Virus record (IMG/VR): IMGVR_UViG_3300048587_001023
Coordinates: 1 to 55,554 of that record
Source of the DNA: a virus
Strand: one strand, 5' to 3'
Length of the DNA stretch: 55,554 nucleotides
Part shown: one piece after another, positions 1-55,554 of the stretch
Layout: every line of letters begins with the position of its first letter
Position numbering within the stretch: position 1 is the stretch's first letter
Notes under the pieces: generated by a model
What the model saw: the letters and a program-made list of their open reading frames with translations, nothing else
Databases searched by the model: none
What the model was told of the DNA's origin: nothing
Program-made: the position numbers and the translations under genes

Positions 1-60
1 AGCGGCTACCAGATCCTCTGGAATCCGGCGGTCGCCGAGATGCTGAAGGAGGCCGCATGA
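1..60 (+). CDS. C-terminal end of an unidentified gene (partial)
   Basis: The first 57 bases are open and end at the TGA at 58-60, giving a 19-residue C-terminus that finishes LKEAA. The stop overlaps the ATG of the next gene at 57, the tight coupling seen throughout this phage module. Too little is present to identify the protein; an early phage gene is expected from the position. Confidence 0.6.
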   Translation, partial: SGYQILWNPAVAEMLKEAA

Positions 61-893
61 GCCTCCCCATCATCTCCGCGCAGCAGCGCATGGCCGAGCG
101 CAAGGGCGTGAAGCTGCTGATGCTCGGCAAATCCGGCATCGGCAAGACCACCCGCCTGCGTGATCTCGATCCGTCGACGACGCTCTTCATCGACATCGAG
201 GCCGGCGATCTCTCGGTAGCCGACTGGCCCGGCGACACCATCCGCCCGGCCTCCTGGCCGGAGTGCCGCGACCTGTTCGTGTACCTCGCGGGACCGGATC
301 GCTCACTGCCGCCGGAGGCCGCGTTCTCGGTCGCGCACTACGAGCACGTCATCGGCCAGTTCGGCGATGTCGCGCAGATCGACCGCTACGCCACCTTCTT
401 CGTCGACTCGATCACGCAGCTGTCGCGGCTGTGCTTTACCTGGTGCAAGTCGCAGCCGGGCGCCATCAGCGATCGCTCCGGGAAACCCGACCTGCGCGCG
501 GCCTACGGACTGCTCGGCCAGGAAATGGTCGGCGCGCTGACCCACCTGCAGCACGCCCGCGGCAAGAACGTGGTGTTCGTCGCGATCCTCGACGAGCGCC
601 TCGACGACTACAACCGCAGGGTCTTCGAGCCGCAGATCGAGGGCAGCAAGACTGGTCTGCAGATGCCGGGGATCGTCGACGAGGTCGTGACCCTGGCGGA
701 GATCAAGGCCGAGGACGGCAGCGCCTACCGCGCCTTCGTCACCCACACGCTGAACCCCTACGGCTTCCCGGCCAAAGACCGCTCCGGTCGCCTCGATCTG
801 CTCGAACCACCGGACCTCGGCGCACTGATCGCCAAGTGCGCGGCGAATGCCGCGTCGACCTCTTCGCCTGCCACCACCATTTCCAAGGAGTAA
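57..893 (+). CDS. Sak4-like phage RecA-fold ATPase
   Basis: This 278-residue protein is a P-loop ATPase of the AAA_24/Sak4 type, thought to act as a phage single-strand annealing or recombination protein. Walker A is GKSGIGKT at residues 24-31. A likely Walker B strand is FFVDSIT at about 114-120, and FIDIEAG at about 44-50 gives another acidic strand. The fold resembles a minimal RecA core. The next gene looks like its single-stranded DNA-binding partner and a Cas4-like nuclease follows, which together form a standard phage recombination set. The start is the ATG at 57 that overlaps the previous stop. Assignment to Sak4 rather than another phage nucleotide-binding family is from motif and context only. 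Confidence 0.75.
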   Translation: MSLPIISAQQRMAERKGVKLLMLGKSGIGKTTRLRDLDPSTTLFIDIEAGDLSVADWPGDTIRPASWPECRDLFVYLAGPDRSLPPEAAFSVAHYEHVIGQFGDVAQIDRYATFFVDSITQLSRLCFTWCKSQPGAISDRSGKPDLRAAYGLLGQEMVGALTHLQHARGKNVVFVAILDERLDDYNRRVFEPQIEGSKTGLQMPGIVDEVVTLAEIKAEDGSAYRAFVTHTLNPYGFPAKDRSGRLDLLEPPDLGALIAKCAANAASTSSPATTISKE

Positions 894-896
894 TCC

Positions 897-1544
897 ATGA
901 CCACGTCCAACGCTTCGAGCTGGAACGACTTCAACGACGCCGACACCCAGAGCGGCTTCGACCTGATCCCCAAGGGCACGCTGGTGCCGGTGCGCATGAC
1001 CATCAAGCCGGGCGGCTTCGATGAGCCGGCGCAGGGCTGGACGGGCGGCTACGCCACGCAGTCCTTCGAGACCGGCGCGGTGTACCTCGCCGCCGAGTTC
1101 GTCGTCACCGGCGGCGACTTCGCCAAGCGCAAGCTGTGGAGCAACATCGGCCTGTACTCGGCCAAGGGCCCGACCTGGGGCCAGATGGGCCGCAGCTTCC
1201 TCCGGGCCGCGCTCAACAGCGCCCGCAACGTCCACCCGCAGGACAACTCGCCGCCGGCGGTCGCCGCGCGCCGCATCGCCGGCTTCCACGAGCTCGACGG
1301 CCTGGAGTTCCTCGCCCGCGTCGACGTCGAGAAGGACGCCAAAGGCGGCGACCGCAATGTGGTGAAGCTCGCGGTGGAACCCGACCACCCCGACTACGCG
1401 CGCCTGATGGGTGTGCCGGCCCGCGCCCACGGCGCACCGTCGGCGCCCACGGCACGCGCCGCCTCAGCACCGGCGCATTCGCCCGCACCGGCATCCGCCA
1501 CGCCGGCACGCGCGCCCACCGGCAAGCCCGCGTGGGCGAGCTAA
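897..1544 (+). CDS. Probable phage ssDNA-binding protein (DUF669-like)
   Basis: This 215-residue protein has a beta-rich N-terminal part (residues about 20-160) containing GTLVPVRMTI, AEFVVTGGDFAKRKLW and a GQMGRSFLRAAL segment. These resemble phage DUF669/SSB-like proteins that accompany Sak4-type recombinases. The last 45 residues are a low-complexity Ala/Pro tail ending in KPAWAS. Such flexible tails are common on ssDNA-binding proteins, but this one lacks the acidic tip of bacterial SSB. A clear AAGGAG ribosome site at 885-890 sits six bases before the ATG. The family call is inferred from position and general shape. Confidence 0.55.
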   Translation: MTTSNASSWNDFNDADTQSGFDLIPKGTLVPVRMTIKPGGFDEPAQGWTGGYATQSFETGAVYLAAEFVVTGGDFAKRKLWSNIGLYSAKGPTWGQMGRSFLRAALNSARNVHPQDNSPPAVAARRIAGFHELDGLEFLARVDVEKDAKGGDRNVVKLAVEPDHPDYARLMGVPARAHGAPSAPTARAASAPAHSPAPASATPARAPTGKPAWAS

Positions 1545-1553
1545 GGAGGGCCC

Positions 1554-2027
1554 TTGAAATGCTGGGTCTGCAAACGACAGGCGCGCGGGTTCGGCCATGC
1601 CGACACCCGCTTCAAGCCGACCGATCCGCGCCACCACCCCTGGGACTGGGTCTTCTGCTCGCGCCGCTGCCAGGACGCCTTTCACGCCCTGTACGGCCGC
1701 TGGAAAACCGCGCGCACCCAGGGAATCCCCATTCCGGAGACCGACATGATCGATGCCACTGAGATCGAGCGCGCGTGCCTGCAGAAGTGCTTGAAAGCCT
1801 TCGGCGCCGCCGCGGACGCGATCGGATTCGATAAGCCACTCGGCGAGTACGCCGAGCCCGAAGCCCTGCAGGTGATCGGCGCCATCGTCACCTGCTTCAC
1901 AAACGCGATGGCGGCTCACCACGAGATGGCGAAGTACCCGCCTGTGCGCGGCATGCCCGAAGTGCGCGACCCACTAACCGACTTCTCCGACCTGGAGGAC
2001 AAGGCGTTCTGGGAGAAGTCGCCATGA
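1554..2027 (+). CDS. DUF6511-like zinc-binding phage protein
   Basis: The 157-residue product begins with CWVC and continues to FCSRRC at about residues 34-39, a CxxC...CxxxC arrangement that probably binds zinc. The rest, including IGFDKPLGEYAEPEAL, matches what I remember of DUF6511 phage proteins, whose role is unknown. Translation apparently starts at a TTG at 1554, because AAGGAGGG at 1543-1550 is placed ideally for it and no ATG fits. The stop overlaps the ATG of the nuclease gene at 2024. A role in DNA recombination or replication is suggested only by its neighbours. Confidence 0.6.
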   Translation: MKCWVCKRQARGFGHADTRFKPTDPRHHPWDWVFCSRRCQDAFHALYGRWKTARTQGIPIPETDMIDATEIERACLQKCLKAFGAAADAIGFDKPLGEYAEPEALQVIGAIVTCFTNAMAAHHEMAKYPPVRGMPEVRDPLTDFSDLEDKAFWEKSP

Positions 2028-2764
2028 CGCTCGACTTCAATGCAACGGCCAGCGTCAGCGGACAGGTCTCGGCGCGCATCGACCGAGGGCTGCAGGCGGC
2101 GCGCGCGAACGAGAAGTCGCGCGACTACCTCGGCGCCTCGCGCTTGGGTGTCGAGTGCGAGCGCGCGCTCCAGTTCGAGTACGCCAAAGCCCCGGTGGAC
2201 TACGGACGCGACGTCGACGGGCGGATGCTGCGCATCTTCCAGCGTGGCCACGTGATGGAAGACTGCATGGTGGCCTGGCTGCGCGATGCCGGCTTCGATC
2301 TGCGCACCCGCCGTGCCAACGGCGAGCAGTTCGGCTTCGCCGACGCCGACGGCCGACTGCGCGGGCACGTCGATGGCGTGATCGTCGGCGGACCGGACGG
2401 CTTCGCTTACCCGGCGCTGTGGGAGAACAAGTGTCTCGGCGCCAAGGCGTGGCGCGAGGTTGAGTCCAAGGGACTCGCCATCGCCAAGCCGGTCTATGCG
2501 GCGCAGGTGGCGCTGTACCAAGCGCATCTCGAACTGCACGAACACCCGGCGATCTTCACCGCGATCAACGCTGACTCGATGGAGATCTACGTTGAGCGCG
2601 TGCCGTTCAACGCGGCGCTGGCGCAGCAGATGACGGATCGCGCCGTGCGGGTGATCACTGCCACCGAGGCCGGCGAATTGCTTCCCCGCCGCTTCTTTGA
2701 CGCCACCCACTTCGAGTGCCGGATGTGCGCCTGGCAGGACCGCTGCTGGAGGGCCGCCGCATGA
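2024..2764 (+). CDS. Cas4-like PD-(D/E)XK exonuclease
   Basis: This 246-residue protein has the marks of a Cas4/AddB-type nuclease. The nuclease core is GHVDGVI (catalytic Asp), WENKCL (the E-x-K pair) and a downstream AQVALYQ with the conserved Gln. A cysteine near the N-terminus (VECERAL) and the cluster ECRMCAWQDRCW at the C-terminus could hold an iron-sulfur cluster. Together with the Sak4-like ATPase and the SSB-like protein it would resect DNA ends for phage recombination. It starts at an ATG overlapping the previous stop and ends in the same way with the next gene. Confidence 0.75.
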   Translation: MTLDFNATASVSGQVSARIDRGLQAARANEKSRDYLGASRLGVECERALQFEYAKAPVDYGRDVDGRMLRIFQRGHVMEDCMVAWLRDAGFDLRTRRANGEQFGFADADGRLRGHVDGVIVGGPDGFAYPALWENKCLGAKAWREVESKGLAIAKPVYAAQVALYQAHLELHEHPAIFTAINADSMEIYVERVPFNAALAQQMTDRAVRVITATEAGELLPRRFFDATHFECRMCAWQDRCWRAAA

Positions 2765-2991
2765 CGACGCCCTCGGTCGATCTCGTGCTCGGCGAGAAAC
2801 TCGTCGACGCGCGCAGCGCTGCCATGAGTCTCAACCTGCCATTGCACTGGCTGGCACAGAAGCAGCAGCGCAAGTATCGCGGCATTCCGCACTACCGCGT
2901 CGGCAAGCTGGTGCGTTTCAAGCTCGGCGAACTGTTGGCCTGGATGCAGGCCCAGCAGCCGGACGCCTCCGAGGAGGCTGCCCATGCTTGA
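2761..2991 (+). CDS. Small helix-turn-helix DNA-binding protein
   Basis: The 76-residue product contains a MerR/excisionase-like HTH: a short helix around MSLNLPLHWLAQ followed by IPHYRVGKLVRFKLGELLAWM, the wing and helix typical of AlpA/Xis-type proteins. It starts at the ATG at 2761 that overlaps the nuclease stop, and its end overlaps the primase start by eight bases. A role in loading or regulating the replication module is plausible but not shown. The ending PDASEEAAHA is acidic and probably disordered. Confidence 0.6.
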   Translation: MTTPSVDLVLGEKLVDARSAAMSLNLPLHWLAQKQQRKYRGIPHYRVGKLVRFKLGELLAWMQAQQPDASEEAAHA

Positions 2992-5263
2992 TTTCAACGA
3001 AGCCGACGCAGCTCCGCTCCCGGACCGCAGCGCGCAGCGTGATGCCGTGCGCGCGGCGCTGATCGCGCGGATCGACAGCGTGCTGTCGGTGCTGTTCCCG
3101 GCCGGCAAGAAGCGCAAAGGTCTGTTCCTGATCGGCGACGTGCTCGGCAGCCCCGGCGACAGCCTCGAGGTCGTGCTCGTCGGCGACAAGATCGGGCTGT
3201 GGACTGACCGCGCGACCGGCGATGGTGGCGATCTCTTCGATCTGATCGCTGCGGCGCGCGGCATCGATCCGTTGACTGACTTCCCGTGCCTGCTCGACGC
3301 GGCGTCAGACCTCGCAGGCCGAGTGCCGGCGATGCAGACCAAGCCGTCGCGCAAGGAAGCGCCGGTGGATGATCTCGGCCCGGCGACGGCGAAGTGGGAC
3401 TACCTCGACGCCGCCGGCAAGCTGATCGCGGTCGTCTACCGCTACGACCCGCCCGGGCGGAAGAAGGAGTTCCGCCCCTGGGATGCGCGTCGCCGCAAGA
3501 CGGCGCCGCCCGATCCGCGGCCGCTCTACCACCAGCCGGGAATCGTCGCTGCCGCGCAGGTGGTCCTGGTGGAAGGCGAGAAGTGTGCGCAGGCCTTGAT
3601 CGATGCGGGCATCTGCGCAACGACGGCCATGCACGGCGCCAACGCGCCGGTCGACAAGACTGATTGGTTGCCGCTGGCCGGCAAGGCCGTGCTTATCTGG
3701 CCGGATCGCGACAAGCCCGGCTGGGAGTACGCCACGCTTGCGGCGCAGGCAATCCTGTCGGCCGGCGCCAAAACCTGTCACATCCTGTACCCGCCCGAGG
3801 AAGCCGCGGACGGCTGGGACGCCGCGGACGCGGTGGCGGAAGGCTTCGATGTCGCCACTTTCCTCACCCACGGCCCGCGTCTGCAGATGCATGACCTGGC
3901 TGACGATGTCGATCCGGTAGCCAGCAGCGACGAATCCGTCTGGGGCACTGAAGACGCGCTGGCGCTGGCCTTCACCCGCCGCTACCACCGCGACTGGCGT
4001 TACGTGGCTGCGTGGGGACGTTGGCTGGTGTGGGACGGACAACGCTGGCGTACTGAAGACACGCTGGCCGCCACCGACCTGATCCGTAGCGTCTGCCGCC
4101 AGACGGCGGTACGTGCCGACAACCCCAAGGTCGCCGCCAAGCTGGCGAGCGCCAGCACCGTCAGCGGCGTGGAACGGCTGGCGCGCGCCGATCGCAGGCA
4201 CGCGGCCACCACGGACGAATGGGACGCCGATCCGTGGCTGCTCAACACGCCCGGTGGCGTGGTTGATCTCAGGACCGGTCGCAAGCGCGCGAACGACCGC
4301 GCCGACCGGATGACGAAGATCACCACCGCCACGCCGGGCGGCGACTGTCCGCAATGGATGGCATTCCTCTCGGACATCGCGGGTGGCGATGTTGACCTGC
4401 AGACCTACCTGCAGCGGATGGCCGGCTATTGCCTGACCGGCGTGACCAGCGCCCACGCGCTGTTCTTCCTCTACGGCACGGGTGCGAACGGCAAGAGCGT
4501 GTTCGCCAACGTCATCAGCACCATCCTCGGCGACTACGCCGCCACGGCGTCGATGGACACCTTCGTCGAAACCCGTGGCGACCGCCATCCGACCGACCTG
4601 GCGGGCCTGCGCGGCGCGCGCTTCGTGACGGCCATTGAGACCGAACAGGGACGGCGCTTGAACGAGTCCAAGGTCAAGGCCATCACCGGCGGCGACAAGA
4701 TCTCCGCGCGCTTCATGCGCCAGGACTTCTTCGAGTACACGCCGCAGTTCAAACCGGTGATCGTCGGCAACCACAAGCCTGCCATCCGCAACATCGACGA
4801 GGCGATGAAGCGGCGGATGCACATGATCCCCTTCACGGTGACGATTCCGCCCGAGCGGCGCGATGGCCGCCTGACCGAGAAGCTGCTGGCCGAGCGCGAT
4901 GGGATTCTGGCGTGGGCGGTGGCCGGCTGCCTTGCGTGGCAGCGCGAAGGGTTGAAGCCGCCCGCCTGCGTGGTGTCGGCGACCGAAGAGTATTTCGAAG
5001 CCGAGGATGCGCTGGGCCGCTGGCTCGATGAGCGCTGCGTGCGCGCGCCGAACGCCAAGTCACTGACCGCGGAACTGTTCACCGACTGGAAGCAATGGGC
5101 CGAAGCCGCCGGTGAGTTTGTCGGCGCTCAACGCCGATTCTCCGACCTGCTGATCACGCGCGGCGTCGAGAAGTGGCGCAACGGCGCAGGCGTGCGGGGA
5201 TTTCAGGGCATTGGCCTCAAGCACACGCCTACGCCCGCTTACACCCCTTACGCCGACGACTGA
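2984..5263 (+). CDS. Phage primase-helicase (TOPRIM plus SF3/D5 helicase)
   Basis: This 759-residue replication protein joins a primase to a helicase. The TOPRIM segment has VVLVEGEK at about residues 193-200 and LIWPDRDKPG at about 236-246, giving the Glu and DxD metal ligands. The helicase part is of the D5/poxvirus superfamily 3 type, with Walker A GTGANGKS at about 498-505 and the typical FKPVIVGNHKPAIRNIDEAMKRR sensor region. It should prime and unwind phage DNA. A nested inverted repeat lies directly after its stop codon and could be an origin. The N-terminal 100 residues lack an obvious CHC2 zinc finger. Confidence 0.85.
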   Translation: MLDFNEADAAPLPDRSAQRDAVRAALIARIDSVLSVLFPAGKKRKGLFLIGDVLGSPGDSLEVVLVGDKIGLWTDRATGDGGDLFDLIAAARGIDPLTDFPCLLDAASDLAGRVPAMQTKPSRKEAPVDDLGPATAKWDYLDAAGKLIAVVYRYDPPGRKKEFRPWDARRRKTAPPDPRPLYHQPGIVAAAQVVLVEGEKCAQALIDAGICATTAMHGANAPVDKTDWLPLAGKAVLIWPDRDKPGWEYATLAAQAILSAGAKTCHILYPPEEAADGWDAADAVAEGFDVATFLTHGPRLQMHDLADDVDPVASSDESVWGTEDALALAFTRRYHRDWRYVAAWGRWLVWDGQRWRTEDTLAATDLIRSVCRQTAVRADNPKVAAKLASASTVSGVERLARADRRHAATTDEWDADPWLLNTPGGVVDLRTGRKRANDRADRMTKITTATPGGDCPQWMAFLSDIAGGDVDLQTYLQRMAGYCLTGVTSAHALFFLYGTGANGKSVFANVISTILGDYAATASMDTFVETRGDRHPTDLAGLRGARFVTAIETEQGRRLNESKVKAITGGDKISARFMRQDFFEYTPQFKPVIVGNHKPAIRNIDEAMKRRMHMIPFTVTIPPERRDGRLTEKLLAERDGILAWAVAGCLAWQREGLKPPACVVSATEEYFEAEDALGRWLDERCVRAPNAKSLTAELFTDWKQWAEAAGEFVGAQRRFSDLLITRGVEKWRNGAGVRGFQGIGLKHTPTPAYTPYADD

Positions 5264-5282
5264 TCGCAATGAAAACCACGTC

Positions 5283-5379
5283 GCCTGACGCAGCGGACGC
5301 AGTTGCACGTAACTCTCTATACGCGTGTACGCGCGCGCCTCATGGAAAGTTACGTCAAGCCGTGTCGACTGCGTCAGGC
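5283..5379. other. Nested inverted repeat, candidate replication origin
   Basis: An outer pair of perfect 11-bp arms (GCCTGACGCAG at 5283-5293 and its complement at 5369-5379) encloses an inner pair of 8-bp arms (ACGTAACT at 5307-5314 and AGTTACGT at 5348-5355). The centre is an alternating purine-pyrimidine run rich in ACGCG. The element fills the gap between the primase-helicase and the resolvase genes, where nothing is coded. A position next to the replication gene fits an origin, but a regulatory RNA structure is also possible. Confidence 0.5.
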
Positions 5380-5403
5380 CAGCCAAGACCAAGGACTGAC
5401 ACC

Positions 5404-5868
5404 ATGACTACGAAGATCCTCGCCCTCGATCTGGGCACCACCACCGGCTGGGCGCTGCGCGGCAGCGACGGCGTCATCACCAGCGGCAGCGCGAACTTCC
5501 GACCGCAACGCTTCGAAGGCGGCGGCATGCGCTTCCTGCGCTTCAAGCGCTGGCTCGCGGAACTCAAGGACATGACCGGCGGCGTTGATGCGCTGCACTT
5601 CGAGGAAGTGCGCCGGCATGTCTCGACCGACGCGGCGCACGCCTACGGTGGCTTCCTTGCCACGCTCACTGCCTGGTGCGAGAACCACCAGATCCCCTAC
5701 CAAGGCGTGCCGGTCGGCACGATCAAGAAGCACGCCACCGGCAAGGGCAACGCCAGCAAAGAGCAGGTGATCGCGGTGATGACCGCCCGCGGACACGCAC
5801 CGGTCGACGACAACGAAGCCGATGCGCTGGCCCTGTTGCACTGGGCCATCGCCGGACAGGAGGGCTGA
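5404..5868 (+). CDS. RuvC-fold Holliday junction resolvase
   Basis: The 154-residue protein has the RuvC/RNase H-like fold: ILALDLGTTTGWAL at residues 5-18 with the first catalytic Asp, HFEEV with the Glu at about 67, and a C-terminal DDNEADALALL with the last acidic residues. It is close in length to bacterial RuvC. In phages of this type it resolves branched replication intermediates before packaging. The ATG at 5404 is chosen because the sequence upstream is a structured non-coding repeat and the conserved fold begins right after it. Confidence 0.8.
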   Translation: MTTKILALDLGTTTGWALRGSDGVITSGSANFRPQRFEGGGMRFLRFKRWLAELKDMTGGVDALHFEEVRRHVSTDAAHAYGGFLATLTAWCENHQIPYQGVPVGTIKKHATGKGNASKEQVIAVMTARGHAPVDDNEADALALLHWAIAGQEG

Positions 5869-5869
5869 G

Positions 5870-6082
5870 ATGAAGATCCCGACCCCGAGCTATCGCTGCG
5901 CTTTGGCCCGCCTGCAACCGGAGACCCGACCCGATCCCGAGCAGATCAAGCGCGACGGCTGGCGCACCCAGCACATCCTGGTCGTCTCGCCCGACGACTC
6001 GCGCTTGGACTGGATCGAACGTGAACTGCTGCGGCAGATCGGCGAGCGCCTGTACGGCGCCAAGGAGCGTCGCCATGGCTGA
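5870..6082 (+). CDS. Small phage protein of unknown function
   Basis: This 70-residue protein starts at an ATG one base after the resolvase stop and overlaps the next gene by eight bases. It is charged and has the core WRTQHILVVSPDDSRLDWIERELLRQIGERLYG, which predicts a short strand and an amphipathic helix. No family is recognised. Its location in the replication module suggests an accessory role. Confidence 0.6.
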   Translation: MKIPTPSYRCALARLQPETRPDPEQIKRDGWRTQHILVVSPDDSRLDWIERELLRQIGERLYGAKERRHG

Positions 6083-6458
6083 CTGGACGATCCAACGCGT
6101 CGCCGATCGCTTCGACGAAGCGGCGCGCGTGGCACAGCGCCTGCCGCCCGTGCGGGTGCAGGGCTACTTCAACAACTGGCCGGCCATCCGTCGCATGCCG
6201 TGGGAGAACCTCGGTGCGGAACCGCCCAGGCTCCGCCTGCCGCCGTCACCCGCGGCGATCGACCGCATGATCGAAACCATGGGTTGGGTGCAGTGGCTCG
6301 ACGAGGAGCGCCGGCACCTGGTGTGGATGCGCGCACAGCACTATGGCTGGCGCGACATCACCCACCGTTTCGGCTGTGACCGCAGCACCGCGTGGCGGCG
6401 CTGGCAGGCGTCGCTCGGCTACGTGGCGGCACGACTGAACGTGGATGCTGCTCGGTAG
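6075..6458 (+). CDS. DUF6362 family HTH protein
   Basis: The 127-residue product matches my memory of DUF6362 phage proteins: the VQGYFNNWPAI and PPSPAAIDRMIETMGWVQWL segments, then a C-terminal HTH (RHLVWMRAQHYGWRDITHRFGCDRSTAWRRWQASL, about residues 80-113) resembling sigma factor region 4. It is the last gene before a non-coding block with a terminator, a position where phages keep late-gene activators. A role in switching on the following genes is therefore a reasonable guess. The start is the ATG at 6075 overlapping the previous gene. Confidence 0.65.
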   Translation: MADWTIQRVADRFDEAARVAQRLPPVRVQGYFNNWPAIRRMPWENLGAEPPRLRLPPSPAAIDRMIETMGWVQWLDEERRHLVWMRAQHYGWRDITHRFGCDRSTAWRRWQASLGYVAARLNVDAAR

Positions 6459-6678
6459 GGTTTTGGCGTGTTTTGGCGCGTAGGGTGCTGAGATTGCGGT
6501 GGCAGTGGGGCATGCGCGGCGATGAGGCCACGCAACAAATTCGACGATCCGGCGTAGGATTTCATCCATGCTCGGTGGCTCTGGCGATACAGAGCTCGCC
6601 ACCGGGAAATCGATGGGTCCTCCCTGCGGAAGATCCCATGCGGGGGGCGCGAGCGCGCAACCCTTCTAGCGTCTGATC

Positions 6679-6694
6679 GCAAACCAAGGTTTGC
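6679..6694. promoter_or_regulatory. Palindromic operator candidate with GTTTGC repeats
   Basis: GCAAACC and GGTTTGC form a perfect 7-bp inverted repeat separated by AA. Two further direct copies of GGTTTGC follow within 18 bases (up to about 6710). Clustered short repeats beside a palindrome are typical of a protein-binding site. It sits just before the terminator at 6732, so it could be an antitermination or repressor site. Confidence 0.45.
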
Positions 6695-6731
6695 AGGGTT
6701 TGCGGTTTGCACCCCGCCACACACCAGCACA

Positions 6732-6765
6732 GGCCCGCCCACGTCCCCACGTCGGCGGGCCTTTT
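6732..6765 (+). terminator. Rho-independent terminator
   Basis: GGCCCGCC at 6732-6739 pairs with GGCGGGCC at 6754-6761. Inside, ACGT at 6741-6744 pairs with ACGT at 6749-6752 across a CCCC loop with one C-C mismatch. TTTT follows at 6762-6765. It would stop transcription from the early module before the methyltransferase genes. Confidence 0.8.
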
Positions 6766-6852
6766 CGTTTCGGGGCGACAGCGCCGACGCGGCCCGGACG
6801 GGCCTCACTCCACCCGTCTGGGCCGCACCTATCCGAGGATCCGCTTCTGAAC

Positions 6853-8241
6853 ATGCTCAACGTCGAGTACCGCAAGGTCGCGGCGCTGATTCCCTATGCG
6901 CGCAACCCGCGCACGCATAGCGAGACGCAGGTGGCCAAGATCGCCGCCAGCATCGTCGAGTACGGCTGGACCAACCCGGTTCTGGTCGACGGCGACAACG
7001 GCGTCATCGCCGGCCACGGCCGACTGGCTGCCGCGCGCAAGCTCGGCTTGGACGAGGTGCCGGTGATTGAACTGGTTCACCTGTCGCCGACGCAGAAGCG
7101 CGCCTATGTGATCTCCGACAATCGGCTGGCGCTCGATGCCGGCTGGGACGAGGAACTGCTCGCGCTGGAGTTGGCCGAGTTGTCTGAAGCCGGCTACGAC
7201 CTGGATCTGACCGGCTTCGATGAGGCTGAGATCGAGGGCTTGCTGACGGACGATGGTGCCGATGCACCGACGGAAGCCGACGAGGCCGACAGCGAGGAAA
7301 TTCCAGAACCGCCGGTAACGCCGGTGTCCCGCCATGGCGATATCTGGGCGTTGGGTGAGCACCGGATCATCTGTGGCGACGCCGCCGATCCGTCGGTGAT
7401 CGCCGCGCTGATGCAGGGTGCGACCGCGCGCCTGTGCATCACCTCACCGCCCTACGGCAACCAGCGCGACTACACCTCCGGCGGCATTGCCGATTGGGAT
7501 GGCCTGATGCGCGGGGTGTTTGCCCAACTGCCGATAGCCGACGACGGCCAGGTCCTGGTCAACCTCGGCCTGATCCACCGCGACAACGAAGTCGTCCCGT
7601 ACTGGAACGCCTGGCTCGAGTGGATGCGCGCGCAGGGCTGGCGCCGGTTCGGCTGGTATGTCTGGGACCAAGGACCGGGCATGCCCGGCGATTGGCAGGG
7701 ACGACTGGCGCCGAGCTTCGAGTTCGTCTTCCACTTTAATCGCCAGAGCCGCAAACCCCACAAGATCGTGCCCTGCAAGCACGCAGGCCTGGAGTCGCAT
7801 CTGCGTGCCGATGGCAGTTCCACTGCGATGCGCGGCAAGGATGGCGAGGTCGGCGGCTGGACCCACCACGGCCAGCCGACGCAGGACACCCGCATTCCCG
7901 ATTCGGTGATCCGGGTGATGCGCCACAAAGGCAAGATCGGTCAGGGCATCGACCATCCCGCAGTATTCCCGGTCGCGCTGCCAGAGTTCGTCATCGAGGC
8001 CTACTCGGACGCAGGCGATCTCGTATTCGAACCCTTCGGCGGCAGCGGCACGACGATGCTGGCCGCGCAGCGTACGGGCCGGGTTTGCCGGTCGGTGGAG
8101 ATTGCGCCGGAGTACGTGGATGTCGCCATCCGGCGCTTCCAGCAGAACTACCCCACTGTCGCGGTCACGCTGCTGGCCAGCGGCAAGACGTTCGAAGCCG
8201 TCGCAGACGAACGGTTGCAGCCTGCGGAGGCCGCGCCATGA
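6853..8241 (+). CDS. ParB-domain/DNA methyltransferase fusion, TSPPY type
   Basis: This 462-residue protein has a ParB-like N-terminal domain (about residues 5-110, with GVIAGHGRLAAARKLGL and SDNRLALDAGWD) and a beta-class DNA methyltransferase domain. Motif IV is TSPPY at 197-201, a form common in N4-cytosine enzymes, and motif I is FGGSGTT at 395-401. It would methylate phage DNA, probably to evade host restriction. The ATG at 6853 is chosen because the ParB fold begins right there; an in-frame extension upstream would run through the terminator. It overlaps the second methyltransferase gene by four bases. Confidence 0.85.
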   Translation: MLNVEYRKVAALIPYARNPRTHSETQVAKIAASIVEYGWTNPVLVDGDNGVIAGHGRLAAARKLGLDEVPVIELVHLSPTQKRAYVISDNRLALDAGWDEELLALELAELSEAGYDLDLTGFDEAEIEGLLTDDGADAPTEADEADSEEIPEPPVTPVSRHGDIWALGEHRIICGDAADPSVIAALMQGATARLCITSPPYGNQRDYTSGGIADWDGLMRGVFAQLPIADDGQVLVNLGLIHRDNEVVPYWNAWLEWMRAQGWRRFGWYVWDQGPGMPGDWQGRLAPSFEFVFHFNRQSRKPHKIVPCKHAGLESHLRADGSSTAMRGKDGEVGGWTHHGQPTQDTRIPDSVIRVMRHKGKIGQGIDHPAVFPVALPEFVIEAYSDAGDLVFEPFGGSGTTMLAAQRTGRVCRSVEIAPEYVDVAIRRFQQNYPTVAVTLLASGKTFEAVADERLQPAEAAP

Positions 8242-9548
8242 CCGCAGCGTGGTTCGCCGATCGGATCGAGCAGTGGCCGACGGCCAAGCTCCTCCCGTAT
8301 GCCAGAAACGCCCGAACCCATAGCGACGAGCAGGTCGCGCAGATTGCCGCATCGATTGCCGAGTTCGGCTTCACCAATCCGATCCTGGCCGGCGGCGACG
8401 GCGTGATCGTTGCCGGGCATGGCCGCCTCGCAGCCGCCCACAAATTGGGCCTGCAGGTGGTGCCGGTGGTCGTGCTCGACCATCTGAGCCCGACGCAGCG
8501 CCGGGCGTTGGTGATCGCGGATAACCGCATCGCCGAGAACGCCGGCTGGGATGACGCGATGCTGCGCATCGAGCTGACGGCGTTACAGGACGAAGACTTC
8601 GATGTAGCGCTGACGGGCTTCGATGCTGATGCGCTGGCGGAGTTGATGGCCGGCGACGAGCCGGACGGTGATGGCGCTACCGATGATGACGACGTGCCGG
8701 AGACGGCCGAGACTGCGGTTTCGCGTCCGGGCGATGTCTGGCTGCTCGGCGAGCATCGACTGCTGTGCGGCGATGCCACCGTCGCAGCGTCCTACGAGCG
8801 GTTGCTGGGTGACCAGCACGCCGACATGGTGTTCACCGATCCGCCGTACAACGTCAACTACGCCAACAGCGCCAAGGACAAACTGCGCGGCAAGGACCGC
8901 GCGATCCTCAACGACAACCTGGGCGATGGCTTCTACGATTTCCTGCTGGCAGCACTGACGCCGACCCTCGCGCGCTGTCAGGGCGGTGTTTACGTCGCCA
9001 TGTCGTCAAGCGAATTGGATGTGCTGCAGGCCGCCTTCCGCGCGGCCGGCGGTCGCTGGTCGACCTTCATCATCTGGGCCAAGCACACCTTCACGCTCGG
9101 CCGCGCCGACTACCAGCGCCAGTACGAGCCGATCCTGTACGGATGGCGCGAGGGTGCGCAGCGCCACTGGTGCGGCGACCGCGACCAGGGCGATGTCTGG
9201 AATATCAAAAAACCGCAGAAGAACGACCTGCACCCGACGATGAAGCCGGTGGAGTTGGTCGAGCGCGCGATCCGCAATTCCAGTCGCCCCGGCGACGTGG
9301 TACTTGATCCCTTCGGCGGCTCCGGCACGACGCTGATCGCGGCCGAGAAATCGGGACGGCAGGCGCGGCTGATCGAACTCGACCCGAAGTACGTCGACGT
9401 GATCGTGCGCCGCTGGCAGGACTGGTCGGGAAAGTCCGCCACCCGTGAATCTGATGGGGTGGCGTTCGATGCGTTGTCGGGCTCGCCGGCTCAGTCGCCG
9501 GCGGACTCCTCGACGATGCCGCAGTGCGTGACGAACCCCGTCAGGTAA
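8238..9548 (+). CDS. ParB-domain/DNA methyltransferase fusion, DPPY type
   Basis: This 436-residue paralogue of the preceding protein repeats the same layout: a ParB-like domain (residues 15-115, with VIVAGHGRLAAAHKLGL) and a methyltransferase domain with motif IV DPPY at 201-204 and motif I FGGSGTT at 359-365. DPPY is the usual form in N6-adenine enzymes. No restriction gene lies beside the pair, so they act as solitary phage methylases. The last 58 bases overlap the end of the convergent gene on the other strand, and the extra C-terminal tail after WQDWSGKS is poorly structured. Confidence 0.85.
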   Translation: MTAAWFADRIEQWPTAKLLPYARNARTHSDEQVAQIAASIAEFGFTNPILAGGDGVIVAGHGRLAAAHKLGLQVVPVVVLDHLSPTQRRALVIADNRIAENAGWDDAMLRIELTALQDEDFDVALTGFDADALAELMAGDEPDGDGATDDDDVPETAETAVSRPGDVWLLGEHRLLCGDATVAASYERLLGDQHADMVFTDPPYNVNYANSAKDKLRGKDRAILNDNLGDGFYDFLLAALTPTLARCQGGVYVAMSSSELDVLQAAFRAAGGRWSTFIIWAKHTFTLGRADYQRQYEPILYGWREGAQRHWCGDRDQGDVWNIKKPQKNDLHPTMKPVELVERAIRNSSRPGDVVLDPFGGSGTTLIAAEKSGRQARLIELDPKYVDVIVRRWQDWSGKSATRESDGVAFDALSGSPAQSPADSSTMPQCVTNPVR

Positions 9549-9859
9549 GCCAGGCCGCGGGGGATCCCGTAGTCGCGGCTGACCTGTCGACCGATGGTCC
9601 AGGCGTTCCAACGTTGCGTGGCGGCGTCGATCGACTGCTGCACGCTTTGCCCGCTGTGAATGCCATCGCGTACCTCGTCGGCAAAGTGTCGCCCGTAGCG
9701 ACTGTCGAGGAAGGCGCGGACGGCCTCCAGGCTGCAATCGGTCGCGTCGGCAATCGCGCCCATGGCCAGCGGCCAAGCAGCGTCAGCGTACGGGCCCATG
9801 GTGCCGAAGAATCCCCAGCCTTCGTTCTGGGTGGCGGGGATGGATGGGGTGCGGGTCAT
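9491..9859 (-). CDS. Conserved-looking phage protein of unknown function
   Basis: The 122-residue protein begins TRTPSIPATQNEGWGFFGTM and is mostly helical, with VRAFLDSRYGRHFADEVRDG and a GLAYLTGFVTHCGIVEE C-terminus. I do not recognise a family. The ATG at 9859 has an AGGAGA ribosome site five bases upstream, which decides the start. It is the last of four antisense genes and has its own copy of the shared promoter-like element at 9901-9930. Its end overlaps the second methyltransferase gene by 58 bases in convergent orientation. Confidence 0.7.
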   Translation of the reverse strand: MTRTPSIPATQNEGWGFFGTMGPYADAAWPLAMGAIADATDCSLEAVRAFLDSRYGRHFADEVRDGIHSGQSVQQSIDAATQRWNAWTIGRQVSRDYGIPRGLAYLTGFVTHCGIVEESAGD

Positions 9860-9900
9860 GGTGTTCTCCTGCGAGTTGATCGTGGCGACACCCGTAGTTA

Positions 9901-9930
9901 CGCGCTGGTCAATCGAGAAGCCAAGGCGTT
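9901..9930 (-). promoter_or_regulatory. Promoter-like repeat, copy 1 (divergent)
   Basis: On the minus strand this reads TTGGCT, 17 bases, GTAACT, about 42 bases before the start codon of the gene ending at 9491. It is the least conserved of four such elements, but spacing and the CAGCGC before the -10-like box are kept. Confidence 0.5.
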
Positions 9931-9954
9931 TTCGGCACCTTGATCGAACATTTT

Positions 9955-10263
9955 TCAATCGACACGGACGCCGACGTAGCGTCCGTAGTTGCCACCGGAC
10001 GGATCGACGTACAGCGTCGTGCGATTGGGCGCAGTGACCTCCACCACGCTGCGCCCGCCGCCCTCGAGGTAGCCACCGCGCCCGGCCAGCCATTCGCGAT
10101 CGTCGAGCAAAGTCTTGGCGAAGGCGTCGTACTCGGCCTCAGTCAGCTCCTTGCGGAGCTCGATCTCGACGGGCTCGGGTTGGGCGCTGGCATCGCCGTT
10201 GTGCAGGACGCAGTCAAGGTCGTAAGGCTTGCGTGCGAATCGGGCGCGAATCGTGGTGGTCAT
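9955..10263 (-). CDS. Small phage protein of unknown function
   Basis: This 102-residue protein starts at the ATG at 10263 with AGGAG six bases upstream. It contains an acidic helical centre (ELRKELTEAEYDAFAKTLLDDREWL) and a Gly-rich C-terminal strand region with VVEVTAPNRTTLYVDPSGGNYGRYVGV. The pattern suggests a small alpha/beta protein. No family is recognised. It belongs to the four-gene antisense cluster and has its own upstream promoter-like repeat at 10298-10333. Confidence 0.65.
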   Translation of the reverse strand: MTTTIRARFARKPYDLDCVLHNGDASAQPEPVEIELRKELTEAEYDAFAKTLLDDREWLAGRGGYLEGGGRSVVEVTAPNRTTLYVDPSGGNYGRYVGVRVD

Positions 10264-10297
10264 GAAGGGCTCCTGGGTGAATGTGGGCGACGTCCCC

Positions 10298-10333
10298 ATG
10301 AACACGCTGTTCGCGCGGGAAGCCAAGCGCTTC
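10298..10333 (-). promoter_or_regulatory. Promoter-like repeat, copy 2
   Basis: The minus strand reads TTGGCT, 17 bases, GTTCAT, ending 35 bases before the start codon at 10263. The element overlaps a strong hairpin (11-bp arms at 10318-10328 and 10336-10346) that also lies just past the end of the DUF3489 gene, so it may help stop transcription from that gene. Confidence 0.55.
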
Positions 10334-10359
10334 CTGCTTGGCTTCCGCGGGAGTTTCGA

Positions 10360-10932
10360 TCAGGCGACGCGGTAGACGCGCTCGCCGCCCGCTGCCTTGT
10401 CCGAGGTGAGGGACAAACCAAGCTTCTTCTTGAAGGCCCCGGCAAAGGTGCCGCGCACGGTGTGCGCCTGCCAGCCGGTGGCTTCGCAGATTTGCCGGAT
10501 GGTGGCGCCCTCGGGGCGCTGCAACATGCGGATGACTTCCGCCTGCTTGCTGTTGTCTCGAGTGCGTAGGGGCGTAGCGCTCGGCACAAAGGATGCCTCG
10601 GCAGCGGCGACGTCGGCTTCTACGCTCGCGTCGTTCGTCCTCTGCGCGGCGTCCGCGTTGGCGATGATGGCATCGAGCTTGGCCTCGAACATCGACTTCC
10701 GCTTCTTGTTGATGCGCGGGCGTTCGATGCCCAAGGCGTCGTAACCCTCGGCGGCCACGACAAACTGGCCGTCGATCTGCACCACCAGGACACGGTTGAA
10801 AAGACCGTCGAGCACCTTCTGGCGGGCGCCGCCTTTGATGTTCTCGGGGAACCACTCGATCTTGCCATCGGTGTGCGCAATGGCGTGGGCCAGGATGGCG
10901 TGCTGGGTCGGGGTCAGTTGAATCGTGCTCAT
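10360..10932 (-). CDS. DUF3489 domain protein
   Basis: The 190-residue protein ends in a DUF3489-type winged-helix region: KQAEVIRMLQRPEGATIRQICEATGWQAHTVRGTFAGAFKKKLGL, about residues 128-172, which probably binds DNA. The N-terminal half (TPTQHAILAHAIAH...GGARQKVLDGLFNRVLV) resembles a second small helical unit. The start is the ATG at 10932 with GGAG upstream. It is the largest gene of the antisense cluster and the best candidate for its regulator. DUF3489 proteins are frequent in phages and integrated elements; the function is unknown. Confidence 0.7.
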   Translation of the reverse strand: MSTIQLTPTQHAILAHAIAHTDGKIEWFPENIKGGARQKVLDGLFNRVLVVQIDGQFVVAAEGYDALGIERPRINKKRKSMFEAKLDAIIANADAAQRTNDASVEADVAAAEASFVPSATPLRTRDNSKQAEVIRMLQRPEGATIRQICEATGWQAHTVRGTFAGAFKKKLGLSLTSDKAAGGERVYRVA

Positions 10933-10963
10933 GCTCTGCTCCGTGGCAGTGGATCGGAAGGTG

Positions 10964-11000
10964 ATGAACGCGCTGTGCGGCGATGAAGCCAAGCGCCTTC
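10964..11000 (-). promoter_or_regulatory. Promoter-like repeat, copy 3
   Basis: The minus strand reads TTGGCT, 17 bases, GTTCAT, ending 32 bases before the start codon of the DUF3489 gene. As in copy 2, a GCCAAGC...GCTTGGC hairpin (10988-11007) overlaps the -35-like side. Confidence 0.55.
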
Positions 11001-11009
11001 TGCTTGGCC

Positions 11010-11201
11010 TCAGCCCTGCTTCGCGCGGCGCTTGGATTTGGCGTCCTGCTGGCCGGCCCTGAAGGCCGCTTCCAAGGCATCGCGCACGCACCAGACGCCG
11101 ACGTCGTGGAAGTCGAGGGAATCGGAATTTCGGGTTTCCAGCGTTTCGATGCGCAGGTGCTGCTGTGCGATCTGGGTGAGGAGGTCGTCGAGGGTATTCA
11201 T
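11010..11201 (-). CDS. DUF6900-like small protein
   Basis: This 63-residue protein contains LDDLLTQIAQQHLRIETLETRNSDSLDFHDVGVWCVRDALEAAFRAG, which matches my memory of DUF6900, a short domain of unknown function seen in plasmids and phages. The C-terminus is basic (KSKRRAKQG). The start is the ATG at 11201. It is the first gene of the antisense cluster and has the best-conserved copy of the promoter-like repeat at 11234-11269. Confidence 0.65.
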   Translation of the reverse strand: MNTLDDLLTQIAQQHLRIETLETRNSDSLDFHDVGVWCVRDALEAAFRAGQQDAKSKRRAKQG

Positions 11202-11233
11202 GGCGGGTCCGGGTGGTGGTTGGCGACGGTGTG

Positions 11234-11269
11234 ATGAACGCGCTGTTCGCGACGGAAGCCAAGCGTTTC
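11234..11269 (-). promoter_or_regulatory. Promoter-like repeat, copy 4
   Basis: The minus strand reads TTGGCT, 17 bases, GTTCAT, ending 33 bases before the DUF6900 start codon. It lies close to the divergent start of the terminase small subunit gene at 11304, so a regulator bound here could influence both directions. Confidence 0.55.
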
Positions 11270-11303
11270 GCCCGGGAATCGCGATCATTGATTGAAGGGG
11301 CCG

Positions 11304-11831
11304 ATGGGCATCTCGATTCGCGCCTATGCGCGCCACCGCGGGGTGACCGATACCGCCGTGCACAAGGCGATCCGTGCCGGCCGCATTACCCCTGAAGCCG
11401 ACGGCACGATTGACCCGGCCCGCGCCGACCAGGACTGGGCGCGCAACTCCGAAGCCCCGCGCGCTGGTACGCGCACCAAGGCTGCTCGTGTGGCCATGCC
11501 GGATGCTGGGGCCGACAGCGGCACGCCGCTCCCTGTGGGCGGCGCCTCGTTGCTACAGGCGCGCACCGTCAACGAGGTGGTCAAGGCGCAGACCAACAAG
11601 GTCCGGCTGGCACGCCTCAAGGGCGAACTGGTCGACCGGCCGCAGGCCATCGCCCATGTATTCAAGCTGGCGCGCGCTGAGCGCGATGCCTGGCTCAACT
11701 GGCCGGCGCGGGTATCAGCGCAGATGGCCGCGCTGCTGGGCATCGATGGCCACGCGCTACATGTCGCGCTGGAGGCCGCCGTACGCGAGCACCTGCAGGA
11801 ACTGGGCGAGGTCCGCCCGCGAGTGGATTGA
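11304..11831 (+). CDS. Terminase small subunit-like DNA packaging protein
   Basis: The 175-residue protein opens with an HTH of the Nu1 type (ISIRAYARHRGVTDTAVHKAIRAGRI, residues 3-28) and continues with a helical region (VVKAQTNKVRLARLKGELVDRPQAIAHVFKLARAERDAWLNWP) used for oligomer contacts in this group. It would recognise phage DNA ends for packaging. It directly precedes the large terminase gene, with which it shares a TGATG junction. The ATG at 11304 is preferred over an upstream TTG because GAAGGGG lies just before it and the HTH begins there. Such proteins are often labelled elements of external origin. Confidence 0.75.
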   Translation: MGISIRAYARHRGVTDTAVHKAIRAGRITPEADGTIDPARADQDWARNSEAPRAGTRTKAARVAMPDAGADSGTPLPVGGASLLQARTVNEVVKAQTNKVRLARLKGELVDRPQAIAHVFKLARAERDAWLNWPARVSAQMAALLGIDGHALHVALEAAVREHLQELGEVRPRVD

Positions 11832-13795
11832 TGACGATCGTGGCGGATTACGAGGGCGGGCTCGATATCGAGCGCGCCTGGCGGGAAGGCCTGACTCCCG
11901 ATCCCCTGCTTTCGGTGTCGGAATGGGCCGATCGGCACCGGATGCTATCGAGCAAGGCCTCGGCCGAGCCCGGGCGCTGGCGCACTAGCCGCACGCCTTA
12001 CCTCAAGGCGATCATGGATTGCCTGTCGCCGACTTCGGCGATCGAGCGCGTGGTGTTCATGAAGGCCGCGCAGCTCGGCGCGACCGAGATGGGCAACAAC
12101 TGGATCGGCTACGTGATCCATCACGCGCCGGGACCGATGATGGCGGTGTCGCCCACGGTCGAGATGGCCAAGCGCAACTCGAAGCAGCGCATCGACCCGC
12201 TGATCGAAGAATCGCCGGTGCTGGCCGAGCTGATCGCACCGGCGCGCTCGCGCGACGCCGGCAACACGATTCTGGCCAAGGAGTTCCGCGGCGGCGTGCT
12301 GGTGATGACCGGCGCGAACAGCGCCGTCGGCCTGCGCTCCATGCCGGTGCGCTACCTGTTCCTGGACGAAGTCGACGGTTATCCCAGCGACGTTGATGGC
12401 GAGGGCGATGCGATCTCGCTGGCGGAGGCGCGCACCCGCACCTTCACCCGGCGCAAGATCTTCATCGTCTCGACGCCGACGATTGCCGGCGCCAGTTCGA
12501 TCGAGCGCGAGTACGAAGCCTCAGACCAACGCCGCTTCTTTTTGCCCTGCCCGCATTGCACGCATCGGCAGTGGCTGCGGTTCGAGCAGTTGCGCTGGGA
12601 CAAGGGCCGGCCAGACACGGCCGCCTACGTCTGCGAGTCCTGCGAGCAGCCGATCGCGGAGAGCCACAAGACCTGGATGCTGGAGCGCGGCGAGTGGCGG
12701 GCCCTGGCCACAGCGAGCAATGGCAAGACCGCGGGCTTTCATCTCTCCTCGCTGTACAGCCCGGTGGGCTGGCGCAGTTGGCGGGAAATTGCTGCGGCCT
12801 GGGAGGCCGCGGTGAACAAGGAATCGGGATCGGCGGCGGCGATCAAGACCTTCAAGAACACCGAGCTCGGCGAGACCTGGGTCGAGGAAGGCGAAGCACC
12901 GGATTGGCAGCGCTTGATCGAGCGCCGCGAGGACTACGTGCCGGGCCGAATTCCGGCTGGCGGCCTGCTGCTGGTCGGTGGCGCCGACGTGCAAAAGGAC
13001 CGCATCGAGGCCTCGATCTGGGCCTTCGGCCGCGGCAAGGAAGCCTGGCTGGTCGAGCACCGCGTGCTGATGGGCGACACCGCCCGCGACGGCGTGTGGC
13101 GCCGGCTCGGCGAGTTGCTGGCGGAGACCTGGACCCACGCCTCCGGCGCTCAGTTGCCGCTGGCGCGCTTTGCGCTGGACACCGGCTTTGCCACGCAGGA
13201 GGCCTATGCCTTCGTGCGCGGCTGCCGTGATCCGCGGGCGATGGCGGTCAAAGGCGTGTCGAAGGGCGCGGCCCTGATCGGCACACCGACGGCTGTCGAC
13301 CTCACGCAAGGCGGCAAGAAACTGCGCCGTGGCATCAAGGTGTTCTCGGTCGCTGTCGGCATCGCCAAGCTCGAGTTCTACAACAACCTGCGCAAGAACG
13401 CCGACGTGTTGGAGGACGGCATCACGCTGCGCTACCCGGTCGGCTTCGTGCACTTGCCCAAGGTCGACGCCGAGTTTGTGCAGCAGTTGTGCGCCGAACA
13501 ACTGATCACCCGCCGCGATCGCAACGGTTTCGCGATTCGCGAGTGGCAAAAGATGCGCGAGCGTAACGAGGCCCTGGACTGCTACGTGTACGCCCGCGCG
13601 GCCGCGAGTGCCGCCGGCCTCGACCGTTTCGAAGAACGCCATTGGAGCGAATTGGAACGCCAGCTTGGCGTGCCGCCGCCCCAGGCAATCATCACCACTG
13701 AACCCCTGATCGAGGCCACCCCACGCGGTGGCCTCGCTGTTTCCGCACCCCGCACCAGCGGCCGCCGCCTCATTCGCAGCCGCTGGGTCGGCTGA
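11831..13795 (+). CDS. Terminase large subunit, GpA family
   Basis: This 654-residue packaging motor and nuclease has a Walker A-like KAAQLGATE at residues 78-86 and Walker B YLFLDEVD at about 175-182, with D179 and E180. A zinc-ribbon-like pair CPHC...CESC lies at about 240-275. The nuclease domain follows, with GADVQKDRIEASIWAFG at about 384-400 and FALDTGFAT further on. The length is normal for lambda GpA-type enzymes. The ATG at 11831 overlaps the small-subunit stop. It converts concatemers to packaged genomes and indicates a cos-type phage. Confidence 0.9.
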   Translation: MTIVADYEGGLDIERAWREGLTPDPLLSVSEWADRHRMLSSKASAEPGRWRTSRTPYLKAIMDCLSPTSAIERVVFMKAAQLGATEMGNNWIGYVIHHAPGPMMAVSPTVEMAKRNSKQRIDPLIEESPVLAELIAPARSRDAGNTILAKEFRGGVLVMTGANSAVGLRSMPVRYLFLDEVDGYPSDVDGEGDAISLAEARTRTFTRRKIFIVSTPTIAGASSIEREYEASDQRRFFLPCPHCTHRQWLRFEQLRWDKGRPDTAAYVCESCEQPIAESHKTWMLERGEWRALATASNGKTAGFHLSSLYSPVGWRSWREIAAAWEAAVNKESGSAAAIKTFKNTELGETWVEEGEAPDWQRLIERREDYVPGRIPAGGLLLVGGADVQKDRIEASIWAFGRGKEAWLVEHRVLMGDTARDGVWRRLGELLAETWTHASGAQLPLARFALDTGFATQEAYAFVRGCRDPRAMAVKGVSKGAALIGTPTAVDLTQGGKKLRRGIKVFSVAVGIAKLEFYNNLRKNADVLEDGITLRYPVGFVHLPKVDAEFVQQLCAEQLITRRDRNGFAIREWQKMRERNEALDCYVYARAAASAAGLDRFEERHWSELERQLGVPPPQAIITTEPLIEATPRGGLAVSAPRTSGRRLIRSRWVG

Positions 13796-13831
13796 TCGAA
13801 CGCTTCCGAATCACCCTCCACGGAGTCCTGC

Positions 13832-14323
13832 ATGAGTCTGCAAACGCAACTGAACAGCTTCGTCGTCCGCGTCGCCGACGAGTTCAACACCGTCAAAGGC
13901 CGCACCGGCGCCCTGGCCGCGCTGAACACCAGCGACAAGTCGAACCTGGTCGCGGCCATCAACGAGGTCAAGGCCGCCATCGTCGCGGCCGCCGCAATCG
14001 ACGATACCCAGGCAACGCTCGCCACCACCTACTCGTCGAGCAAGATCGTCACCCTGCTCGATACCCTCAAGGCCGACATCCTCGGCGGCGCCGATCCGGC
14101 CTACGACACCCTGCTCGAACTGCAGCAAGCGCTGCAGAACGACCAGACCGGCATCGCCGCGCTGACCGCCGCGATTGAAGCGCGCGTGCGCTTCGATGCC
14201 GCGCAGACGCTGACGCCCACCGAGCAGGCGCAGGCGCGCAGCAATATCGGCGCGGTCGCGGCCAGCGACATCGGCGATGTGGCGACCGACTTCGTGGCGA
14301 TCTTCGAAGCGGCCCTGGTCTAA
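13832..14323 (+). CDS. Fibre-shaft-like phage protein
   Basis: This 163-residue protein is helical and repetitive, with segments common in tail-fibre shafts: LNTSDKSNLVAAINEVKAAI at residues about 31-50 and QTLTPTEQAQARSNIGAVAA near 128-147. Both motifs are typical of trimeric phage fibre proteins. It has GGAG six bases before its ATG and is followed four bases later by a gene resembling a fibre head domain. Fibre genes normally sit at the end of the tail operon, so the place between terminase and gpW is unusual. The role as a virion fibre or head decoration is inferred. Confidence 0.6.
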   Translation: MSLQTQLNSFVVRVADEFNTVKGRTGALAALNTSDKSNLVAAINEVKAAIVAAAAIDDTQATLATTYSSSKIVTLLDTLKADILGGADPAYDTLLELQQALQNDQTGIAALTAAIEARVRFDAAQTLTPTEQAQARSNIGAVAASDIGDVATDFVAIFEAALV

Positions 14324-14326
14324 TCC

Positions 14327-14716
14327 ATGAGCCTGAGCGGACAGTTCGCGGCTCTGGCCGCGCGCATCGGCGGCGAGATCAAGGACCTGATCCGACCGGA
14401 TCATCCGGGACTCGCCCGCGCCTGGGTGTCGTTCGGGTGGGACGGCAGCGAAATCGTGATCGCCGCGTCGTATGGCGTGGCGGCCGTCCAGCGCCTGGCC
14501 GCCGGTCGCTACCGCGTCGAGTTCAGCGCGCCGTTTCCCGATGCCGGCTATTGCTGGACGGCCAGCGGGCGCAGCGCCGGTGCGAATGGCGCGATTCGCT
14601 TCATCGTCACGCGCAGCGTCGATGCCAAGACCGCGACGCAGCTCGACCTCGCTTGCAGCACCAGCAACAACAGCCTCGCTGACGCCAGCGAAGTGAACCT
14701 GGTGGTGTATCGATGA
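14327..14716 (+). CDS. Fibre C-terminal head-like domain protein
   Basis: The 129-residue product contains LARAWVSFGWDGSEIVIAASYGVAAVQRLAAGRYRVEF followed by DAGYCWTASGRSA. This closely follows the pattern of the C-terminal receptor-binding domain of many phage tail fibres (AWVNF...sfNVsSitd.gtGdYtvnF...Y). Here that domain stands alone as a gene, directly after the fibre-shaft-like gene. The two may form one adhesin from two chains, or be the product of an old split. The end overlaps the gpW ATG by four bases. Confidence 0.6.
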   Translation: MSLSGQFAALAARIGGEIKDLIRPDHPGLARAWVSFGWDGSEIVIAASYGVAAVQRLAAGRYRVEFSAPFPDAGYCWTASGRSAGANGAIRFIVTRSVDAKTATQLDLACSTSNNSLADASEVNLVVYR

Positions 14717-14940
14717 GTGTGACCTACACCGAAGTGCAGCTTCAGGCGCTGCGCGAGGCCCTGGCGCGCGGCGAGAAACGTGTGAGCTTCGGCGACAAGA
14801 CGGTCGAGTACCGCACCGTCGATGAGCTGCAAGCCGCCATCGCCGCGGTGGAGGCGGCGATGCACAAGGACGCGGTCGCCACCGGCCTGTACCCGCGGGC
14901 ACCCCGGCAGATCCGCGTGACCACCGGGAAGGGCTTCTGA
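14713..14940 (+). CDS. Head-tail joining protein gpW
   Basis: The 75-residue protein matches the gpW family: helix TEVQLQALREALARGEKRVSFGDKTVEYRTVDELQAAIAAVEAAM with the beta hairpin between the helices. In lambda, gpW stabilises DNA in the filled head and forms the surface for tail binding. The length is only slightly above the family norm of about 68. It overlaps the fibre-like gene before it and the portal start at 14940, as in lambda where W lies between A and B. Confidence 0.85.
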   Translation: MSVTYTEVQLQALREALARGEKRVSFGDKTVEYRTVDELQAAIAAVEAAMHKDAVATGLYPRAPRQIRVTTGKGF

Positions 14941-16430
14941 TGGGCTGGCTCCGTAATGTCGGGCGCCGGCTGTGGGGCGGCACGCCGACCTATGACGGCA
15001 CCGGGTCGGGCCGGCGCACGCTCGCCTGGGCGGTCAGCAATCCGGGCGCGGTGGCGGCGCTGGCCTATACGCAGGACGGGCTGCGCGCCAAGAGCCGCGA
15101 CCTCGTGCGCCGCAATGCCTGGGCCGCGGCCGGCATCGATTCGTTTGTGGCGAACGCCATCGGCACCGGTATCAAGCCGCAGTCGATGGTGGCCGATCTG
15201 GCGCAACGCGAGTCGATCCAAGCGCTGTGGCGCGACTGGTGCGAGGACGCCGATGCGGCCGGGCTCACCGACTTTTACGGGCTGCAGGCACTGGCTTGCC
15301 GCTCGCTGCTCGAAGGCGGCGAGGCGCTGGTGCGCCTGCGCTGGCGCCGCCCCGACGATGGCCTGCCGGTCGCACTGCAATTGCAGGTGCTGGAAGCCGA
15401 GCACTTGCCGCTGGCGATGAACCAGGACCTGCCGGGCGGCAACACCGTCCGCGCCGGCATCGAGTTCGATCGACTCGGTCGGCGCGTGGCCTACCACCTG
15501 TACCGCTCGCATCCGAACGACGGCGGGCTCGCGCCGATGTCCTCGGCCGGTGGCCTCGATACCGTGCGGGTGCCAGCCTCAGACGTGCTGCACCTGTTCC
15601 GCCCACTGCGCCCGGGCCAGATCCGCGGCGAGCCGTGGCTGACCCGCGCGCTGGTCAAGCTCAACGAGCTCGATCAGTACGACGACGCGGAACTGGTGCG
15701 CAAAAAGACCGCGGCGATGTTCGCGGGCTTCATCACGCGGATGGCGCCCGAGGACAACCTGCTCGGCGAAGGCGGTGCCGACGCACAGGGCGTCGCACTG
15801 GCTGGCCTTGAGCCCGGCACGCTGCAGATTCTGGAGCCGGGCGAGGACATCAAGTTCTCGGCACCGGCCGACGTCGGCAGTTCCTACGCCGAGTTCATGC
15901 GCCAGCAGTTCCGCGCGGTGGCCGCGGCGATGGGCATCACCTACGAGATGCTCACCGGCGATCTGACCCAGGTGAACTACTCGTCGATCCGCGCCGGGCT
16001 GCTGGAGTTTCGCCGCCGCTGCGAGTCGATCCAGCACGGCGTGTTCGTGCACCAGATGTGTCGGCCGATCTGGCGCGCGTGGATGGATCAGGCCGTGCTC
16101 GAAGGCGCCCTGCTGCTGCCTGGCTACCGCCCGCGCCAACGTGCCTATCAGGCCGCCAAGTGGATCCCGCAAGGCTGGCAGTGGGTGGATCCGCAAAAGG
16201 AATTCAACGCGATGAAGCTCGCGATCCGCGCCGGCTTGATGAGCCGCTCGGAAGCGATCTCGGCGCACGGCTACGACGCCGAGGACGTCGATCGCGAAAT
16301 CGCCGCCGACAACGCGCGCGCCGATGGCCTGGGCCTGGTGTTCGACTCCGATCCGCGCAGCGACGCCAACCGCCTGTCCGCCGCCGTCCCACCGACCCGG
16401 CCGGATGACGCCGACTCAACCGAGGAGTGA
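14940..16430 (+). CDS. Portal protein, lambda family
   Basis: This 496-residue protein belongs to the lambda-type portal family. Landmarks are ARSKSRDLVRRNAWAAAGIDSFVANAIGTG-like N-terminal helices (residues about 45-80), LLEGGEALVRLRWRR near 120, and SSYAEFMRQQFRAVAAAMGITYEMLTGDLTQVNYSSIRAGLLEFRRR at about 315-362. Twelve copies form the ring through which DNA enters and leaves the head. The ATG overlaps the gpW stop. The protease/scaffold gene follows after three bases, the standard order. Confidence 0.9.
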   Translation: MGWLRNVGRRLWGGTPTYDGTGSGRRTLAWAVSNPGAVAALAYTQDGLRAKSRDLVRRNAWAAAGIDSFVANAIGTGIKPQSMVADLAQRESIQALWRDWCEDADAAGLTDFYGLQALACRSLLEGGEALVRLRWRRPDDGLPVALQLQVLEAEHLPLAMNQDLPGGNTVRAGIEFDRLGRRVAYHLYRSHPNDGGLAPMSSAGGLDTVRVPASDVLHLFRPLRPGQIRGEPWLTRALVKLNELDQYDDAELVRKKTAAMFAGFITRMAPEDNLLGEGGADAQGVALAGLEPGTLQILEPGEDIKFSAPADVGSSYAEFMRQQFRAVAAAMGITYEMLTGDLTQVNYSSIRAGLLEFRRRCESIQHGVFVHQMCRPIWRAWMDQAVLEGALLLPGYRPRQRAYQAAKWIPQGWQWVDPQKEFNAMKLAIRAGLMSRSEAISAHGYDAEDVDREIAADNARADGLGLVFDSDPRSDANRLSAAVPPTRPDDADSTEE

Positions 16431-16433
16431 TTG

Positions 16434-17693
16434 ATGCTGCCCCATCTTGCGGCCCGGCTATTCGGGACGCCCCTGCTCATCCAGCGCGCCAAGCTCGATG
16501 TGATTCTGTCGGTACTGGGCCCGCGCCTGGGCCTCGGCGAGTTGCCTGCCACTGACGCGCGCATGGCGCTGCCGGCCGCGCGACCGGTTCCCTCCGGCAC
16601 GAATGGGATCGCGGTCATCCCGATCCACGGCACCCTGGTCAAACGCACCGGTGGCCTCGAAGCCGCGTCGGGCCTCGCCAGTTACCAGGACATCGGCGCG
16701 CAGTTCGATATGGCGCTCGCCGATCCGAGCGTGGCCGGCATTCTGCTCGACGTCGATTCCCCCGGCGGCGAGGCCTCCGGCAGCTTCGAGCTCGCACGCC
16801 GCATCCGCGCCGCCGGCGACCACAAACCAATCTGGGCGGTCGCCAACGATGGCGCCTTCTCGGCGGCTTACGCGCTGGCCTCGGCCGCGCAGCGGCTGGT
16901 GGTGACCGAAACCGGCGGCGTCGGCTCGATCGGCGTGATCGCACTGCATGTCGATCAGTCATTGCGTGATGCGCAGGAAGGCTATCGCTACACCGCGCTC
17001 ACCGCCGGCCGCCACAAGAACGATTTCTCCCCGCACGAGCCACTCGACGATGCCGCGCGCAGCGAACTGCAAGCCGAGATCGATCGGCTGTACGCGATCT
17101 TCATTGGACAGGTCGCGAGTTTTCGCGGCCTGCCGGAAGCCGCCGTGCAAGCGACCGAAGCCGCGCTCTACTTCGGCCCGCACGCCGTCGCCGCCGGCCT
17201 GGCCGATGCCGTCGGCACGCTCGACGCCACGCTCGCCGAGTTCTCCCTCCACCTCAGTTCCCGAGGCCGCAACGCGCCCCCGACTCGGGCCCAAGCACGA
17301 CCCGGGACGCCGCACACCAGGACCCCTTCAATGGATCACGACCCCATGGACACCGAACGCAACGACCCTGGGCAGAACGACGCCCGGGAAACCATCGACG
17401 TCGCCGAAGCCGCGGTGCTGATCGCCGAGGCGCGGCGCGAGGTCGGCCAGTCGGCGCAGGCCATCGCCGAACTCTGCCTGATCGCCGGCTGCCCCGACCG
17501 GGCCGCCACCTTCATTGCCGAAGGCCGAACCGAAGCCGAGGTCCGCCGCCAGCTGATCGAAGCCAAGGCCGCGCGCTCGGACGCCACCCCGATCGGCTCG
17601 ACCATCACCGCCGACGCCGGCACCGCCGCCTCCCCGCGCGCAGAGGCCTCGCCGGTCGTCGCCGCCATCAAGAAACTCATCGGCAAGGAGTAA
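16434..17693 (+). CDS. S49 capsid protease with C-terminal scaffold
   Basis: The 419-residue protein is a SppA-like serine protease of the lambda gpC type. Its core has LLDVDSPGGEASGS at about 104-117, the nucleophile Ser143 in GAFSAAYALASAA and Lys195 in GRHKND as the dyad partner. From about residue 290 the sequence turns helical and low-complexity, as expected for a scaffold. It would process the portal and itself during head assembly. The ATG at 16434 follows GAGGAG at 16422-16427 by six bases and is preferred to the TTG at 16431. Confidence 0.85.
   Translation: MLPHLAARLFGTPLLIQRAKLDVILSVLGPRLGLGELPATDARMALPAARPVPSGTNGIAVIPIHGTLVKRTGGLEAASGLASYQDIGAQFDMALADPSVAGILLDVDSPGGEASGSFELARRIRAAGDHKPIWAVANDGAFSAAYALASAAQRLVVTETGGVGSIGVIALHVDQSLRDAQEGYRYTALTAGRHKNDFSPHEPLDDAARSELQAEIDRLYAIFIGQVASFRGLPEAAVQATEAALYFGPHAVAAGLADAVGTLDATLAEFSLHLSSRGRNAPPTRAQARPGTPHTRTPSMDHDPMDTERNDPGQNDARETIDVAEAAVLIAEARREVGQSAQAIAELCLIAGCPDRAATFIAEGRTEAEVRRQLIEAKAARSDATPIGSTITADAGTAASPRAEASPVVAAIKKLIGKE
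17331..17693 (+). CDS. Possible internal-start scaffolding protein (Nu3-like)
   Basis: An in-frame ATG at 17331 lies exactly at the border between the protease domain and the helical tail of the gene above, with AGGA about eight bases upstream. Starting there gives 120 residues that are acidic at the front and helical after (AAVLIAEARREVGQSAQAIAELCLIAG). Lambda makes its scaffold Nu3 in the same way from inside gene C. The evidence here is position and composition only. Confidence 0.4.
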   Translation: MDHDPMDTERNDPGQNDARETIDVAEAAVLIAEARREVGQSAQAIAELCLIAGCPDRAATFIAEGRTEAEVRRQLIEAKAARSDATPIGSTITADAGTAASPRAEASPVVAAIKKLIGKE

Positions 17694-17696
17694 GGC

Positions 17697-18074
17697 ATGC
17701 CCGCCCTCAATGAACGCGACACCCTCGGCAATCTGCTCAAGTACGAAGCGCCCCAGCTGTATTCGCGCGATATCGGCACCCTGGCCGCCGGCCAGAATCT
17801 CAATCTCGGCACCGTGCTGGCCAAGCGCACCAGCGACGGCAAATGGCTGGCGCTGGATCCGGCCGCCAGCGATGGCAGCGAAATTGCCCTCGGCGTACTC
17901 GCCATCGACTGCGATGCCACGCTGATCGATCGCGACGACGCCCTGGTCATCGCCCGGCACGCCATCGTCGCGCGCACGGCCCTGCGCTGGCCGGCCGCGA
18001 TCACCCTCGCGCAGAAAGCCACCGCGCAAGCGCAACTCGAAGCGCGCGGAATCCTGGTGCGCGACGCCGCCTGA
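17697..18074 (+). CDS. Head decoration protein, gpD family
   Basis: The 125-residue protein has the features of the lambda gpD/HDPD family: a short disordered N-terminus, LAAGQNLNLGTVLAKRTSDGKWLALDPAASDGSEIALGVLAIDCDA, and a small beta-tulip-like core ending in LEARGILVRDAA. Trimers of gpD clamp the expanded capsid. An AAGGAGTAAGG ribosome site sits just before the ATG. Its place between protease/scaffold and major capsid is the standard one. Confidence 0.85.
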   Translation: MPALNERDTLGNLLKYEAPQLYSRDIGTLAAGQNLNLGTVLAKRTSDGKWLALDPAASDGSEIALGVLAIDCDATLIDRDDALVIARHAIVARTALRWPAAITLAQKATAQAQLEARGILVRDAA

Positions 18075-18101
18075 TTCCCCTCCACACGCAGTCCCCCGCA
18101 A

Positions 18102-18120
18102 CCCGCCGCTCGGCGGGTTT
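18102..18120 (+). terminator. Hairpin with short T-run before the capsid gene
   Basis: CCCGCCG at 18102-18108 pairs with CGGCGGG at 18111-18117 and TTT follows. The next bases, CATTTCTGGAGA, hold the ribosome site for the capsid gene. The same hairpin-plus-leader module recurs at 32375. With only three T residues it may attenuate rather than stop transcription. Confidence 0.5.
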
Positions 18121-18138
18121 CGCATTTCTGGAGATCCC

Positions 18139-19143
18139 ATGCAGAACCTTTTTGATAATCCCGGCTTCGCGATGGCGAGCCTGACCGCGGCGATCAACCT
18201 CGTCCCCAACCGCTACGGCCGTCTGGAACAGCTCGGCCTGTTCCCCACCAAGCCGGTGCGCACCCGACAGATCATCGTCGAGGAATACGCCGGCCGCCTG
18301 AACCTGCTGCCGACCAGGCCGCCCGGCTCGCCCGGCACCGTCGGCCAGCGTGGCAAGCGCACGCTGCGCTCCTTCGTCATTCCGCACATCCCGCACGACG
18401 ACGTGGTGCTGCCCGAAGAGGTGCAAGGCATCCGCGCCTTCGGCTCGGAAACCGAGATGGAAGCCATCGCCGGCGTCATGGCGCGGCATCTCGACACCAT
18501 GCGCAACAAGCACGCGATCACCCTGGAGCACCTGCGCATCGGTGCGCTCAAGGGGCAGATCCTCGATGCCGACGGCAGCACGATCTACGACCTGTACAGC
18601 GAGTTTGGCCTGACCCCGAAGACGGTCGGCTTCGATCTGGCGAACGCCAATAGCGACATCAAGGGCCACTGCTACGACCTGCTCGCGGCGGTCGAGGACG
18701 GCTTGCTCGGCGAGTTCATGACCGGCGTGCACGTGCTCTGCTCGCCGGAGTTCTTCCGGGCGCTGACCACCCACAAGGAGGTCAAGACCGCCTACGCCAA
18801 CTGGCAGCAGGGCGCGATCCTGATCAACGACGTGCGTGCCGGATTCCCGTATGCCGGTATCACTTTCGAGGAATACCGCGGCCAGGCCAGCGACGCCGAA
18901 GGCACGGTGCGCCGTTTCATCGCCGCTGGCGAAGCGCATGCCTTCCCGATCGGCACGGTGGACACCTTTGCCACCTACGTGGCGCCGGCCGATTTCAACG
19001 AGACGGTCAACACGCTCGGCCAGCCGCTGTACGCCAAGCAGGAACCGCGCAAGTTCGATCGCGGCACCGATCTGCACACCCAGTCCAACCCGCTGCCGAT
19101 GTGCCATCGCCCGGGCGTGCTGGTGAAGCTGACCAGCGCCTGA
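18139..19143 (+). CDS. Major capsid protein, lambda gpE family
   Basis: This 334-residue protein matches the gpE/HK97-fold family in length and pattern: MQNLFDNPGFAMASLTAAINLVPNRYGRLEQLGLF at the N-terminus and NWQQGAILINDVRAGFPYAGITFEEYRG with EAHAFPIGTVDTFATYVAPADFNETVNTLG toward the C-terminus. It forms the shell of the head. The ATG has CTGGAGA upstream and is preceded by a hairpin that may set the transcript level relative to the decoration protein. The stop overlaps the next start as TGATG. Confidence 0.9.
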   Translation: MQNLFDNPGFAMASLTAAINLVPNRYGRLEQLGLFPTKPVRTRQIIVEEYAGRLNLLPTRPPGSPGTVGQRGKRTLRSFVIPHIPHDDVVLPEEVQGIRAFGSETEMEAIAGVMARHLDTMRNKHAITLEHLRIGALKGQILDADGSTIYDLYSEFGLTPKTVGFDLANANSDIKGHCYDLLAAVEDGLLGEFMTGVHVLCSPEFFRALTTHKEVKTAYANWQQGAILINDVRAGFPYAGITFEEYRGQASDAEGTVRRFIAAGEAHAFPIGTVDTFATYVAPADFNETVNTLGQPLYAKQEPRKFDRGTDLHTQSNPLPMCHRPGVLVKLTSA

Positions 19144-19427
19144 TGGTCGCGATCACCGACCTCTACGATGCCGCGGCCCGCGCCGGCCTGTTGACTCCGG
19201 TCACGGTCGGCGCGGTCACCGTCGCCTGCAGCTTTCGGGCACCGGATGAATCGGTGCTCGATGGCCTCGCGCTGTCGCGCGATTACGCCATCGAGTACCC
19301 AAGCGCCCGGCTATCGCTGAGCACCGGCGACACCGTCGAGATCCTGGGCCAGACCTATCGGGTGCGCGAGGTGCTGGCGCTGCGCGATGGCAGTGAGTGC
19401 CGGGCCAAGCTCGCGAGGTTGTCATGA
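19143..19427 (+). CDS. Probable head-tail attachment protein
   Basis: The 94-residue protein lies right after the major capsid gene, where lambda-like phages keep gpFII-type head-tail connectors. It is predicted beta-rich in the middle, with YPSARLSLSTGDTVEILGQTYRVREVLALRDGSECRAKLARL resembling the small barrel of such connectors. The ATG at 19143 overlaps the capsid stop. The family is inferred from position and shape rather than a clear motif. Confidence 0.6.
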   Translation: MVAITDLYDAAARAGLLTPVTVGAVTVACSFRAPDESVLDGLALSRDYAIEYPSARLSLSTGDTVEILGQTYRVREVLALRDGSECRAKLARLS

Positions 19428-19852
19428 CCTCGCGCCGCGAAGCGATTCTCCGTGAAGTCTTGGCTCGCTGCCGTGCCGCCGTTACACCGGTGGCAGTGAT
19501 ACGCGACCCCGGCATTGCCCTGACCCGGGACCAGGTGCCGGCGCTGGTGCTGACGATCGAGGCCGATGCTCCGCTCGGACGTCACAACGATCGGATCGAA
19601 CGCGCGTTGGCCGTTCGCCTGACCGCCCTGGTGCGCTCCCCAGGCGATGGCCACGCCGAGGCGGATGCGTTGATCTGCGCGGCCCACGCCGCGCTGTTCA
19701 CCGACGTCAGCCTGGGCGGTCTCGCGCTCGACATCACCGAGCTCGAAGCGGACTACCAGATCGAGGACGCCGATCTCGATGCCATCGCGATCCCGGCGCT
19801 CTACCGCATCACCTACCGAACCCTCGTTTCCGATCTTCGCCAAGGAGGCTGA
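19424..19852 (+). CDS. Probable tail terminator/completion protein
   Basis: This 142-residue protein has the alternating helix and strand layout of gpU/gpZ-like tail terminator proteins: REAILREVLARCRAAVTPVAVIRDPG, VPALVLTIEADAP, RALAVRLTALVRS and a final IPALYRITYRTLVSDL. It overlaps the attachment gene by four bases. In this position such a protein caps the tail tube and binds the head. No unique motif confirms it. Confidence 0.6.
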   Translation: MTSRREAILREVLARCRAAVTPVAVIRDPGIALTRDQVPALVLTIEADAPLGRHNDRIERALAVRLTALVRSPGDGHAEADALICAAHAALFTDVSLGGLALDITELEADYQIEDADLDAIAIPALYRITYRTLVSDLRQGG

Positions 19853-19853
19853 G

Positions 19854-20054
19854 ATGCCTGCGCTGCAACTCACCGCGCCGCATACCCATGCCGGCGTGTC
19901 CTATCCCGCGGGTCACGTGCTCGACGTGGATGCCCACACCGCCCGCTGGCTGCTCGATCAGGGCATCGCCATCGCCCTCGACCCGCCGGCCGAACCGCCG
20001 CCCGCCGCGCCCGCCGTGCCGGCCCGGCCCATCAAACCGCACACCAAGGAGTGA
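19854..20054 (+). CDS. Small phage protein, DUF7210-like
   Basis: The 66-residue product begins LQLTAPHTHAGVSYPAGHVLDVDAHTARWLLDQGIA, a short beta-beta-alpha unit that I recall from DUF7210 phage proteins, and ends in a Pro/Ala-rich tail with a basic tip. AAGGAGG at 19842-19848 is an ideal ribosome site. It lies one base after the tail completion gene and just before the tail tube gene. Its function is unknown. Confidence 0.55.
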   Translation: MPALQLTAPHTHAGVSYPAGHVLDVDAHTARWLLDQGIAIALDPPAEPPPAAPAVPARPIKPHTKE

Positions 20055-20060
20055 TTCCGC

Positions 20061-20816
20061 ATGTCCTTCTACGCTTCCTTCCAAGGCCGCGTGTACCTCG
20101 GTAAGCGCGACGCCAACGGCGCGCCGATCGAGGTGCGCTCGCCCGGCAACGTCGCCGACCTCTCGCTGTCGCTCAAATCCGATGTGATCGAGCACTACGA
20201 GAGCCAGTCCGGCCAACGCGCAGTGGATCTGCGTCTGGTCAAACAGAAATCCGCCACGGTGATGCTCACCATCGAGGAGTTCACCAAGGAAAACCTCGCG
20301 CTCGCCCTGTACGGCAACTACGTCACCGGCGCGGGCGGCAGCGTCACCGATGAACCGATCGAAGGCGCGGCGCCCACCCTCGGCGATCGCTACTGCCTGG
20401 CCCACCCCAAGGTGTCGGCACTAACGGTGGTCGATTCGGCCGCCACGCCGGCGACGCTCACGCTCGGCACCCACTACACCGCCGATGTCGACTTCGGTGC
20501 CGTCCAGTTGCTGGACATCACCGGCCTGACGCCGCCGTTCAAGGCGAGCTACACCTTTGGTGCAGTGACCGAGATCGGCATCTTCACCCAGCCACTCCCC
20601 GAGCGTTTCCTGCGGCTGGAGGGCGTGAACACCGCCGCCGGCAACGCCAAGGTGCTGGTCGAGCTGTACCGCGTCGCGTTCGATCCACTGAAGAAGCTCG
20701 ACTTCATCTCCAACGAGCTCAACAAGTTCGAACTCGAAGGCTCGCTGCTCGCGGACTCCACCAAACCCTTCGATGCGACGCTCGGCCAGTTCGGCCGCAT
20801 CGTGCAGATCGGGTGA
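20061..20816 (+). CDS. Major tail tube protein
   Basis: This 251-residue protein is beta-rich throughout, with LSLSLKSDVIEHYESQSGQRAVDLRLVKQKSATVMLTIEEFTKENLALALYG and GIFTQPLPERFLRLEGVNTAAGNAKVLVELYRVAFDPLKKLDFI. These match tail tube proteins of siphoviruses with this gene order. It polymerises to form the tail tube. A strong AAGGAGTGA ribosome site precedes the ATG, fitting a protein made in quantity. The next gene is the tail chaperone, as expected. Confidence 0.75.
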   Translation: MSFYASFQGRVYLGKRDANGAPIEVRSPGNVADLSLSLKSDVIEHYESQSGQRAVDLRLVKQKSATVMLTIEEFTKENLALALYGNYVTGAGGSVTDEPIEGAAPTLGDRYCLAHPKVSALTVVDSAATPATLTLGTHYTADVDFGAVQLLDITGLTPPFKASYTFGAVTEIGIFTQPLPERFLRLEGVNTAAGNAKVLVELYRVAFDPLKKLDFISNELNKFELEGSLLADSTKPFDATLGQFGRIVQIG

Positions 20817-20821
20817 GTGCC

Positions 20822-21244
20822 ATGACCGACACGATGTTTGCGGCGCTGCCGCCGCTGGCCGATTCACTGACCATCGCCGGCGAGACCCTCGAGATCACGC
20901 CGCTGCGCGTGGGCGAACTGCCGTCGTTCGCCCGCGCCGTTCAGCCGATCGCCGGGCGCCTGTCCGTTGATCCCGACTGGTTGCGATTGCTGGCCGACGA
21001 CGGCGATGCCGTACTGCAGGCACTGGCCATCGCCTGCCGACGACCGCTCGCCTGGGTGGCCGGCCTCGCGATCGACGAGGCGATCCGGCTGGCGGAGGCG
21101 GTCTTCGCCGCGAACGCGGATTTTTTTCTGCGCCGGGTGGTGCCGGAGATCAGCCGCGCGAGCGCCGGCCTCCAGCAGCGGATGCCTGGGCTGACGTCAT
21201 TCACCGACTCGTCCGCGCCGGCCACCGCTACCCCGATCTGCTGA
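20822..21244 (+). CDS. Tail assembly chaperone, G protein
   Basis: This 140-residue protein sits between the tail tube and the tape measure, the place of the lambda gpG chaperone. It is helical after a short beta start (LTIAGETLEITPLRVGELPSFARAV) and ends in an unstructured SSAPATATPIC. Codons 100-102 read GAT TTT TTT, which gives a T_TTT_TTT slippery heptamer at 21121-21127. The ATG at 20822 is used; a GTG at 20813 is less likely. It should coat the tape measure during tail assembly. Confidence 0.75.
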   Translation: MTDTMFAALPPLADSLTIAGETLEITPLRVGELPSFARAVQPIAGRLSVDPDWLRLLADDGDAVLQALAIACRRPLAWVAGLAIDEAIRLAEAVFAANADFFLRRVVPEISRASAGLQQRMPGLTSFTDSSAPATATPIC

Positions 21245-21393
21245 CCTACACCCTGGTGCAGGTGCGCTGCTTTCTGGCGGCCAGTGACCGCGCCGAGCGC
21301 GAGGCCCTGGCCGCGCAGTTCGCGCTGCTCGTCACCGCGCAGCGCGGCGGCCGCGCAGAGATCCAATCGCTGTTGAAAGAACTGAGCTCATGA
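20822..21393 (+). CDS. G-T tail chaperone fusion by -1 frameshift at 21121-21127
   Basis: After the T_TTT_TTT heptamer the -1 frame stays open to the TGA at 21391. The shifted segment begins near SAPGGAGDQ and continues DAWADVIHRLVRAGHRYPDLLTYTLVQVRCFLAA...LLKELSS, giving a fusion of about 190 residues. The extension has no good start codon of its own. Its acidic-helical content is typical of the T part of lambda gpGT, which binds tail tube subunits. The frameshift site is canonical for -1 slippage; only experiment can prove the product. Confidence 0.7.
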
Positions 21394-21467
21394 CAAAACG
21401 ACAGGACTGGCGTTTTGCACGCCCGAAGGGCGCCCGTCAGGGTGGCGCACAGGGATGTGCGCCATGA
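21390..21467 (+). repeat. 78-bp triple-hairpin element, copy A
   Basis: This spacer starts at the stop codon of the G-T fusion and runs into the next start codon. It folds into three perfect hairpins: CAAAACG/CGTTTTG (21394-21417), CGCCC-GAA-GGGCG (21420-21432), and GGCGCACA-GGGA-TGTGCGCC (21444-21463). The AGGGA ribosome site lies in the loop of the third hairpin. It is 77/78 identical to copy B at 29525; the only change is in a loop. Confidence 0.85.
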
Positions 21468-22117
21468 AGCTGTCCCTGACCACCGGCGGCCTGCTCGATC
21501 CCAAGCGGCTCGACAGTTGGGTACCGGCCAAGCGCCGGGCCATTCGCAAAGCCGTCGAGGCCGGAATGAAGACGGCGGGCAAGGACATCGCCCTGCTCGC
21601 ACAGGCGCGCATGGGCTCGGCCTTCACGGTGCGCAAGGCGGGCTTCGTGAAGTCGATGCGGCATCGACTCTACGCCGGCAGTCCGGAGCGCTTCCCGGCG
21701 CTGCGAATCGGCTCGCGAATTCCCTGGCTGGGCATCCATCTGCGTGGCGGCAGCATCAGCGGCCGGATGCTGATTCCGCTGCTGCCCGAACACCGCCGGA
21801 TCGGCCGCCGGGCCTTTCGCCGTGTGATCGACGCGCTGATGCGCTCGGGCAATGCCTTCTTCATCGAGCGCAACGGCAAGGTCATCTTGATGGCCGAAAA
21901 CATTCGGGAGAACGCCTCCCAACTCGGCCGCTTCCGGCGTGCCGAGCGCGCGCGCCGCGGTGCGGGCGCGATTCGCCGCGGAGAGGAAATCCCCATCGCC
22001 GTGCTGGTGCCCACCGTGGTGCTGCGCCGCCGCTTCGACCTGTCGGGCCTCGTTCGCTCGCAACTGCCCAAGCTCGCCGACGCCATCGTGAAGCAACTGG
22101 ACGCCCATGGCCTCTGA
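21464..22117 (+). CDS. DUF6441-like minor tail protein
   Basis: The 217-residue protein is strongly basic with long Arg-rich stretches (HRRIGRRAFRRVIDALMRSGNAFFIERNGKVILMAEN). It matches my memory of DUF6441, found just before the tape measure in siphoviruses. It probably helps connect tail tube and terminator. Translation may start at the ATG at 21464, which follows the third hairpin of the 78-bp repeat, or at the in-frame ATG at 21455 inside that hairpin. The end overlaps the tape measure start by eleven bases. Confidence 0.65.
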   Translation: MKLSLTTGGLLDPKRLDSWVPAKRRAIRKAVEAGMKTAGKDIALLAQARMGSAFTVRKAGFVKSMRHRLYAGSPERFPALRIGSRIPWLGIHLRGGSISGRMLIPLLPEHRRIGRRAFRRVIDALMRSGNAFFIERNGKVILMAENIRENASQLGRFRRAERARRGAGAIRRGEEIPIAVLVPTVVLRRRFDLSGLVRSQLPKLADAIVKQLDAHGL

Positions 22118-25067
22118 CCGCGCGCAAATCCTGATCACCGCGGTCGACCAGACGCGGGCGGCGCTCGCCTCGGTGAAGGGCAACCTCGAGGGCCTGTCCG
22201 CGGCGGCGAGCAAAGTCAGTGGCGTGCTGGCGAGCCTGGGCGTTGCACTGTCGGTGGGCGCCCTGGTCGCCGCCGGTCGGGCCGCGCTCAATACCGCAGA
22301 CGATCTCGCCAAGCTCGCGCAGAAGACCGGCCTGTCGGTCGAGTCGCTTTCGCTGCTGAAGCCAATCGCCGAGCAGGCTGGCGTCTCGTTGGAGGGGCTG
22401 GCCAAAGGTATGCAACGGCTCGCAACCTCGATGATCGAGGCTGCGGGCGGATCTCAGGCACAAGCCGAGGTGTTTCGCCGCCTCGGCGTATCAGTCACCG
22501 ACGCGGCGGGCCAGATTCGCCCGACCGAGCAGGTGCTGCTAGACCTGTCCGATGCGTTTGCGTCGATGCCGGACGGTGCCGAAAAATCGGCGCTGGCGGT
22601 GCGCTTGTTCGGCAAGAGCGGCGTCGAGCTGATCCCCTTCCTGAATCAAGGGCGCGCCGGCATCGAGCAGTTGAAGGAGCAGTTCAAGGCGCTCGGCATC
22701 GAGATCAGCGGCGACACCGCACGTGCCGCCGAGAAATTCAACGACACCCTCGACACCGTCAAGCAGGCGCTGCAAGGCATCGCGATGCGCATTGCCGAAG
22801 CGGCGCTGCCAGCGCTGCAGCAGTTGGCCGATGCGCTGGTCGTCGCGGCCAGCCACGGCAGCGAGATCACTACCGTCGTGCGCGTGCTCGGCGAGGTGAT
22901 CTTCGCGGCGCTAGCGGTCAAGGGCGCGACCGCGGTTGCGGCGTTGCTGCAGTCGGTCACCGTGCTCAAGGCCGCCTTCATGCGGTTCTTGCCGGTTCTG
23001 GCGGCGGTCGCGGTGTGGGAAGTCGGCAGCGGCATCGTGCAGGCGATCCAGGACATCCGCGAAACCGATCGCATGCTGGATCAACTCGCGCGCCAGCGCG
23101 AGAACCTGGCGCTGCTCACCCAGGCCATGGACGAGTTGGCCGCGAACGGAGTCGTCAGCGTCAAAACGCAGATGGCGCTGGCCGCGCTGGCCGCCGAGCG
23201 CCTGAAGGAAACGCTGCCCGCCACCGCCGATGCGCTGCGCGGCATCCAGGGCGCCGCCACCCAAGCCGGCGAGGCCATCCGCCAATCCCTCGATGCCGAG
23301 GCCAAGAAGGCCGCCGAAACGGTCAAGCAGTTGGCGACCACCCATCAGAAGGTCGCCAGCGATATCAAGGCGATCTGGGATGCTCGCGTCGCCGCCATCG
23401 AGGCCAACTACAAGCGGCAGGAGGCCGCCGCGCAGAACTCGGCGCGCTCCGAATCGGCTGCGATTCGGGACACCACCCGCGCACTGGTAAACGCCGAGCG
23501 CGACAAATTGACGGCAGTCGAAGCCGGTGCGCGGCAAGCTGAAGCCACCTGGCGCACTACCTATGCGCAAGCCGTGGCCTTGGCCCGCGCGGCCGGTCAG
23601 GACGTGCAGGCGGTCGAGCGGCAGGCGGTCGATGCGCGCATCGCGCTCTACCGGCAGTTGGAATCCGCCTACCGCGCCACGGTCGATCGACTGATCGCCG
23701 AGGAACAACGCCATCTGCAGGCGGCCAAGGCCGCCGATGACGCGCGGCTCAACCTGCGCCTGTCGGTCGAGGATCGCATCCGCGAGCTCTCGCGCCGGGG
23801 CATGGACGAGTACGCGGCCTATCAGGACCGGCTGCGACAGATCGATGAGAAGCAGGCGCAGGCGCGCGATGCCCTCGCCGCCGGCAACTATGAGCAGGCC
23901 CGCAAGCTGGCCGAGGAAGCCATTGCGCTCGCCGAGCGCTCGGCCTCGGCGGTGACCAAACAGGTCGAGCAGAACGGCAAGGCCATCACCCAGACCCTGG
24001 TGTCGGAAGGCCAGGCTGCTGCCACCGCCATTGCGGAGATCAAGGACGCCGCCGGCATCGCCGATGCCGCCCTCGATGGCCTGGGCGATGCCCACCGCCG
24101 CGCGGCCTCGGCGGCGGGCGACGGCGCCGATCAAGCCAAACGCGCGCTGGCCTCGGTCACCTCCGAACTCGGCAAGCTGCGCGAGCAATTGCTGGCGCAG
24201 GACACGCTCAAGCTCGAGGTCGATCTCGATGCCGCGCGCGACGGTATCGCCCGGATCAAAGCGCTGACCGAGGCCGAAACCCTGATCGCGCAGATCCAGA
24301 TCGATACCCGTGAGGCGCGGGCCTCGCTGGAGAAACTGCAGGCGGATGTCGACAACCTGTCCTTGCTCGCCACCGTCGAGGTCGACAGTCGCCAGGTGCT
24401 CGACGATATCGACCGGCTCAAGCGCACGCTGACCGACGTCGGTGTCGACATCCCTGCGCTGGTGTCGTTCGATCAACCGCGGCAGGCGCTGGCGGCCTTC
24501 GCGACGGACGCCAAGATCGTGCTCACGGCGCCGACCGAGGCTACCCATACGCCCAACCCCGATCTGTCGCGCTACCGCGCGGCCGTATCGGAACTCTCGC
24601 GCCCGACCAGCAGCACCCACACGATCTACGTCAGTCGAGTGCAGACCAACGCGCAGGGCGGCTTGATTCAGCGCTTGGCCGAAGGGGGTCAGGCGGTGAC
24701 GGGTGCCTTCCGGCGCGTGGCCGGTCGCGTGCTGGGTCCGGGCACGGAGACGTCGGATTCGGTGCCCGCGCTGCTGTCCCACGGCGAGTTCGTGATTCGC
24801 GCCGCCAGCGTGCGCCGGTTCGGCGAAGGGTTCTTCGCCGCGCTCAATGCAGGCTTGCTGCCTGCACTTCCGCGCTTTGCTGTGGGTGGCGCGGCCGCAA
24901 CCACGCTGCGGAGTGTGATCGGCCACGCCGACACCGGATCGGCCTCGGCGCGCGAAGTGGTGGATCTGCGTTTCCATGTGGGCGGCAAGACGCACGCGGT
25001 GCAGTCCTCACGCGAGACGGCGATGCATCTGGCTCAGGCACTGCGCGAACTGTCGCGGGGCGCGTGA
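22107..25067 (+). CDS. Tail tape measure protein
   Basis: This is the longest phage gene here, 986 residues, as expected for a tape measure. It has long coiled-coil stretches (residues about 310-700), a hydrophobic region near 255-315 that could insert in the host membrane (VIFAALAVKGATAVAALL, FLPVLAAVAVWEVGSGIVQAI), and the C-terminal HGEFVIRAASVRRFGEGFFAALNAG found in many tape measures. It sets tail length and is ejected with the DNA. At about 1.5 angstrom per residue it would imply a tail near 150 nm. The end overlaps the next gene. Confidence 0.9.
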   Translation: MASDRAQILITAVDQTRAALASVKGNLEGLSAAASKVSGVLASLGVALSVGALVAAGRAALNTADDLAKLAQKTGLSVESLSLLKPIAEQAGVSLEGLAKGMQRLATSMIEAAGGSQAQAEVFRRLGVSVTDAAGQIRPTEQVLLDLSDAFASMPDGAEKSALAVRLFGKSGVELIPFLNQGRAGIEQLKEQFKALGIEISGDTARAAEKFNDTLDTVKQALQGIAMRIAEAALPALQQLADALVVAASHGSEITTVVRVLGEVIFAALAVKGATAVAALLQSVTVLKAAFMRFLPVLAAVAVWEVGSGIVQAIQDIRETDRMLDQLARQRENLALLTQAMDELAANGVVSVKTQMALAALAAERLKETLPATADALRGIQGAATQAGEAIRQSLDAEAKKAAETVKQLATTHQKVASDIKAIWDARVAAIEANYKRQEAAAQNSARSESAAIRDTTRALVNAERDKLTAVEAGARQAEATWRTTYAQAVALARAAGQDVQAVERQAVDARIALYRQLESAYRATVDRLIAEEQRHLQAAKAADDARLNLRLSVEDRIRELSRRGMDEYAAYQDRLRQIDEKQAQARDALAAGNYEQARKLAEEAIALAERSASAVTKQVEQNGKAITQTLVSEGQAAATAIAEIKDAAGIADAALDGLGDAHRRAASAAGDGADQAKRALASVTSELGKLREQLLAQDTLKLEVDLDAARDGIARIKALTEAETLIAQIQIDTREARASLEKLQADVDNLSLLATVEVDSRQVLDDIDRLKRTLTDVGVDIPALVSFDQPRQALAAFATDAKIVLTAPTEATHTPNPDLSRYRAAVSELSRPTSSTHTIYVSRVQTNAQGGLIQRLAEGGQAVTGAFRRVAGRVLGPGTETSDSVPALLSHGEFVIRAASVRRFGEGFFAALNAGLLPALPRFAVGGAAATTLRSVIGHADTGSASAREVVDLRFHVGGKTHAVQSSRETAMHLAQALRELSRGA

Positions 25068-27235
25068 TGACCAAGCAGTCTGCAACCGTCGTCCGCGTCC
25101 ACGAATGTCCCTGGCCGGCATTCGAGACCACCATCGACCCGTGCGACCGCGATCTGTACGACTGGATCGAAAGCGTGCCCTCGGTGCTGCGCACCGTGTC
25201 GATGAACGTCGAGTTCCAACGCATCACGATGGTGACCTCGCAGAAGCAGTACGAGGCGTGGTCGCGCTGCGAGGCCAGTCGCTACGAAACGCCTTCGGCA
25301 CCGGCAGCGGGCTTGCGCATCGCCATCGCCAGCCAAGTCGCCGGCAGCACGGCGAGCACCGACCAGGAAGAATCCCCGGAGACCGTGTCGGCGCGCCTGT
25401 CGCTGTCCTTCACGCCAAGCACGGTGACGCCCCACACCTGCCCGCCGATCGCCTATCCCGTGCTGCATCGCGTGGCGCAGGTCGGCATCAATTCCTACCT
25501 GCAAAACACCCAAGTCGAGTTCACCACCGCGCCCAGCACGATTTGGGACGGTATCGGTCCCTGGGAAGGCAGCAAGGTGTTCATGTGTTGGACGCGCACG
25601 AACTGGTCGCTGCGCAGCCTGCAGCACTTCTTTCGTGGCCAGCTGCGGATCCGCAATCCCAAGGTGTTTGATCATTGGGTGCAGTTCGCTGCGTTCGACG
25701 CGCCGCCAGCGCCACAGAGCCTGGTCGTCCGCGGCCAGCCCTACAACGCCAGCGCGCTGCAGGTGCTGACCATTGGACCGGTCAGCGGCCAAGGCTGGCG
25801 AGTGATCACCGAGTACTGCAATCAGGACACCGGCGAGACCCTGCTGGTGGACCGCTGGCTGACCGGTGGCCTGTGGTCCGAGGTGGGATTGGGCGGCTAT
25901 GGGACCGAGCATTCGTTCTTCGACACCCTCCCGAGCAACGCGCCCACCGCCACCGACGGCACCTGGCTGCACCGCGTCTGCGTCTACGCCTTCCAGCGGC
26001 CATCGACGGCCTTCAGCGTGCGCTACGACGGCATCGAACTGGTCGCGGGGCATTCGGCAATCACGCCCTCGATCACCACCGAATACCAACCCGGCGTCAG
26101 CACCGGCATTGCCTCCGTCGATGACTCGGTCGATATCCGCACGGTCGGCGCGAACAAGGCTGCTTTCCGCATCTTGGGCATTGAACCGGTGCCGGGCTTC
26201 GGGGTCCGCTTCACCGTGCAACTGATCAACGAGTTGCACTTCGATGCCTGCATCGTCAGCCCGTTCCTGTCCGGCATCGGCGATCGCAGCTCGTGGCAGA
26301 CCAATACCGGCATGCACTTTGAGATGCCGCCGGTGTGGGTGGTGCGAAACCTGCCCGCGAACTCGGCCAGCGAGCCGATTGGCGTGCTGGTGCCGATGCG
26401 CATCCTCGAAACCGGTGATTGGCCACTGCGTGATTTGCATTGGCGGCTGGCCATCACCCAGCAGGCCTACCCGGCCCCGCTCAATCATTTTGCCGATGGC
26501 GTGTATGGCGGCGGCAGCAATGCGCTCTACCCAAACATCGGCAGTTGGCCACCACCGGGCTATCGGATCAGCAGCAATCCCGAGCAGGTCGCCTTTCTGC
26601 TCGCCGGTTACCTGGAGAACGGTGATGTGGTGTGGAACAGCGCCTGGGATGGCTCGGCCGATACCCAGCGCGTACTGGTCACGGTGCCCGTGCGCCGCGC
26701 TCCCGGCGCCGAAGTGATCGCCATGCGCGATCCGCAGTTCTCTAGCACTGCGGTGTCGTACTTCGAACAGAAGCCGTTTCGCGCCTACATCGAGTGGACC
26801 GCGGAGAAGCGCATTTCCAGCAACCCGGAAGTCTGGGAGCCGCGCACCGGTCGCGTGGCGCTGGGTCTGGACCTGCAACCGGCACTGACCCGCTACGGAC
26901 GCACGCTGACGGTGCCGGTCGCGGCCGGCCGTCCGATGTGGTCGCCCTACTACGGCAAATGGATCACCGTGTTCGAGTCCTGGCCCGGAGGCGATGTCGA
27001 GGAGTTGGAGGTCCATCTCGTCGATACCTATTTGCGACCGAACTATCCGGCGAGCCAGGGCTGGCGGAACTTTCAGTACACCTCGCTCAAGAAGCCCTAC
27101 CTCACCGCCAACGTGGCGTGGTGGTTCGCGAGCACGCCCTTCCAGGACCAGCCCGGCTACCTGCACGCGCTCACCCTGATCAAAGAAGCCCCCAACGCCG
27201 ACACCGTCGACGTGGCGCTCGTCGGCTACTGGTAG
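25067..27235 (+). CDS. Large tail tip protein of unknown function
   Basis: The 722-residue protein follows the tape measure, where siphoviruses encode distal tail components. It is rich in Trp, Tyr and beta-strand patterns, with no transmembrane segments and no clear catalytic motif. Pieces such as GWRVITEYCNQDTGETLLVDRWLTGGLWSEVG and IGSWPPPGYRISSNPEQVAFLLAGYLENG look like stacked beta domains. The ATG at 25067 overlaps the tape measure stop; a GTG at 25064 would add one residue. A role in the tail tip or in adsorption is inferred from position. Confidence 0.6.
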   Translation: MTKQSATVVRVHECPWPAFETTIDPCDRDLYDWIESVPSVLRTVSMNVEFQRITMVTSQKQYEAWSRCEASRYETPSAPAAGLRIAIASQVAGSTASTDQEESPETVSARLSLSFTPSTVTPHTCPPIAYPVLHRVAQVGINSYLQNTQVEFTTAPSTIWDGIGPWEGSKVFMCWTRTNWSLRSLQHFFRGQLRIRNPKVFDHWVQFAAFDAPPAPQSLVVRGQPYNASALQVLTIGPVSGQGWRVITEYCNQDTGETLLVDRWLTGGLWSEVGLGGYGTEHSFFDTLPSNAPTATDGTWLHRVCVYAFQRPSTAFSVRYDGIELVAGHSAITPSITTEYQPGVSTGIASVDDSVDIRTVGANKAAFRILGIEPVPGFGVRFTVQLINELHFDACIVSPFLSGIGDRSSWQTNTGMHFEMPPVWVVRNLPANSASEPIGVLVPMRILETGDWPLRDLHWRLAITQQAYPAPLNHFADGVYGGGSNALYPNIGSWPPPGYRISSNPEQVAFLLAGYLENGDVVWNSAWDGSADTQRVLVTVPVRRAPGAEVIAMRDPQFSSTAVSYFEQKPFRAYIEWTAEKRISSNPEVWEPRTGRVALGLDLQPALTRYGRTLTVPVAAGRPMWSPYYGKWITVFESWPGGDVEELEVHLVDTYLRPNYPASQGWRNFQYTSLKKPYLTANVAWWFASTPFQDQPGYLHALTLIKEAPNADTVDVALVGYW

Positions 27236-27246
27236 GACCACCGCCA

Positions 27247-27627
27247 ATGATTGTTCTGGACGGCATTGCCTTGCCGATGGGCCTGCTGTGGTCCGATGAA
27301 TTTGCCGCGGGGTCGGTCGCGCAAACCATGCGTCGCACGCTCGATGGCTCGCTGGTCGTGTTCTACAGCGCGCTGCATGCCGGTCTGCCGATCACGCTCG
27401 AATCGCAGGCCGATGCCGGCTGGTTGCAACGCCATCAGGTCGAAGCCCTGGCGCTGCGCGCAGCCAGTCCCGGCGGCGTCTATCCGCTGACCCTGCGTGG
27501 CCAGACCCGCGCCGTGATGTTCCGCCACCACGACGCACCCGCCTTCGAGGCCAAGCCGCTGGTTGCGCTCGCCACGCCGCAGGCCGGCGACTACTACCTC
27601 GCCACGCTCAAGCTCATGACCGTCTGA
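27247..27627 (+). CDS. Small tail tip protein of unknown function
   Basis: This 126-residue protein is mainly beta-strand: IVLDGIALPMGLLWSDEF, GSLVVFYSALHAGLPITLES and VYPLTLRGQTRAVMFRHHDAPAFEAKPLV. The shape is like a distal tail subunit of one domain, but no family is recognised. It lies 11 bases after the large tip gene and 45 bases before the next gene. Its place in the tail operon supports a virion role. Confidence 0.55.
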   Translation: MIVLDGIALPMGLLWSDEFAAGSVAQTMRRTLDGSLVVFYSALHAGLPITLESQADAGWLQRHQVEALALRAASPGGVYPLTLRGQTRAVMFRHHDAPAFEAKPLVALATPQAGDYYLATLKLMTV

Positions 27628-27672
27628 GCAGGCGGCTTCATTCAACACCCGCAGTACCGAAGGACTTCGCTC

Positions 27673-28683
27673 ATGCCCATTCTCGACAATGAAATCGTCT
27701 GGCGCCCCTCGGCGCTGGTCTCCGACAGCACGCCCGCGCAAAACGGTGGCCGCATGGCCAGCGCGTTGCTGATCTCCGGCGTCAAAAACAACCTGTTCCC
27801 CGACGTTTCTCAAGCCGAGCGGCTCGCCGGCTCGGTGAAGTGGCGCAAGGCCTTCGTGCACGTAAACAGCGTTCAGGACACGGCCCTGCTCAATGTGCGG
27901 CTGTTCCTGGATGCGCTGACGCCCGCGGGCGATTTCGTGCTGTTCCAGCCGGGCACCCAGACCGACACCGAGAACCAGATCAGCGGTCGGGTCTATGGCG
28001 TCGGTACGCTGTTCTCGCCGATCACCGCGGGCAGCAGCCAGTTTCAGGTCGCCTGCGAGAACCCCAGCGAGTACGCCACCTTGCAGCCATTTCGCGTCGG
28101 CGATGTGTTGCGCGTGGCGGACCGGCCAAGTGTTGGCGGCGCCGGCAACGAAGACTGGGTGACGGTCACATCAATCACATACGGCGCCGACTACGCCACC
28201 GTCGATGTGGCCTCCCCGCTGGCCAACAGCTACGGCACTGCGAACACCGTCGTCTCCAGCGTGTTGGAAGTCGCCAGCGTTGCCGGCACCGTCAGCAGCG
28301 TGGTGGTGACCAGCGTCGGCGGCAGCTTCAATTCCGCGACGGTCGGCAATTTGGTCGCACACAACAAAGGCGCGGTGGCCGAGAGCTGGACACTGACCTT
28401 TACCGGCGCCACCAGTTACACCGTCAGCGGTACCAGCGTCGGCGCGCTGCCGAGCAGCGGCTCCACCAGCGCCGATTACGCGCCCATCAACCCGAGCACT
28501 GGCACGCCCTATTTCACGATCAAGGCGCTCGGCTGGGGCGGTAACTTCCAGACCGGCAACACCATGACGTTCACCACCACGCCCGCCGCGATCCCGGTCT
28601 GGTATCGACGCCAGGTGCCGGCCGGCACCTTCAGCCTGGCCAACGACTATGCATCGCTCGCCATCCATGGGGAGAGCGCCTGA
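27673..28683 (+). CDS. Tail protein with immunoglobulin-like composition
   Basis: The 336-residue protein has a conserved-looking N-terminus (LDNEIVWRPSALVSDSTPAQNGGRMASALLISGVKNNLFPDVSQAERLAGSVKWRKAFVHV). A Ser/Thr/Val-rich region follows (about 190-290) with SSVLEVASVAGTVSSVVVTSVGGSFNSATVG, typical of beta-sandwich repeats in phage surface proteins. GAAGGA about ten bases before the ATG at 27673 serves as ribosome site. It may form part of the baseplate or a side fibre. Confidence 0.55.
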   Translation: MPILDNEIVWRPSALVSDSTPAQNGGRMASALLISGVKNNLFPDVSQAERLAGSVKWRKAFVHVNSVQDTALLNVRLFLDALTPAGDFVLFQPGTQTDTENQISGRVYGVGTLFSPITAGSSQFQVACENPSEYATLQPFRVGDVLRVADRPSVGGAGNEDWVTVTSITYGADYATVDVASPLANSYGTANTVVSSVLEVASVAGTVSSVVVTSVGGSFNSATVGNLVAHNKGAVAESWTLTFTGATSYTVSGTSVGALPSSGSTSADYAPINPSTGTPYFTIKALGWGGNFQTGNTMTFTTTPAAIPVWYRRQVPAGTFSLANDYASLAIHGESA

Positions 28684-29528
28684 TGGCGCGCGTCGGCTTC
28701 AAGAACGCCTATGCGGCCGCGGCGTTCGACAAGCCCGCGGTGGCTGCCTTGTTCGACAGCATCAAGACCACGCTGATCGATGCCGGCTTTCAGGTCGTGC
28801 TCAACACGCCGAACGCCATCGACGTGGTGCCGATCGGGACCAATGCCGCGGTGCCGAATGACGACTCGCAGCACTGGGCCATCGCCTTCGAAGACCTTGG
28901 CGCGAACGGACAGATTCTCGCCAGCGCCGTGTTCGGCGCGAACTACCTCGACCCGGGCGCGCTGGTGAATACCCTCGCCGTGGTCAGTACCGAATGGCTC
29001 GATAGCCCGAGCCCGGCGCTGACCGTCTGGTTCGCCGCCGACGGCGCGGCCGGCTGGTGGTGGCTGCATGCCGCTATCGCAGACAGCAACAGCAGCACGG
29101 GCGTGGACACGCGCTTCGCCTGCGCTGGCGTCAGCACGCGGCGTTATCCCGCCGACCACTACCAAGGCCTCAGCACGCGCTACGGTCTGTGGGACCCGTG
29201 GGGCGATTTCTATCCGGCCTATGCCCGCCAGACCGACGGCGGTGTCGACTCCGGCGCCTGGACCGGCACCTGGTCGCTCTTCGGGGAAGGCTGGAGCTAC
29301 AACGCTCGGCGCCATCCCGGCTCACCGCTGCCCAAGATGGCGGTGCCGCAGTTCCCGAACCGCGATGGCAACGCTGCCTGCCTGTACGGCGAGTTCAACG
29401 AGATCCTGATTCTCACCGATGGCTATGCGCAGGAGGAAACAGTCCTGCCCGGCTGGGTGGCCATGATCGGCAGTGACAACGACCAACCCTTTGCGGTGCC
29501 GGCACCGCCGAGCTTCGCGCTGCTATGA
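28683..29528 (+). CDS. Tail protein of unknown function
   Basis: This 281-residue protein overlaps the previous stop (TGATG) and ends at the TGA that opens the second 78-bp hairpin repeat. It is rich in Trp, Asn and Asp (AGWWWLHAAIADSNSSTG, LWDPWGDFYPAYARQTDGGVDSGAWTGTWSLFGEGWSYNARR), suggesting a carbohydrate-facing or particle-surface protein. The N-terminal third (AAFDKPAVAALFDSIKTTLIDAGFQVVL) is helical. No family is recognised. Confidence 0.55.
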   Translation: MARVGFKNAYAAAAFDKPAVAALFDSIKTTLIDAGFQVVLNTPNAIDVVPIGTNAAVPNDDSQHWAIAFEDLGANGQILASAVFGANYLDPGALVNTLAVVSTEWLDSPSPALTVWFAADGAAGWWWLHAAIADSNSSTGVDTRFACAGVSTRRYPADHYQGLSTRYGLWDPWGDFYPAYARQTDGGVDSGAWTGTWSLFGEGWSYNARRHPGSPLPKMAVPQFPNRDGNAACLYGEFNEILILTDGYAQEETVLPGWVAMIGSDNDQPFAVPAPPSFALL

Positions 29529-29602
29529 CAAAACGACAGGACTGGCGTTTTGCACGCCCGCAGGGCGCCCGTCAGGGTGGCGCACAGGGATGTGCGCCAT
29601 GA
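29525..29602 (+). repeat. 78-bp triple-hairpin element, copy B
   Basis: This copy repeats the three hairpins of copy A at 21390 with one change, A to C, in the triloop of the second hairpin (CGCCC-GCA-GGGCG). Again the element starts at the stop codon of the preceding gene and ends at the start codon of the next. The ribosome site is again in the third loop. Confidence 0.85.
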
Positions 29603-31314
29603 CCATCGGTCATGCGCTCGCCCTGGAATTCGGGGCGGGCCTGCACATTGCCTCCGGCCGGCCGCGCCTCAAACGACAGTTCGTGGCCGCCTGGGGCAAG
29701 ACCGAAGTGTTCCTCGCTCAGGCGACCTGCTGGGATCTCACCCGTCAGCGCGCCTGGCAGCACCGCAGCGAGTGGGCCCTTCGCATGGCGCAACAGTTCC
29801 GCGGAATCTACGGCCTGCGCGTGGAGCGTGGCCTGCAGCATCCCTACGGCGAGTTGCGTCGGCATCGGCATCGGTGGATGGCGATCTATGGCGATCTGGC
29901 GGTGAGGTCCACTCGCTTCGCCGTGGCCTACGGCGATCAGATCACCGTCCGAATCAGCAATCACTTCGCAATCGTCTACAGCGGCCGCCGTGACGTGCGG
30001 GCGCAGCACCGCGCCGACTACGCGGCGGTCGCGTCGAGCACGATCCGCACCCGACTGACGCTTGCTTACGGCGCCACCACGCCGATCCGCGTCCAGCAAC
30101 GCGTCCCGTGGGGACTTTTGGCCGGCTGCAAGCAATCCGTGCGCATGCCCTATTGGCTCAGCACGCGCGTGGCCGCGCGCCAGGTCAGCGCCTACGCGAT
30201 CACCGACACCAATCCGGTGACGGGTGAGCTCGCCACCTCGTGGTCCTTGCTGGAAGACGCCCGCCTGCAGGCAGTGATGAATACGCCCGAGCTGACCTGG
30301 CGCGAGCGTCGCGTACCGATCATCGAAGCCACGCTGTCCTGCGATGAAGGCAGCCCGGTCTGGATGGCCAGCGTCGAGCTCGCGAGCACGGAGGATTTCG
30401 CCGCCATCGCTATTGGCGATCGCATCCGCCTCGTGCTCGGGCTGGAAGTCTTCGAGTTGATGGTGGATGGCAAAACCCTGTCGCGCAGTTCGCCGACCGA
30501 GCAACGCGCCGAGATCACGGCGCTATCGCCGCTGACGCTGCTGGATGCGCCGTTTGCGAGCACGTTGCGCTACTACGCCGCGGAACCTGTCTCTGCTCGC
30601 GGCGCGGTGACCGATTTGATCGGCACGGTCGATTGGCAGATGCCGGATTGGATCATCCCGGCCGGCCGCTTGCTGCTGGAAGGCACGACGCCGCTGGCGG
30701 CAGCACGCAGCATCGTGGCGGCCATCGGCGGCATCGTCGAGAGCCAGCCAGATGGCTCGGTGGTCTGCCGGCGCCGGCATCCGGTGAGCATTCCCGACTA
30801 TTTATGGGCCGGCGTCGCACACGCGCTGTTCGATGCCGATGTGCTGTCGGCGCAGGCGCAGATCTCGCCGTTGCGTGGCTTCAACCGGGTGACCGTGGCC
30901 AACGAGGACGGCGCCGGCGTATCCACGGGCGATCAACTCGAGTACGTGCCCGACGAAGACAGCAGCACGCTCGGCACGGTGCGCGCTTACCTGGGCATCG
31001 ATCGGCCGGTCGTGCTGGCGCATACCGGCCATCCGGCCACCGTTGTGACCAGCCTGAGCGCAGTCGTGCGCCGGGAGACGGAAGTCGTCGAGTTCATCGA
31101 AGGTCGCGCACGCACGCGCTATCCAGTGACCACCATCGAATCGCTGGACTGGCAGCACGCCGGGCTCGGCGATGTCACCTACGCAGGCACCCGCCTCGAT
31201 GCCGCGACCGCGGGCTACAGCCTGCTCCGCATCACCTACACCACCACCTCGTTGAACTGGCGCGTGGGCCTGTCGGCCGACGAAGACGTCCAGTTCGTGC
31301 TCGTCGATTCGTGA
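29599..31314 (+). CDS. Tail hub/baseplate-like protein with N-terminal strand repeats
   Basis: The 571-residue protein has an N-terminal zone (about residues 45-190) of short repeating units of 14-16 residues with the pattern rFAvaYGd..tVRis, for example RFAVAYGDQITVRISN and RLTLAYGATTPIRVQQ. The C-terminal half (WRERRVPIIEATLSCDEGSPVWMASVELAS onward) resembles phage hub proteins of the gp27/late control D kind. The ATG at 29599 follows the third hairpin of the repeat; an in-frame ATG at 29590 is also possible. It probably crowns the tail tip. Confidence 0.6.
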   Translation: MTIGHALALEFGAGLHIASGRPRLKRQFVAAWGKTEVFLAQATCWDLTRQRAWQHRSEWALRMAQQFRGIYGLRVERGLQHPYGELRRHRHRWMAIYGDLAVRSTRFAVAYGDQITVRISNHFAIVYSGRRDVRAQHRADYAAVASSTIRTRLTLAYGATTPIRVQQRVPWGLLAGCKQSVRMPYWLSTRVAARQVSAYAITDTNPVTGELATSWSLLEDARLQAVMNTPELTWRERRVPIIEATLSCDEGSPVWMASVELASTEDFAAIAIGDRIRLVLGLEVFELMVDGKTLSRSSPTEQRAEITALSPLTLLDAPFASTLRYYAAEPVSARGAVTDLIGTVDWQMPDWIIPAGRLLLEGTTPLAAARSIVAAIGGIVESQPDGSVVCRRRHPVSIPDYLWAGVAHALFDADVLSAQAQISPLRGFNRVTVANEDGAGVSTGDQLEYVPDEDSSTLGTVRAYLGIDRPVVLAHTGHPATVVTSLSAVVRRETEVVEFIEGRARTRYPVTTIESLDWQHAGLGDVTYAGTRLDAATAGYSLLRITYTTTSLNWRVGLSADEDVQFVLVDS

Positions 31315-31323
31315 GGACCCTGC

Positions 31324-31836
31324 ATGGCCAACGCCACCATTCGAGTTCAATTCGGCAGTCCAGACGGCGCCGGCGGCGCCGCGGGCGCACACCTGTCGGC
31401 GGAAGTCGACACCCGCCCCGAAGGCCTCAACGGCGGACGCTCGTCCTTCAGTCCGGGCGAAACCGCCTACATCCTGGTTTATAAGTCCGACAACGTCAGC
31501 ATCACCGACACGATCTGCTCGGCCGGATCGCTCACGGCGCAAGGCAGCGCCGTGGTGCCGGTGACCGAGGAACTGATGTTCGAGGATTCCGAGATCGCGA
31601 CGCTCGGCAAACCCGCACGCTCCGGCCTGTCGCAGTCGGTCTGGTACGGGCGCAGCCTCGGTGCGCTCACCCTGCAGTCGGACAAGGTGACGATCCGCGC
31701 GGCAAGCAAGGGCGTGGCGGTGGCCAAGGTCACCTACGACGCCTTGGCCATGGTCTATGCCCTGACATCGCCCGCCACCCTCAACGGCGAAACCGACTTC
31801 AGCATCCTCGCCTTGATCAAGGGCAGCGCCACATGA
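31324..31836 (+). CDS. Tail/baseplate protein of unknown function
   Basis: This 170-residue protein starts with NATIRVQFGSPDGAGGAAGAHLSAEVDTRPEGLNGGRSSFSPGETAYILVYKSDNVSI and continues with further strands, a beta-sandwich-like layout. It has GAGGA before the ATG and a four-base overlap with the next gene. Its position between the hub and two small baseplate-like proteins suggests a tail tip role. No family is recognised. Confidence 0.55.
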   Translation: MANATIRVQFGSPDGAGGAAGAHLSAEVDTRPEGLNGGRSSFSPGETAYILVYKSDNVSITDTICSAGSLTAQGSAVVPVTEELMFEDSEIATLGKPARSGLSQSVWYGRSLGALTLQSDKVTIRAASKGVAVAKVTYDALAMVYALTSPATLNGETDFSILALIKGSAT

Positions 31837-32129
31837 TCATCGAGGTCTACCGCGGCGACGGCCTGCGCGAAGGCCTGCCGATCATCGAGCCGCTGCTGTC
31901 CGACGACGCGCTGATCCATCGCGGTCGCGCCGAGATGGATGCCCACGCCCACACCATGAACCGAGTTGATCTGGCGGTCGTCTTCCGGCCTGGGTTTCGC
32001 CTCGGACAACTCATCGAAGCGACCGACCCGACCAGCGCCCACGCCTATCGCGCCAAGGTGACCGGTATCCAGATCCGGGTGACCCAGGCCGCCATCGACA
32101 CCCGCTTGAATCTGGAGCAACCGCGATGA
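31833..32129 (+). CDS. Small baseplate-like protein
   Basis: The 98-residue product (IIEVYRGDGLREGLPIIEPLLSDDALIHRGRAEMDAHAHTMNRVDLAVVFRPGFRLGQLIEATD) overlaps its neighbours on both sides by four bases. The RVDLAVVFRPGFRLGQLIEA part looks like a strand pair of a hub protein, so it may be a piece that completes the hub encoded upstream. Its function is not known. Confidence 0.5.
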   Translation: MIIEVYRGDGLREGLPIIEPLLSDDALIHRGRAEMDAHAHTMNRVDLAVVFRPGFRLGQLIEATDPTSAHAYRAKVTGIQIRVTQAAIDTRLNLEQPR

Positions 32130-32344
32130 GCTTCGCCCTGCAGGAACTCTCGCGCTTACTCACGACCGAGCGCCCGCTGGTCGGCAGCGTCGTCTCGGTC
32201 GACGGCGCGCAGGTCAAGGTCGCCACGGCACGCGGAGCAATCAGCGCCCGTGCGCTCGAGGCCCTGGCGGTCGGCGACCGCGTGCACCTCCACAACGGCA
32301 TCGCCTCCCGCGCGCCCACCGCCCACCAAGCATTTCCCGTCTGA
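32126..32344 (+). CDS. Small OB-fold-like tail protein
   Basis: This 72-residue protein has strands LVGSVVSVDGAQVKVATARGAISARALEALAVGDRVHLHNG, the pattern of a small barrel as in phage spike or gpV-like proteins. It overlaps the previous gene by four bases and is the last tail gene before a terminator-like hairpin. The role in a tail spike is a guess. Confidence 0.5.
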   Translation: MSFALQELSRLLTTERPLVGSVVSVDGAQVKVATARGAISARALEALAVGDRVHLHNGIASRAPTAHQAFPV

Positions 32345-32374
32345 CCCGCAGCCCCCATCCCCGCGCTACCACCA

Positions 32375-32396
32375 CCCGCCCGCGAGGCGGGTTTTT
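32375..32396 (+). terminator. Terminator-like hairpin before the lysis genes
   Basis: CCCGCC at 32375-32380 pairs with GGCGGG at 32386-32391 around CGCGA, followed by TTTTT. The bases after it, CATTTCTGGAGA, are the same as those after the hairpin before the capsid gene. It could reduce lysis gene expression relative to tail genes. Confidence 0.6.
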
Positions 32397-32414
32397 CATT
32401 TCTGGAGACCGCCC

Positions 32415-32714
32415 ATGATCGAGCCCGAACGCCCGCATCCCACCGAAAACATCCTCACGTTGCGCCGTGAGGACTTCGACCACCTGCTCGATCTCGCCGC
32501 CGAACGCGGCGTCGAACGCGTGCTGGCACACCTCGGCCTGGAGAACGGCCACGCCGCCCGCGACATCCGCGAACTGCGCGACCTGCTCGCCGCCTGGCGC
32601 GACGCCCGGCGCACCGCCTGGCAGACCTTTATCAAGGTGGTGACCACCGGCGTGCTCGCCGCCTTACTGGTCGGCGCCGCCATCAAGCTCAAGCTGCTCG
32701 GAGGTGCCCAGTGA
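32415..32714 (+). CDS. DUF6127-like membrane protein of the lysis module
   Basis: The 99-residue protein has a cytosolic helical part (LRREDFDHLLDLAAERGVERVLAHLGLE, DIRELRDLLAAWRDARR) and one transmembrane helix near the C-terminus (VVTTGVLAALLVGAAIKLKLLGG, about residues 75-97). This matches my memory of DUF6127 proteins found with phage holins. It probably belongs to the lysis machinery or carries an antiholin-like function. CTGGAGA precedes the ATG and its end overlaps the holin start. Confidence 0.65.
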   Translation: MIEPERPHPTENILTLRREDFDHLLDLAAERGVERVLAHLGLENGHAARDIRELRDLLAAWRDARRTAWQTFIKVVTTGVLAALLVGAAIKLKLLGGAQ

Positions 32715-33187
32715 TCGAGACCCTACTCGGCGGCCTGATGGGCGGCCTGTTCCGACTCGCCCCCGAAGTGCTCAAGTGGCTCGACCGCAAAGGCGAGCGC
32801 GGCCACGAACTGGCCATGCAGGACAAAGCCCTGGAGTTCGAGAAGCTGCGCGGCGCGCAGAAGATGGCCGAGATCGGTGCCACCGCCGAAGCAGCCTGGA
32901 ACACCGGCGCCCTGGCCAGCCTGCGCGAAGCCATTTCCGCCCAAGGCCAGCGCTCGGGCATCGGCTGGGCCGACGCCTTGTCGGTCAGCGTCCGCCCGAT
33001 CATCACCTATTGGTTCATGGCCCTGTACTGCGCAGCCAAAACTGCAGCCTTCGTTTCCTCCGTTGAACACGGCCTGCAGTGGGGTGACGCCGTTGTCCTG
33101 GCCTGGACCGACGCCGACCAGGCCCTGTGGGCCGGCGTGCTGAACTTCTGGTTCCTTGGGCGCGTCTTCGATCGGGTGAGCCGGTGA
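32711..33187 (+). CDS. Holin, 3TM gene-transfer-agent type
   Basis: This 158-residue protein begins at a GTG overlapping the previous stop. It has an amphipathic N-terminal helix (LLGGLMGGLFRLAPEVLKWLDRKGERGHELAMQDKALEFEKL) and hydrophobic segments SVRPIITYWFMALYCAAKTAAF and ALWAGVLNFWFLGRVFDR. This fits the GTA_holin_3TM family. It would make the lesions through which the lysozyme reaches the cell wall. The lysozyme gene overlaps its stop. Confidence 0.75.
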   Translation: MIETLLGGLMGGLFRLAPEVLKWLDRKGERGHELAMQDKALEFEKLRGAQKMAEIGATAEAAWNTGALASLREAISAQGQRSGIGWADALSVSVRPIITYWFMALYCAAKTAAFVSSVEHGLQWGDAVVLAWTDADQALWAGVLNFWFLGRVFDRVSR

Positions 33188-33645
33188 TCGCGGTTCCACA
33201 GTCCGCGATCGATCTGGCCAAGCGCTTCGAAGGGTTCCACCGGGCTCCGAAATCGGACCCCGGCCGGGCCCATCCCTATCTGTGTCCGGCCGGGTATTGG
33301 ACCATCGGCTACGGCCATCTATGCGCGCAGGACCATCCGCCGATCACGCTGGCCGAGGCGGAGCAATACCTCGCCGGCGATCTGCAGTCGGCGCTCGTCG
33401 CCACGCTGAGGCTGTGCCCGGTGCTGGCCACCGAGCCCCAGGGGCGTATGGCGGCTATAGTCGACTTCACCTTCAACCTGGGCGCCGGGCGGCTGCAAAC
33501 ATCGACGCTACGCCTGCGGGTAAACCAGAAGGACTGGACAGGCGCGGAGAGGGAGTTGAAGCGCTGGGTCTACGGTGGCGGAAAGGTCCTGCCTGGGCTC
33601 GTGGCTCGACGACAGGCCGAAGTGGAGCTTCTCGCGGCAGACTAG
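33184..33645 (+). CDS. Phage lysozyme (endolysin), GH24 family
   Basis: The 153-residue muramidase has Glu16 in RFEGF and WTIGYGH at residues 39-45 with Thr40. The position usually held by a catalytic Asp, about residue 34, is a Cys in YLCPAGYWTIGYGH, as in the Cys-type branch of this family. The C-terminal half has FTFNLGAGRLQTSTLRLRVNQ and VYGGGKVLPGLVARRQAE, typical of T4-like lysozymes. It lacks a signal peptide, so it depends on the holin. The GTG start at 33184 overlaps the holin stop. Confidence 0.85.
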   Translation: MIAVPQSAIDLAKRFEGFHRAPKSDPGRAHPYLCPAGYWTIGYGHLCAQDHPPITLAEAEQYLAGDLQSALVATLRLCPVLATEPQGRMAAIVDFTFNLGAGRLQTSTLRLRVNQKDWTGAERELKRWVYGGGKVLPGLVARRQAEVELLAAD

Positions 33646-33678
33646 GGTCGACTTCGAATCAGTTGGATTTGACCCGCG

Positions 33679-35781
33679 CTACGGTTTCAAGTCGCCCAGA
33701 AACTCCGACTCCGGCGACACGCCGGACGCATGCAAAAACTCGCGCGCCCGTGTGCACGCCACGTAGAGCAAATGGCGTTCCGTCGCGTAAACCTCGTCGA
33801 GATCGCTCTCGTCGCTCACGCTCTCGATACGGGATTGCAGCGGGATAACCTCATCGTCGCACGCCATGACTGCCACAGCGCGAAACTCCAGGCCCTTGGC
33901 AAAGTGCATGGACGCGATTGATGCCTTCCCGACCACCGACTGCACTTTTTCGTCCAGCACGACGAAGGGCAACCCCGCGCGTTGCAGCGCCTGTTCGGCG
34001 CGATCCAGTTCAGCGGCGCTGCGAACGAACACGCCGATTTCATGCGGAGCCAGTCGTGCCTCGGATTGAGCCTTGAGCCAATCGCCCACGCCTTCGATCT
34101 CCAGCGTTTGCGACTTGAACTCGCGCACGGTAGGCGCCGGGCCATTGAACACTGACACCGTGCCCTTACGGGACTCGGTGTTGCCGTCCACATCGGCGAT
34201 CTCGTCGGCGAGCAGCCGGTCCGCCCGCGCCCGAATCTGATGCGAAGTGCGGTAGTTGACGATCAGTGTTCGCGAGCGACCACGGACATCCACGCCGAGA
34301 GACTTCCACGAGAACGCTGTCTGGAAAATGCGCTGACCCAGGTCGCCTGCGAAGAACAGTGCATTCGGGCGCGCACCGCCCACTGCGGCTAGAAACTTCA
34401 ATTGCGCCACCGACACGTCCTGTGCCTCATCCAACACCACATGCTCGAACGGCGGATGCTTGCGTTTGGGTACTTCGCCCGCCAGCCGCGTGAAGACACC
34501 CGCCATCGAAACCAGTCCTTCGGCCTTCAGTTCCTGCCGGACAGCGTCGAACACCGACCACAACGTCGATCGCTGTGCGTCAGACAATCGGGTCTTGCGC
34601 CCCAGCCGCTTGACGTCTCGGTAGTCCTCCCACGTTTCCAACTGCCACGCATCGACGACCTGCTGCCACTCGCCGAAAAGAAAGGCCTCACTGAAGCGTG
34701 AACTGGATCCCCCCGCGCCATGTTTCGCCAGTCGCGCCTTCACATCGGCGATGGTCGCGAGCCGAGCCTTGCCGAAACTGGCCTCGTAAAGCCGCAGGCC
34801 CACCGCATCCAGTGCGGCGACTTCGATGCGCTCGCCCAGCCTCGGCTCCGAGCTGATCAGGTGTCGCAACTTCGCGCGCAGTGCAGTCGCAAGACCTTCA
34901 GAAAACGTGGTCAACAGCACCCGCGCATCGGGATTGGCGCGCACCAGGTGGGCCGCACGATGCAGAGCCACTATGGTCTTGCCGGTGCCAGCCGAGCCGG
35001 AAACGCGCGCCGGGCCGTTGTAGTCGCGGTGGACGAACTGACGCTGATCCGGATGCAGGAAGATTGTCCACTTCTCCCATGGCGCCTCGAAAGCGCGCTC
35101 AAGCTCCTCCACGTTCGCAACGACGCGGAAGCGGCGCAGTGCGTCGGGGTGCTCGAAGGGATCGGCATTCGGCGCCACGGCCACCGGCGCCACCTTGGGC
35201 ATGCCGCCGGTCGCCAGTTCCAAGAGGGCTTCGCCTGCCTCGGCGGGAAGATGGTCGACCAAGTCGAGTAGGGAATCCTCGTCGGCGCCGCGCACTTCAT
35301 CCAGCCATTCCGCCGGCACACCGAAACCGAGCAGCAACTGCTCCGGCGTCTGGGCGAACAGCAGGGGCTTTAGCGTGCGCCTGGCCGCCATTGCGTGCAC
35401 CGGTGCAGGTGCCTCCACCTCGACCACTTTCCGCACGCGGATTTCCTCCACGCGCTCGCGTACCTCCACGAACTGCGCCGCGCCCGTGGTCGGGTGCACT
35501 TCCAGCTTGCGCCGCTCGGCCCATGCATAGGCCTTGTCGTGATGATCGACAAAGCACAGCAGCAGGCTGCTGGCGGACTTGTGCACGATCAGCCGGAGAT
35601 CAGCGCCGACCCGAACTGACCAGAATCGCGGGTCCTTGGCACGGTCGAGCTTGTGGAAGCTCATGCCAGGACTGGATGGATTGAGCTGCAAGTCGAAGGC
35701 GGTGGTCTTGACCGCCTTCTGCTCGTCCCCGGTTAGCCGCGCGAGACTATCGGTGAAAGTGTCGGCAATGCGGAAATCCAT
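33679..35781 (-). CDS. RelE/ParE-like domain fused to UvrD-type helicase
   Basis: The 700-residue protein has an N-terminal module (residues 1-100) with the layout of a RelE/ParE toxin fold: ADTFTDSLARLTGDEQKAVKTTAFDLQLNP, FHKLDRAKDPRFWSVRVGADLRLIVHK and CFVDHHDKAYAWAERR. The rest is a superfamily 1 helicase with Walker A GSAGTGKT at about 262-269 and Walker B VVLDEAQD at about 449-456. It is the last gene of a seven-gene operon and starts directly after the preceding stop. It ends 33 bases from the convergent lysozyme gene. The pairing of toxin-like and helicase domains in a restriction operon suggests defence. Confidence 0.75.
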   Translation of the reverse strand: MDFRIADTFTDSLARLTGDEQKAVKTTAFDLQLNPSSPGMSFHKLDRAKDPRFWSVRVGADLRLIVHKSASSLLLCFVDHHDKAYAWAERRKLEVHPTTGAAQFVEVRERVEEIRVRKVVEVEAPAPVHAMAARRTLKPLLFAQTPEQLLLGFGVPAEWLDEVRGADEDSLLDLVDHLPAEAGEALLELATGGMPKVAPVAVAPNADPFEHPDALRRFRVVANVEELERAFEAPWEKWTIFLHPDQRQFVHRDYNGPARVSGSAGTGKTIVALHRAAHLVRANPDARVLLTTFSEGLATALRAKLRHLISSEPRLGERIEVAALDAVGLRLYEASFGKARLATIADVKARLAKHGAGGSSSRFSEAFLFGEWQQVVDAWQLETWEDYRDVKRLGRKTRLSDAQRSTLWSVFDAVRQELKAEGLVSMAGVFTRLAGEVPKRKHPPFEHVVLDEAQDVSVAQLKFLAAVGGARPNALFFAGDLGQRIFQTAFSWKSLGVDVRGRSRTLIVNYRTSHQIRARADRLLADEIADVDGNTESRKGTVSVFNGPAPTVREFKSQTLEIEGVGDWLKAQSEARLAPHEIGVFVRSAAELDRAEQALQRAGLPFVVLDEKVQSVVGKASIASMHFAKGLEFRAVAVMACDDEVIPLQSRIESVSDESDLDEVYATERHLLYVACTRAREFLHASGVSPESEFLGDLKP

Positions 35782-36222
35782 TCAGACAGGACTCCACTCT
35801 TGCCCGTCATTGAAAAGTAGCGGCGCCTTGGAAGCACGCGCCAACTGCAGAGCGCACTCCTTCTGCTTCGCCTTCTGCTCGTCCGGATCGCTGTCGTTCC
35901 AAGCCCAACCGCGAATTACCGCATGCCGTTCAGGAGGTTCTGATGAGGCAATCGAAAGGAGTGCCGCACGCACATCGCTTGCTTGGAACATTGCCGCGCC
36001 GTAAAGCTTGCGTCCATTCGCCGCAGCCGCACCAAGGGCACGAAGCGTTTCAAGTGGCTCGCGTCCGTGACGAGAAACCGATGTTTCGCGGTCCCTCTTC
36101 CCCGGAAGGAACACGCTTGGATCGACTTGCTGCTTTGAAAAGTGGCTGCTCTGGGTCAAGAAACGAGCGATCTGCTCGTCGTCTCCAACCGCTTCAGGCA
36201 GCCCAGAGGACAGCAACGTCAT
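35782..36222 (-). CDS. Unknown protein of the restriction operon
   Basis: This 146-residue protein contains DDEQIARFLTQSSHFSKQQVDPSVFLPGKRDRETSVSRHGREPLETLRALG and ERHAVIRGWAWNDSDPDEQKAKQKECALQLARASKA. No known motif is evident. It overlaps the gene before it by 29 bases and touches the helicase gene after it without a gap, so it is translated as part of the operon. Base composition is lower in GC than the phage genes. Its function is unknown. Confidence 0.6.
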   Translation of the reverse strand: MTLLSSGLPEAVGDDEQIARFLTQSSHFSKQQVDPSVFLPGKRDRETSVSRHGREPLETLRALGAAAANGRKLYGAAMFQASDVRAALLSIASSEPPERHAVIRGWAWNDSDPDEQKAKQKECALQLARASKAPLLFNDGQEWSPV

Positions 36223-36727
36223 TGGAGATGATGGCTCTCAGATTGGACAAGAATCTTGCCGGCAGGGACGGCGCACGGAATCGCTCAACCGCATGCCCCT
36301 TGTCCGAGCCGTCGATCCATGCATAAGCAAGTCTCTCCGAGCCCGATACGCTAACGGAGAACATGCGATCTCGCGTGGCAGTCCAAGTCAGAGAAATGGC
36401 CCCGTCCGGGTCAATCCCCACTTGCGGCAACTGCAGGTCATCCGGCAGGGCGAGCAAAAGTTGTCGTGCATTGCGAAGCGCATCCGCCGGAACGGCGTCT
36501 TGATCGTCATCTATCACCAACGATTCCACGACTTCGGACATACGCGACAACGCCGTCGCCTTGTTGCCGTACAGAACCTCTGAGCCCTCGCGGTCGCGGA
36601 GAACCCGAGACGCGGCTTTGCAGACTTGAATCGCCTCATCCGAGGTAGCGCTGGTCGCGCACTCATACCCCGCCAACGCGGAGTACCCAAGACACAATGC
36701 AGCAGCTACTGGAACAGGCTTAAACAT
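36194..36727 (-). CDS. Unknown protein of the restriction operon
   Basis: The 177-residue protein has a hydrophobic N-terminus (FKPVPVAAALCLGYSALAG) that could be a membrane or signal segment, then helices and a beta-rich part (GIDPDGAISLTWTATRDRMFSVSVSGSERLAYAWIDGSDKGHAVERF). It overlaps TIGR04255 by 22 bases and the next gene by 29. No ribosome site is visible, so translation may depend on reading the gene before it. The GC content is clearly below that of the flanks. Confidence 0.55.
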   Translation of the reverse strand: MFKPVPVAAALCLGYSALAGYECATSATSDEAIQVCKAASRVLRDREGSEVLYGNKATALSRMSEVVESLVIDDDQDAVPADALRNARQLLLALPDDLQLPQVGIDPDGAISLTWTATRDRMFSVSVSGSERLAYAWIDGSDKGHAVERFRAPSLPARFLSNLRAIISNDVAVLWAA

Positions 36728-37461
36728 TTGTCTGTCAACGTATTCTGAAACACCCGGTTTTTCAAGCCCCGCAGACCCTGTAACGTGCGTTCGAGCGTTG
36801 GCCAGTCATCCGGTATAAATGGCCTGTCCGCTTTCGCGGAGATGTCGAAGATGACGGGCAGTTTGTCGTCCCTAGCTGCCTCCGCGGTGAGCACCGTATT
36901 CACTTGGAAGCCAGTGTTTGTCTCGACTGCGAGGCTTTGATTCAAGAAGCCTGAGAACGCCAGCCCGCTGTTCTCCGGCAGCTTCGGGCCGCTCTTGAAA
37001 TAGTCATCGAGATTGACGGCACCATCTGACATAGGAAGCTGGATACGGTTGATGTATCGCAACTGCACAGCCCGGACCTGCACTGGCTTTGCAATGCCGC
37101 GATATAGCTCCCACGACCTACGGATCTCGGGAAGGTAATCGTCCAGGCTGGCATACGGGGCAAGTCGGTTAAACGAGTAGCCACCTCGACGAATCTGAAC
37201 GATCTGCAGCTCATCGTCCTGCAGAAATTGTAACGCCTGTAATGTGCTATTCGTCGATTTATCAGTGATACCACCCGAAGTGGCCTCTAGCTTGAGCTCC
37301 TGCAAGAGCTGCTTGCGCAACTTTGGATAGCTTTGCCTAAGCGCATCTCGGCTCGACGCTTCGATATCCAGCAAGCTGAACTTAGGCTCCAGATCGCAAT
37401 CGATATCGAGCACGGCTTCGACAATCGGCGGGTTACGAAGGTTCAAGGTTACTGCGGTCAT
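36706..37461 (-). CDS. TIGR04255 family protein
   Basis: The 251-residue protein has the start typical of TIGR04255 (TLNLRNPPIVEAVLDIDCDLEP) and the length of the family. Later segments include QVRAVQLRYINRIQLP and RPFIPDDWPTLERTLQGLRGLKNRVFQNTLTDKCLSLF. Members occur sporadically in bacteria, often near mobile elements, with unknown function. The ATG overlaps the stop of the methyltransferase gene by four bases, so it is part of the restriction operon. Its GC content falls to about 45-50% in places. Confidence 0.75.
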   Translation of the reverse strand: MTAVTLNLRNPPIVEAVLDIDCDLEPKFSLLDIEASSRDALRQSYPKLRKQLLQELKLEATSGGITDKSTNSTLQALQFLQDDELQIVQIRRGGYSFNRLAPYASLDDYLPEIRRSWELYRGIAKPVQVRAVQLRYINRIQLPMSDGAVNLDDYFKSGPKLPENSGLAFSGFLNQSLAVETNTGFQVNTVLTAEAARDDKLPVIFDISAKADRPFIPDDWPTLERTLQGLRGLKNRVFQNTLTDKCLSLFQ

Positions 37462-40307
37462 GACTGGCGCTCCGCTGACGGCACCCGAAAGACCTTCATC
37501 ACCTCGTCTCCCAGGTGGTTGATGACCTTCACCGCGATCCGACCGGAGGCGGGCTTGTCGAAGGGGCGCGAGGTGTCGCTGTTCAGGCTGGCCCAGGCAT
37601 CGGCGTCGATCTCGGCCTTCAAGGTGGTCTTCAAGGCTTTGTAGGGGTCGTTGGCGCCGAGGAAGTAGGCGTGGCGGACGAAGAAGCTCTCCTCGTTGTA
37701 GTCGGTATCGATGAACCAGCAGGCGATGCCGTCGGCGCCGTCGCTGCGGATTTCGCCGCTGTTGGGGTGGAACACGTCCACGCCGTTCACCTTGACGCGC
37801 ATCTGGCCGGGCTCGCCGTCATCGCCGGCATCGAGAATGTCGATGTCGGGCTCGCCGAAGATCACGAACAGGTTGCCCTTGCCGGTGTTCTTGAGGTCTT
37901 CGGCCATGTGCAGGTCGGCGTTCATGCGCGCCTGCAGCACGCGGATACGGCCAAGCTTGGCAAGATCGCTGGCGTGGGCATCGAAACTGAAGGCGCAGGC
38001 GATCAGCACGTCGAAGTCGGCTTCGGCCGCTTCGCGCGCGGCCGCAGCCAGGTCCACGCGGGTGACGGTGCCGAACTCCGGACCGATGAAGATCGCAGCG
38101 CGACGCTCGTCCGTGCCCTCCAGGTAGCGCCCCTCGGCGCAGATCAGTTCACCCGGCCAGGGCGTCAACGCGGTGAAGTCGATTTTGTCGGCCTTGTGTG
38201 CCTGCTGCACGCCAGCCGTGCGCAGGTTTTCCAGGATGATGGCGTTGAAGTCGCGGCCATACTCCGCCTGCGCCTCGGCGACCTGATCGATCAGGTCGTC
38301 GTTCTCATCCACGCCCAGCACGCGATGCGGACTCAAGGACTCCACCGTGAACGGCCCGGCCACGCGCACCTTCTTCTTGTCCTCGTAGGGCTTGTCATAG
38401 AGGAACTCGGAGTCGGCCTTGGCGGCGATGGAGGCGTCGATCTCCTTCTGGCGGGCGATGCGCTGCTGCCACCAGTCGGCGTGTGCCTGTTTAGCGGCAT
38501 CCGACCACTTGGCATCCGCTTGCCGCGGGATTTCCCAATCCTCCCACTTTTTGCCAACCGCCTTGTTCAAGGCAGCGCGCAGCGGCTCCAGCAGCGCCTG
38601 AAACTTGTCCCAGATAACGTCGATTTCGGCATTGCTGACGATGTTACTGAGCATGATGTGCGGCACCCGCTCATAGACGAAGCCCTGGCGGATGTTGCCT
38701 AAGGCTGGCTTACTGCTCGGAGCGGTGCGCGTAACCTCCGCCTCCTTTTGCTGCCCCTCCTTGCTATCGGCGAGCAGGTAGAACGGATAGCGCGCACCCA
38801 TAATGCGCGCACGAGCCAGCGCCAATGCCACCCGCGAAGTGTCGATCGTGATCCAGCGGCGGCCCCACTGCTCGGCGACATAGGCCGTAGTGCCCGAACC
38901 ACATGTTGGGTCTAGCACGAGATCACCGGGATCGGTCGCCATCAAGATGCACCGCTCGACGACCTTTGCTGAAGTTTCGACGACGTATCGTTTGTCCGAG
39001 GCAAAACCTGCGATTCCGGTATCACTCCAGACATTGCTCTCGGGGAACGCGGCAAAGTCTTCAAAGTATCGAACGTAATAGAGTCCCTTATCACTCGATG
39101 CCAATCGGTCTGCCCGGAGCAAGTGCTTCATACCCTCTTCATTAGTCTTCCAGCGCACCTTCTCGGAAGGACGCAGAGTTTTGCCATGAAACTGCACTGG
39201 AAACCAAGACGCTGCGCCTTCGCCCTTGTCGCGCCCAACACTTTGGCTGGTCAGATTGTCGATGCGGAACACTCTCGAACCGCCAGGCAAATCAATCGCA
39301 CCTGCGATTTCTTCCTTCGAAAGAGGCCTCTCGCTCAGGTCAGCCAGCTTCAACTTCCTGTAAGCCCCACCTCCGGCGCCACCGACCTGCTTTGTCGTTA
39401 GTGGCTGCCGATATTTGAGGCGCTGGCGATCTTTCGCGTAAAAAACAAGAACGTCGTATGTTCCAGCCAAATACTCAGAAGTCGCGCCGGCAGTCTTCGA
39501 AAATATGATCTGCGAAACGAAGTTGTCGGAACCGAAGACTTCATCAAGTAGCGATCTCACCAAGTGGCTATTGTCCTGGCCGATCTGGACGAATACCGAG
39601 CCCGACTCAGTTAGCAGGTCCCGAGCCACCGTCAACCGGTCGCGCAGATAGGTCAGGTACGAGTGGATGCCATCGCGCCAGGTATCACGGAAGGCCTTCA
39701 CCTGTTCCGGTTCGCGGGTGATGTGTTCGGCGTTGCCGTCCTTCACGTCGCGGCTGGTGGTTGACCACTGGAAGTTGCTGTTGAACTTGATGCCGTAGGG
39801 CGGATCGAAATAGATGCACTGCACCTTGCCACGTAGCCCCTCGCGCTCGGCCAGGCTCGCCATCACCTGCAGCGAATCACCAAGGATGAAGCGGTTCGCC
39901 CAGTGCGCGTCGTGCTGGTAGAACTCGGTGCGTGCGGCCTCACTGGGCAGGCCATTGAAGTCGGCAAACAGGTCGACCATCGCGCCCAGCTGCTGCTGCG
40001 CCTGCGCCTCGCGCCGACGCTCGCTTTGGCGGCGCAGGTCGTCCACCAGCACCTTCGGATGCACCTTCTCTTGGATATAGAGGGGGGCTGCGTGAACGAC
40101 GAGATCGGATTCGTCCTGGGCATCCTTGCCGCGCCAGACCAGCTGCGGATCGAGGTCGCGGTTTCGACGCTCGTAAGCCACGCGCACCGGACTCTGTTCG
40201 GACTTCGCCAGCACCGCTTGGTATTCCGCGGTGGGAATGTTCTTGCGCGTGGCGTCCTCGTGCTTGAGGGCTTCGACGCTGATCGGGTTATTCTTTTTTG
40301 TGGCCAT
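37458..40307 (-). CDS. Type III-like DNA methyltransferase (Mod)
   Basis: This 949-residue enzyme has motif IV DPPYGIKFNSNFQ at about residues 166-178 and motif I DPTCGSGTT at about 463-471, the order of beta-class methyltransferases of type III systems. The part between them, the target recognition region, is encoded by DNA of clearly lower GC than its flanks. A long C-terminal region (about 480-949) exceeds the size of classic Mod proteins. It begins one base after the stop of the restriction gene and shares a four-base overlap with TIGR04255. It would mark host DNA against its partner nuclease. Confidence 0.85.
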   Translation of the reverse strand: MATKKNNPISVEALKHEDATRKNIPTAEYQAVLAKSEQSPVRVAYERRNRDLDPQLVWRGKDAQDESDLVVHAAPLYIQEKVHPKVLVDDLRRQSERRREAQAQQQLGAMVDLFADFNGLPSEAARTEFYQHDAHWANRFILGDSLQVMASLAEREGLRGKVQCIYFDPPYGIKFNSNFQWSTTSRDVKDGNAEHITREPEQVKAFRDTWRDGIHSYLTYLRDRLTVARDLLTESGSVFVQIGQDNSHLVRSLLDEVFGSDNFVSQIIFSKTAGATSEYLAGTYDVLVFYAKDRQRLKYRQPLTTKQVGGAGGGAYRKLKLADLSERPLSKEEIAGAIDLPGGSRVFRIDNLTSQSVGRDKGEGAASWFPVQFHGKTLRPSEKVRWKTNEEGMKHLLRADRLASSDKGLYYVRYFEDFAAFPESNVWSDTGIAGFASDKRYVVETSAKVVERCILMATDPGDLVLDPTCGSGTTAYVAEQWGRRWITIDTSRVALALARARIMGARYPFYLLADSKEGQQKEAEVTRTAPSSKPALGNIRQGFVYERVPHIMLSNIVSNAEIDVIWDKFQALLEPLRAALNKAVGKKWEDWEIPRQADAKWSDAAKQAHADWWQQRIARQKEIDASIAAKADSEFLYDKPYEDKKKVRVAGPFTVESLSPHRVLGVDENDDLIDQVAEAQAEYGRDFNAIILENLRTAGVQQAHKADKIDFTALTPWPGELICAEGRYLEGTDERRAAIFIGPEFGTVTRVDLAAAAREAAEADFDVLIACAFSFDAHASDLAKLGRIRVLQARMNADLHMAEDLKNTGKGNLFVIFGEPDIDILDAGDDGEPGQMRVKVNGVDVFHPNSGEIRSDGADGIACWFIDTDYNEESFFVRHAYFLGANDPYKALKTTLKAEIDADAWASLNSDTSRPFDKPASGRIAVKVINHLGDEVMKVFRVPSAERQS

Positions 40308-40308
40308 C

Positions 40309-43300
40309 TCAGGCGTCCTTACTCAAAGCGGCGGCGTCGATCATGCGTTCAAAGTGCTCCTTGATCTTGGCTGCAAAGTCGTCCTGCATCTCGTAGACGT
40401 CGGTGAACTCGACGAAGGCCCAGCGACCGTATTTGCCCGCGCAGTTCACGCCAGGCACCCAGTAGGTGTCCATCGTCAGCTTCTTCAGCACCGCGTCCTC
40501 GCGACGGTAACCCTTCACTTCGACGATCAGGTGCAGGGGGTCGTCGAGGCCATGGCCATCATCGATTTTCACGATGAAGTCCGGGATGTACTTGCGGGTC
40601 TCCGAGCCGGACCTGTAAGGAACGTCGAGACCGAGGTTGTGGTTCTTGGTGTAGGCCAGCACCTTCGGATGCGCCTCGGCCACACGGCAGAACTCGGCTT
40701 CCCAGTCGCTGTCGAGAATCACCCAGTTGACGTGGTTCTTGGGTGGAGGGCCAAGTGTTTCGTAACGATCCCGACGCGAGGTGTTGAAGGCGACGTGGCA
40801 GGTTGAGCCTTCCGGGTTGTAGGGATCGAACACCGCCTTCACCGGGCGGCCCTGCTTTAACTCCACACGGGTGATGGCTGCGGTGATGCGATCGCAAGCC
40901 TTGTCGGCCAATTCCTGATAGAGCAGCTGCCCAGGAAAAGTGCCGCCCTTGCATACCAGGCAGGTGTCCAGCCATTCCTTGACGATGCGCTTCAACTGCC
41001 CGAAAAGGTGTAGCGGCGGGGCGGCTCCGGCCTCGCGCCATTTGTTCAGGAGCAGGTGCTTGGTGAGATGCATCAACACCGTCGAAGGGCGAACGTCGCC
41101 CAGGTGTTGCAGATTCAGTTCGACGGCCTCGCCAATGATGCCCGCCTGGACGTTACGCGATGGACCAACCAGTTCCGGTGTCAGCACCAATACCGAGTCA
41201 TCAACGAACTCGGCGCTTAATCTGTCCTCTGGCAATTCGACGCGATAGCCCACAACACGAGGGAAGCGGATCTCCAGTGCGTCGCGTTCGGGGCGAACGG
41301 CACGCACGCGGATGACTTCAATCGGCGGTTCAGGCGGGATCACCACGGGCTGCGCGGTGAAATTGAACGGGATACCCAGCACGTCGGCGTATTCGACGTT
41401 GAACAGGCCATCGGCGTTGAGTTCGTAGGACTGTCGGCGAAGGGCGCGACCCACGACCTGTTCGCACAGCAACTGGGTGCCGAAGGCGCGCACACCGAGC
41501 ACGTGGGTGACGGTGTTGGCGTCCCAACCTTCGGTGAGCATCGCCACCGACACCACGCAGCGCACCGAGTCGCCCAGGCGGCCCTCCTTGCCGACGGTAT
41601 TCATCGCCTCACGCAGCAGCTCCGCATCCGTGAGGTTGTCGGCAGCGTGCGCGTCGCCGGTGCGTTCGATGATCTCGCGGCGGAAACGGTCGATCTCGTC
41701 GCTGGCAATGGCGCGGAAGTTGTCATCGAGCGCGTCGCCCGATTCAAGTTGTTCGCTGTCCACCAGCAGGGTGCGCGGCCGCGCGAGCGGACTGCCGTGC
41801 TCGTCGTGGTTCTGGAACAACTTGAGGCGCCCCTCCACCAGCTGGCTGGTGCCGTCGTCGTTCTCCTGCTGAAAGCCGGAAATGTAGTCGTACACCAGCT
41901 TGGATGTGCTGGTGTTGTTGCACACCACGATGAAGCACGGCGGCACCTTGATGCCCGCCTTCTGCCAGTGCTCGAATACCGTGACGTAGTGGCCGTAGAG
42001 CGCTTCCAGCGCGGTCTGCAATTCAACCGGCAGGCTGAGAGGGTCGAGTCGGTTGCCCTTGCCGCGCCCCTTTTTCGGCATGCGCTTGCCGATGTGTTTC
42101 CACAGTTCCCGGTACACCGGAAATTCATTACCAGGGATGTTGTCGGCCACAGGAACGCGCGGCAGTTTGACGATGCCGCACTCGATGGCGTCCATCAGCG
42201 AAAAGTCGCTCATCGTCCAAGGGAACAGGGTGCCTTCGGCGTAGCCCGACCCGCGAAGGAAGAACGGCGTGGCGGAAAGGTCGAACACGCGCGAAAGTCC
42301 AAGCTTGCGGTTCACAGCCTCGAGGCCAGAAATCCACAGGCGCGCTGCCTCATTGTTCTCCTCGACCTCCTTGCGGTCGTCGCCTTTGAGGTCGTCGTTG
42401 TCCTCAACGCTCTCGCCGGGAGGCTTCTCGCGGTAGCAATGGTGTGCCTCGTCGTTGATGGCCAGAATGTTCTTCAGCCCCATCAATTCAGGCAGAACCC
42501 GCTGCAGCATCTGACCTTCGGATTCCAGCGTCTGCAATTCTTCACCACCGCGCCCCTGCAACAGGCGTCGACCGCCGCTGGAGACCTCGAACCGCTCGCG
42601 CAGGCGGAAGGCGTGATAGTTGGTGATGACAATGCGCGCGTGGGCGATGTCGGCCAGCATGTCGCTGGGCACCAACTCGCGGTTGGCGTAGTAGCTCTCG
42701 GTGTCGTTGGGCAGCAGCACGCGCAGGCGATCTTTGATCGTCAAACCTGGCGCAACAATGAGGAAGCCGCGCGTGAACCTCTGGCTGTTCGGACGGCGCA
42801 CTGCATTGATGGTCTGCCACGCGATGAGCATGGCCATGACCGTGGTCTTGCCTGCACCGGTGGCGAGCTTCAGCGCAAGACGGGTGAGTTCGGGATTGGC
42901 CTCGCTGTTGGACTTGGAGAGATGATCGAGGAAGCGCTGACCGCTCTTGCCGAGCTGCGGGGCGACTTCGGTAAGCCAGATGGCCGTCTCCACGGCTTCG
43001 ATCTGACAGAAGAACGGGCGAAGGCCGGAGAAGCGATGGCTGCGCCAGTGCTGCAACAGGCGCGCGGTTTCCGGCGTGACGCGCCACGCAGACGCAGGCA
43101 GCTCGCGCCACTTGTCGACCTCCGCACGCACGGCATTGATGACGGCAGTGTGGTCGTACTGCTGCTTCTCGGAGGACAGACCCTTGCCTTCGTCGAATAA
43201 CAGCGACCCTTGATCGCCCGCACCCTTCTGCTTGCGCGGCTTCGGGATGGGTGTAATGAAATCGGCCTGGCGACGAGCTTCCATGACGACCTGGGTCGGC

Positions 43301-43386
43301 TGACCCGAAGCATCCAACTCCCAATGCCGCGCAGGCCGCGCGTACGGCGAATTCAGGATCGGCTGATCGAAGAACGGATTCGACAT
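40309..43386 (-). CDS. BPTD_3080-type restriction helicase-nuclease (Res)
   Basis: The 1025-residue protein begins SNPFFDQPILNSPYARPARHWELDASGQ, which I recognise as the start of the BPTD_3080 restriction endonuclease family. It has a superfamily 2 helicase core with ATGAGKTT at about 173-181 and DEAH at about 311-314. A C-terminal PD-(D/E)XK nuclease shows DFIVKIDDG...LIVEVKGYRRED (about 940-965). It should move along DNA and cut when the target is unmethylated. The ATG at 43386 follows AGGGA and lies seven bases after the stop of the HTH gene. Confidence 0.85.
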   Translation of the reverse strand: MSNPFFDQPILNSPYARPARHWELDASGQPTQVVMEARRQADFITPIPKPRKQKGAGDQGSLLFDEGKGLSSEKQQYDHTAVINAVRAEVDKWRELPASAWRVTPETARLLQHWRSHRFSGLRPFFCQIEAVETAIWLTEVAPQLGKSGQRFLDHLSKSNSEANPELTRLALKLATGAGKTTVMAMLIAWQTINAVRRPNSQRFTRGFLIVAPGLTIKDRLRVLLPNDTESYYANRELVPSDMLADIAHARIVITNYHAFRLRERFEVSSGGRRLLQGRGGEELQTLESEGQMLQRVLPELMGLKNILAINDEAHHCYREKPPGESVEDNDDLKGDDRKEVEENNEAARLWISGLEAVNRKLGLSRVFDLSATPFFLRGSGYAEGTLFPWTMSDFSLMDAIECGIVKLPRVPVADNIPGNEFPVYRELWKHIGKRMPKKGRGKGNRLDPLSLPVELQTALEALYGHYVTVFEHWQKAGIKVPPCFIVVCNNTSTSKLVYDYISGFQQENDDGTSQLVEGRLKLFQNHDEHGSPLARPRTLLVDSEQLESGDALDDNFRAIASDEIDRFRREIIERTGDAHAADNLTDAELLREAMNTVGKEGRLGDSVRCVVSVAMLTEGWDANTVTHVLGVRAFGTQLLCEQVVGRALRRQSYELNADGLFNVEYADVLGIPFNFTAQPVVIPPEPPIEVIRVRAVRPERDALEIRFPRVVGYRVELPEDRLSAEFVDDSVLVLTPELVGPSRNVQAGIIGEAVELNLQHLGDVRPSTVLMHLTKHLLLNKWREAGAAPPLHLFGQLKRIVKEWLDTCLVCKGGTFPGQLLYQELADKACDRITAAITRVELKQGRPVKAVFDPYNPEGSTCHVAFNTSRRDRYETLGPPPKNHVNWVILDSDWEAEFCRVAEAHPKVLAYTKNHNLGLDVPYRSGSETRKYIPDFIVKIDDGHGLDDPLHLIVEVKGYRREDAVLKKLTMDTYWVPGVNCAGKYGRWAFVEFTDVYEMQDDFAAKIKEHFERMIDAAALSKDA

Positions 43387-43393
43387 TTCCCTG

Positions 43394-43618
43394 TCACCCT
43401 CGGCCTTTGCTTCTTGCGGATTGCCCCTGAGTCGCAGGGAGTAGCGTCTGTTCTTCGATCCAGCGGTCCAGGTCGGCCGTGCGAAAACGCCAGGTCCCCC
43501 CAAGCTTGAACGCCGGAATTTGGCCGTTCGACGCGAGTCGATAGACGGTGCGCTTTCCGGCTTTCAGGTAGATCGCCACCTCGTCCAGCGTCAGAATGTC
43601 ACCTTCGATGTTCGCCAT
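43394..43618 (-). CDS. Excisionase-type HTH regulator of the restriction operon
   Basis: The 74-residue protein contains GDILTLDEVAIYLKAGKRTVYRLASNGQIPAFKLGGTWRFRTADLDRWIEEQTLL, the helix-turn-helix of the AlpA/MerR-like excisionase family. It is the first gene of the restriction operon. A perfect inverted repeat at 43648-43668, 30 bases upstream, is the likely operator. It may control expression of the toxic restriction gene as C proteins do in other systems. Confidence 0.8.
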   Translation of the reverse strand: MANIEGDILTLDEVAIYLKAGKRTVYRLASNGQIPAFKLGGTWRFRTADLDRWIEEQTLLPATQGQSARSKGRG

Positions 43619-43647
43619 CGCCTTGCCGAACGTGGAAACGGATTGCC

Positions 43648-43668
43648 AAGTCTAGCCAATTTAGACTT
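43648..43668 (-). promoter_or_regulatory. Operator candidate for the restriction operon
   Basis: AAGTCTA and TAGACTT form perfect 7-bp arms separated by seven bases, about 30 bases upstream of the HTH gene. TTGGCT and TAGACT on the minus strand inside the site resemble weak promoter boxes but their spacing is not standard. The octamer GGCAATCC occurs on both sides of it. The whole gap 43619-43833 is otherwise empty. Confidence 0.55.
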
Positions 43669-43833
43669 CGGAGGGCGCCACGCTGCATCTCAGTCGCTTG
43701 GATTGCCACCTCCCTGTCTCGCAGGCTGAGACTCGCTCTTCGTTGGACCTGGCCGTGAGCCCCCCCCCTCAAGCCACGGTGGTCATTCGGAGGCCTTCGA
43801 TACCCGACTCGACCAACTGTACGGGGCTGGCCG

Positions 43834-46800
43834 TCAAGGGGCGAAAACCAGCTCTGGCAACACAACATCCCAACCCTCACATAGGTACTGGGACTGGTAC
43901 TCGGGCTTGCTGTCGGATTTTCGCCAGGCCAAGACCGCACCTACGCGGGCCGCCTGACAGTGCAGGCCTGTCGGTGGAACGAAGCGCTTTGACAACTTGC
44001 CCACGACCACGCCGGCCTGATCCTCAAGTCGAATACCGCGTTCGTCCGCGACATAGCGCAACGGGTCACCGACGCGCAGCGCCGCGATGGCTTGATGCGT
44101 TCTGCTACCCGCGCCCTGCCGACCGGCATGACCCAAATCGACATCTCTCATGGCGAGCTTGAAGTACCGATACGACATCGGGCCCGGCGCCGGAAGGCGG
44201 CCGGCCTGGGGCCTGCGGAACAGGGCCGGATGGTCATCCAATCCATCGAGAATCTCATTGCCCGCATCCAAGCGCGCCAGTGTCAACGTAGCGCGAGCTC
44301 GGGTCATGGCGACGTAATAGAGTCGGCGCACCGCGTCCTGGTCTTCATTGCTGCCTGCGCGCCATTCGCCGTCGAGCACGAACACATGGTCAAATTCCAG
44401 GCCCTTGGCGCGATGCGCGGTCAGCAACATCACGCCTTGCTGGTCACGCCGACTGGCGCGCCCCCACTCTGCGAGCCAGTCACGGAACACGGGCAACGAA
44501 ACCTCCGCACCCTGGGTGTCTTCAGCAAACGCCGCGATGGCTTCGACCACCATGGGCCACCAGCCGGCGCCGTCTTGCAGGGCAAGCCAAGCCTGAATGT
44601 CGTCGGCCGTGAGCAATCGGGACCGTGACACCTTTTGCCGCTCATCCAGATAGGCAAGCAGGGTCTGCGTTTCCCTCAAGCGCCACAGGGGTGGAGATTG
44701 CTCATCCGCCATGACGACCGGCATTCCTGCCGCCTCAAGCGCGGCGCGCAGGGGGTCGAGGAACTTCCACTGGCGAGCGATCACGGCCGTCTTCTTCGGA
44801 TCAAGGCCAAGCGCCATCATTCGCTTGAACTCGGTGTAGACCGCGAGCGCCTGCTCCGTCGCGCTTTGACCGGCCGGCAGGATCTGAACCCGTCCCTGTC
44901 CGACCAGATCGATCTTCTGCCAGTCCCCTCCAGGATGGGACTTCGCTCGCGCGGCGTTCACTCGAATCGCCTCGGCTTTCATCCGCTCGGAAGCGACCGC
45001 AATCACGGCGTTGGCGGCGTCGACAATGTGGCGCGTGGAACGGTAATTCTCGATCAGAAACTGCGTCTTGGCCTGGTAGTCGTCGGCGAAGCGGCGGATG
45101 AACTCCACCGATGCGCCCGCAAAGCCGTAGATGTTTTGATCATCGTCACCGACGGCAAACAGATTGAGCCGGCCATCTTCATCACTTCGCTTGCGGCCCG
45201 CGAGTGCCGAAATCAGTTTGTACTGCCCTTCGTCGATGTCCTGATACTCGTCGACCAGAATCCAGCGAAAGCCGGCGAGCAGCCGGTCGCGCTGAGTATC
45301 AGCATCTTCCGGCGGCAGGTCGCGACCTTCGAGCAACGCCGTGGCCTCCGCCAACACGGCATCGAAATCGGCCTCCTCGCTGCGCTGGGCAAAACTGGCG
45401 CCGACCAAGCGCATGGCCAACCCATGGCAGGTCAACACGGTGACCCTGCGCGCATCGTCGCCGATCAACTCAGCCAGCCGCCGTCGAATCTCAAGCGCCG
45501 CATGGCGGTTGTAGGCCAGGGCCAAGAGGGCATTAGGATTTTCGCGGCGAACACGCACCAGATACGCAATGCGATGGACAAGCACGCGCGTCTTGCCTGA
45601 TCCAGGACCGGCCAGGACCAGCACATTTGTATTCTCGCGGTCATCGGCAACGATGTTGCGCTGGTGCGGGCGGGACAAGGTCTCGACGATGGCTTCCCAC
45701 GACTGCGGCGTGGTCTGCCGGGTGAGCTCGCTCTCCCGGCCCGGCAGCCACCGACGGCAGAACTCCTCGCGCGACAAGCGGAAATAGTCCATCGCCAGAT
45801 TCAAGGCATCCGCCATTTTCTGCCTGCCCCGCTCGGCGTACTCGGCCATGATGTGAATCTGCCGAGTCAGTTCGTCGTAGTGCAGCGCCAGCGGCTGGAA
45901 GTTGCTCTTCTCGAACTGCAGCTTCCAGTTGCTTTCCAGATTCAAGGTCATGGCCGAGCGGAAGATCGCCAGCCCCTTGTTCAGACGCAGCACTTCCTGC
46001 TCATGCAGCCAGAGCAGCGCTCGCTCGACCAGCTTGCGCAGATCCGGCGTGCTATTAACCAGGAGCGCGTCGCCCGCGACGCTGGCGGTGAGCTCACCAA
46101 AGGTGGTCTCCGCGAGTTGATCCACGCCGCGGGCGCCTTTCGGCAGGCTCGCAATCCAGTGATCGAGCAGCCGTCCCGCGGCTGTCCGCCGTCGCTCTGC
46201 GATCTCCTCTACGGTGCTCCATGGGCGGTTGAGCTCGATATAGACCGTTTCAGGGTCATGGCCGCGCTTCAACGTCAGGCTGCCTCTGCCCTCTGATCCA
46301 TCGCGACCGTCACCGGCCAGCCCGGCGATGATCTGCCGCAACCGCTGTGGCAGTGCGGCGAACCCATCGTCCTTGAGTCGCTGGGACAGCAGACGAAGAT
46401 GCAGCGGCGAGCCCTCGCCCACTTCAAGGTCCGGCGCTTCTTCCCGCAACGTGGCGATAACGGCCCGTTCCAGAGAGACCGCCTCCTCGAAGCGCTTTTT
46501 TGACGATCGCTCCACGGCGACATGGACATACGCCGTCATGGCCAAGTCGTTACTGGCAATACCGAGGCGATCGAGCAGAAACAGCGCTTCCCGCAGGCCA
46601 TCGGCGTTGAACCCCGTGGCAGCCATCAGCTCATCGGTGGACAGCCCCTCATCGGCCGCGGCGGACAGCAGGATCTGGATCAGATCCAGGTACTTCTTGC
46701 GGTCCGAGATCGCAACGCCCGCCAGCTTTCGCTCGGCATCGGCAAGACTCTTGACCCGCAGCGCCGAAGGAAATATCTGCACGGCGTTTTCTTCGCGCCG

Positions 46801-48975
46801 TACCAGCCCCGCTTCTTCCAGCCAAGCAATCGCCGTGCGAACGCGCGTGTCGTCGGTCGCGATATCGCGCTTGAACTTGCCCTCGTCATCTTCGTCGAGA
46901 ATTTCGCCACTGGTGGCAACGAGCGCCTGGCTGCGATCCTTCTTCCGCTGTAACTGACGAAGGGCGCGCAACACGCTCTGGATATCGCGTTGCGACAACC
47001 GCGATGAGGCCGACATGCCGTGCTGTCGCTCGACGTCCTCAGACGTGTAGAGCAGTACGCATCGCGCCTGTGCGCGGTCGCGACCTGCGCGGCCGGCTTC
47101 CTGCAGGTAGTTCTCCAGCGATCCGGGAATGTCCGCATGCACCACCAGGCGCACGTCTGGCTTATCGATACCCATGCCGAACGCATTGGTCGCGGCGATG
47201 ACACGAAGCTCCCCGCCGATGAAGGCCTTCTGCGTCACCTTCTTGGCTTCGGGCGGTAGCTTCGCGTGATACGGCGCGGCGGCAAGCCCCTTATCGCGCA
47301 GGAAGTCGGCTAGATCTTCCGTTTGCTTGCGAGTCGCGCAGTAAGCGATCGCACCGCCGGACATGTCCGGCGGAAGATCCCGCTCGATCAGCTCAAAGAC
47401 CCGAGTGAACTTTTCGCTCGCGGTGGTCTCAATGACGTCGAACTCGAGGTTGTCTCGCTTCGATCCGCCATCCAGAACCCGCACCTCCACACCCAGCTTT
47501 TCCCGGAAGTGCCCGACGATGTCGGCAACGACTTCGGGCTTGGCCGTAGCGGTCAAACACTGGATCAGCGGCAAATCGCCGCCCGGACTGGACTCGGCGT
47601 TCTCGCGAATAAACCGCGCGACATAGCGGTAATCCGGGCGGAAATCCTGCCCCCATTTGGACAGGCAGTGTGCTTCGTCAAAGATCCAAGCGCCGATCTC
47701 GCGCTGCGCCAGCACTTTTCGCACGCTCTTGTTGCGGAGTTGTTCCGGCGCGATGAGCAGAATACCGATGTCGCCGAGCCGCACTCGATCGAGCACATCG
47801 GCTCGCTCCGGCATCGACAGCAGGCCGTTGATCGCCGCGCAGGATTCGATGCCACGCTCGCGCAAGCCCTTGACCTGGTCCTCCATCAGCGCCACCAAGG
47901 GCGAGATGACGATGGACAGCGCACCGGTCCGCACGAAGCGCGACAGTGCGGGCACCTGATAGCACAGCGACTTTCCGGTGCCGGTGGGAAGGATGCCGAG
48001 CGCGTGTTCGCCACGCATTGCCGCCTCGACAATCACCTTCTGCAAGGGCTGTCCGCTCGCAGTGTCTTTCGGCTCGGGCCGGAAGTCGTAGGTCTGACCA
48101 AACCAGTGCTGCAACTGGGTCAGCGCATCGTGCTCGCGACGGCACCAGTCACAATCTACTTCTCCGCAGGGGGCGTCGCGCAGCGATCGGACCAACCGCC
48201 CTGCCTCCGGGAACTGGTGGCGCACCCACGGCGGCATCACAGAATTGCCGCCAGCCACCGACAGCCAGGCGAGTGCATAGGCCAGCGGCCAGGCCACGCG
48301 CTCGGCTTCGGAGGCAGCCTCCTCAATTAGCCGAGCGCTCGCGTGGCGACAGGCCGCGCCCTCCAATAGCCGGCCGATGGCGGCTTTGGCCTCGAGCTCG
48401 CTAGGCGTGCTGGCCCGGCGCACCACCATAAAGAACCGATTGAGCCCAGACACCTTGCCGTCCTGGGTGGTCAGCCAGTGCCAGGCGAGCAGCAGGTCCG
48501 GGGAGGACTCCTGCATCGCCTTGAGGGCCAATTCTTGATCAAGGAACACGCGCAGGACGAGTTCGGAATCGAGCAAGGGATCGTTGCGGCGATTGCCAAG
48601 CAACTGCCCGTCCTGGTAATGCTTGACGAGGTGGTGGTAGGGGTTACGCGGGAATGCGAGCGGGTTCAGGCGCAGCGTATCCACCGCGGGTTTATCGAGT
48701 AGCCGCAAGTTGGGTTCAGCCGCGCGCAACTGCGGCAAATCGAACGCGATCAGGTTGTGACCGATGACGAACGCCGCGGCGTCACCGAGGGAATCGAGTG
48801 CATCCAGCGCTTGGTGCAACGTTCCCGGTGGGAAAACCACGGTATCGCCGCTGTCCCCGCGAACGCCGGCTAGCTGATGGATGCGCCCGCTGTCTCGGCC
48901 GACCTCCAGATCGATCGCCAGACACTTTGCTCCGCGGCGGCCAGAGGCGCTGGACTGGTCATCCTGTGTGGTCAT
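43834..48975 (-). CDS. DnaQ-like exonuclease/RecQ/UvrD helicase fusion
   Basis: This 1713-residue protein joins three units. Residues 18-160 look like a DnaQ-type exonuclease (LAIDLEV with D22 and E24; IGHNLIAFDL). Residues about 300-800 are a RecQ helicase with PTGTGKS at 327-333, DEAH near 430-433 and GRAGRDRAQARCVLLYT. Residues about 1100-1600 are a UvrD-type helicase with AGPGSGKT at about 1119-1126 and DEYQDID near 1238-1244. The ATG at 48975 overlaps the stop of an AbiEi-like gene by four bases. The combination points to DNA processing in defence, perhaps on invading phage DNA. Confidence 0.8.
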   Translation of the reverse strand: MTTQDDQSSASGRRGAKCLAIDLEVGRDSGRIHQLAGVRGDSGDTVVFPPGTLHQALDALDSLGDAAAFVIGHNLIAFDLPQLRAAEPNLRLLDKPAVDTLRLNPLAFPRNPYHHLVKHYQDGQLLGNRRNDPLLDSELVLRVFLDQELALKAMQESSPDLLLAWHWLTTQDGKVSGLNRFFMVVRRASTPSELEAKAAIGRLLEGAACRHASARLIEEAASEAERVAWPLAYALAWLSVAGGNSVMPPWVRHQFPEAGRLVRSLRDAPCGEVDCDWCRREHDALTQLQHWFGQTYDFRPEPKDTASGQPLQKVIVEAAMRGEHALGILPTGTGKSLCYQVPALSRFVRTGALSIVISPLVALMEDQVKGLRERGIESCAAINGLLSMPERADVLDRVRLGDIGILLIAPEQLRNKSVRKVLAQREIGAWIFDEAHCLSKWGQDFRPDYRYVARFIRENAESSPGGDLPLIQCLTATAKPEVVADIVGHFREKLGVEVRVLDGGSKRDNLEFDVIETTASEKFTRVFELIERDLPPDMSGGAIAYCATRKQTEDLADFLRDKGLAAAPYHAKLPPEAKKVTQKAFIGGELRVIAATNAFGMGIDKPDVRLVVHADIPGSLENYLQEAGRAGRDRAQARCVLLYTSEDVERQHGMSASSRLSQRDIQSVLRALRQLQRKKDRSQALVATSGEILDEDDEGKFKRDIATDDTRVRTAIAWLEEAGLVRREENAVQIFPSALRVKSLADAERKLAGVAISDRKKYLDLIQILLSAAADEGLSTDELMAATGFNADGLREALFLLDRLGIASNDLAMTAYVHVAVERSSKKRFEEAVSLERAVIATLREEAPDLEVGEGSPLHLRLLSQRLKDDGFAALPQRLRQIIAGLAGDGRDGSEGRGSLTLKRGHDPETVYIELNRPWSTVEEIAERRRTAAGRLLDHWIASLPKGARGVDQLAETTFGELTASVAGDALLVNSTPDLRKLVERALLWLHEQEVLRLNKGLAIFRSAMTLNLESNWKLQFEKSNFQPLALHYDELTRQIHIMAEYAERGRQKMADALNLAMDYFRLSREEFCRRWLPGRESELTRQTTPQSWEAIVETLSRPHQRNIVADDRENTNVLVLAGPGSGKTRVLVHRIAYLVRVRRENPNALLALAYNRHAALEIRRRLAELIGDDARRVTVLTCHGLAMRLVGASFAQRSEEADFDAVLAEATALLEGRDLPPEDADTQRDRLLAGFRWILVDEYQDIDEGQYKLISALAGRKRSDEDGRLNLFAVGDDDQNIYGFAGASVEFIRRFADDYQAKTQFLIENYRSTRHIVDAANAVIAVASERMKAEAIRVNAARAKSHPGGDWQKIDLVGQGRVQILPAGQSATEQALAVYTEFKRMMALGLDPKKTAVIARQWKFLDPLRAALEAAGMPVVMADEQSPPLWRLRETQTLLAYLDERQKVSRSRLLTADDIQAWLALQDGAGWWPMVVEAIAAFAEDTQGAEVSLPVFRDWLAEWGRASRRDQQGVMLLTAHRAKGLEFDHVFVLDGEWRAGSNEDQDAVRRLYYVAMTRARATLTLARLDAGNEILDGLDDHPALFRRPQAGRLPAPGPMSYRYFKLAMRDVDLGHAGRQGAGSRTHQAIAALRVGDPLRYVADERGIRLEDQAGVVVGKLSKRFVPPTGLHCQAARVGAVLAWRKSDSKPEYQSQYLCEGWDVVLPELVFAP

Positions 48976-49577
48976 GCCACGGCCTCCATATAGGGCCGCA
49001 TCACATTGGCCACGCGACTTAGTGTCGCGTAGCGCCACAGGTCGTCCGCCGATGCTTTGCGCTTGCTGCGCACGTCCTTCAGCGCCTCGAGCGCCACGTC
49101 CAGACCAATCTTGTTCCGATGCTTGAAGCAGTCGGCCACCGTTTTGGCGGCGCAGTACACACGCAGCTTCACGCCGTCGCGCTCAAACGTCTCGATGCCC
49201 TCGGAATAAGCCGCACCGGTCATCTGCACCATCTTGATCGGCGGAAAGTCGAGCCGGGGCACGTGGCTACCGCGCGGCATGGAGATCCAGACATGGCGAG
49301 GCAGTTGCGTGGTCAGTTCGTGGAATTGCAGCGCCGTCAGCAGGCAGAGCACGGCCTGCGGCACTCGGGTCGCGACGGCAGCCAGACCCTCGTGCTCCGA
49401 ACCCGGTTGGCTGGGCAGGCGGTAGAGCCCTCGCCCGACCCTCTCAAGCAAGCCGGAGGCGGTCAGTCGCGTGAGAACAATGCGTGGCGCTTGGATCTCA
49501 TCCAGATCGCTGGCTCGCAGCAGGCCCTTCTGGCTGACCAGATCAAGGACGCGCTGGATGTGGGTGTCAGCCGGCAT
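48972..49577 (-). CDS. AbiEi-like antitoxin/regulator
   Basis: The 201-residue protein resembles the AbiEi antitoxin family. It has a winged-helix N-terminus (IQRVLDLVSQKGLLRASDLDEIQAPRIVLTRLTASGLLERVGRGLYRL) and the C-terminal domain with AVLCLLTALQFHELTTQLPRHVWISMPRG and VYCAAKTVADCFKHRNKIGLDVALEALKD. The usual partner AbiEii nucleotidyltransferase is absent. Its place is taken by the exonuclease-RecQ-UvrD gene, overlapping by four bases. No good ribosome site precedes the ATG at 49577. It probably represses this pair of genes. Confidence 0.8.
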   Translation of the reverse strand: MPADTHIQRVLDLVSQKGLLRASDLDEIQAPRIVLTRLTASGLLERVGRGLYRLPSQPGSEHEGLAAVATRVPQAVLCLLTALQFHELTTQLPRHVWISMPRGSHVPRLDFPPIKMVQMTGAAYSEGIETFERDGVKLRVYCAAKTVADCFKHRNKIGLDVALEALKDVRSKRKASADDLWRYATLSRVANVMRPYMEAVA

Positions 49578-49741
49578 GACAGGAGCATGTTGCGTTTATT
49601 CGTCAGATGCAACGTTTCGACGAAAAACAGGAACAGACTCGTTTCCTATGCAATCAGCCACATCGGATGCCATTGGCAGGGCCACGGCCAATCTCGCCGG
49701 CTGTCGGCCCGCCGATGCGTGGCGATACTGGCGGCGAAAAT

Positions 49742-49757
49742 GGCGAAATCAGCGAAA
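49742..49757. repeat. 16-bp direct repeat, first copy
   Basis: GGCGAAATCAGCGAAA occurs here and again 53 bases further on. A related GGCGAAAAT lies directly before this copy, so the site looks like a short array of GCGAAA units. It may be a protein-binding site or a trace of recombination. Confidence 0.6.
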
Positions 49758-49794
49758 TTAGTGCCGTGGCAAACACTTGCGACTGATCCGCCCC

Positions 49795-49810
49795 GGCGAA
49801 ATCAGCGAAA
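49795..49810. repeat. 16-bp direct repeat, second copy
   Basis: This is a perfect repeat of the 16 bases at 49742. The 53-base distance is about five helical turns, which would place two bound proteins on the same face of the DNA. It lies 64 bases past the end of the HTH gene at 49874. Confidence 0.6.
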
Positions 49811-49873
49811 AAATCCCCACGCCGCTCCGGCGGTCGCCAACCGATATAACCGCAGCGGTGGGCTCAACAGGGC

Positions 49874-50440
49874 TCACGAACTGGCAATTGGCGGAGGCGC
49901 CAGGCCCACATCAGCGTCGGCGCGACGGCAGGGCCGCAGGTGATGCACTTCCCAGCGAAACAGTTCCTCGATGCTGAAACGGATCACCTTCGCATCCCCT
50001 AGCACATAGAACGGAATGCCCAAGCGCCGCCGACACGCGTCCTGGACGAGCCAGTGACCTGGAATTCCGCTGATCTCCGTGGCCTTCTTGACGTCGAACA
50101 GGACCATGTCGCGGCGACCAACGCGGCGTATCGTCATCTGCCGGATGGCGTCCTCGCGGGCTGTTGGCGACGACTCGGACAACGCGCCTCCGTCCTTGGA
50201 CCGCCACGTGACTTGCGCCTTGCGCTCGAACGTTTCGATCTCGATCAGTAGGTAACGGACCTGTCGGGCCAGGTGCCAGGCGGGTGGCCCGATTCCCTCC
50301 CTGCGCCACCGCTGCAGCGTCTTGGGCGACAGATTCCATCTCGATGACAGTGTCGACTCGTCGAGGGCCGGATAGATGATGTGCGGGGCCAGAGGGTTAA
50401 CGACTGCGGGTTGCGCGAGCGACTCAACCTTGTGCGTCAT
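49874..50440 (-). CDS. HTH protein, paralogue 2, with extra C-terminal domain
   Basis: The 188-residue protein has the HTH stretch LSSRWNLSPKTLQRWRREGIGPPAWHLARQVRYLLIEIETFE (about residues 29-70), very similar to the gene just upstream. The C-terminal part has a second DNA-binding-like unit (KKATEISGIPGHWLVQDACRRRLGIPFYVLGDAKVIRFSIEELFRWEVHHL). It overlaps its paralogue by 17 bases. Such tandem regulators occur in integrative elements and phage satellites. Its target is unknown. Confidence 0.6.
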   Translation of the reverse strand: MTHKVESLAQPAVVNPLAPHIIYPALDESTLSSRWNLSPKTLQRWRREGIGPPAWHLARQVRYLLIEIETFERKAQVTWRSKDGGALSESSPTAREDAIRQMTIRRVGRRDMVLFDVKKATEISGIPGHWLVQDACRRRLGIPFYVLGDAKVIRFSIEELFRWEVHHLRPCRRADADVGLAPPPIASS

Positions 50441-50795
50441 CGTGCTTCTCCACGACGGCGACTTCAGCGGCCGCGAGACTGCCGTACTGCGCGATCAGCG
50501 CTACGGCCTCGCTCAAGGTGTACCGCTTCGGCTCGGGGTCGGCAGGCGCATCAACCTCGGCGACCAAACGGGTTTCGACCAGTGGCCGGAGCGGCGGCAG
50601 CGGCGCGTCTTCGCGCATTCCGCGGTGCTGCTGTTGCTCATAGGCCACGATGTCCTCGACGGCGTAGCGCACCGCCTTGGAGAGCTTGAAGAAGGGAGGC
50701 CCTCGCTTTTCAGAGCGCCAACGCTGCAGCGTCTTGACACTGACGTTCCAGCGCAGGGCAAGCTCGCTCTCGTTGAATGCAGTCTCCGTCGGCAT
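50424..50795 (-). CDS. HTH protein, paralogue 1
   Basis: The 123-residue protein has LALRWNVSVKTLQRWRSEKRGPPFFKLSKAVRYAVEDIVAYEQQQ at about residues 12-56, an AlpA/excisionase-like HTH shared with the next gene. A Pro-rich linker and a helix (YTLSEAVALIAQYGSLAAAEVAVVEK) follow. It is the first gene of the pair. It may be a regulator or excision factor of a nearby element, although no integrase is present in the window. Confidence 0.6.
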   Translation of the reverse strand: MPTETAFNESELALRWNVSVKTLQRWRSEKRGPPFFKLSKAVRYAVEDIVAYEQQQHRGMREDAPLPPLRPLVETRLVAEVDAPADPEPKRYTLSEAVALIAQYGSLAAAEVAVVEKHDDAQG

Positions 50796-51141
50796 CGCTT
50801 CGCCTCCCGTTTTCGGTTCCGCGAATTACGGTCACGAAGGGCGCCAAAGCCAAGTCGGCAGGCGTCCCAGGGCACCGGGCTGACTGCGGCGCCTACCGCT
50901 CAGTCCTCCAATTTTTGCGGGCCGAGCGTCTCTGCGGGCGGGCTAAATCCTTCCGCACACCGGCGCATATCTAGCGGGGTTTCAGCACACCTTGTAGGCT
51001 GTGCACGGGCGCGGGTTTGGTTTAGCGGCGGACTCCGCCACCATCCCCAGAGCCTTATAGAACGCGGCCTGCAGCGACTTCTTGGCTTAGCGTTCCGTCG
51101 CGCCTTTTTGGCCTTCGACCGTTCTGGTGCCTACCCGGTGC
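50796..51141. other. Gap without recognised gene
   Basis: In 346 bases no credible gene is seen. A tandem 11-bp repeat (GGTGCCTAC twice) lies at the right edge. The promoter of the HTH pair is probably at the left edge, but no clear boxes are visible. No tRNA or tmRNA shape was found. Confidence 0.5.
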
Positions 51142-51145
51142 CTAC
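51126..51145. repeat. Tandem GGTGCCTAC repeat
   Basis: GGTGCCTAC at 51126-51134 is repeated at 51137-51145, an 11-base period or one helical turn. The second copy overlaps the end of the zinc-ribbon gene. It could be a binding site or part of an attachment site at the edge of the mobile region. Confidence 0.5.
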
Positions 51146-51369
51146 TTGTCCCGGGCTAGGGGCCCCGACACCGCTTTCGGCAGCATCATCCGCTGATAGG
51201 CGCCACGGTCACGCAGGGTGAACCGCACCGGATCAGCGAATGCGGCCGAGCAGCCGCAGCAGGCGAACAGGGGCAGCGTATAGGGCGCTCGGCCAGGTCG
51301 GTCGATCTGCACCGCTTCAAAGGACGTGCAGTCGCACAGCGGGCAGCGGAAACGCATGGTCGTGGTCAT
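51142..51369 (-). CDS. Small zinc-ribbon protein
   Basis: The 75-residue protein has CPLC at residues 9-12 and CCGC at about 37-40, a zinc ribbon. The rest includes FEAVQIDRPGRAPYTLPLFAC and ADPVRFTLRDRGAYQRMML. It does not match the phage activator Ogr closely. The start is the ATG at 51369. Its function is unknown; binding of DNA or RNA is possible. Confidence 0.55.
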   Translation of the reverse strand: MTTTMRFRCPLCDCTSFEAVQIDRPGRAPYTLPLFACCGCSAAFADPVRFTLRDRGAYQRMMLPKAVSGPLARDK

Positions 51370-51418
51370 GCGCTGATGGTTGCGCCGATGCGTCTCACCG
51401 CCTGAGCGGCGCAGTCCG

Positions 51419-51808
51419 CTACTTCATCGATCTGCGCGCCACCGCCGCTTGGATGATAGTCGACCAGTACCGCATGGCCTCTGCATCGCGTTCTGAGTTC
51501 TCGTCCATAGCGGCAGGGTCATCCGCCGACTCGATGCCCGCCCTTGTCACCCCCTTCGCGGTCAGTGACAGCCCATGTTTGCTCGCAAGGGCTTGCGCTA
51601 GGGACTCCGGGTCCGGATGCGAGTCCACCAATGCATGGATGACGCTCTCAGCCGCGTGCAGTTTGGTCTGCATTGCAATCAACCAACTCGACTGAGTGGT
51701 GATCGCCTCAGAATTGCGAGCAATTTGTTCTTGAGCACTTCTGAGAATGTCAGTCAGGCCGTTCACTGCCGAAGATTGCGCGGTAACCAATTCCTTGAGC
51801 GAACCCAT
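51419..51808 (-). CDS. Coiled-coil protein of unknown function
   Basis: The 129-residue product starts GSLKELVTAQSSAVNGLTDILRSAQEQIARNSEAITTQSSWLIAMQTKLHAAESVIHALVD, a long amphipathic helix likely to form a coiled coil. It ends with a charged region (DENSERDAEAMRYWSTIIQAAVARRSMK). The start at 51808 is chosen because the sequence upstream loses this character, although no strong ribosome site is seen. No family is recognised. Confidence 0.5.
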   Translation of the reverse strand: MGSLKELVTAQSSAVNGLTDILRSAQEQIARNSEAITTQSSWLIAMQTKLHAAESVIHALVDSHPDPESLAQALASKHGLSLTAKGVTRAGIESADDPAAMDENSERDAEAMRYWSTIIQAAVARRSMK

Positions 51809-52116
51809 TGCCGCGCCCCGATGGCGGCGACTGGCTGCGCGACTATCGCGCCGTGGGCCGAAACGTTCTGAGATCAGATCGAGCGCGGGGTACTCGGCGG
51901 ACAGAGGCGGTTTGGACCGCTGTTCGCGGCGCATGGTCATCGCCAACATCTTGCTGCAGCAGGGCACGTTGGCCACTCTCGGCGTGGTCGCGATCGCGTG
52001 CTGGCGGCGCTGCTGGGGATCGCGGTGCCGTGCCATGGGTTGTGGCGTTGCGGGCCGGCGGGTCGGGTCAGACGCGTCAGGTCGAAGCTCGGGTGACCAG
52101 TCCGCATACTGGTGCG
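51809..52116. other. Divergent intergenic region
   Basis: These 308 bases separate the coiled-coil gene from the AraC-type gene, which point away from each other. Open frames exist on both strands but look like frame shadows. The promoters of both genes should lie here; no clear boxes or operator repeats were found. Confidence 0.45.
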
Positions 52117-53205
52117 ATGCCGGTCTTCTCCGCTATCGAGCTGCTGCAGGCGCTGGTGATGCTGCCTAGCCTGCTGCTGTCTGCATTTCTGTTTTGGCGG
52201 GGGATACTGTGGCCCCTGGCGGCATTTCTGGGCCTGCTGGGATTGCAGCTGGGGTGGAATCTGGCGTTGGCGCAGGGCTTATCGGTGCCGCCTGAGCTCG
52301 GGGCGGGTCTGGACTTCGCGTATGGGCCGCTGGTGCTGGCCTTGGTGCGACACTTGGGCTGGCGCGCGCGGCCGATGTTGAGCGCCTGGCATGCATTGCC
52401 TGCCCTGCTGATGCCGCCGGCGCTCATCGCCTGGCCCGTTCTCAGCGACTGGATCGGCTGGCTGCTCGGTGCCACATCGACCGCGTATCTGTTGCGGGCC
52501 CAGTTCGAACTCGATCGCTTCCATCGGGCGTTGCGTGCCACCCATTCCGCTTTCGAGGCGCAGAGCCTGGTCTGGCTTCGCAAGGCCATCTGGGGTTTGC
52601 TGGGGGTGTTCGCGCTGGACCTCATGCGAGTGGCGATGCGGCCGCGCTGGCCAGAATCCGAGCCCGCCTTGATTGCCGCCATCTATATCGGAGCGCTGGC
52701 GTTCGTATGCGCGCTGGTCTGGCGGGGATTGCAGCAGCCGGCCCTGTTTTCGGGCATCAGCGAGGACGAACAGGATCTCGCAGAACCACCGGGTCCCGTG
52801 CCGTTAGCCGGCGACCCACAGCAATCGTTGGCGGGCGTGGCTGAGCGCATCCAGTCGCACCTGCGCGAAGCCAGGCCCCACCTCGATCCCGATTTGACGG
52901 TACAGGGCTTGTCCGACCAGCTTCGGCTGCCCGCCAAACTCGTATCGTCTGCGATCAATCAGCACCTGGGGCGCAATTTCAACGATCTGATCAATTCGGC
53001 CCGGGTCGAAGCGGCCTGCAGGCTGCTGCGCGACCCCGCCCGCCGCAACGACAAGCTGCTGGCCATCCAGCTCGATGCCGGATTCGGATCACGCACCGTG
53101 TTCAATGCCGCCTTCAAGCGCGAAACCGGACTGACGCCCAGCCAATGGCGCCAGAGCAAGCACACAGACGGGCCGCCGGCCGACAAACCGCTTTCGGAAT
53201 CCTGA
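52117..53205 (+). CDS. Membrane-anchored AraC family regulator
   Basis: The 362-residue protein begins with about six or seven hydrophobic segments (residues 5-215, for example LLQALVMLPSLLLSAFLFWRGILWPLAAFLGLLGL and ALIAAIYIGALAFVCALVW). It ends with an AraC-type DNA-binding domain: LTVQGLSDQLRLPAKLVSSAINQHLGRNFNDLINSARVEAACRLL...LLAIQLDAGFGSRTVFNAAFKRETGLTPSQWR. Such proteins sense membrane or periplasmic signals. The ATG at 52117 fits the first membrane segment. The serine hydrolase gene 106 bases downstream is a likely target, with a 24-bp palindrome between. Confidence 0.8.
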   Translation: MPVFSAIELLQALVMLPSLLLSAFLFWRGILWPLAAFLGLLGLQLGWNLALAQGLSVPPELGAGLDFAYGPLVLALVRHLGWRARPMLSAWHALPALLMPPALIAWPVLSDWIGWLLGATSTAYLLRAQFELDRFHRALRATHSAFEAQSLVWLRKAIWGLLGVFALDLMRVAMRPRWPESEPALIAAIYIGALAFVCALVWRGLQQPALFSGISEDEQDLAEPPGPVPLAGDPQQSLAGVAERIQSHLREARPHLDPDLTVQGLSDQLRLPAKLVSSAINQHLGRNFNDLINSARVEAACRLLRDPARRNDKLLAIQLDAGFGSRTVFNAAFKRETGLTPSQWRQSKHTDGPPADKPLSES

Positions 53206-53211
53206 GTTTGC

Positions 53212-53235
53212 TGTCCGGAATCCGGATTCCGGACA
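53212..53235. promoter_or_regulatory. Perfect 24-bp palindrome
   Basis: The site begins TGTCCGGAATCC and continues with its exact reverse complement, with no spacer. It starts seven bases after the AraC stop codon and lies about 75 bases before the serine hydrolase start. It has no T-run, so a protein-binding site is more likely than a terminator. Confidence 0.6.
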
Positions 53236-53310
53236 TCTTGCTTCAGGGCGCGAGGCACACTGCCCACGCGCTCCCGCCGGTGCGCAAGCCCCCGCCAACG
53301 AGCCCCCCTG

Positions 53311-55125
53311 ATGCGCCTGCCACGAAAGTTTCGAACCCTGCCCCTGCTGCTGACCCTGCTATGCGGACATGCGATCGGCGCATCCTCAGACCTGGCCGAT
53401 CTCCCGCAACAGATCGAGGCCGAACTTCAGCGCAGCGGCGTGCGCGGTGCCAGCTACGCGGTGTTCGACCAGGGCGGTGTGATTGTCTCGGGTGCCGCTG
53501 GCGCCGCCGATCTGGCGCGGCAGCGGCCGATGACCGCGCGCACGCTGATGCGGGCCGGCTCGATCACGAAGACGCTGACCGCCATCGCGGTGCTGCGGAT
53601 GATCGAACAGGGCCGGTTCCAGTTGCACACGCCGGTTCGCGAACTGCTGCCGGAGGCTCCGGTGGTGAATGCCTGGGAGGCGAGCGACCCGATCCGGGTC
53701 ATGCATCTGCTGGAACACAGCGCCGGCTTCGATGACACCAGCCTCGGCAAACTGTTTGTAGCCGAAGAAGCGCGCGACGGCCACCTCGCCAGCCTGCTCG
53801 CCGATCCGCGACCGCTGACCGCACGCTGGCGCCCGGGCACGATGATGAGCTACGCCAACCCCGGCTACGCGCTGCTGGCCGCAATCATGGAGCAGCAGAC
53901 CGGGCTGACCTGGGAAGACATCGTTCGCAACGAGGTGCTGCGGCCGCTGGGAATGCGCGACAGCGTGCTCACCATCGCCGAAGCGACCCTGCGCGAATAC
54001 GCCACCGGCTATCGTGGTGACGACATGCACGCGGTGCCGCTGCTGCCGATGCCCGACCGCGCCGCCGGCGCCCTGTGGACTACGCCGGAAGACCTGAGCC
54101 GCCTCGGGCGCTTCCTGATGAGCGACGGCGCCAGCGCACCGGGCGTGTTGCCCGCCGAGACCGTTCGGGCAATGAAGACGGTCCATTCGACCCTGGCCGC
54201 GAAGGCGGGGCTGGCCTGGGGCTATGGCTTCGGCGTGCAGCGCAGCGCCGTCCTGGGTGCCGAGTGGCTGGGCCACACCGGCAGCGTCTATGGCGCCGGC
54301 GCAAGCCTGCAATACCAGCCGCAGCGTGGCCTGGGCTACGTGCTGATGGTGAACACCGACGAAGTGGGCGAGCTGGCCGCACCGCTGGCGCAATTTATCC
54401 TCAGCCAGCCAGCGCCGGACGCAACGACGCCGCCCAAGGTCGCCATCAGCGGCGATATCGATGGCTGGTATCGCCGCCGTGATAGCCGTCCCGAACTCGG
54501 TGCCGGCATCAACTGGCTGCTGGGTGTCGTCCGGGTGTGGCGTGACCCGGCGGATGCCCGGCAGCTGTACATTCAGGAGCCGCTGTCCGAACCCAGCGCC
54601 TACAGCTCACCCGATAACCGCTGCCTGGTCCGGGACAATACCGGCCTGATCCGTTCGGTCCTGATTCGTGAGGGCGGCCGCGTCACTGCCATGGATCTCA
54701 ATGGCGGCCTCTTCATGGAACGCGTGTCGGCAGGCTCCGCGGTCGCGCCGCTGCTGATCGCCGGCTTCAGCGTCATCGCCCTGGTGACCGCCCCGTTCGG
54801 GCGCCGTCGCGTCTTGCGCAACCTGTGGCTGCGACGCCTGCCAAGCTTGGTGTTGATCTCGCTGATTGCATTCATCGCACTGATGTTCCAGCTTGATCTG
54901 ACCACGCTCGGACAGATCAATGCCGTCGCCATCGGCATCCTGCTCAGCACCTCGCTGCTGCCCGTTTTTGCCGTGGCCGGCCTGCTGCTGAGCGTGCTGA
55001 CCTGGAAACAGGAGCCGGCACGGGTGGCCAAGCTGCGCTGCCTGCTGGCTTCGCTGGGCGCTTGCTGGATCGCGCTGTTCTTCGCCTGCTTCCATGGCTT
55101 CGCGCTGCGTATCTGGCAGTGGTAG
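53311..55125 (+). CDS. Membrane serine hydrolase, class C beta-lactamase family
   Basis: The 604-residue protein has a signal peptide (residues about 1-24, RTLPLLLTLLCGHAIGA) and a beta-lactamase/esterase domain with SITK at 84-87, YAN at 181-183 and HTG at 322-324, the active-site set of this family. Residues about 480-600 contain several membrane helices. The enzyme probably faces the periplasm and cleaves an ester or amide, perhaps of peptidoglycan. The true substrate is unknown. It may be controlled by the AraC-type gene just upstream. Confidence 0.8.
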   Translation: MRLPRKFRTLPLLLTLLCGHAIGASSDLADLPQQIEAELQRSGVRGASYAVFDQGGVIVSGAAGAADLARQRPMTARTLMRAGSITKTLTAIAVLRMIEQGRFQLHTPVRELLPEAPVVNAWEASDPIRVMHLLEHSAGFDDTSLGKLFVAEEARDGHLASLLADPRPLTARWRPGTMMSYANPGYALLAAIMEQQTGLTWEDIVRNEVLRPLGMRDSVLTIAEATLREYATGYRGDDMHAVPLLPMPDRAAGALWTTPEDLSRLGRFLMSDGASAPGVLPAETVRAMKTVHSTLAAKAGLAWGYGFGVQRSAVLGAEWLGHTGSVYGAGASLQYQPQRGLGYVLMVNTDEVGELAAPLAQFILSQPAPDATTPPKVAISGDIDGWYRRRDSRPELGAGINWLLGVVRVWRDPADARQLYIQEPLSEPSAYSSPDNRCLVRDNTGLIRSVLIREGGRVTAMDLNGGLFMERVSAGSAVAPLLIAGFSVIALVTAPFGRRRVLRNLWLRRLPSLVLISLIAFIALMFQLDLTTLGQINAVAIGILLSTSLLPVFAVAGLLLSVLTWKQEPARVAKLRCLLASLGACWIALFFACFHGFALRIWQW

Positions 55126-55554
55126 CCCAGCACCCAGCTGGCTCTTCGCCATGGCGAAAACACACACCAAGAACCTGCATACCACGCTGGGCGCGCTCGC
55201 CGTCGCGGGGCTGTGCTGGCGCCATCGGCCAAGGACGACACCGGCGCGAATGGATTTTCGCTGAAAGCCCGTAGGACGGGTTGAGCACAGCGATGCCCAT
55301 CGGCCACACGAACACGCGAACACGCGCGAAGTGATGGGCTTCTGGCGCCACATCCTACGCACGATCGGTTGTCCGGCGTTGGCTTCGCGGTTGCGCGCCG
55401 GGAGCGGACCTGTCTGGGTGCGTCTAACCTGAAGTTCCGCTCTTCCGTCGTCATAAACCCCAATCCCAACGCGGTTTTCCACCTGATTGGGGGTTGGGGT
55501 TTCTGACTACGTTCGTATGGATGCAAGTAGATCGAGCGCTCGTTGTTGGGTGGG
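55126..55554. other. Right-edge region without recognised gene
   Basis: In these 429 bases no credible gene is seen. An imperfect inverted repeat (AAACCCCAATCCCAA at 55455-55469 against TTGGGGGTTGGGGTTT at 55487-55502) could be a terminator for a gene beyond the edge. The rest holds only short frames without family resemblance. Confidence 0.45.

Follow-up and report, generated by a model that had tools for sequence, protein, structure and literature searches.

We found that a 78-base hairpin repeat, present twice in a phage genome, is an insertion that sits on gene start codons and has the same core as the E. coli repeats that encode the small RNAs RrA, RrB and RrF. The reading we favour, with a probability of about 0.7, is that of a mobile but non-autonomous element with homology to the RrA/RrB/RrF core, which inserted 3′ of RTGA start codons and through which CsrA probably exerts repression. 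In the proposed mechanism, the element would insert directly 3′ of the RTGA at the start codon of a gene and bring its own ATGA at its right end. The old start codon, with its Shine-Dalgarno sequence or its coupling to the previous gene, would then drive a mini-ORF of 24-25 codons that runs across all hairpins and stops at the ATGA, where the ribosome would be handed to the new ATG. As a replacement, the element would supply the ribosome site AGGGA in the loop of hairpin 3 along with the new start. Host CsrA/RsmA probably binds loops 1 and 3, because the hairpin 3 loop has the exact consensus form and hairpin 1 has a GGA loop; this would block the ribosome site, and repression would be lifted when ribosomes arrive from upstream. 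If this is true, a mobile element has adapted to start codons while keeping the reading frame and the ribosome supply, and host CsrA has a route by which it can be wired to individual phage structural genes. In the open-access papers searched, neither the phage form nor its mobility or placement at start codons had been described.

The two copies and their fold

Within the window, the whole 55,554-nt stretch of DNA that was analysed, copy 1 is located at 21390..21467 and copy 2 at 29525..29602, both on the plus strand and separated by 8135 bases. They are 78 bases long and identical at 77 of these, with A at 21426 against C at 29561 in the triloop of hairpin 2 as the sole mismatch; coordinates, length, identity and the position of the difference were all exact in the first-pass annotation. 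Copy 1 lies 5′ of a DUF6441 tail-region gene (21464-22117, also phrog_6367), which adjoins the tape measure gene, and copy 2 lies 5′ of a tail-protein-like gene (29599-31314); protein genes flank both copies. The spacer had been described as running exactly from stop codon to start codon. The junction was correct, but each copy includes both codons, since there is an ATGA at either end: the first contains the TGA stop of the upstream frame, and the downstream gene starts within the last. Each copy is also a mini-ORF of 25 codons plus stop (21390..21467 and 29525..29602, plus strand), which is read from the first ATG over exactly 26 codons including the stop and translates as MTKRQDWRFARP[K/Q]GARQGGAQGCAP*. 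In copy 1, its ATG overlaps the upstream stop and its TGA overlaps the downstream start, both as ATGA. This in-frame mini-ORF and the CsrA consensus described below were absent from the first-pass annotation.

The frame upstream of copy 1 (20971-21393) lacks an ATG start and is in −1 register to the gene for the tail assembly chaperone (20813-21244), which fits a −1 frameshift of the G/GT type of tail chaperone. The 20971-21393 frame has homologues in relatives. The window also holds a second repeat pair at 18099-18134 and 32373-32408, 81% identical over 36 bases, which consists of a terminator-like GC hairpin followed by TTTCTGGAGA and is located 5′ of a gene. The stretch around its 32373-32408 repeat can be aligned with L031 and L095 as well.

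Copy 1 folds into hairpin 1 (21394..21417) with the loop CAGGAYTG, in which the GGA is inside the loop, hairpin 2 (21420..21432) with a GNA triloop, a small hairpin 2b (CCC/GGG, 21433..21442) and hairpin 3 (21444..21463), which is flush to the ATG and has the ribosome site in its loop. Hairpin 3 of copy 2 (29579..29598, like the others on the plus strand) has the same Rsm/CsrA-type loop. Three perfect hairpins had been claimed for each copy. However, the stem of hairpin 1 contains one A.G mismatch, hairpin 2b is a fourth, and in the minimum-energy fold of copy 2 hairpins 1 and 2 are merged into another stem. Hairpin 3 is the same in both copies, and the AGGGA ribosome site was seen in its loop in both, as had been proposed. 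For both copies, the RNA folded better than sequences obtained from it by dinucleotide shuffling (z −3.5 and −3.9).

Covariation was scored on an alignment of 22 distinct copies, three of which come from bacterial genome contigs and have an identical layout. On the named four-helix structure, 90.8% of cells were paired, and 14 of the 24 pairs had changed on both sides, giving 55 double-change cells; none of 500 shuffles reached such values, and slid versions of the structure dropped to 33-44% paired. In hairpin 3, the stem occurs as GGCGC/GCGCC, GCCGC/GCGGC, GGCGU/ACGCC and GGCAU/AUGCC around a ten-base centre, ACAGGGANGU, that is invariant save for N in all 22 phage copies.

Insertion at start codons

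About 20 distinct phage sites were recovered when viral contigs were scanned with patterns for either half of the element, left or right. Elements are 74-78 bases long, and in every aligned copy the element is on the coding strand directly 5′ of a start codon, with the final hairpin flush to the ATG. The left motif is ATGA in 18 of the 22 copies, GTGA in three and altered in one; the right end is ATGA in all 22. The upstream TGA is inside the left RTGA in 16 copies. In the other six, the left RTG is a start codon, in most cases preceded by a Shine-Dalgarno-like stretch (judged by eye).

Next to these filled sites stand empty ones. The DUF6441 protein has 79 viral relatives, and in all 77 with a readable start the element is missing and the upstream frame ends directly at the bare start codon, most often as ATGA. 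Furthermore, the phage DNA is homologous to a Mizugakiibacter prophage and related contigs in which two other junctions, sites C and D, are filled with the element. In the studied phage, site C (8238..8241, plus strand) is an ATGA stop/start overlap that is filled in L004, L011 and L050, and site D (19424..19427, plus strand) is an ATGA overlap that is filled in L005, L048 and L009. A further site, E (1554..1557, plus strand), is a TTGA start codon in the studied phage and is filled in L100, L103 and L097; it is also empty in L004. The studied phage, filled at sites A and B and empty at C, D and E, is thus reciprocal with its relatives. For site C, the filled form of L011, GCCGC-ATGA-[74]-ACTGGCTGGCC, has an exact empty form in L100, GCGGC-ATGA-ACTGGCTGGCC. 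A search of viral contigs with the 29599-31314 protein gave no relatives, hence no empty counterpart for copy 2 was found.

These results show that the element is an insertion. They also indicate recent movement rather than shared descent of the junction, because copy 2 is identical at 78 of 78 positions to the copy of L004/L011 at a non-homologous site, whereas the homologous DNA of the studied phage and L004/L011 is only 71-81% identical (genes about 78%). A Methylocaldum genome has, at another site, a copy that differs from copy 1 at two positions. A mobile repeat inserted between stop and start codons had been among the first suggestions; the empty sites bear out the insertion, but the start codon RTGA is a more apt description of its target than a stop/start gap, because the upstream stop is outside the RTGA in those six copies. 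Loss of the sequence in related phages, or changes breaking the stems, had been named as arguments against the element. The stems are kept by compensatory change, and the element is absent at the DUF6441 site in relatives, which is what mobile insertion predicts.

The CsrA-type loop and the E. coli relatives

For Rsm/CsrA, the consensus reads A/UCANGGANGU/A (PMC6849547), and for E. coli CsrA it reads RUACARGGAUGU (PMC6692469). In copy 1, ACAGGGATGT at 21449..21458 (plus strand) matches the former, and only its second N varies in the 22 phage copies, every one of which has the consensus in a hairpin loop and carries ACAGGGANGT. Among a wider set of 92 copies, almost wholly chromosomal and mostly serving no start codon, the hairpin 3 loop has CANGGANG in 71 and CAGGANG in six more (77/92); hairpin 3 lay outside the pattern that found these loci, but the aligning model was built on phage copies. 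The AGGGA in this loop doubles as the downstream ribosome site, so that part of the loop invariance in phages needs no CsrA. A second GGA loop, that of hairpin 1, is located about 45 bases upstream. The hosts tested have csrA, and no phage-encoded CsrA was found in the studied phage or in 11 other element-bearing virus records. The phage copies would be under the control of CsrA/RsmA, and the first suggestion of a translational control element is plausible through the Rsm/CsrA-type loop on the ribosome site. CsrA/RsmA-repressed leaders such as that of cfcR in P. putida likewise have the CANGGANG motif at the translation start (PMC6849547). Unlike in those leaders, the motif in phages is brought by an inserted repeat and coupled to a mini-ORF, and the CsrA site is a predicted one.

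The first-pass annotation had suggested similar strings in other gammaproteobacterial genomes, and this was borne out. A scan of species genomes with hairpin 1 gave 78 loci, nearly all gammaproteobacterial, and, by way of the literature on tRNA-linked repeats, the search led on to those at E. coli rrnA, rrnB and rrnD. With a covariance model, carrier genomes were found to have up to 61 (Microbulbifer), 31 (Methylocaldum) and 19 (Brenneria) copies, and in an even draw of 143 genomes from one class, 31 had a copy at E 1e-8 or better. Of the two bases 5′ of the element, in 80 chromosomal hairpin-1 copies, the first is G in 71 and the second is A in 75, and 26 of these 80 copies follow TTCGA, as found in the T arm at a tRNA's tail. 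In L017 (4711-4975), L207 (289-514) and L070 (7616-7759), copies of the chromosomal form are arrayed in tandem, where the right end (ATAA or GTGA) abuts the start of the next copy.

The covariance model, built from phage-type copies only, matched the tRNA-linked repeats of E. coli rrnA, rrnB and rrnD at 46.5 bits each (E 3e-13) and at full length, positions 1-80 of 80. These repeats lie between the terminators T1 and T2 and are reported to make the CsrA-binding sRNAs RrA, RrB and RrF (PMC8144298). RrB binds CsrA with an apparent KD of about 100 nM, and changes to three GGA motifs, among them the two in loops, abolish this binding; the other 19 repeats were rated as unlikely to bind CsrA (PMC8144298). 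Although the existence of tRNA-linked repeats was recognised in 1978, there is no accepted account of their origin, and they had no accepted function before RrA, RrB and RrF were linked to CsrA in 2021 (PMC8144298). At rrnB, the element lies between AGTAGGA and ACTGCCAGGCAT, and the 5S tail reads AGTAGGGA-ACTGCCAGGCAT; from its sequence, it looks as if the element had inserted after the GA of a duplicated 5S tail, comparable to RTGA in phages. The phage element is related over its full length to the rrnB T1-T2 interval (L244, 300-440). The rrnB T1-T2 spacer is carried by many laboratory vectors, and the phage element offers a possible origin for it.

The phage copies resemble RrA, RrB and RrF in the order of the hairpins, the GGA-type loops 1 and 3, the left flank ending in GA and the right end CATAA/CATGA. 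They differ in that the E. coli copies are embedded in a 5S tail duplication and function as sRNAs, whereas those of phages are on start codons, contain an in-frame mini-ORF and serve as ribosome site. There is no tRNA in the 55,554-nt stretch, and the phage copies lack the feature by which tRNA-linked repeats are defined, a duplicated tRNA/5S tail. By this feature they are not members of that group, but judged by their sequence they belong with RrA, RrB and RrF by homology of the core. This link is, to our knowledge, new, and since the core is now seen in phages as an insertion with empty sites, its origin and mobility become testable. Some chromosomal relatives follow tRNA genes with a spacing of 170-181 bases, from which identity with the likewise tRNA-linked RtT RNA of the tyrT repeats (Rfam RF00391) was suspected. 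This was rejected, as the phage-built model had no match at E. coli tyrT, where Rfam finds four RtT copies. Searches of Rfam with the element, at the gathering score and with E up to 10, gave no family, and two weak matches were at chance level.

A broader version of the favoured reading, which we put forward only tentatively, is that the RrA/RrB/RrF class is the fossil of an active transposable hairpin. It would move as single-stranded DNA into phage RTGA start codons and into chromosomal GA sites in duplicated tRNA/5S tails, put single phage genes under host CsrA and remain neutral to translation through its in-frame mini-ORF.

Movement, reading frame and alternative explanations

The hairpins close to the ends, the short motif 5′ of the insertion point and the lack of a true target duplication resemble the chemistry of IS200/IS605-type elements, but no Y1 transposase is linked: none of the 20 Y1_Tnp loci in carrier genomes has the element within about 1 kb. 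A transposition enzyme is presumed to move the element, but none was found. A MITE of a DDE transposon does not fit, as the ends are not mutual inverted repeats and a left GTGA is combined with a right ATGA in three copies. REP/REPIN repeats have a GTAG or CGTC tag adjoining the hairpin and are moved by RAYT transposases (PMC3733652). They are similarly short, palindromic and interspersed, with hypothesised movement as hairpin DNA (PMC3733652), but the element has three to four hairpins and GGA loops, and lacks both the tag (chromosomal left flank NNGA) and the Y1 linkage, so this class was rejected.

The strongest alternative, to which we give clearly less credence than to the favoured reading, is purely selfish hairpin DNA, mobilised by a single-strand enzyme of the IS200/IS605-like or another kind. 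Its loops would be read as DNA, CsrA would have no role, and start codons would be only those places where insertion is harmless. Merely 1.2-1.5% of stem pairs are G.U, which hints that the hairpin is selected or repaired as DNA, either in addition to the RNA or in its place. Insertion 3′ of a short motif, seen in chromosomes as the GA preference, also suits selfish DNA, as does a frame that is retained while the peptide is not conserved. So do the ends, which are not a simple target duplication because the left can be GTGA while the right is always ATGA. On the other hand, the loop agrees with the Rsm/CsrA consensus and is free to vary at N positions alone, the E. coli relative binds CsrA (PMC8144298), and no transposase linkage was seen. 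We keep to the mobile element with probable CsrA repression.

It is unlikely that the element is primarily a boundary sequence for modular exchange, at which homologous recombination between copies swaps the flanking genes. In L003/L012 and L092, the downstream gene is common, the upstream DNA differs and the join is at the element, so that recombination between copies is possible there. However, at sites A, C and D the flanks of filled and empty forms are homologous on both sides and only the element is gained. Modular exchange may be a side effect.

The frame from RTG to TGA is kept in 21 of the 22 phage copies and in 13 of 40 chromosomal ones (Fisher 8e-7), with the length class set by the model boundaries and a p value that is too strong, as the phage copies share descent and it overstates their independence. 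The frame was lost in one lineage (L014/L058, second copy). Lengths compensate: L099 and L100 have 75-base forms, and in L097 and L103 the extra length of the hairpin-2 loop is balanced by a shortened loop in 2b. Frame retention would also be expected if the 25-residue peptide were a functional product, but we consider this very doubtful. The residues over the stems change freely as the stems covary (TKRQDWRF, TILQDCKS, TNYQDRQF, TNGQDGTF, TNVNGTNL), and the conserved ones sit where the loops dictate the codons; peptide conservation was rejected as an explanation. The mini-ORF likely serves to give ribosomes a path across the hairpins to the ATGA, and not to yield a product.

An immobile control element inherited with its gene junctions, although it would suit the constant coding-strand position directly 5′ of start codons in phages and the conserved stems and ribosome loop, has next to no probability left, being already contradicted by the 77 empty relatives, the reciprocal filled and empty sites and the occurrence of identical copies in divergent phages at positions that are not homologous.

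The element had no match in collections of phage and plasmid records. AcaML1 alone was retrieved with the flank of another copy, through the downstream gene, and has a different spacer at that junction. This spacer (L104, 2939-2994, at the homologue of site E) is likewise structured and has ATGA at both ends (ATGAAAACGAGCGAAGCGAAGTTTCGCGAAGCC...GCAATGA); it is perhaps another repeat family with the same start-codon target.

Follow-up and report, generated by a model that had tools for sequence, protein, structure and literature searches.

A type III-like restriction operon with an internal slot that probably docks independent anti-phage modules

Do all genes of a tightly packed restriction operon serve one defence system, or can such an operon carry modules that work on their own? 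The question is raised by a seven-gene minus-strand operon (33679-43618) in the stretch of DNA analysed here (the window, 55,554 nt), which encodes an HTH protein, Res, Mod, a TIGR04255-family protein, two proteins termed X1 and X2, and a RelE-like/UvrD fusion. We consider it probable that the operon consists of a type III-like restriction-modification (R-M) frame, Res-Mod-RelE/UvrD, with an internal slot (slot B) in which whole independent anti-phage modules dock. The features are as follows (protein P0005 starts one codon ahead of ATG).

43394..43618, minus strand: HTH, 74 aa, excisionase-like DNA-binding protein (ORF; the operon's first gene)
40309..43386, minus strand: Res, BPTD_3080-type restriction subunit with helicase and C-terminal nuclease motif (NF046055)
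37458..40307, minus strand: Mod, 949 aa methyltransferase (PADLOC type III methyltransferase PDLC03632)
38960..39580, minus strand: Mod recognition region, variable, spanning roughly codons 243-450 (bounded by the blastn breakpoints in the L021 and L031 alignments)
36706..37461, minus strand: TIGR04255-family protein, 251 aa, trio gene 1 (TIGR04255.1)
36194..36727, minus strand: X1, 177 aa, trio gene 2 (C-terminal domain weakly like a TreTu-TriTu structure chain)
35782..36222, minus strand: X2, 146 aa, trio gene 3 (predicted ADP-ribosyltransferase-like fold)
33679..35781, minus strand: 700 aa fusion of a RelE-like domain and a UvrD helicase, the operon's last gene (Pfam UvrD, alignment A1)
35782..37481, minus strand: slot B, exchangeable cargo, from the last codons of mod to the uvrD ATG (breakpoints 37482 and 35781)

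The Res-Mod-RelE/UvrD frame

The tight packing of seven same-strand genes described in the first-pass annotation is real, as the ORF coordinates give overlaps or gaps of at most 7 bases. The Res ATG at 43386 lies 7 bases past the HTH stop, res and mod are separated by 1 base, mod overlaps TIGR04255 by 4 bases, TIGR04255 overlaps X1 by 22 and X1 overlaps X2 by 29, and X2 meets the RelE-like/UvrD gene without a gap. We infer from this spacing a single transcript for all seven genes.

Type III R-M systems of the EcoP15I type combine a Mod that has DPPY and a central variable region with a Res that has helicase and nuclease motifs, and the Mod-Res complex carries out ATP-dependent cleavage between paired sites. 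The window's Mod likewise pairs a catalytic motif with an internal, central variable region; it matches PDLC03632 at 1597 bits and Pfam N6_N4_Mtase (PF01555), and contains DPPY and DPTCGSGTT. Res, which adjoins mod, also combines helicase and nuclease motifs: it scores 1333 bits against the BPTD_3080 model NF046055 (cut-off 800), contains ResIII (PF04851) and a weak RE_endonuc match, and carries an EVKG nuclease motif read by eye. Unlike type III systems, the operon adds UvrD and cargo slots, and its Res has no match among PDB sequences. Residues 1-100 of the UvrD protein form the RelE-like region, in which we take the pattern to be of RelE type; the best PDB sequence match is weak but co-linear (toxin RelE3, E=0.13). 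A match to the HTH protein, 54-64% identical, is found upstream of Res in several viral contigs. The TIGR04255-family protein scores 98.6 bits against its family model (cut-off 30), and X1 and X2 have no match in PADLOC, NCBIfam or Pfam.

By sequence comparison, the frame of this type III-like operon is Res-Mod-RelE/UvrD, and it is a bacterial operon present in many phyla. Two samples bear on how widely it holds. The UvrD-chosen loci are the best 80 of at least 540 confirmed UvrD relatives, scored with an alignment whose first row is the window's UvrD, which over-represents the window's kin; mod lies upstream of UvrD on the same strand in 74 of these best 80, and only 92-1771 bp of contig is present there in the remaining six. 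The Res-chosen sample derives from a single phylum, in which 27 of 398 genomes score above the cut-off; 25 loci were analysed. It excludes the weaker matches, which made up 108 of 135 genomes and included some with a split or partial Res. Ordered Res-Mod-UvrD is found in 16 of the 25, while UvrD is absent from the examined stretch in three and two distant loci have another layout. At viral Res loci UvrD is found in 12 of 30, the others being without it or on contigs that end early; where no UvrD is visible, Res is mostly less than 55% identical, yet 67% identical in L010. Judged by these neighbourhoods, the RelE-like/UvrD protein is a regular partner of the window's Res/Mod clade, and distant Res genes are often without UvrD. 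Phage genomes contain no near match to the operon, and UvrD matches there at 25-27% over no more than one third of its length.

These counts bear out the earlier claim that the operon extends beyond Res and Mod. The further claim that four extra genes are parts of the system stands for RelE-like/UvrD (74/80 and 16/25) and is not supported for TIGR04255, X1 and X2, which are exchangeable cargo. The second response to failed restriction proposed in the first-pass annotation would suit cargo of this kind.

Slot B and the replacement of its contents

The frame DNA of the window is 86-92% identical to that of L021, L031 and L034 and 85-87% identical to that of L033 (blastn). Against all four, identity breaks off at 37482 and 35781, and the content between these breakpoints is non-homologous. 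These four nearest relatives thus have the same frame and other cargo. Among the 74 loci, slot B measures less than 60 bp in 13, 60-299 bp in 4 and at least 300 bp in 57, and the 57 filled slots hold 0.3-9.9 kb (largest 9879 bp) of differing genes. Nearly full-length matches to known anti-phage proteins include SIR2 and HerA in L076, Dsr1 in L070, the DRT UG14 reverse transcriptase in L101 and LmuB in L082, and some slot B proteins are without a Pfam match. The commonest cargo observed is TIGR04255-X1-X2.

Pieces of the mod 3' or uvrD 5' ends were searched for within slot B, with stretches downstream of uvrD as controls, and such remnants are found in 7 of 57 filled slots and in 0 of 51 control stretches. 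The L098 case reflects a frameshift at the mod end and is discounted, so that six slots remain; the short matches that a looser scan of 71 slots (E 0.01) also produced in L001, L002 and L089 are left uncounted. The remnants inside six slots suggest stacking of modules via recombination. A DNA-level attachment site at the mod 3' end was also considered and rejected, since fourfold-site identity there (0.36-0.47) falls within the range of mod outside the variable region (0.33-0.49).

Many relatives have another variable site, slot A, which separates res from mod. In L047 it holds a UPF0175 and DUF3368 pair, presumably of toxin-antitoxin type. When slot A was searched for the res 3' end and the mod 5' end, remnants were seen in 0 of 20 cases. 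Variation also extends to Mod itself, whose recognition region is non-homologous to that of the nearest relatives (breakpoint 39077 in L033) and whose residues 271-440 are the least conserved among 91 sequences.

The TIGR04255-X1-X2 trio

All three trio genes occupy the same slot in the same order in 8 of 74 related loci, so the gene order is not unique to one strain. At BPTD_3080-type Res loci, where the first-pass annotation had called for a count of the extra genes, UvrD was recovered as given above and the trio was not (0/25 by tblastn, which very diverged copies could escape); its 8/74 therefore stems from the window's closest kin. Elsewhere, Res, Mod and RelE-UvrD are all absent from the stretch examined at every one of 31 TIGR04255 places, and occurrence apart from Res and Mod is what the first-pass annotation itself had named as speaking against the trio as a part of the restriction system. 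The ordered trio stands alone at 11 of these 31 places, none beside Res/Mod (X2 is split at one of them, and at another the contig end truncates TIGR04255), and is thus complete outside a host operon, as an embedded module should be. This contradicts the trio as a required restriction part; at most it may have a co-operative effect. One TIGR04255 locus (L241) ends in a PemK toxin instead. Plasmids gave no match to X1 or X2 and one weak TIGR04255 match, peptide patterns of X2 and TIGR04255 gave no confirmed match in viral contigs, and TIGR04255 has one short match among PDB sequences (9hnh_A, E 0.0064).

The X2 model (pLDDT 89.3) is predicted to have an ADP-ribosyltransferase-like fold. VIA-align gives Z up to 7.6 against KptA/Tpt1, within the range (Z 7-8) typical of the top hit when a model has no clear match, and at least 27 of the first 29 rows are ADP-ribosyltransferase-fold proteins, a fold that we assume from their names. 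Foldseek yielded no usable match, with best E values of 1.2 for X2 and 0.088 for X1. Classical enzymes of this fold use a catalytic Glu, and ADP-ribosyltransferase classes differ in catalytic residues; the conserved residues of X2 are R20, S48 and H100, and the classical Glu is not among its conserved columns. In the underlying alignment (A4), rows L021 and L125 had been placed by eye ahead of testing, and a later profile that omitted both recovered L021 at E 1.1e-5 and L125 at 0.0021. Both rows were among the inputs to the X2 structure prediction, for which the remaining 10 helper rows were likewise slot B sequences.

The X1 model has pLDDT 73 overall and 85-92 over residues 81-160. Its C-terminal domain weakly matches 7zhm_C (Z 6.9, 76/87 residues) and X2 matches 7zhm chain B (Z 4.0), so that each of the two proteins matches a separate chain of a single toxin-immunity structure, TreTu/TriTu, with toxin and immunity roles of the chains presumed from the match. 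Unlike TreTu/TriTu, to which neither protein has detectable sequence similarity (X1 and X2 gave nothing useful against PDB sequences), the window's pair is preceded by the TIGR04255 gene. On these models, the trio may comprise a toxin with its keeper and a third, partner protein.

Known embedding and alternative readings

DarT is an ADP-ribosyltransferase, and embedding in Hma and BREX is reportedly the subject of a 2024 bioRxiv preprint by Payne. In published cases, DarTG2 is embedded in an EPEC type I R-M operon (PMC12255303), TgvAB in the Vibrio cholerae VPI-2 type I R-M operon (PMC11411939), and other defence genes in Hma (PMC12255303, PMC11411939) and BREX (PMC12839542). The type I cases share with our operon a separately working defence module inside an R-M operon, and the EPEC DarTG2 operon also begins with a small regulator gene (PMC12255303). 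They differ in that the host operon here is BPTD_3080 Res/Mod with RelE/UvrD, one slot accepts many kinds of module across phyla, and the cargo is an undescribed trio. Hma and BREX likewise have interchangeable effectors lodged among their core genes, a pattern known as 'guilt by embedding'; the core genes differ from those here. Embedded defence genes are thus already known, and this operon is a variant. In L048 and L049, sister operons of the window's UvrD contain a DNA methylase and a DruE-like helicase; an assignment of these to Hma was rejected because PADLOC identifies the large helicase as DruE-like. The literature searched, bioRxiv preprints excepted, contains no mention of TIGR04255 or BPTD_3080, and the available part of PMC10853773 holds nothing relevant.

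If every extra gene were a needed restriction part of one seven-gene defence machine, overlapping genes in one direction, the recurrence of UvrD and that of the trio in one slot would be in keeping; however, a slot that is nearly empty in 13 relatives and different in most others, a trio found alone elsewhere and nearest relatives that share the frame and carry other cargo make this reading highly improbable. The trio could instead be an addiction module (toxin-antitoxin) that stabilises the operon or its carrier and is not anti-phage. The small size and overlap of its genes, the resemblance of X2 to an effector and that of X1 to an immunity protein point this way, as do PemK in the sister TIGR04255 locus and the pair between res and mod in L047, but many other slot occupants match anti-phage systems, and we regard the addiction module as rather unlikely.

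It is also conceivable that cargo arrives by random insertion, tolerated since the operon can do without uvrD or uvrD has a promoter to itself, with no exchange mechanism. The missing DNA-level signal at the mod end and the small number of credible remnants are consistent with this, whereas breakpoints that coincide with gene ends, and remnants that are mod 3' and uvrD 5' ends and are absent from controls, argue against it; we think such insertion fairly unlikely.

Under the docking of whole modules in slot B, which we favour, the observed frame, slot, content replacement, remnants and trio independence are joined to a promoter, a recombination route and activities that are all conditional. 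By family, Mod would mark self DNA, with its specificity changed through exchange of the recognition region, and Res would cut unmarked DNA. RelE/UvrD would be a helper, probably a helicase acting on cut or translocated DNA. A shared promoter would drive the cargo, and modules would be swapped or stacked when recombination runs through the mod 3' and uvrD 5' ends on either side of them. In the trio, X2 is a predicted ADP-ribosyltransferase-like effector, X1 its putative neutraliser and TIGR04255 a putative sensor or adaptor, together giving a putative back-up (abortive) response. A bolder version, which we hold to be possible yet doubtful, is that BPTD_3080 operons are mobile docking frames in which the mod 3' and uvrD 5' ends act as common homology arms for integrase-free exchange of defence modules and Mod specificity, with RelE/UvrD serving every cargo, and that TIGR04255 heads a novel class of systems, each made of three genes and able to change its effector, which here is ADP-ribosyltransferase-like with an unusual R-S-H residue set.

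If slot B is a general docking place, its contents among the UvrD relatives (at least 540) would form a ready list of anti-phage candidates, with TIGR04255-X1-X2 at the top as the commonest cargo observed. Relatives whose frame is nearly identical and whose Mod recognition region and cargo differ would provide a natural experiment.

The operon and its surroundings

In the window, a 55,554-base virus record, seven genes are tightly packed on one strand, as the first-pass annotation had described; no gap exceeds 7 bases and the overlaps reach 29. They encode, in order, an HTH protein, a BPTD_3080-type Res, Mod, a TIGR04255 protein, X1, X2 and a RelE-like/UvrD protein (hereafter UvrD). The assignments of Res (NF046055, 1333 bits), Mod (PDLC03632, 1597 bits), the TIGR04255 protein (family match of 98.6 bits) and UvrD (family search) are firm, and for X1 (177 aa) and X2 (146 aa) searches of PADLOC, NCBIfam and Pfam found no family. 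The features of the region are:

33127-33645: endolysin gene, converging with the operon, the two 3' ends 33 bases apart
33679-43618, minus strand: the seven-gene operon
35782-37461, minus strand: the TIGR04255-X1-X2 trio
43834-49038, minus strand: 1734-aa protein in which a RecQ-type and a UvrD-type helicase are joined, immediately upstream of the operon
48972-49577: AbiEi-like gene, overlapping the gene of the 1734-aa protein

The 1734-aa protein may be another defence unit.

The Res-Mod-UvrD frame and its cargo

We treat Res, Mod and UvrD as a frame with two slots, slot A between res and mod and slot B, which holds the trio in the window, between mod and uvrD. Viral contigs and plasmids that have all three frame genes keep this order with gaps of varying size. 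Of 30 viral loci with Res, 12 have UvrD; the remainder, cut short or without UvrD, mostly have a Res below 55% identity, but include one (L010) at 67%. A scan of species genomes with a UvrD alignment, from which the best 80 of at least 540 confirmed relatives were taken, recovered loci from many phyla at 59-68% identity. In 74 of these 80, mod is encoded upstream of uvrD in the same orientation, and the other six have just 92-1771 bp of contig left, without mod. To avoid selection by UvrD, 398 genomes of one phylum were searched with Res, and the loci of 25 of the 27 genomes above the cut-off were examined, leaving out the centre genome (G001) and G166. UvrD follows Res-Mod in 16 of them (as a partial copy in L224). 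In four the contig stops too soon, three loci have no UvrD in the available stretch (Mod being broken or missing in two), and two distant loci have a different layout. RelE/UvrD is therefore a regular feature of the window's clade, but not of every BPTD_3080 system. Plasmids of Thermus and E. coli carry relatives of the RelE/UvrD (35 and 31% identical, in L048 and L049) as the last gene of operons that also encode a DNA methylase and a DruE-like giant helicase; a UvrD of this type is thus not confined to a single kind of defence operon.

Across 74 loci, slot B is shorter than 60 bp in 13, 60-299 bp in four and at least 300 bp in 57 (median 1665 bp, maximum 9879 bp); the 15 measurable Res-chosen loci fall into the same classes as two, two and 11. 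Slot A reaches at least 400 bp in 20 of 49 measurable loci. The slot-B proteins of genome, viral and plasmid loci (n = 166, repeated contigs and near-copies removed) form many clusters, the largest being that of the trio. Batch scans of 115 of them for known families gave matches that include SIR2, HerA, AbiEii-like ATPases, ABC-3C parts, KAP, AbiJ, RlaP, Fic, HepT, GmrSD and reverse transcriptase. Ten selected proteins, scanned one by one, matched HerA, IetS-like, Dsr1 (1647 bits over nearly the whole length), PDC-S06, DRT UG14, LmuB, DrmD and PD-Lambda-5_A, with one match only in part (PDC-M38A) and, for the protein of L129, none at 1e-30. SIR2 adjoins HerA in L076, where the single scan also names SIR2. 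Four loci of different genomes (L054, L058, L090 and L099) share a two-gene cargo in slot B of about 333 and 837 aa, the larger protein being IetS-like in L054.

Replacement and its possible route

The window's frame is closely matched in four contigs (L021, L031, L033 and L034), with UvrD proteins 91-93% identical and, in L021, the sole one containing Res, a Res at 95%. In all four, homology breaks at 37482, so that the last eight codons of mod (counting the stop) fall outside it, and restarts at 35781, the ATG of uvrD. Their cargo is a 366-aa protein that clusters with X1 and a 144-aa protein that is a distant X2 (E 1.1e-5). Since the cargo is replaced within frame DNA that is 86-92% identical (85-87% in L033), frame and cargo have different histories; the gene arrangement and its replacement are demonstrated here. 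Homology of L021 and L031 also breaks at 39580 and restarts at 38960 (39077 in L033; L034 ends before this region), replacing codons 243 to about 450 of Mod. This stretch contains residues 271-440, where conservation is lowest across 91 Mod sequences, and in methyltransferases of Mod's motif order target recognition is placed in this region. The adjacent phage region at 32379-32714, about 1.2 kb past the operon, is matched at 73% in all four contigs, so the operon and the prophage end may travel together.

Pieces of the mod 3' or uvrD 5' end occur within 7 of the 57 filled B slots and in none of 51 control stretches taken from downstream of uvrD; 20 filled A slots contain no res 3' or mod 5' pieces. 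In L103 and L113 a uvrD start and a mod end overlap or adjoin with a cargo block on either side, an arrangement that would result if operons joined and the middle was then lost. Conservation at synonymous positions of the mod 3' end does not exceed that in the rest of mod, which counts against a dedicated site. One of the seven slots with remnants, that of L098, was discounted for a frameshift at the mod end. In L064, L114, L121 and L129 about 370-460 bp interrupt Mod near residue 825-860, ahead of its conserved C-terminal part; L093 and L095 have a break nearby without a long insert.

An independent trio within a restriction operon

The first-pass annotation had counted the TIGR04255 protein and the two unknown proteins as parts of a larger defence system with Res and Mod, a view that their distribution does not support. 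All three are matched in slot B of 8 of the 74 loci. Among the 398 sampled genomes, X1-type matches occur in nine (centre included) and TIGR04255 in 30, at 32 places, whose surroundings were all read (about 5-19.5 kb each, contig-limited; L051 being that of G001). Within these stretches, Res, Mod or RelE-UvrD lies near none of the 31 places outside G001, and 11 of the 31 keep the order TIGR04255-X1-X2; the trio is therefore independent. X1 or X2 was not found at the other 20, where the following genes, if readable, differ and for some none was found; a PemK-type toxin follows TIGR04255 in L241, and the second gene of L242 has an HTH. L152 has X1-X2 without a detected TIGR04255. TIGR04255 thus seems to be the first gene of operons whose last genes are exchangeable. 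Other third genes, with no Pfam family, lie at L256:4046-4423, L260:1575-1946, L240:7572-8150 and L254:5249-5887, two of them sharing a RAYYAALL motif reminiscent of HEPN domains.

The X2 model (pLDDT 89.3) has no significant Foldseek match. In VIA-align it resembles KptA/Tpt1 2'-phosphotransferases (Z 7.6 to 4.9), a type III effector of the same fold (5.5), DarT (4.6 and 4.3), a TreTu-TriTu chain (4.0) and other ADP-ribosyltransferases; we take at least 27 of the first 29 rows to have an ADP-ribosyltransferase-type fold. The X2 alignment has 25 rows, two of them fragments of a single split copy; R20 is conserved in 22, S48 in 23 and H100 in 24. The first half of X1 is poorly modelled; for its C-terminal domain the matches are Med17 (8.1), the other TreTu-TriTu chain (6.9; 76 of 87 residues), a sigma appropriation complex chain (6.3) and T4 MotA (5.5). 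That the models of X1 and X2 match two partners of one structure is a suggestive finding but no proof.

That type I R-M operons can contain defence genes is established, as with DarTG2 in EPEC (PMC12255303) and with TgvAB in V. cholerae, which protects without HsdR against modified-DNA phages (PMC11411939). Both papers also describe embedding in Hma, a system defined in PMC8565338, and BREX core loci have effectors inside (PMC12839542). In the collection of papers searched, neither BPTD_3080 operons as hosts of embedded defence genes nor TIGR04255 were described. In the mechanism we propose, Mod would mark self DNA and Res would attack unmarked DNA, with RelE/UvrD in an assisting role. The cargo would form an independent second line, in which the window's TIGR04255 protein may have a sensing or holding role, X1 may hold X2 silent and X2 may modify a cell or phage target.
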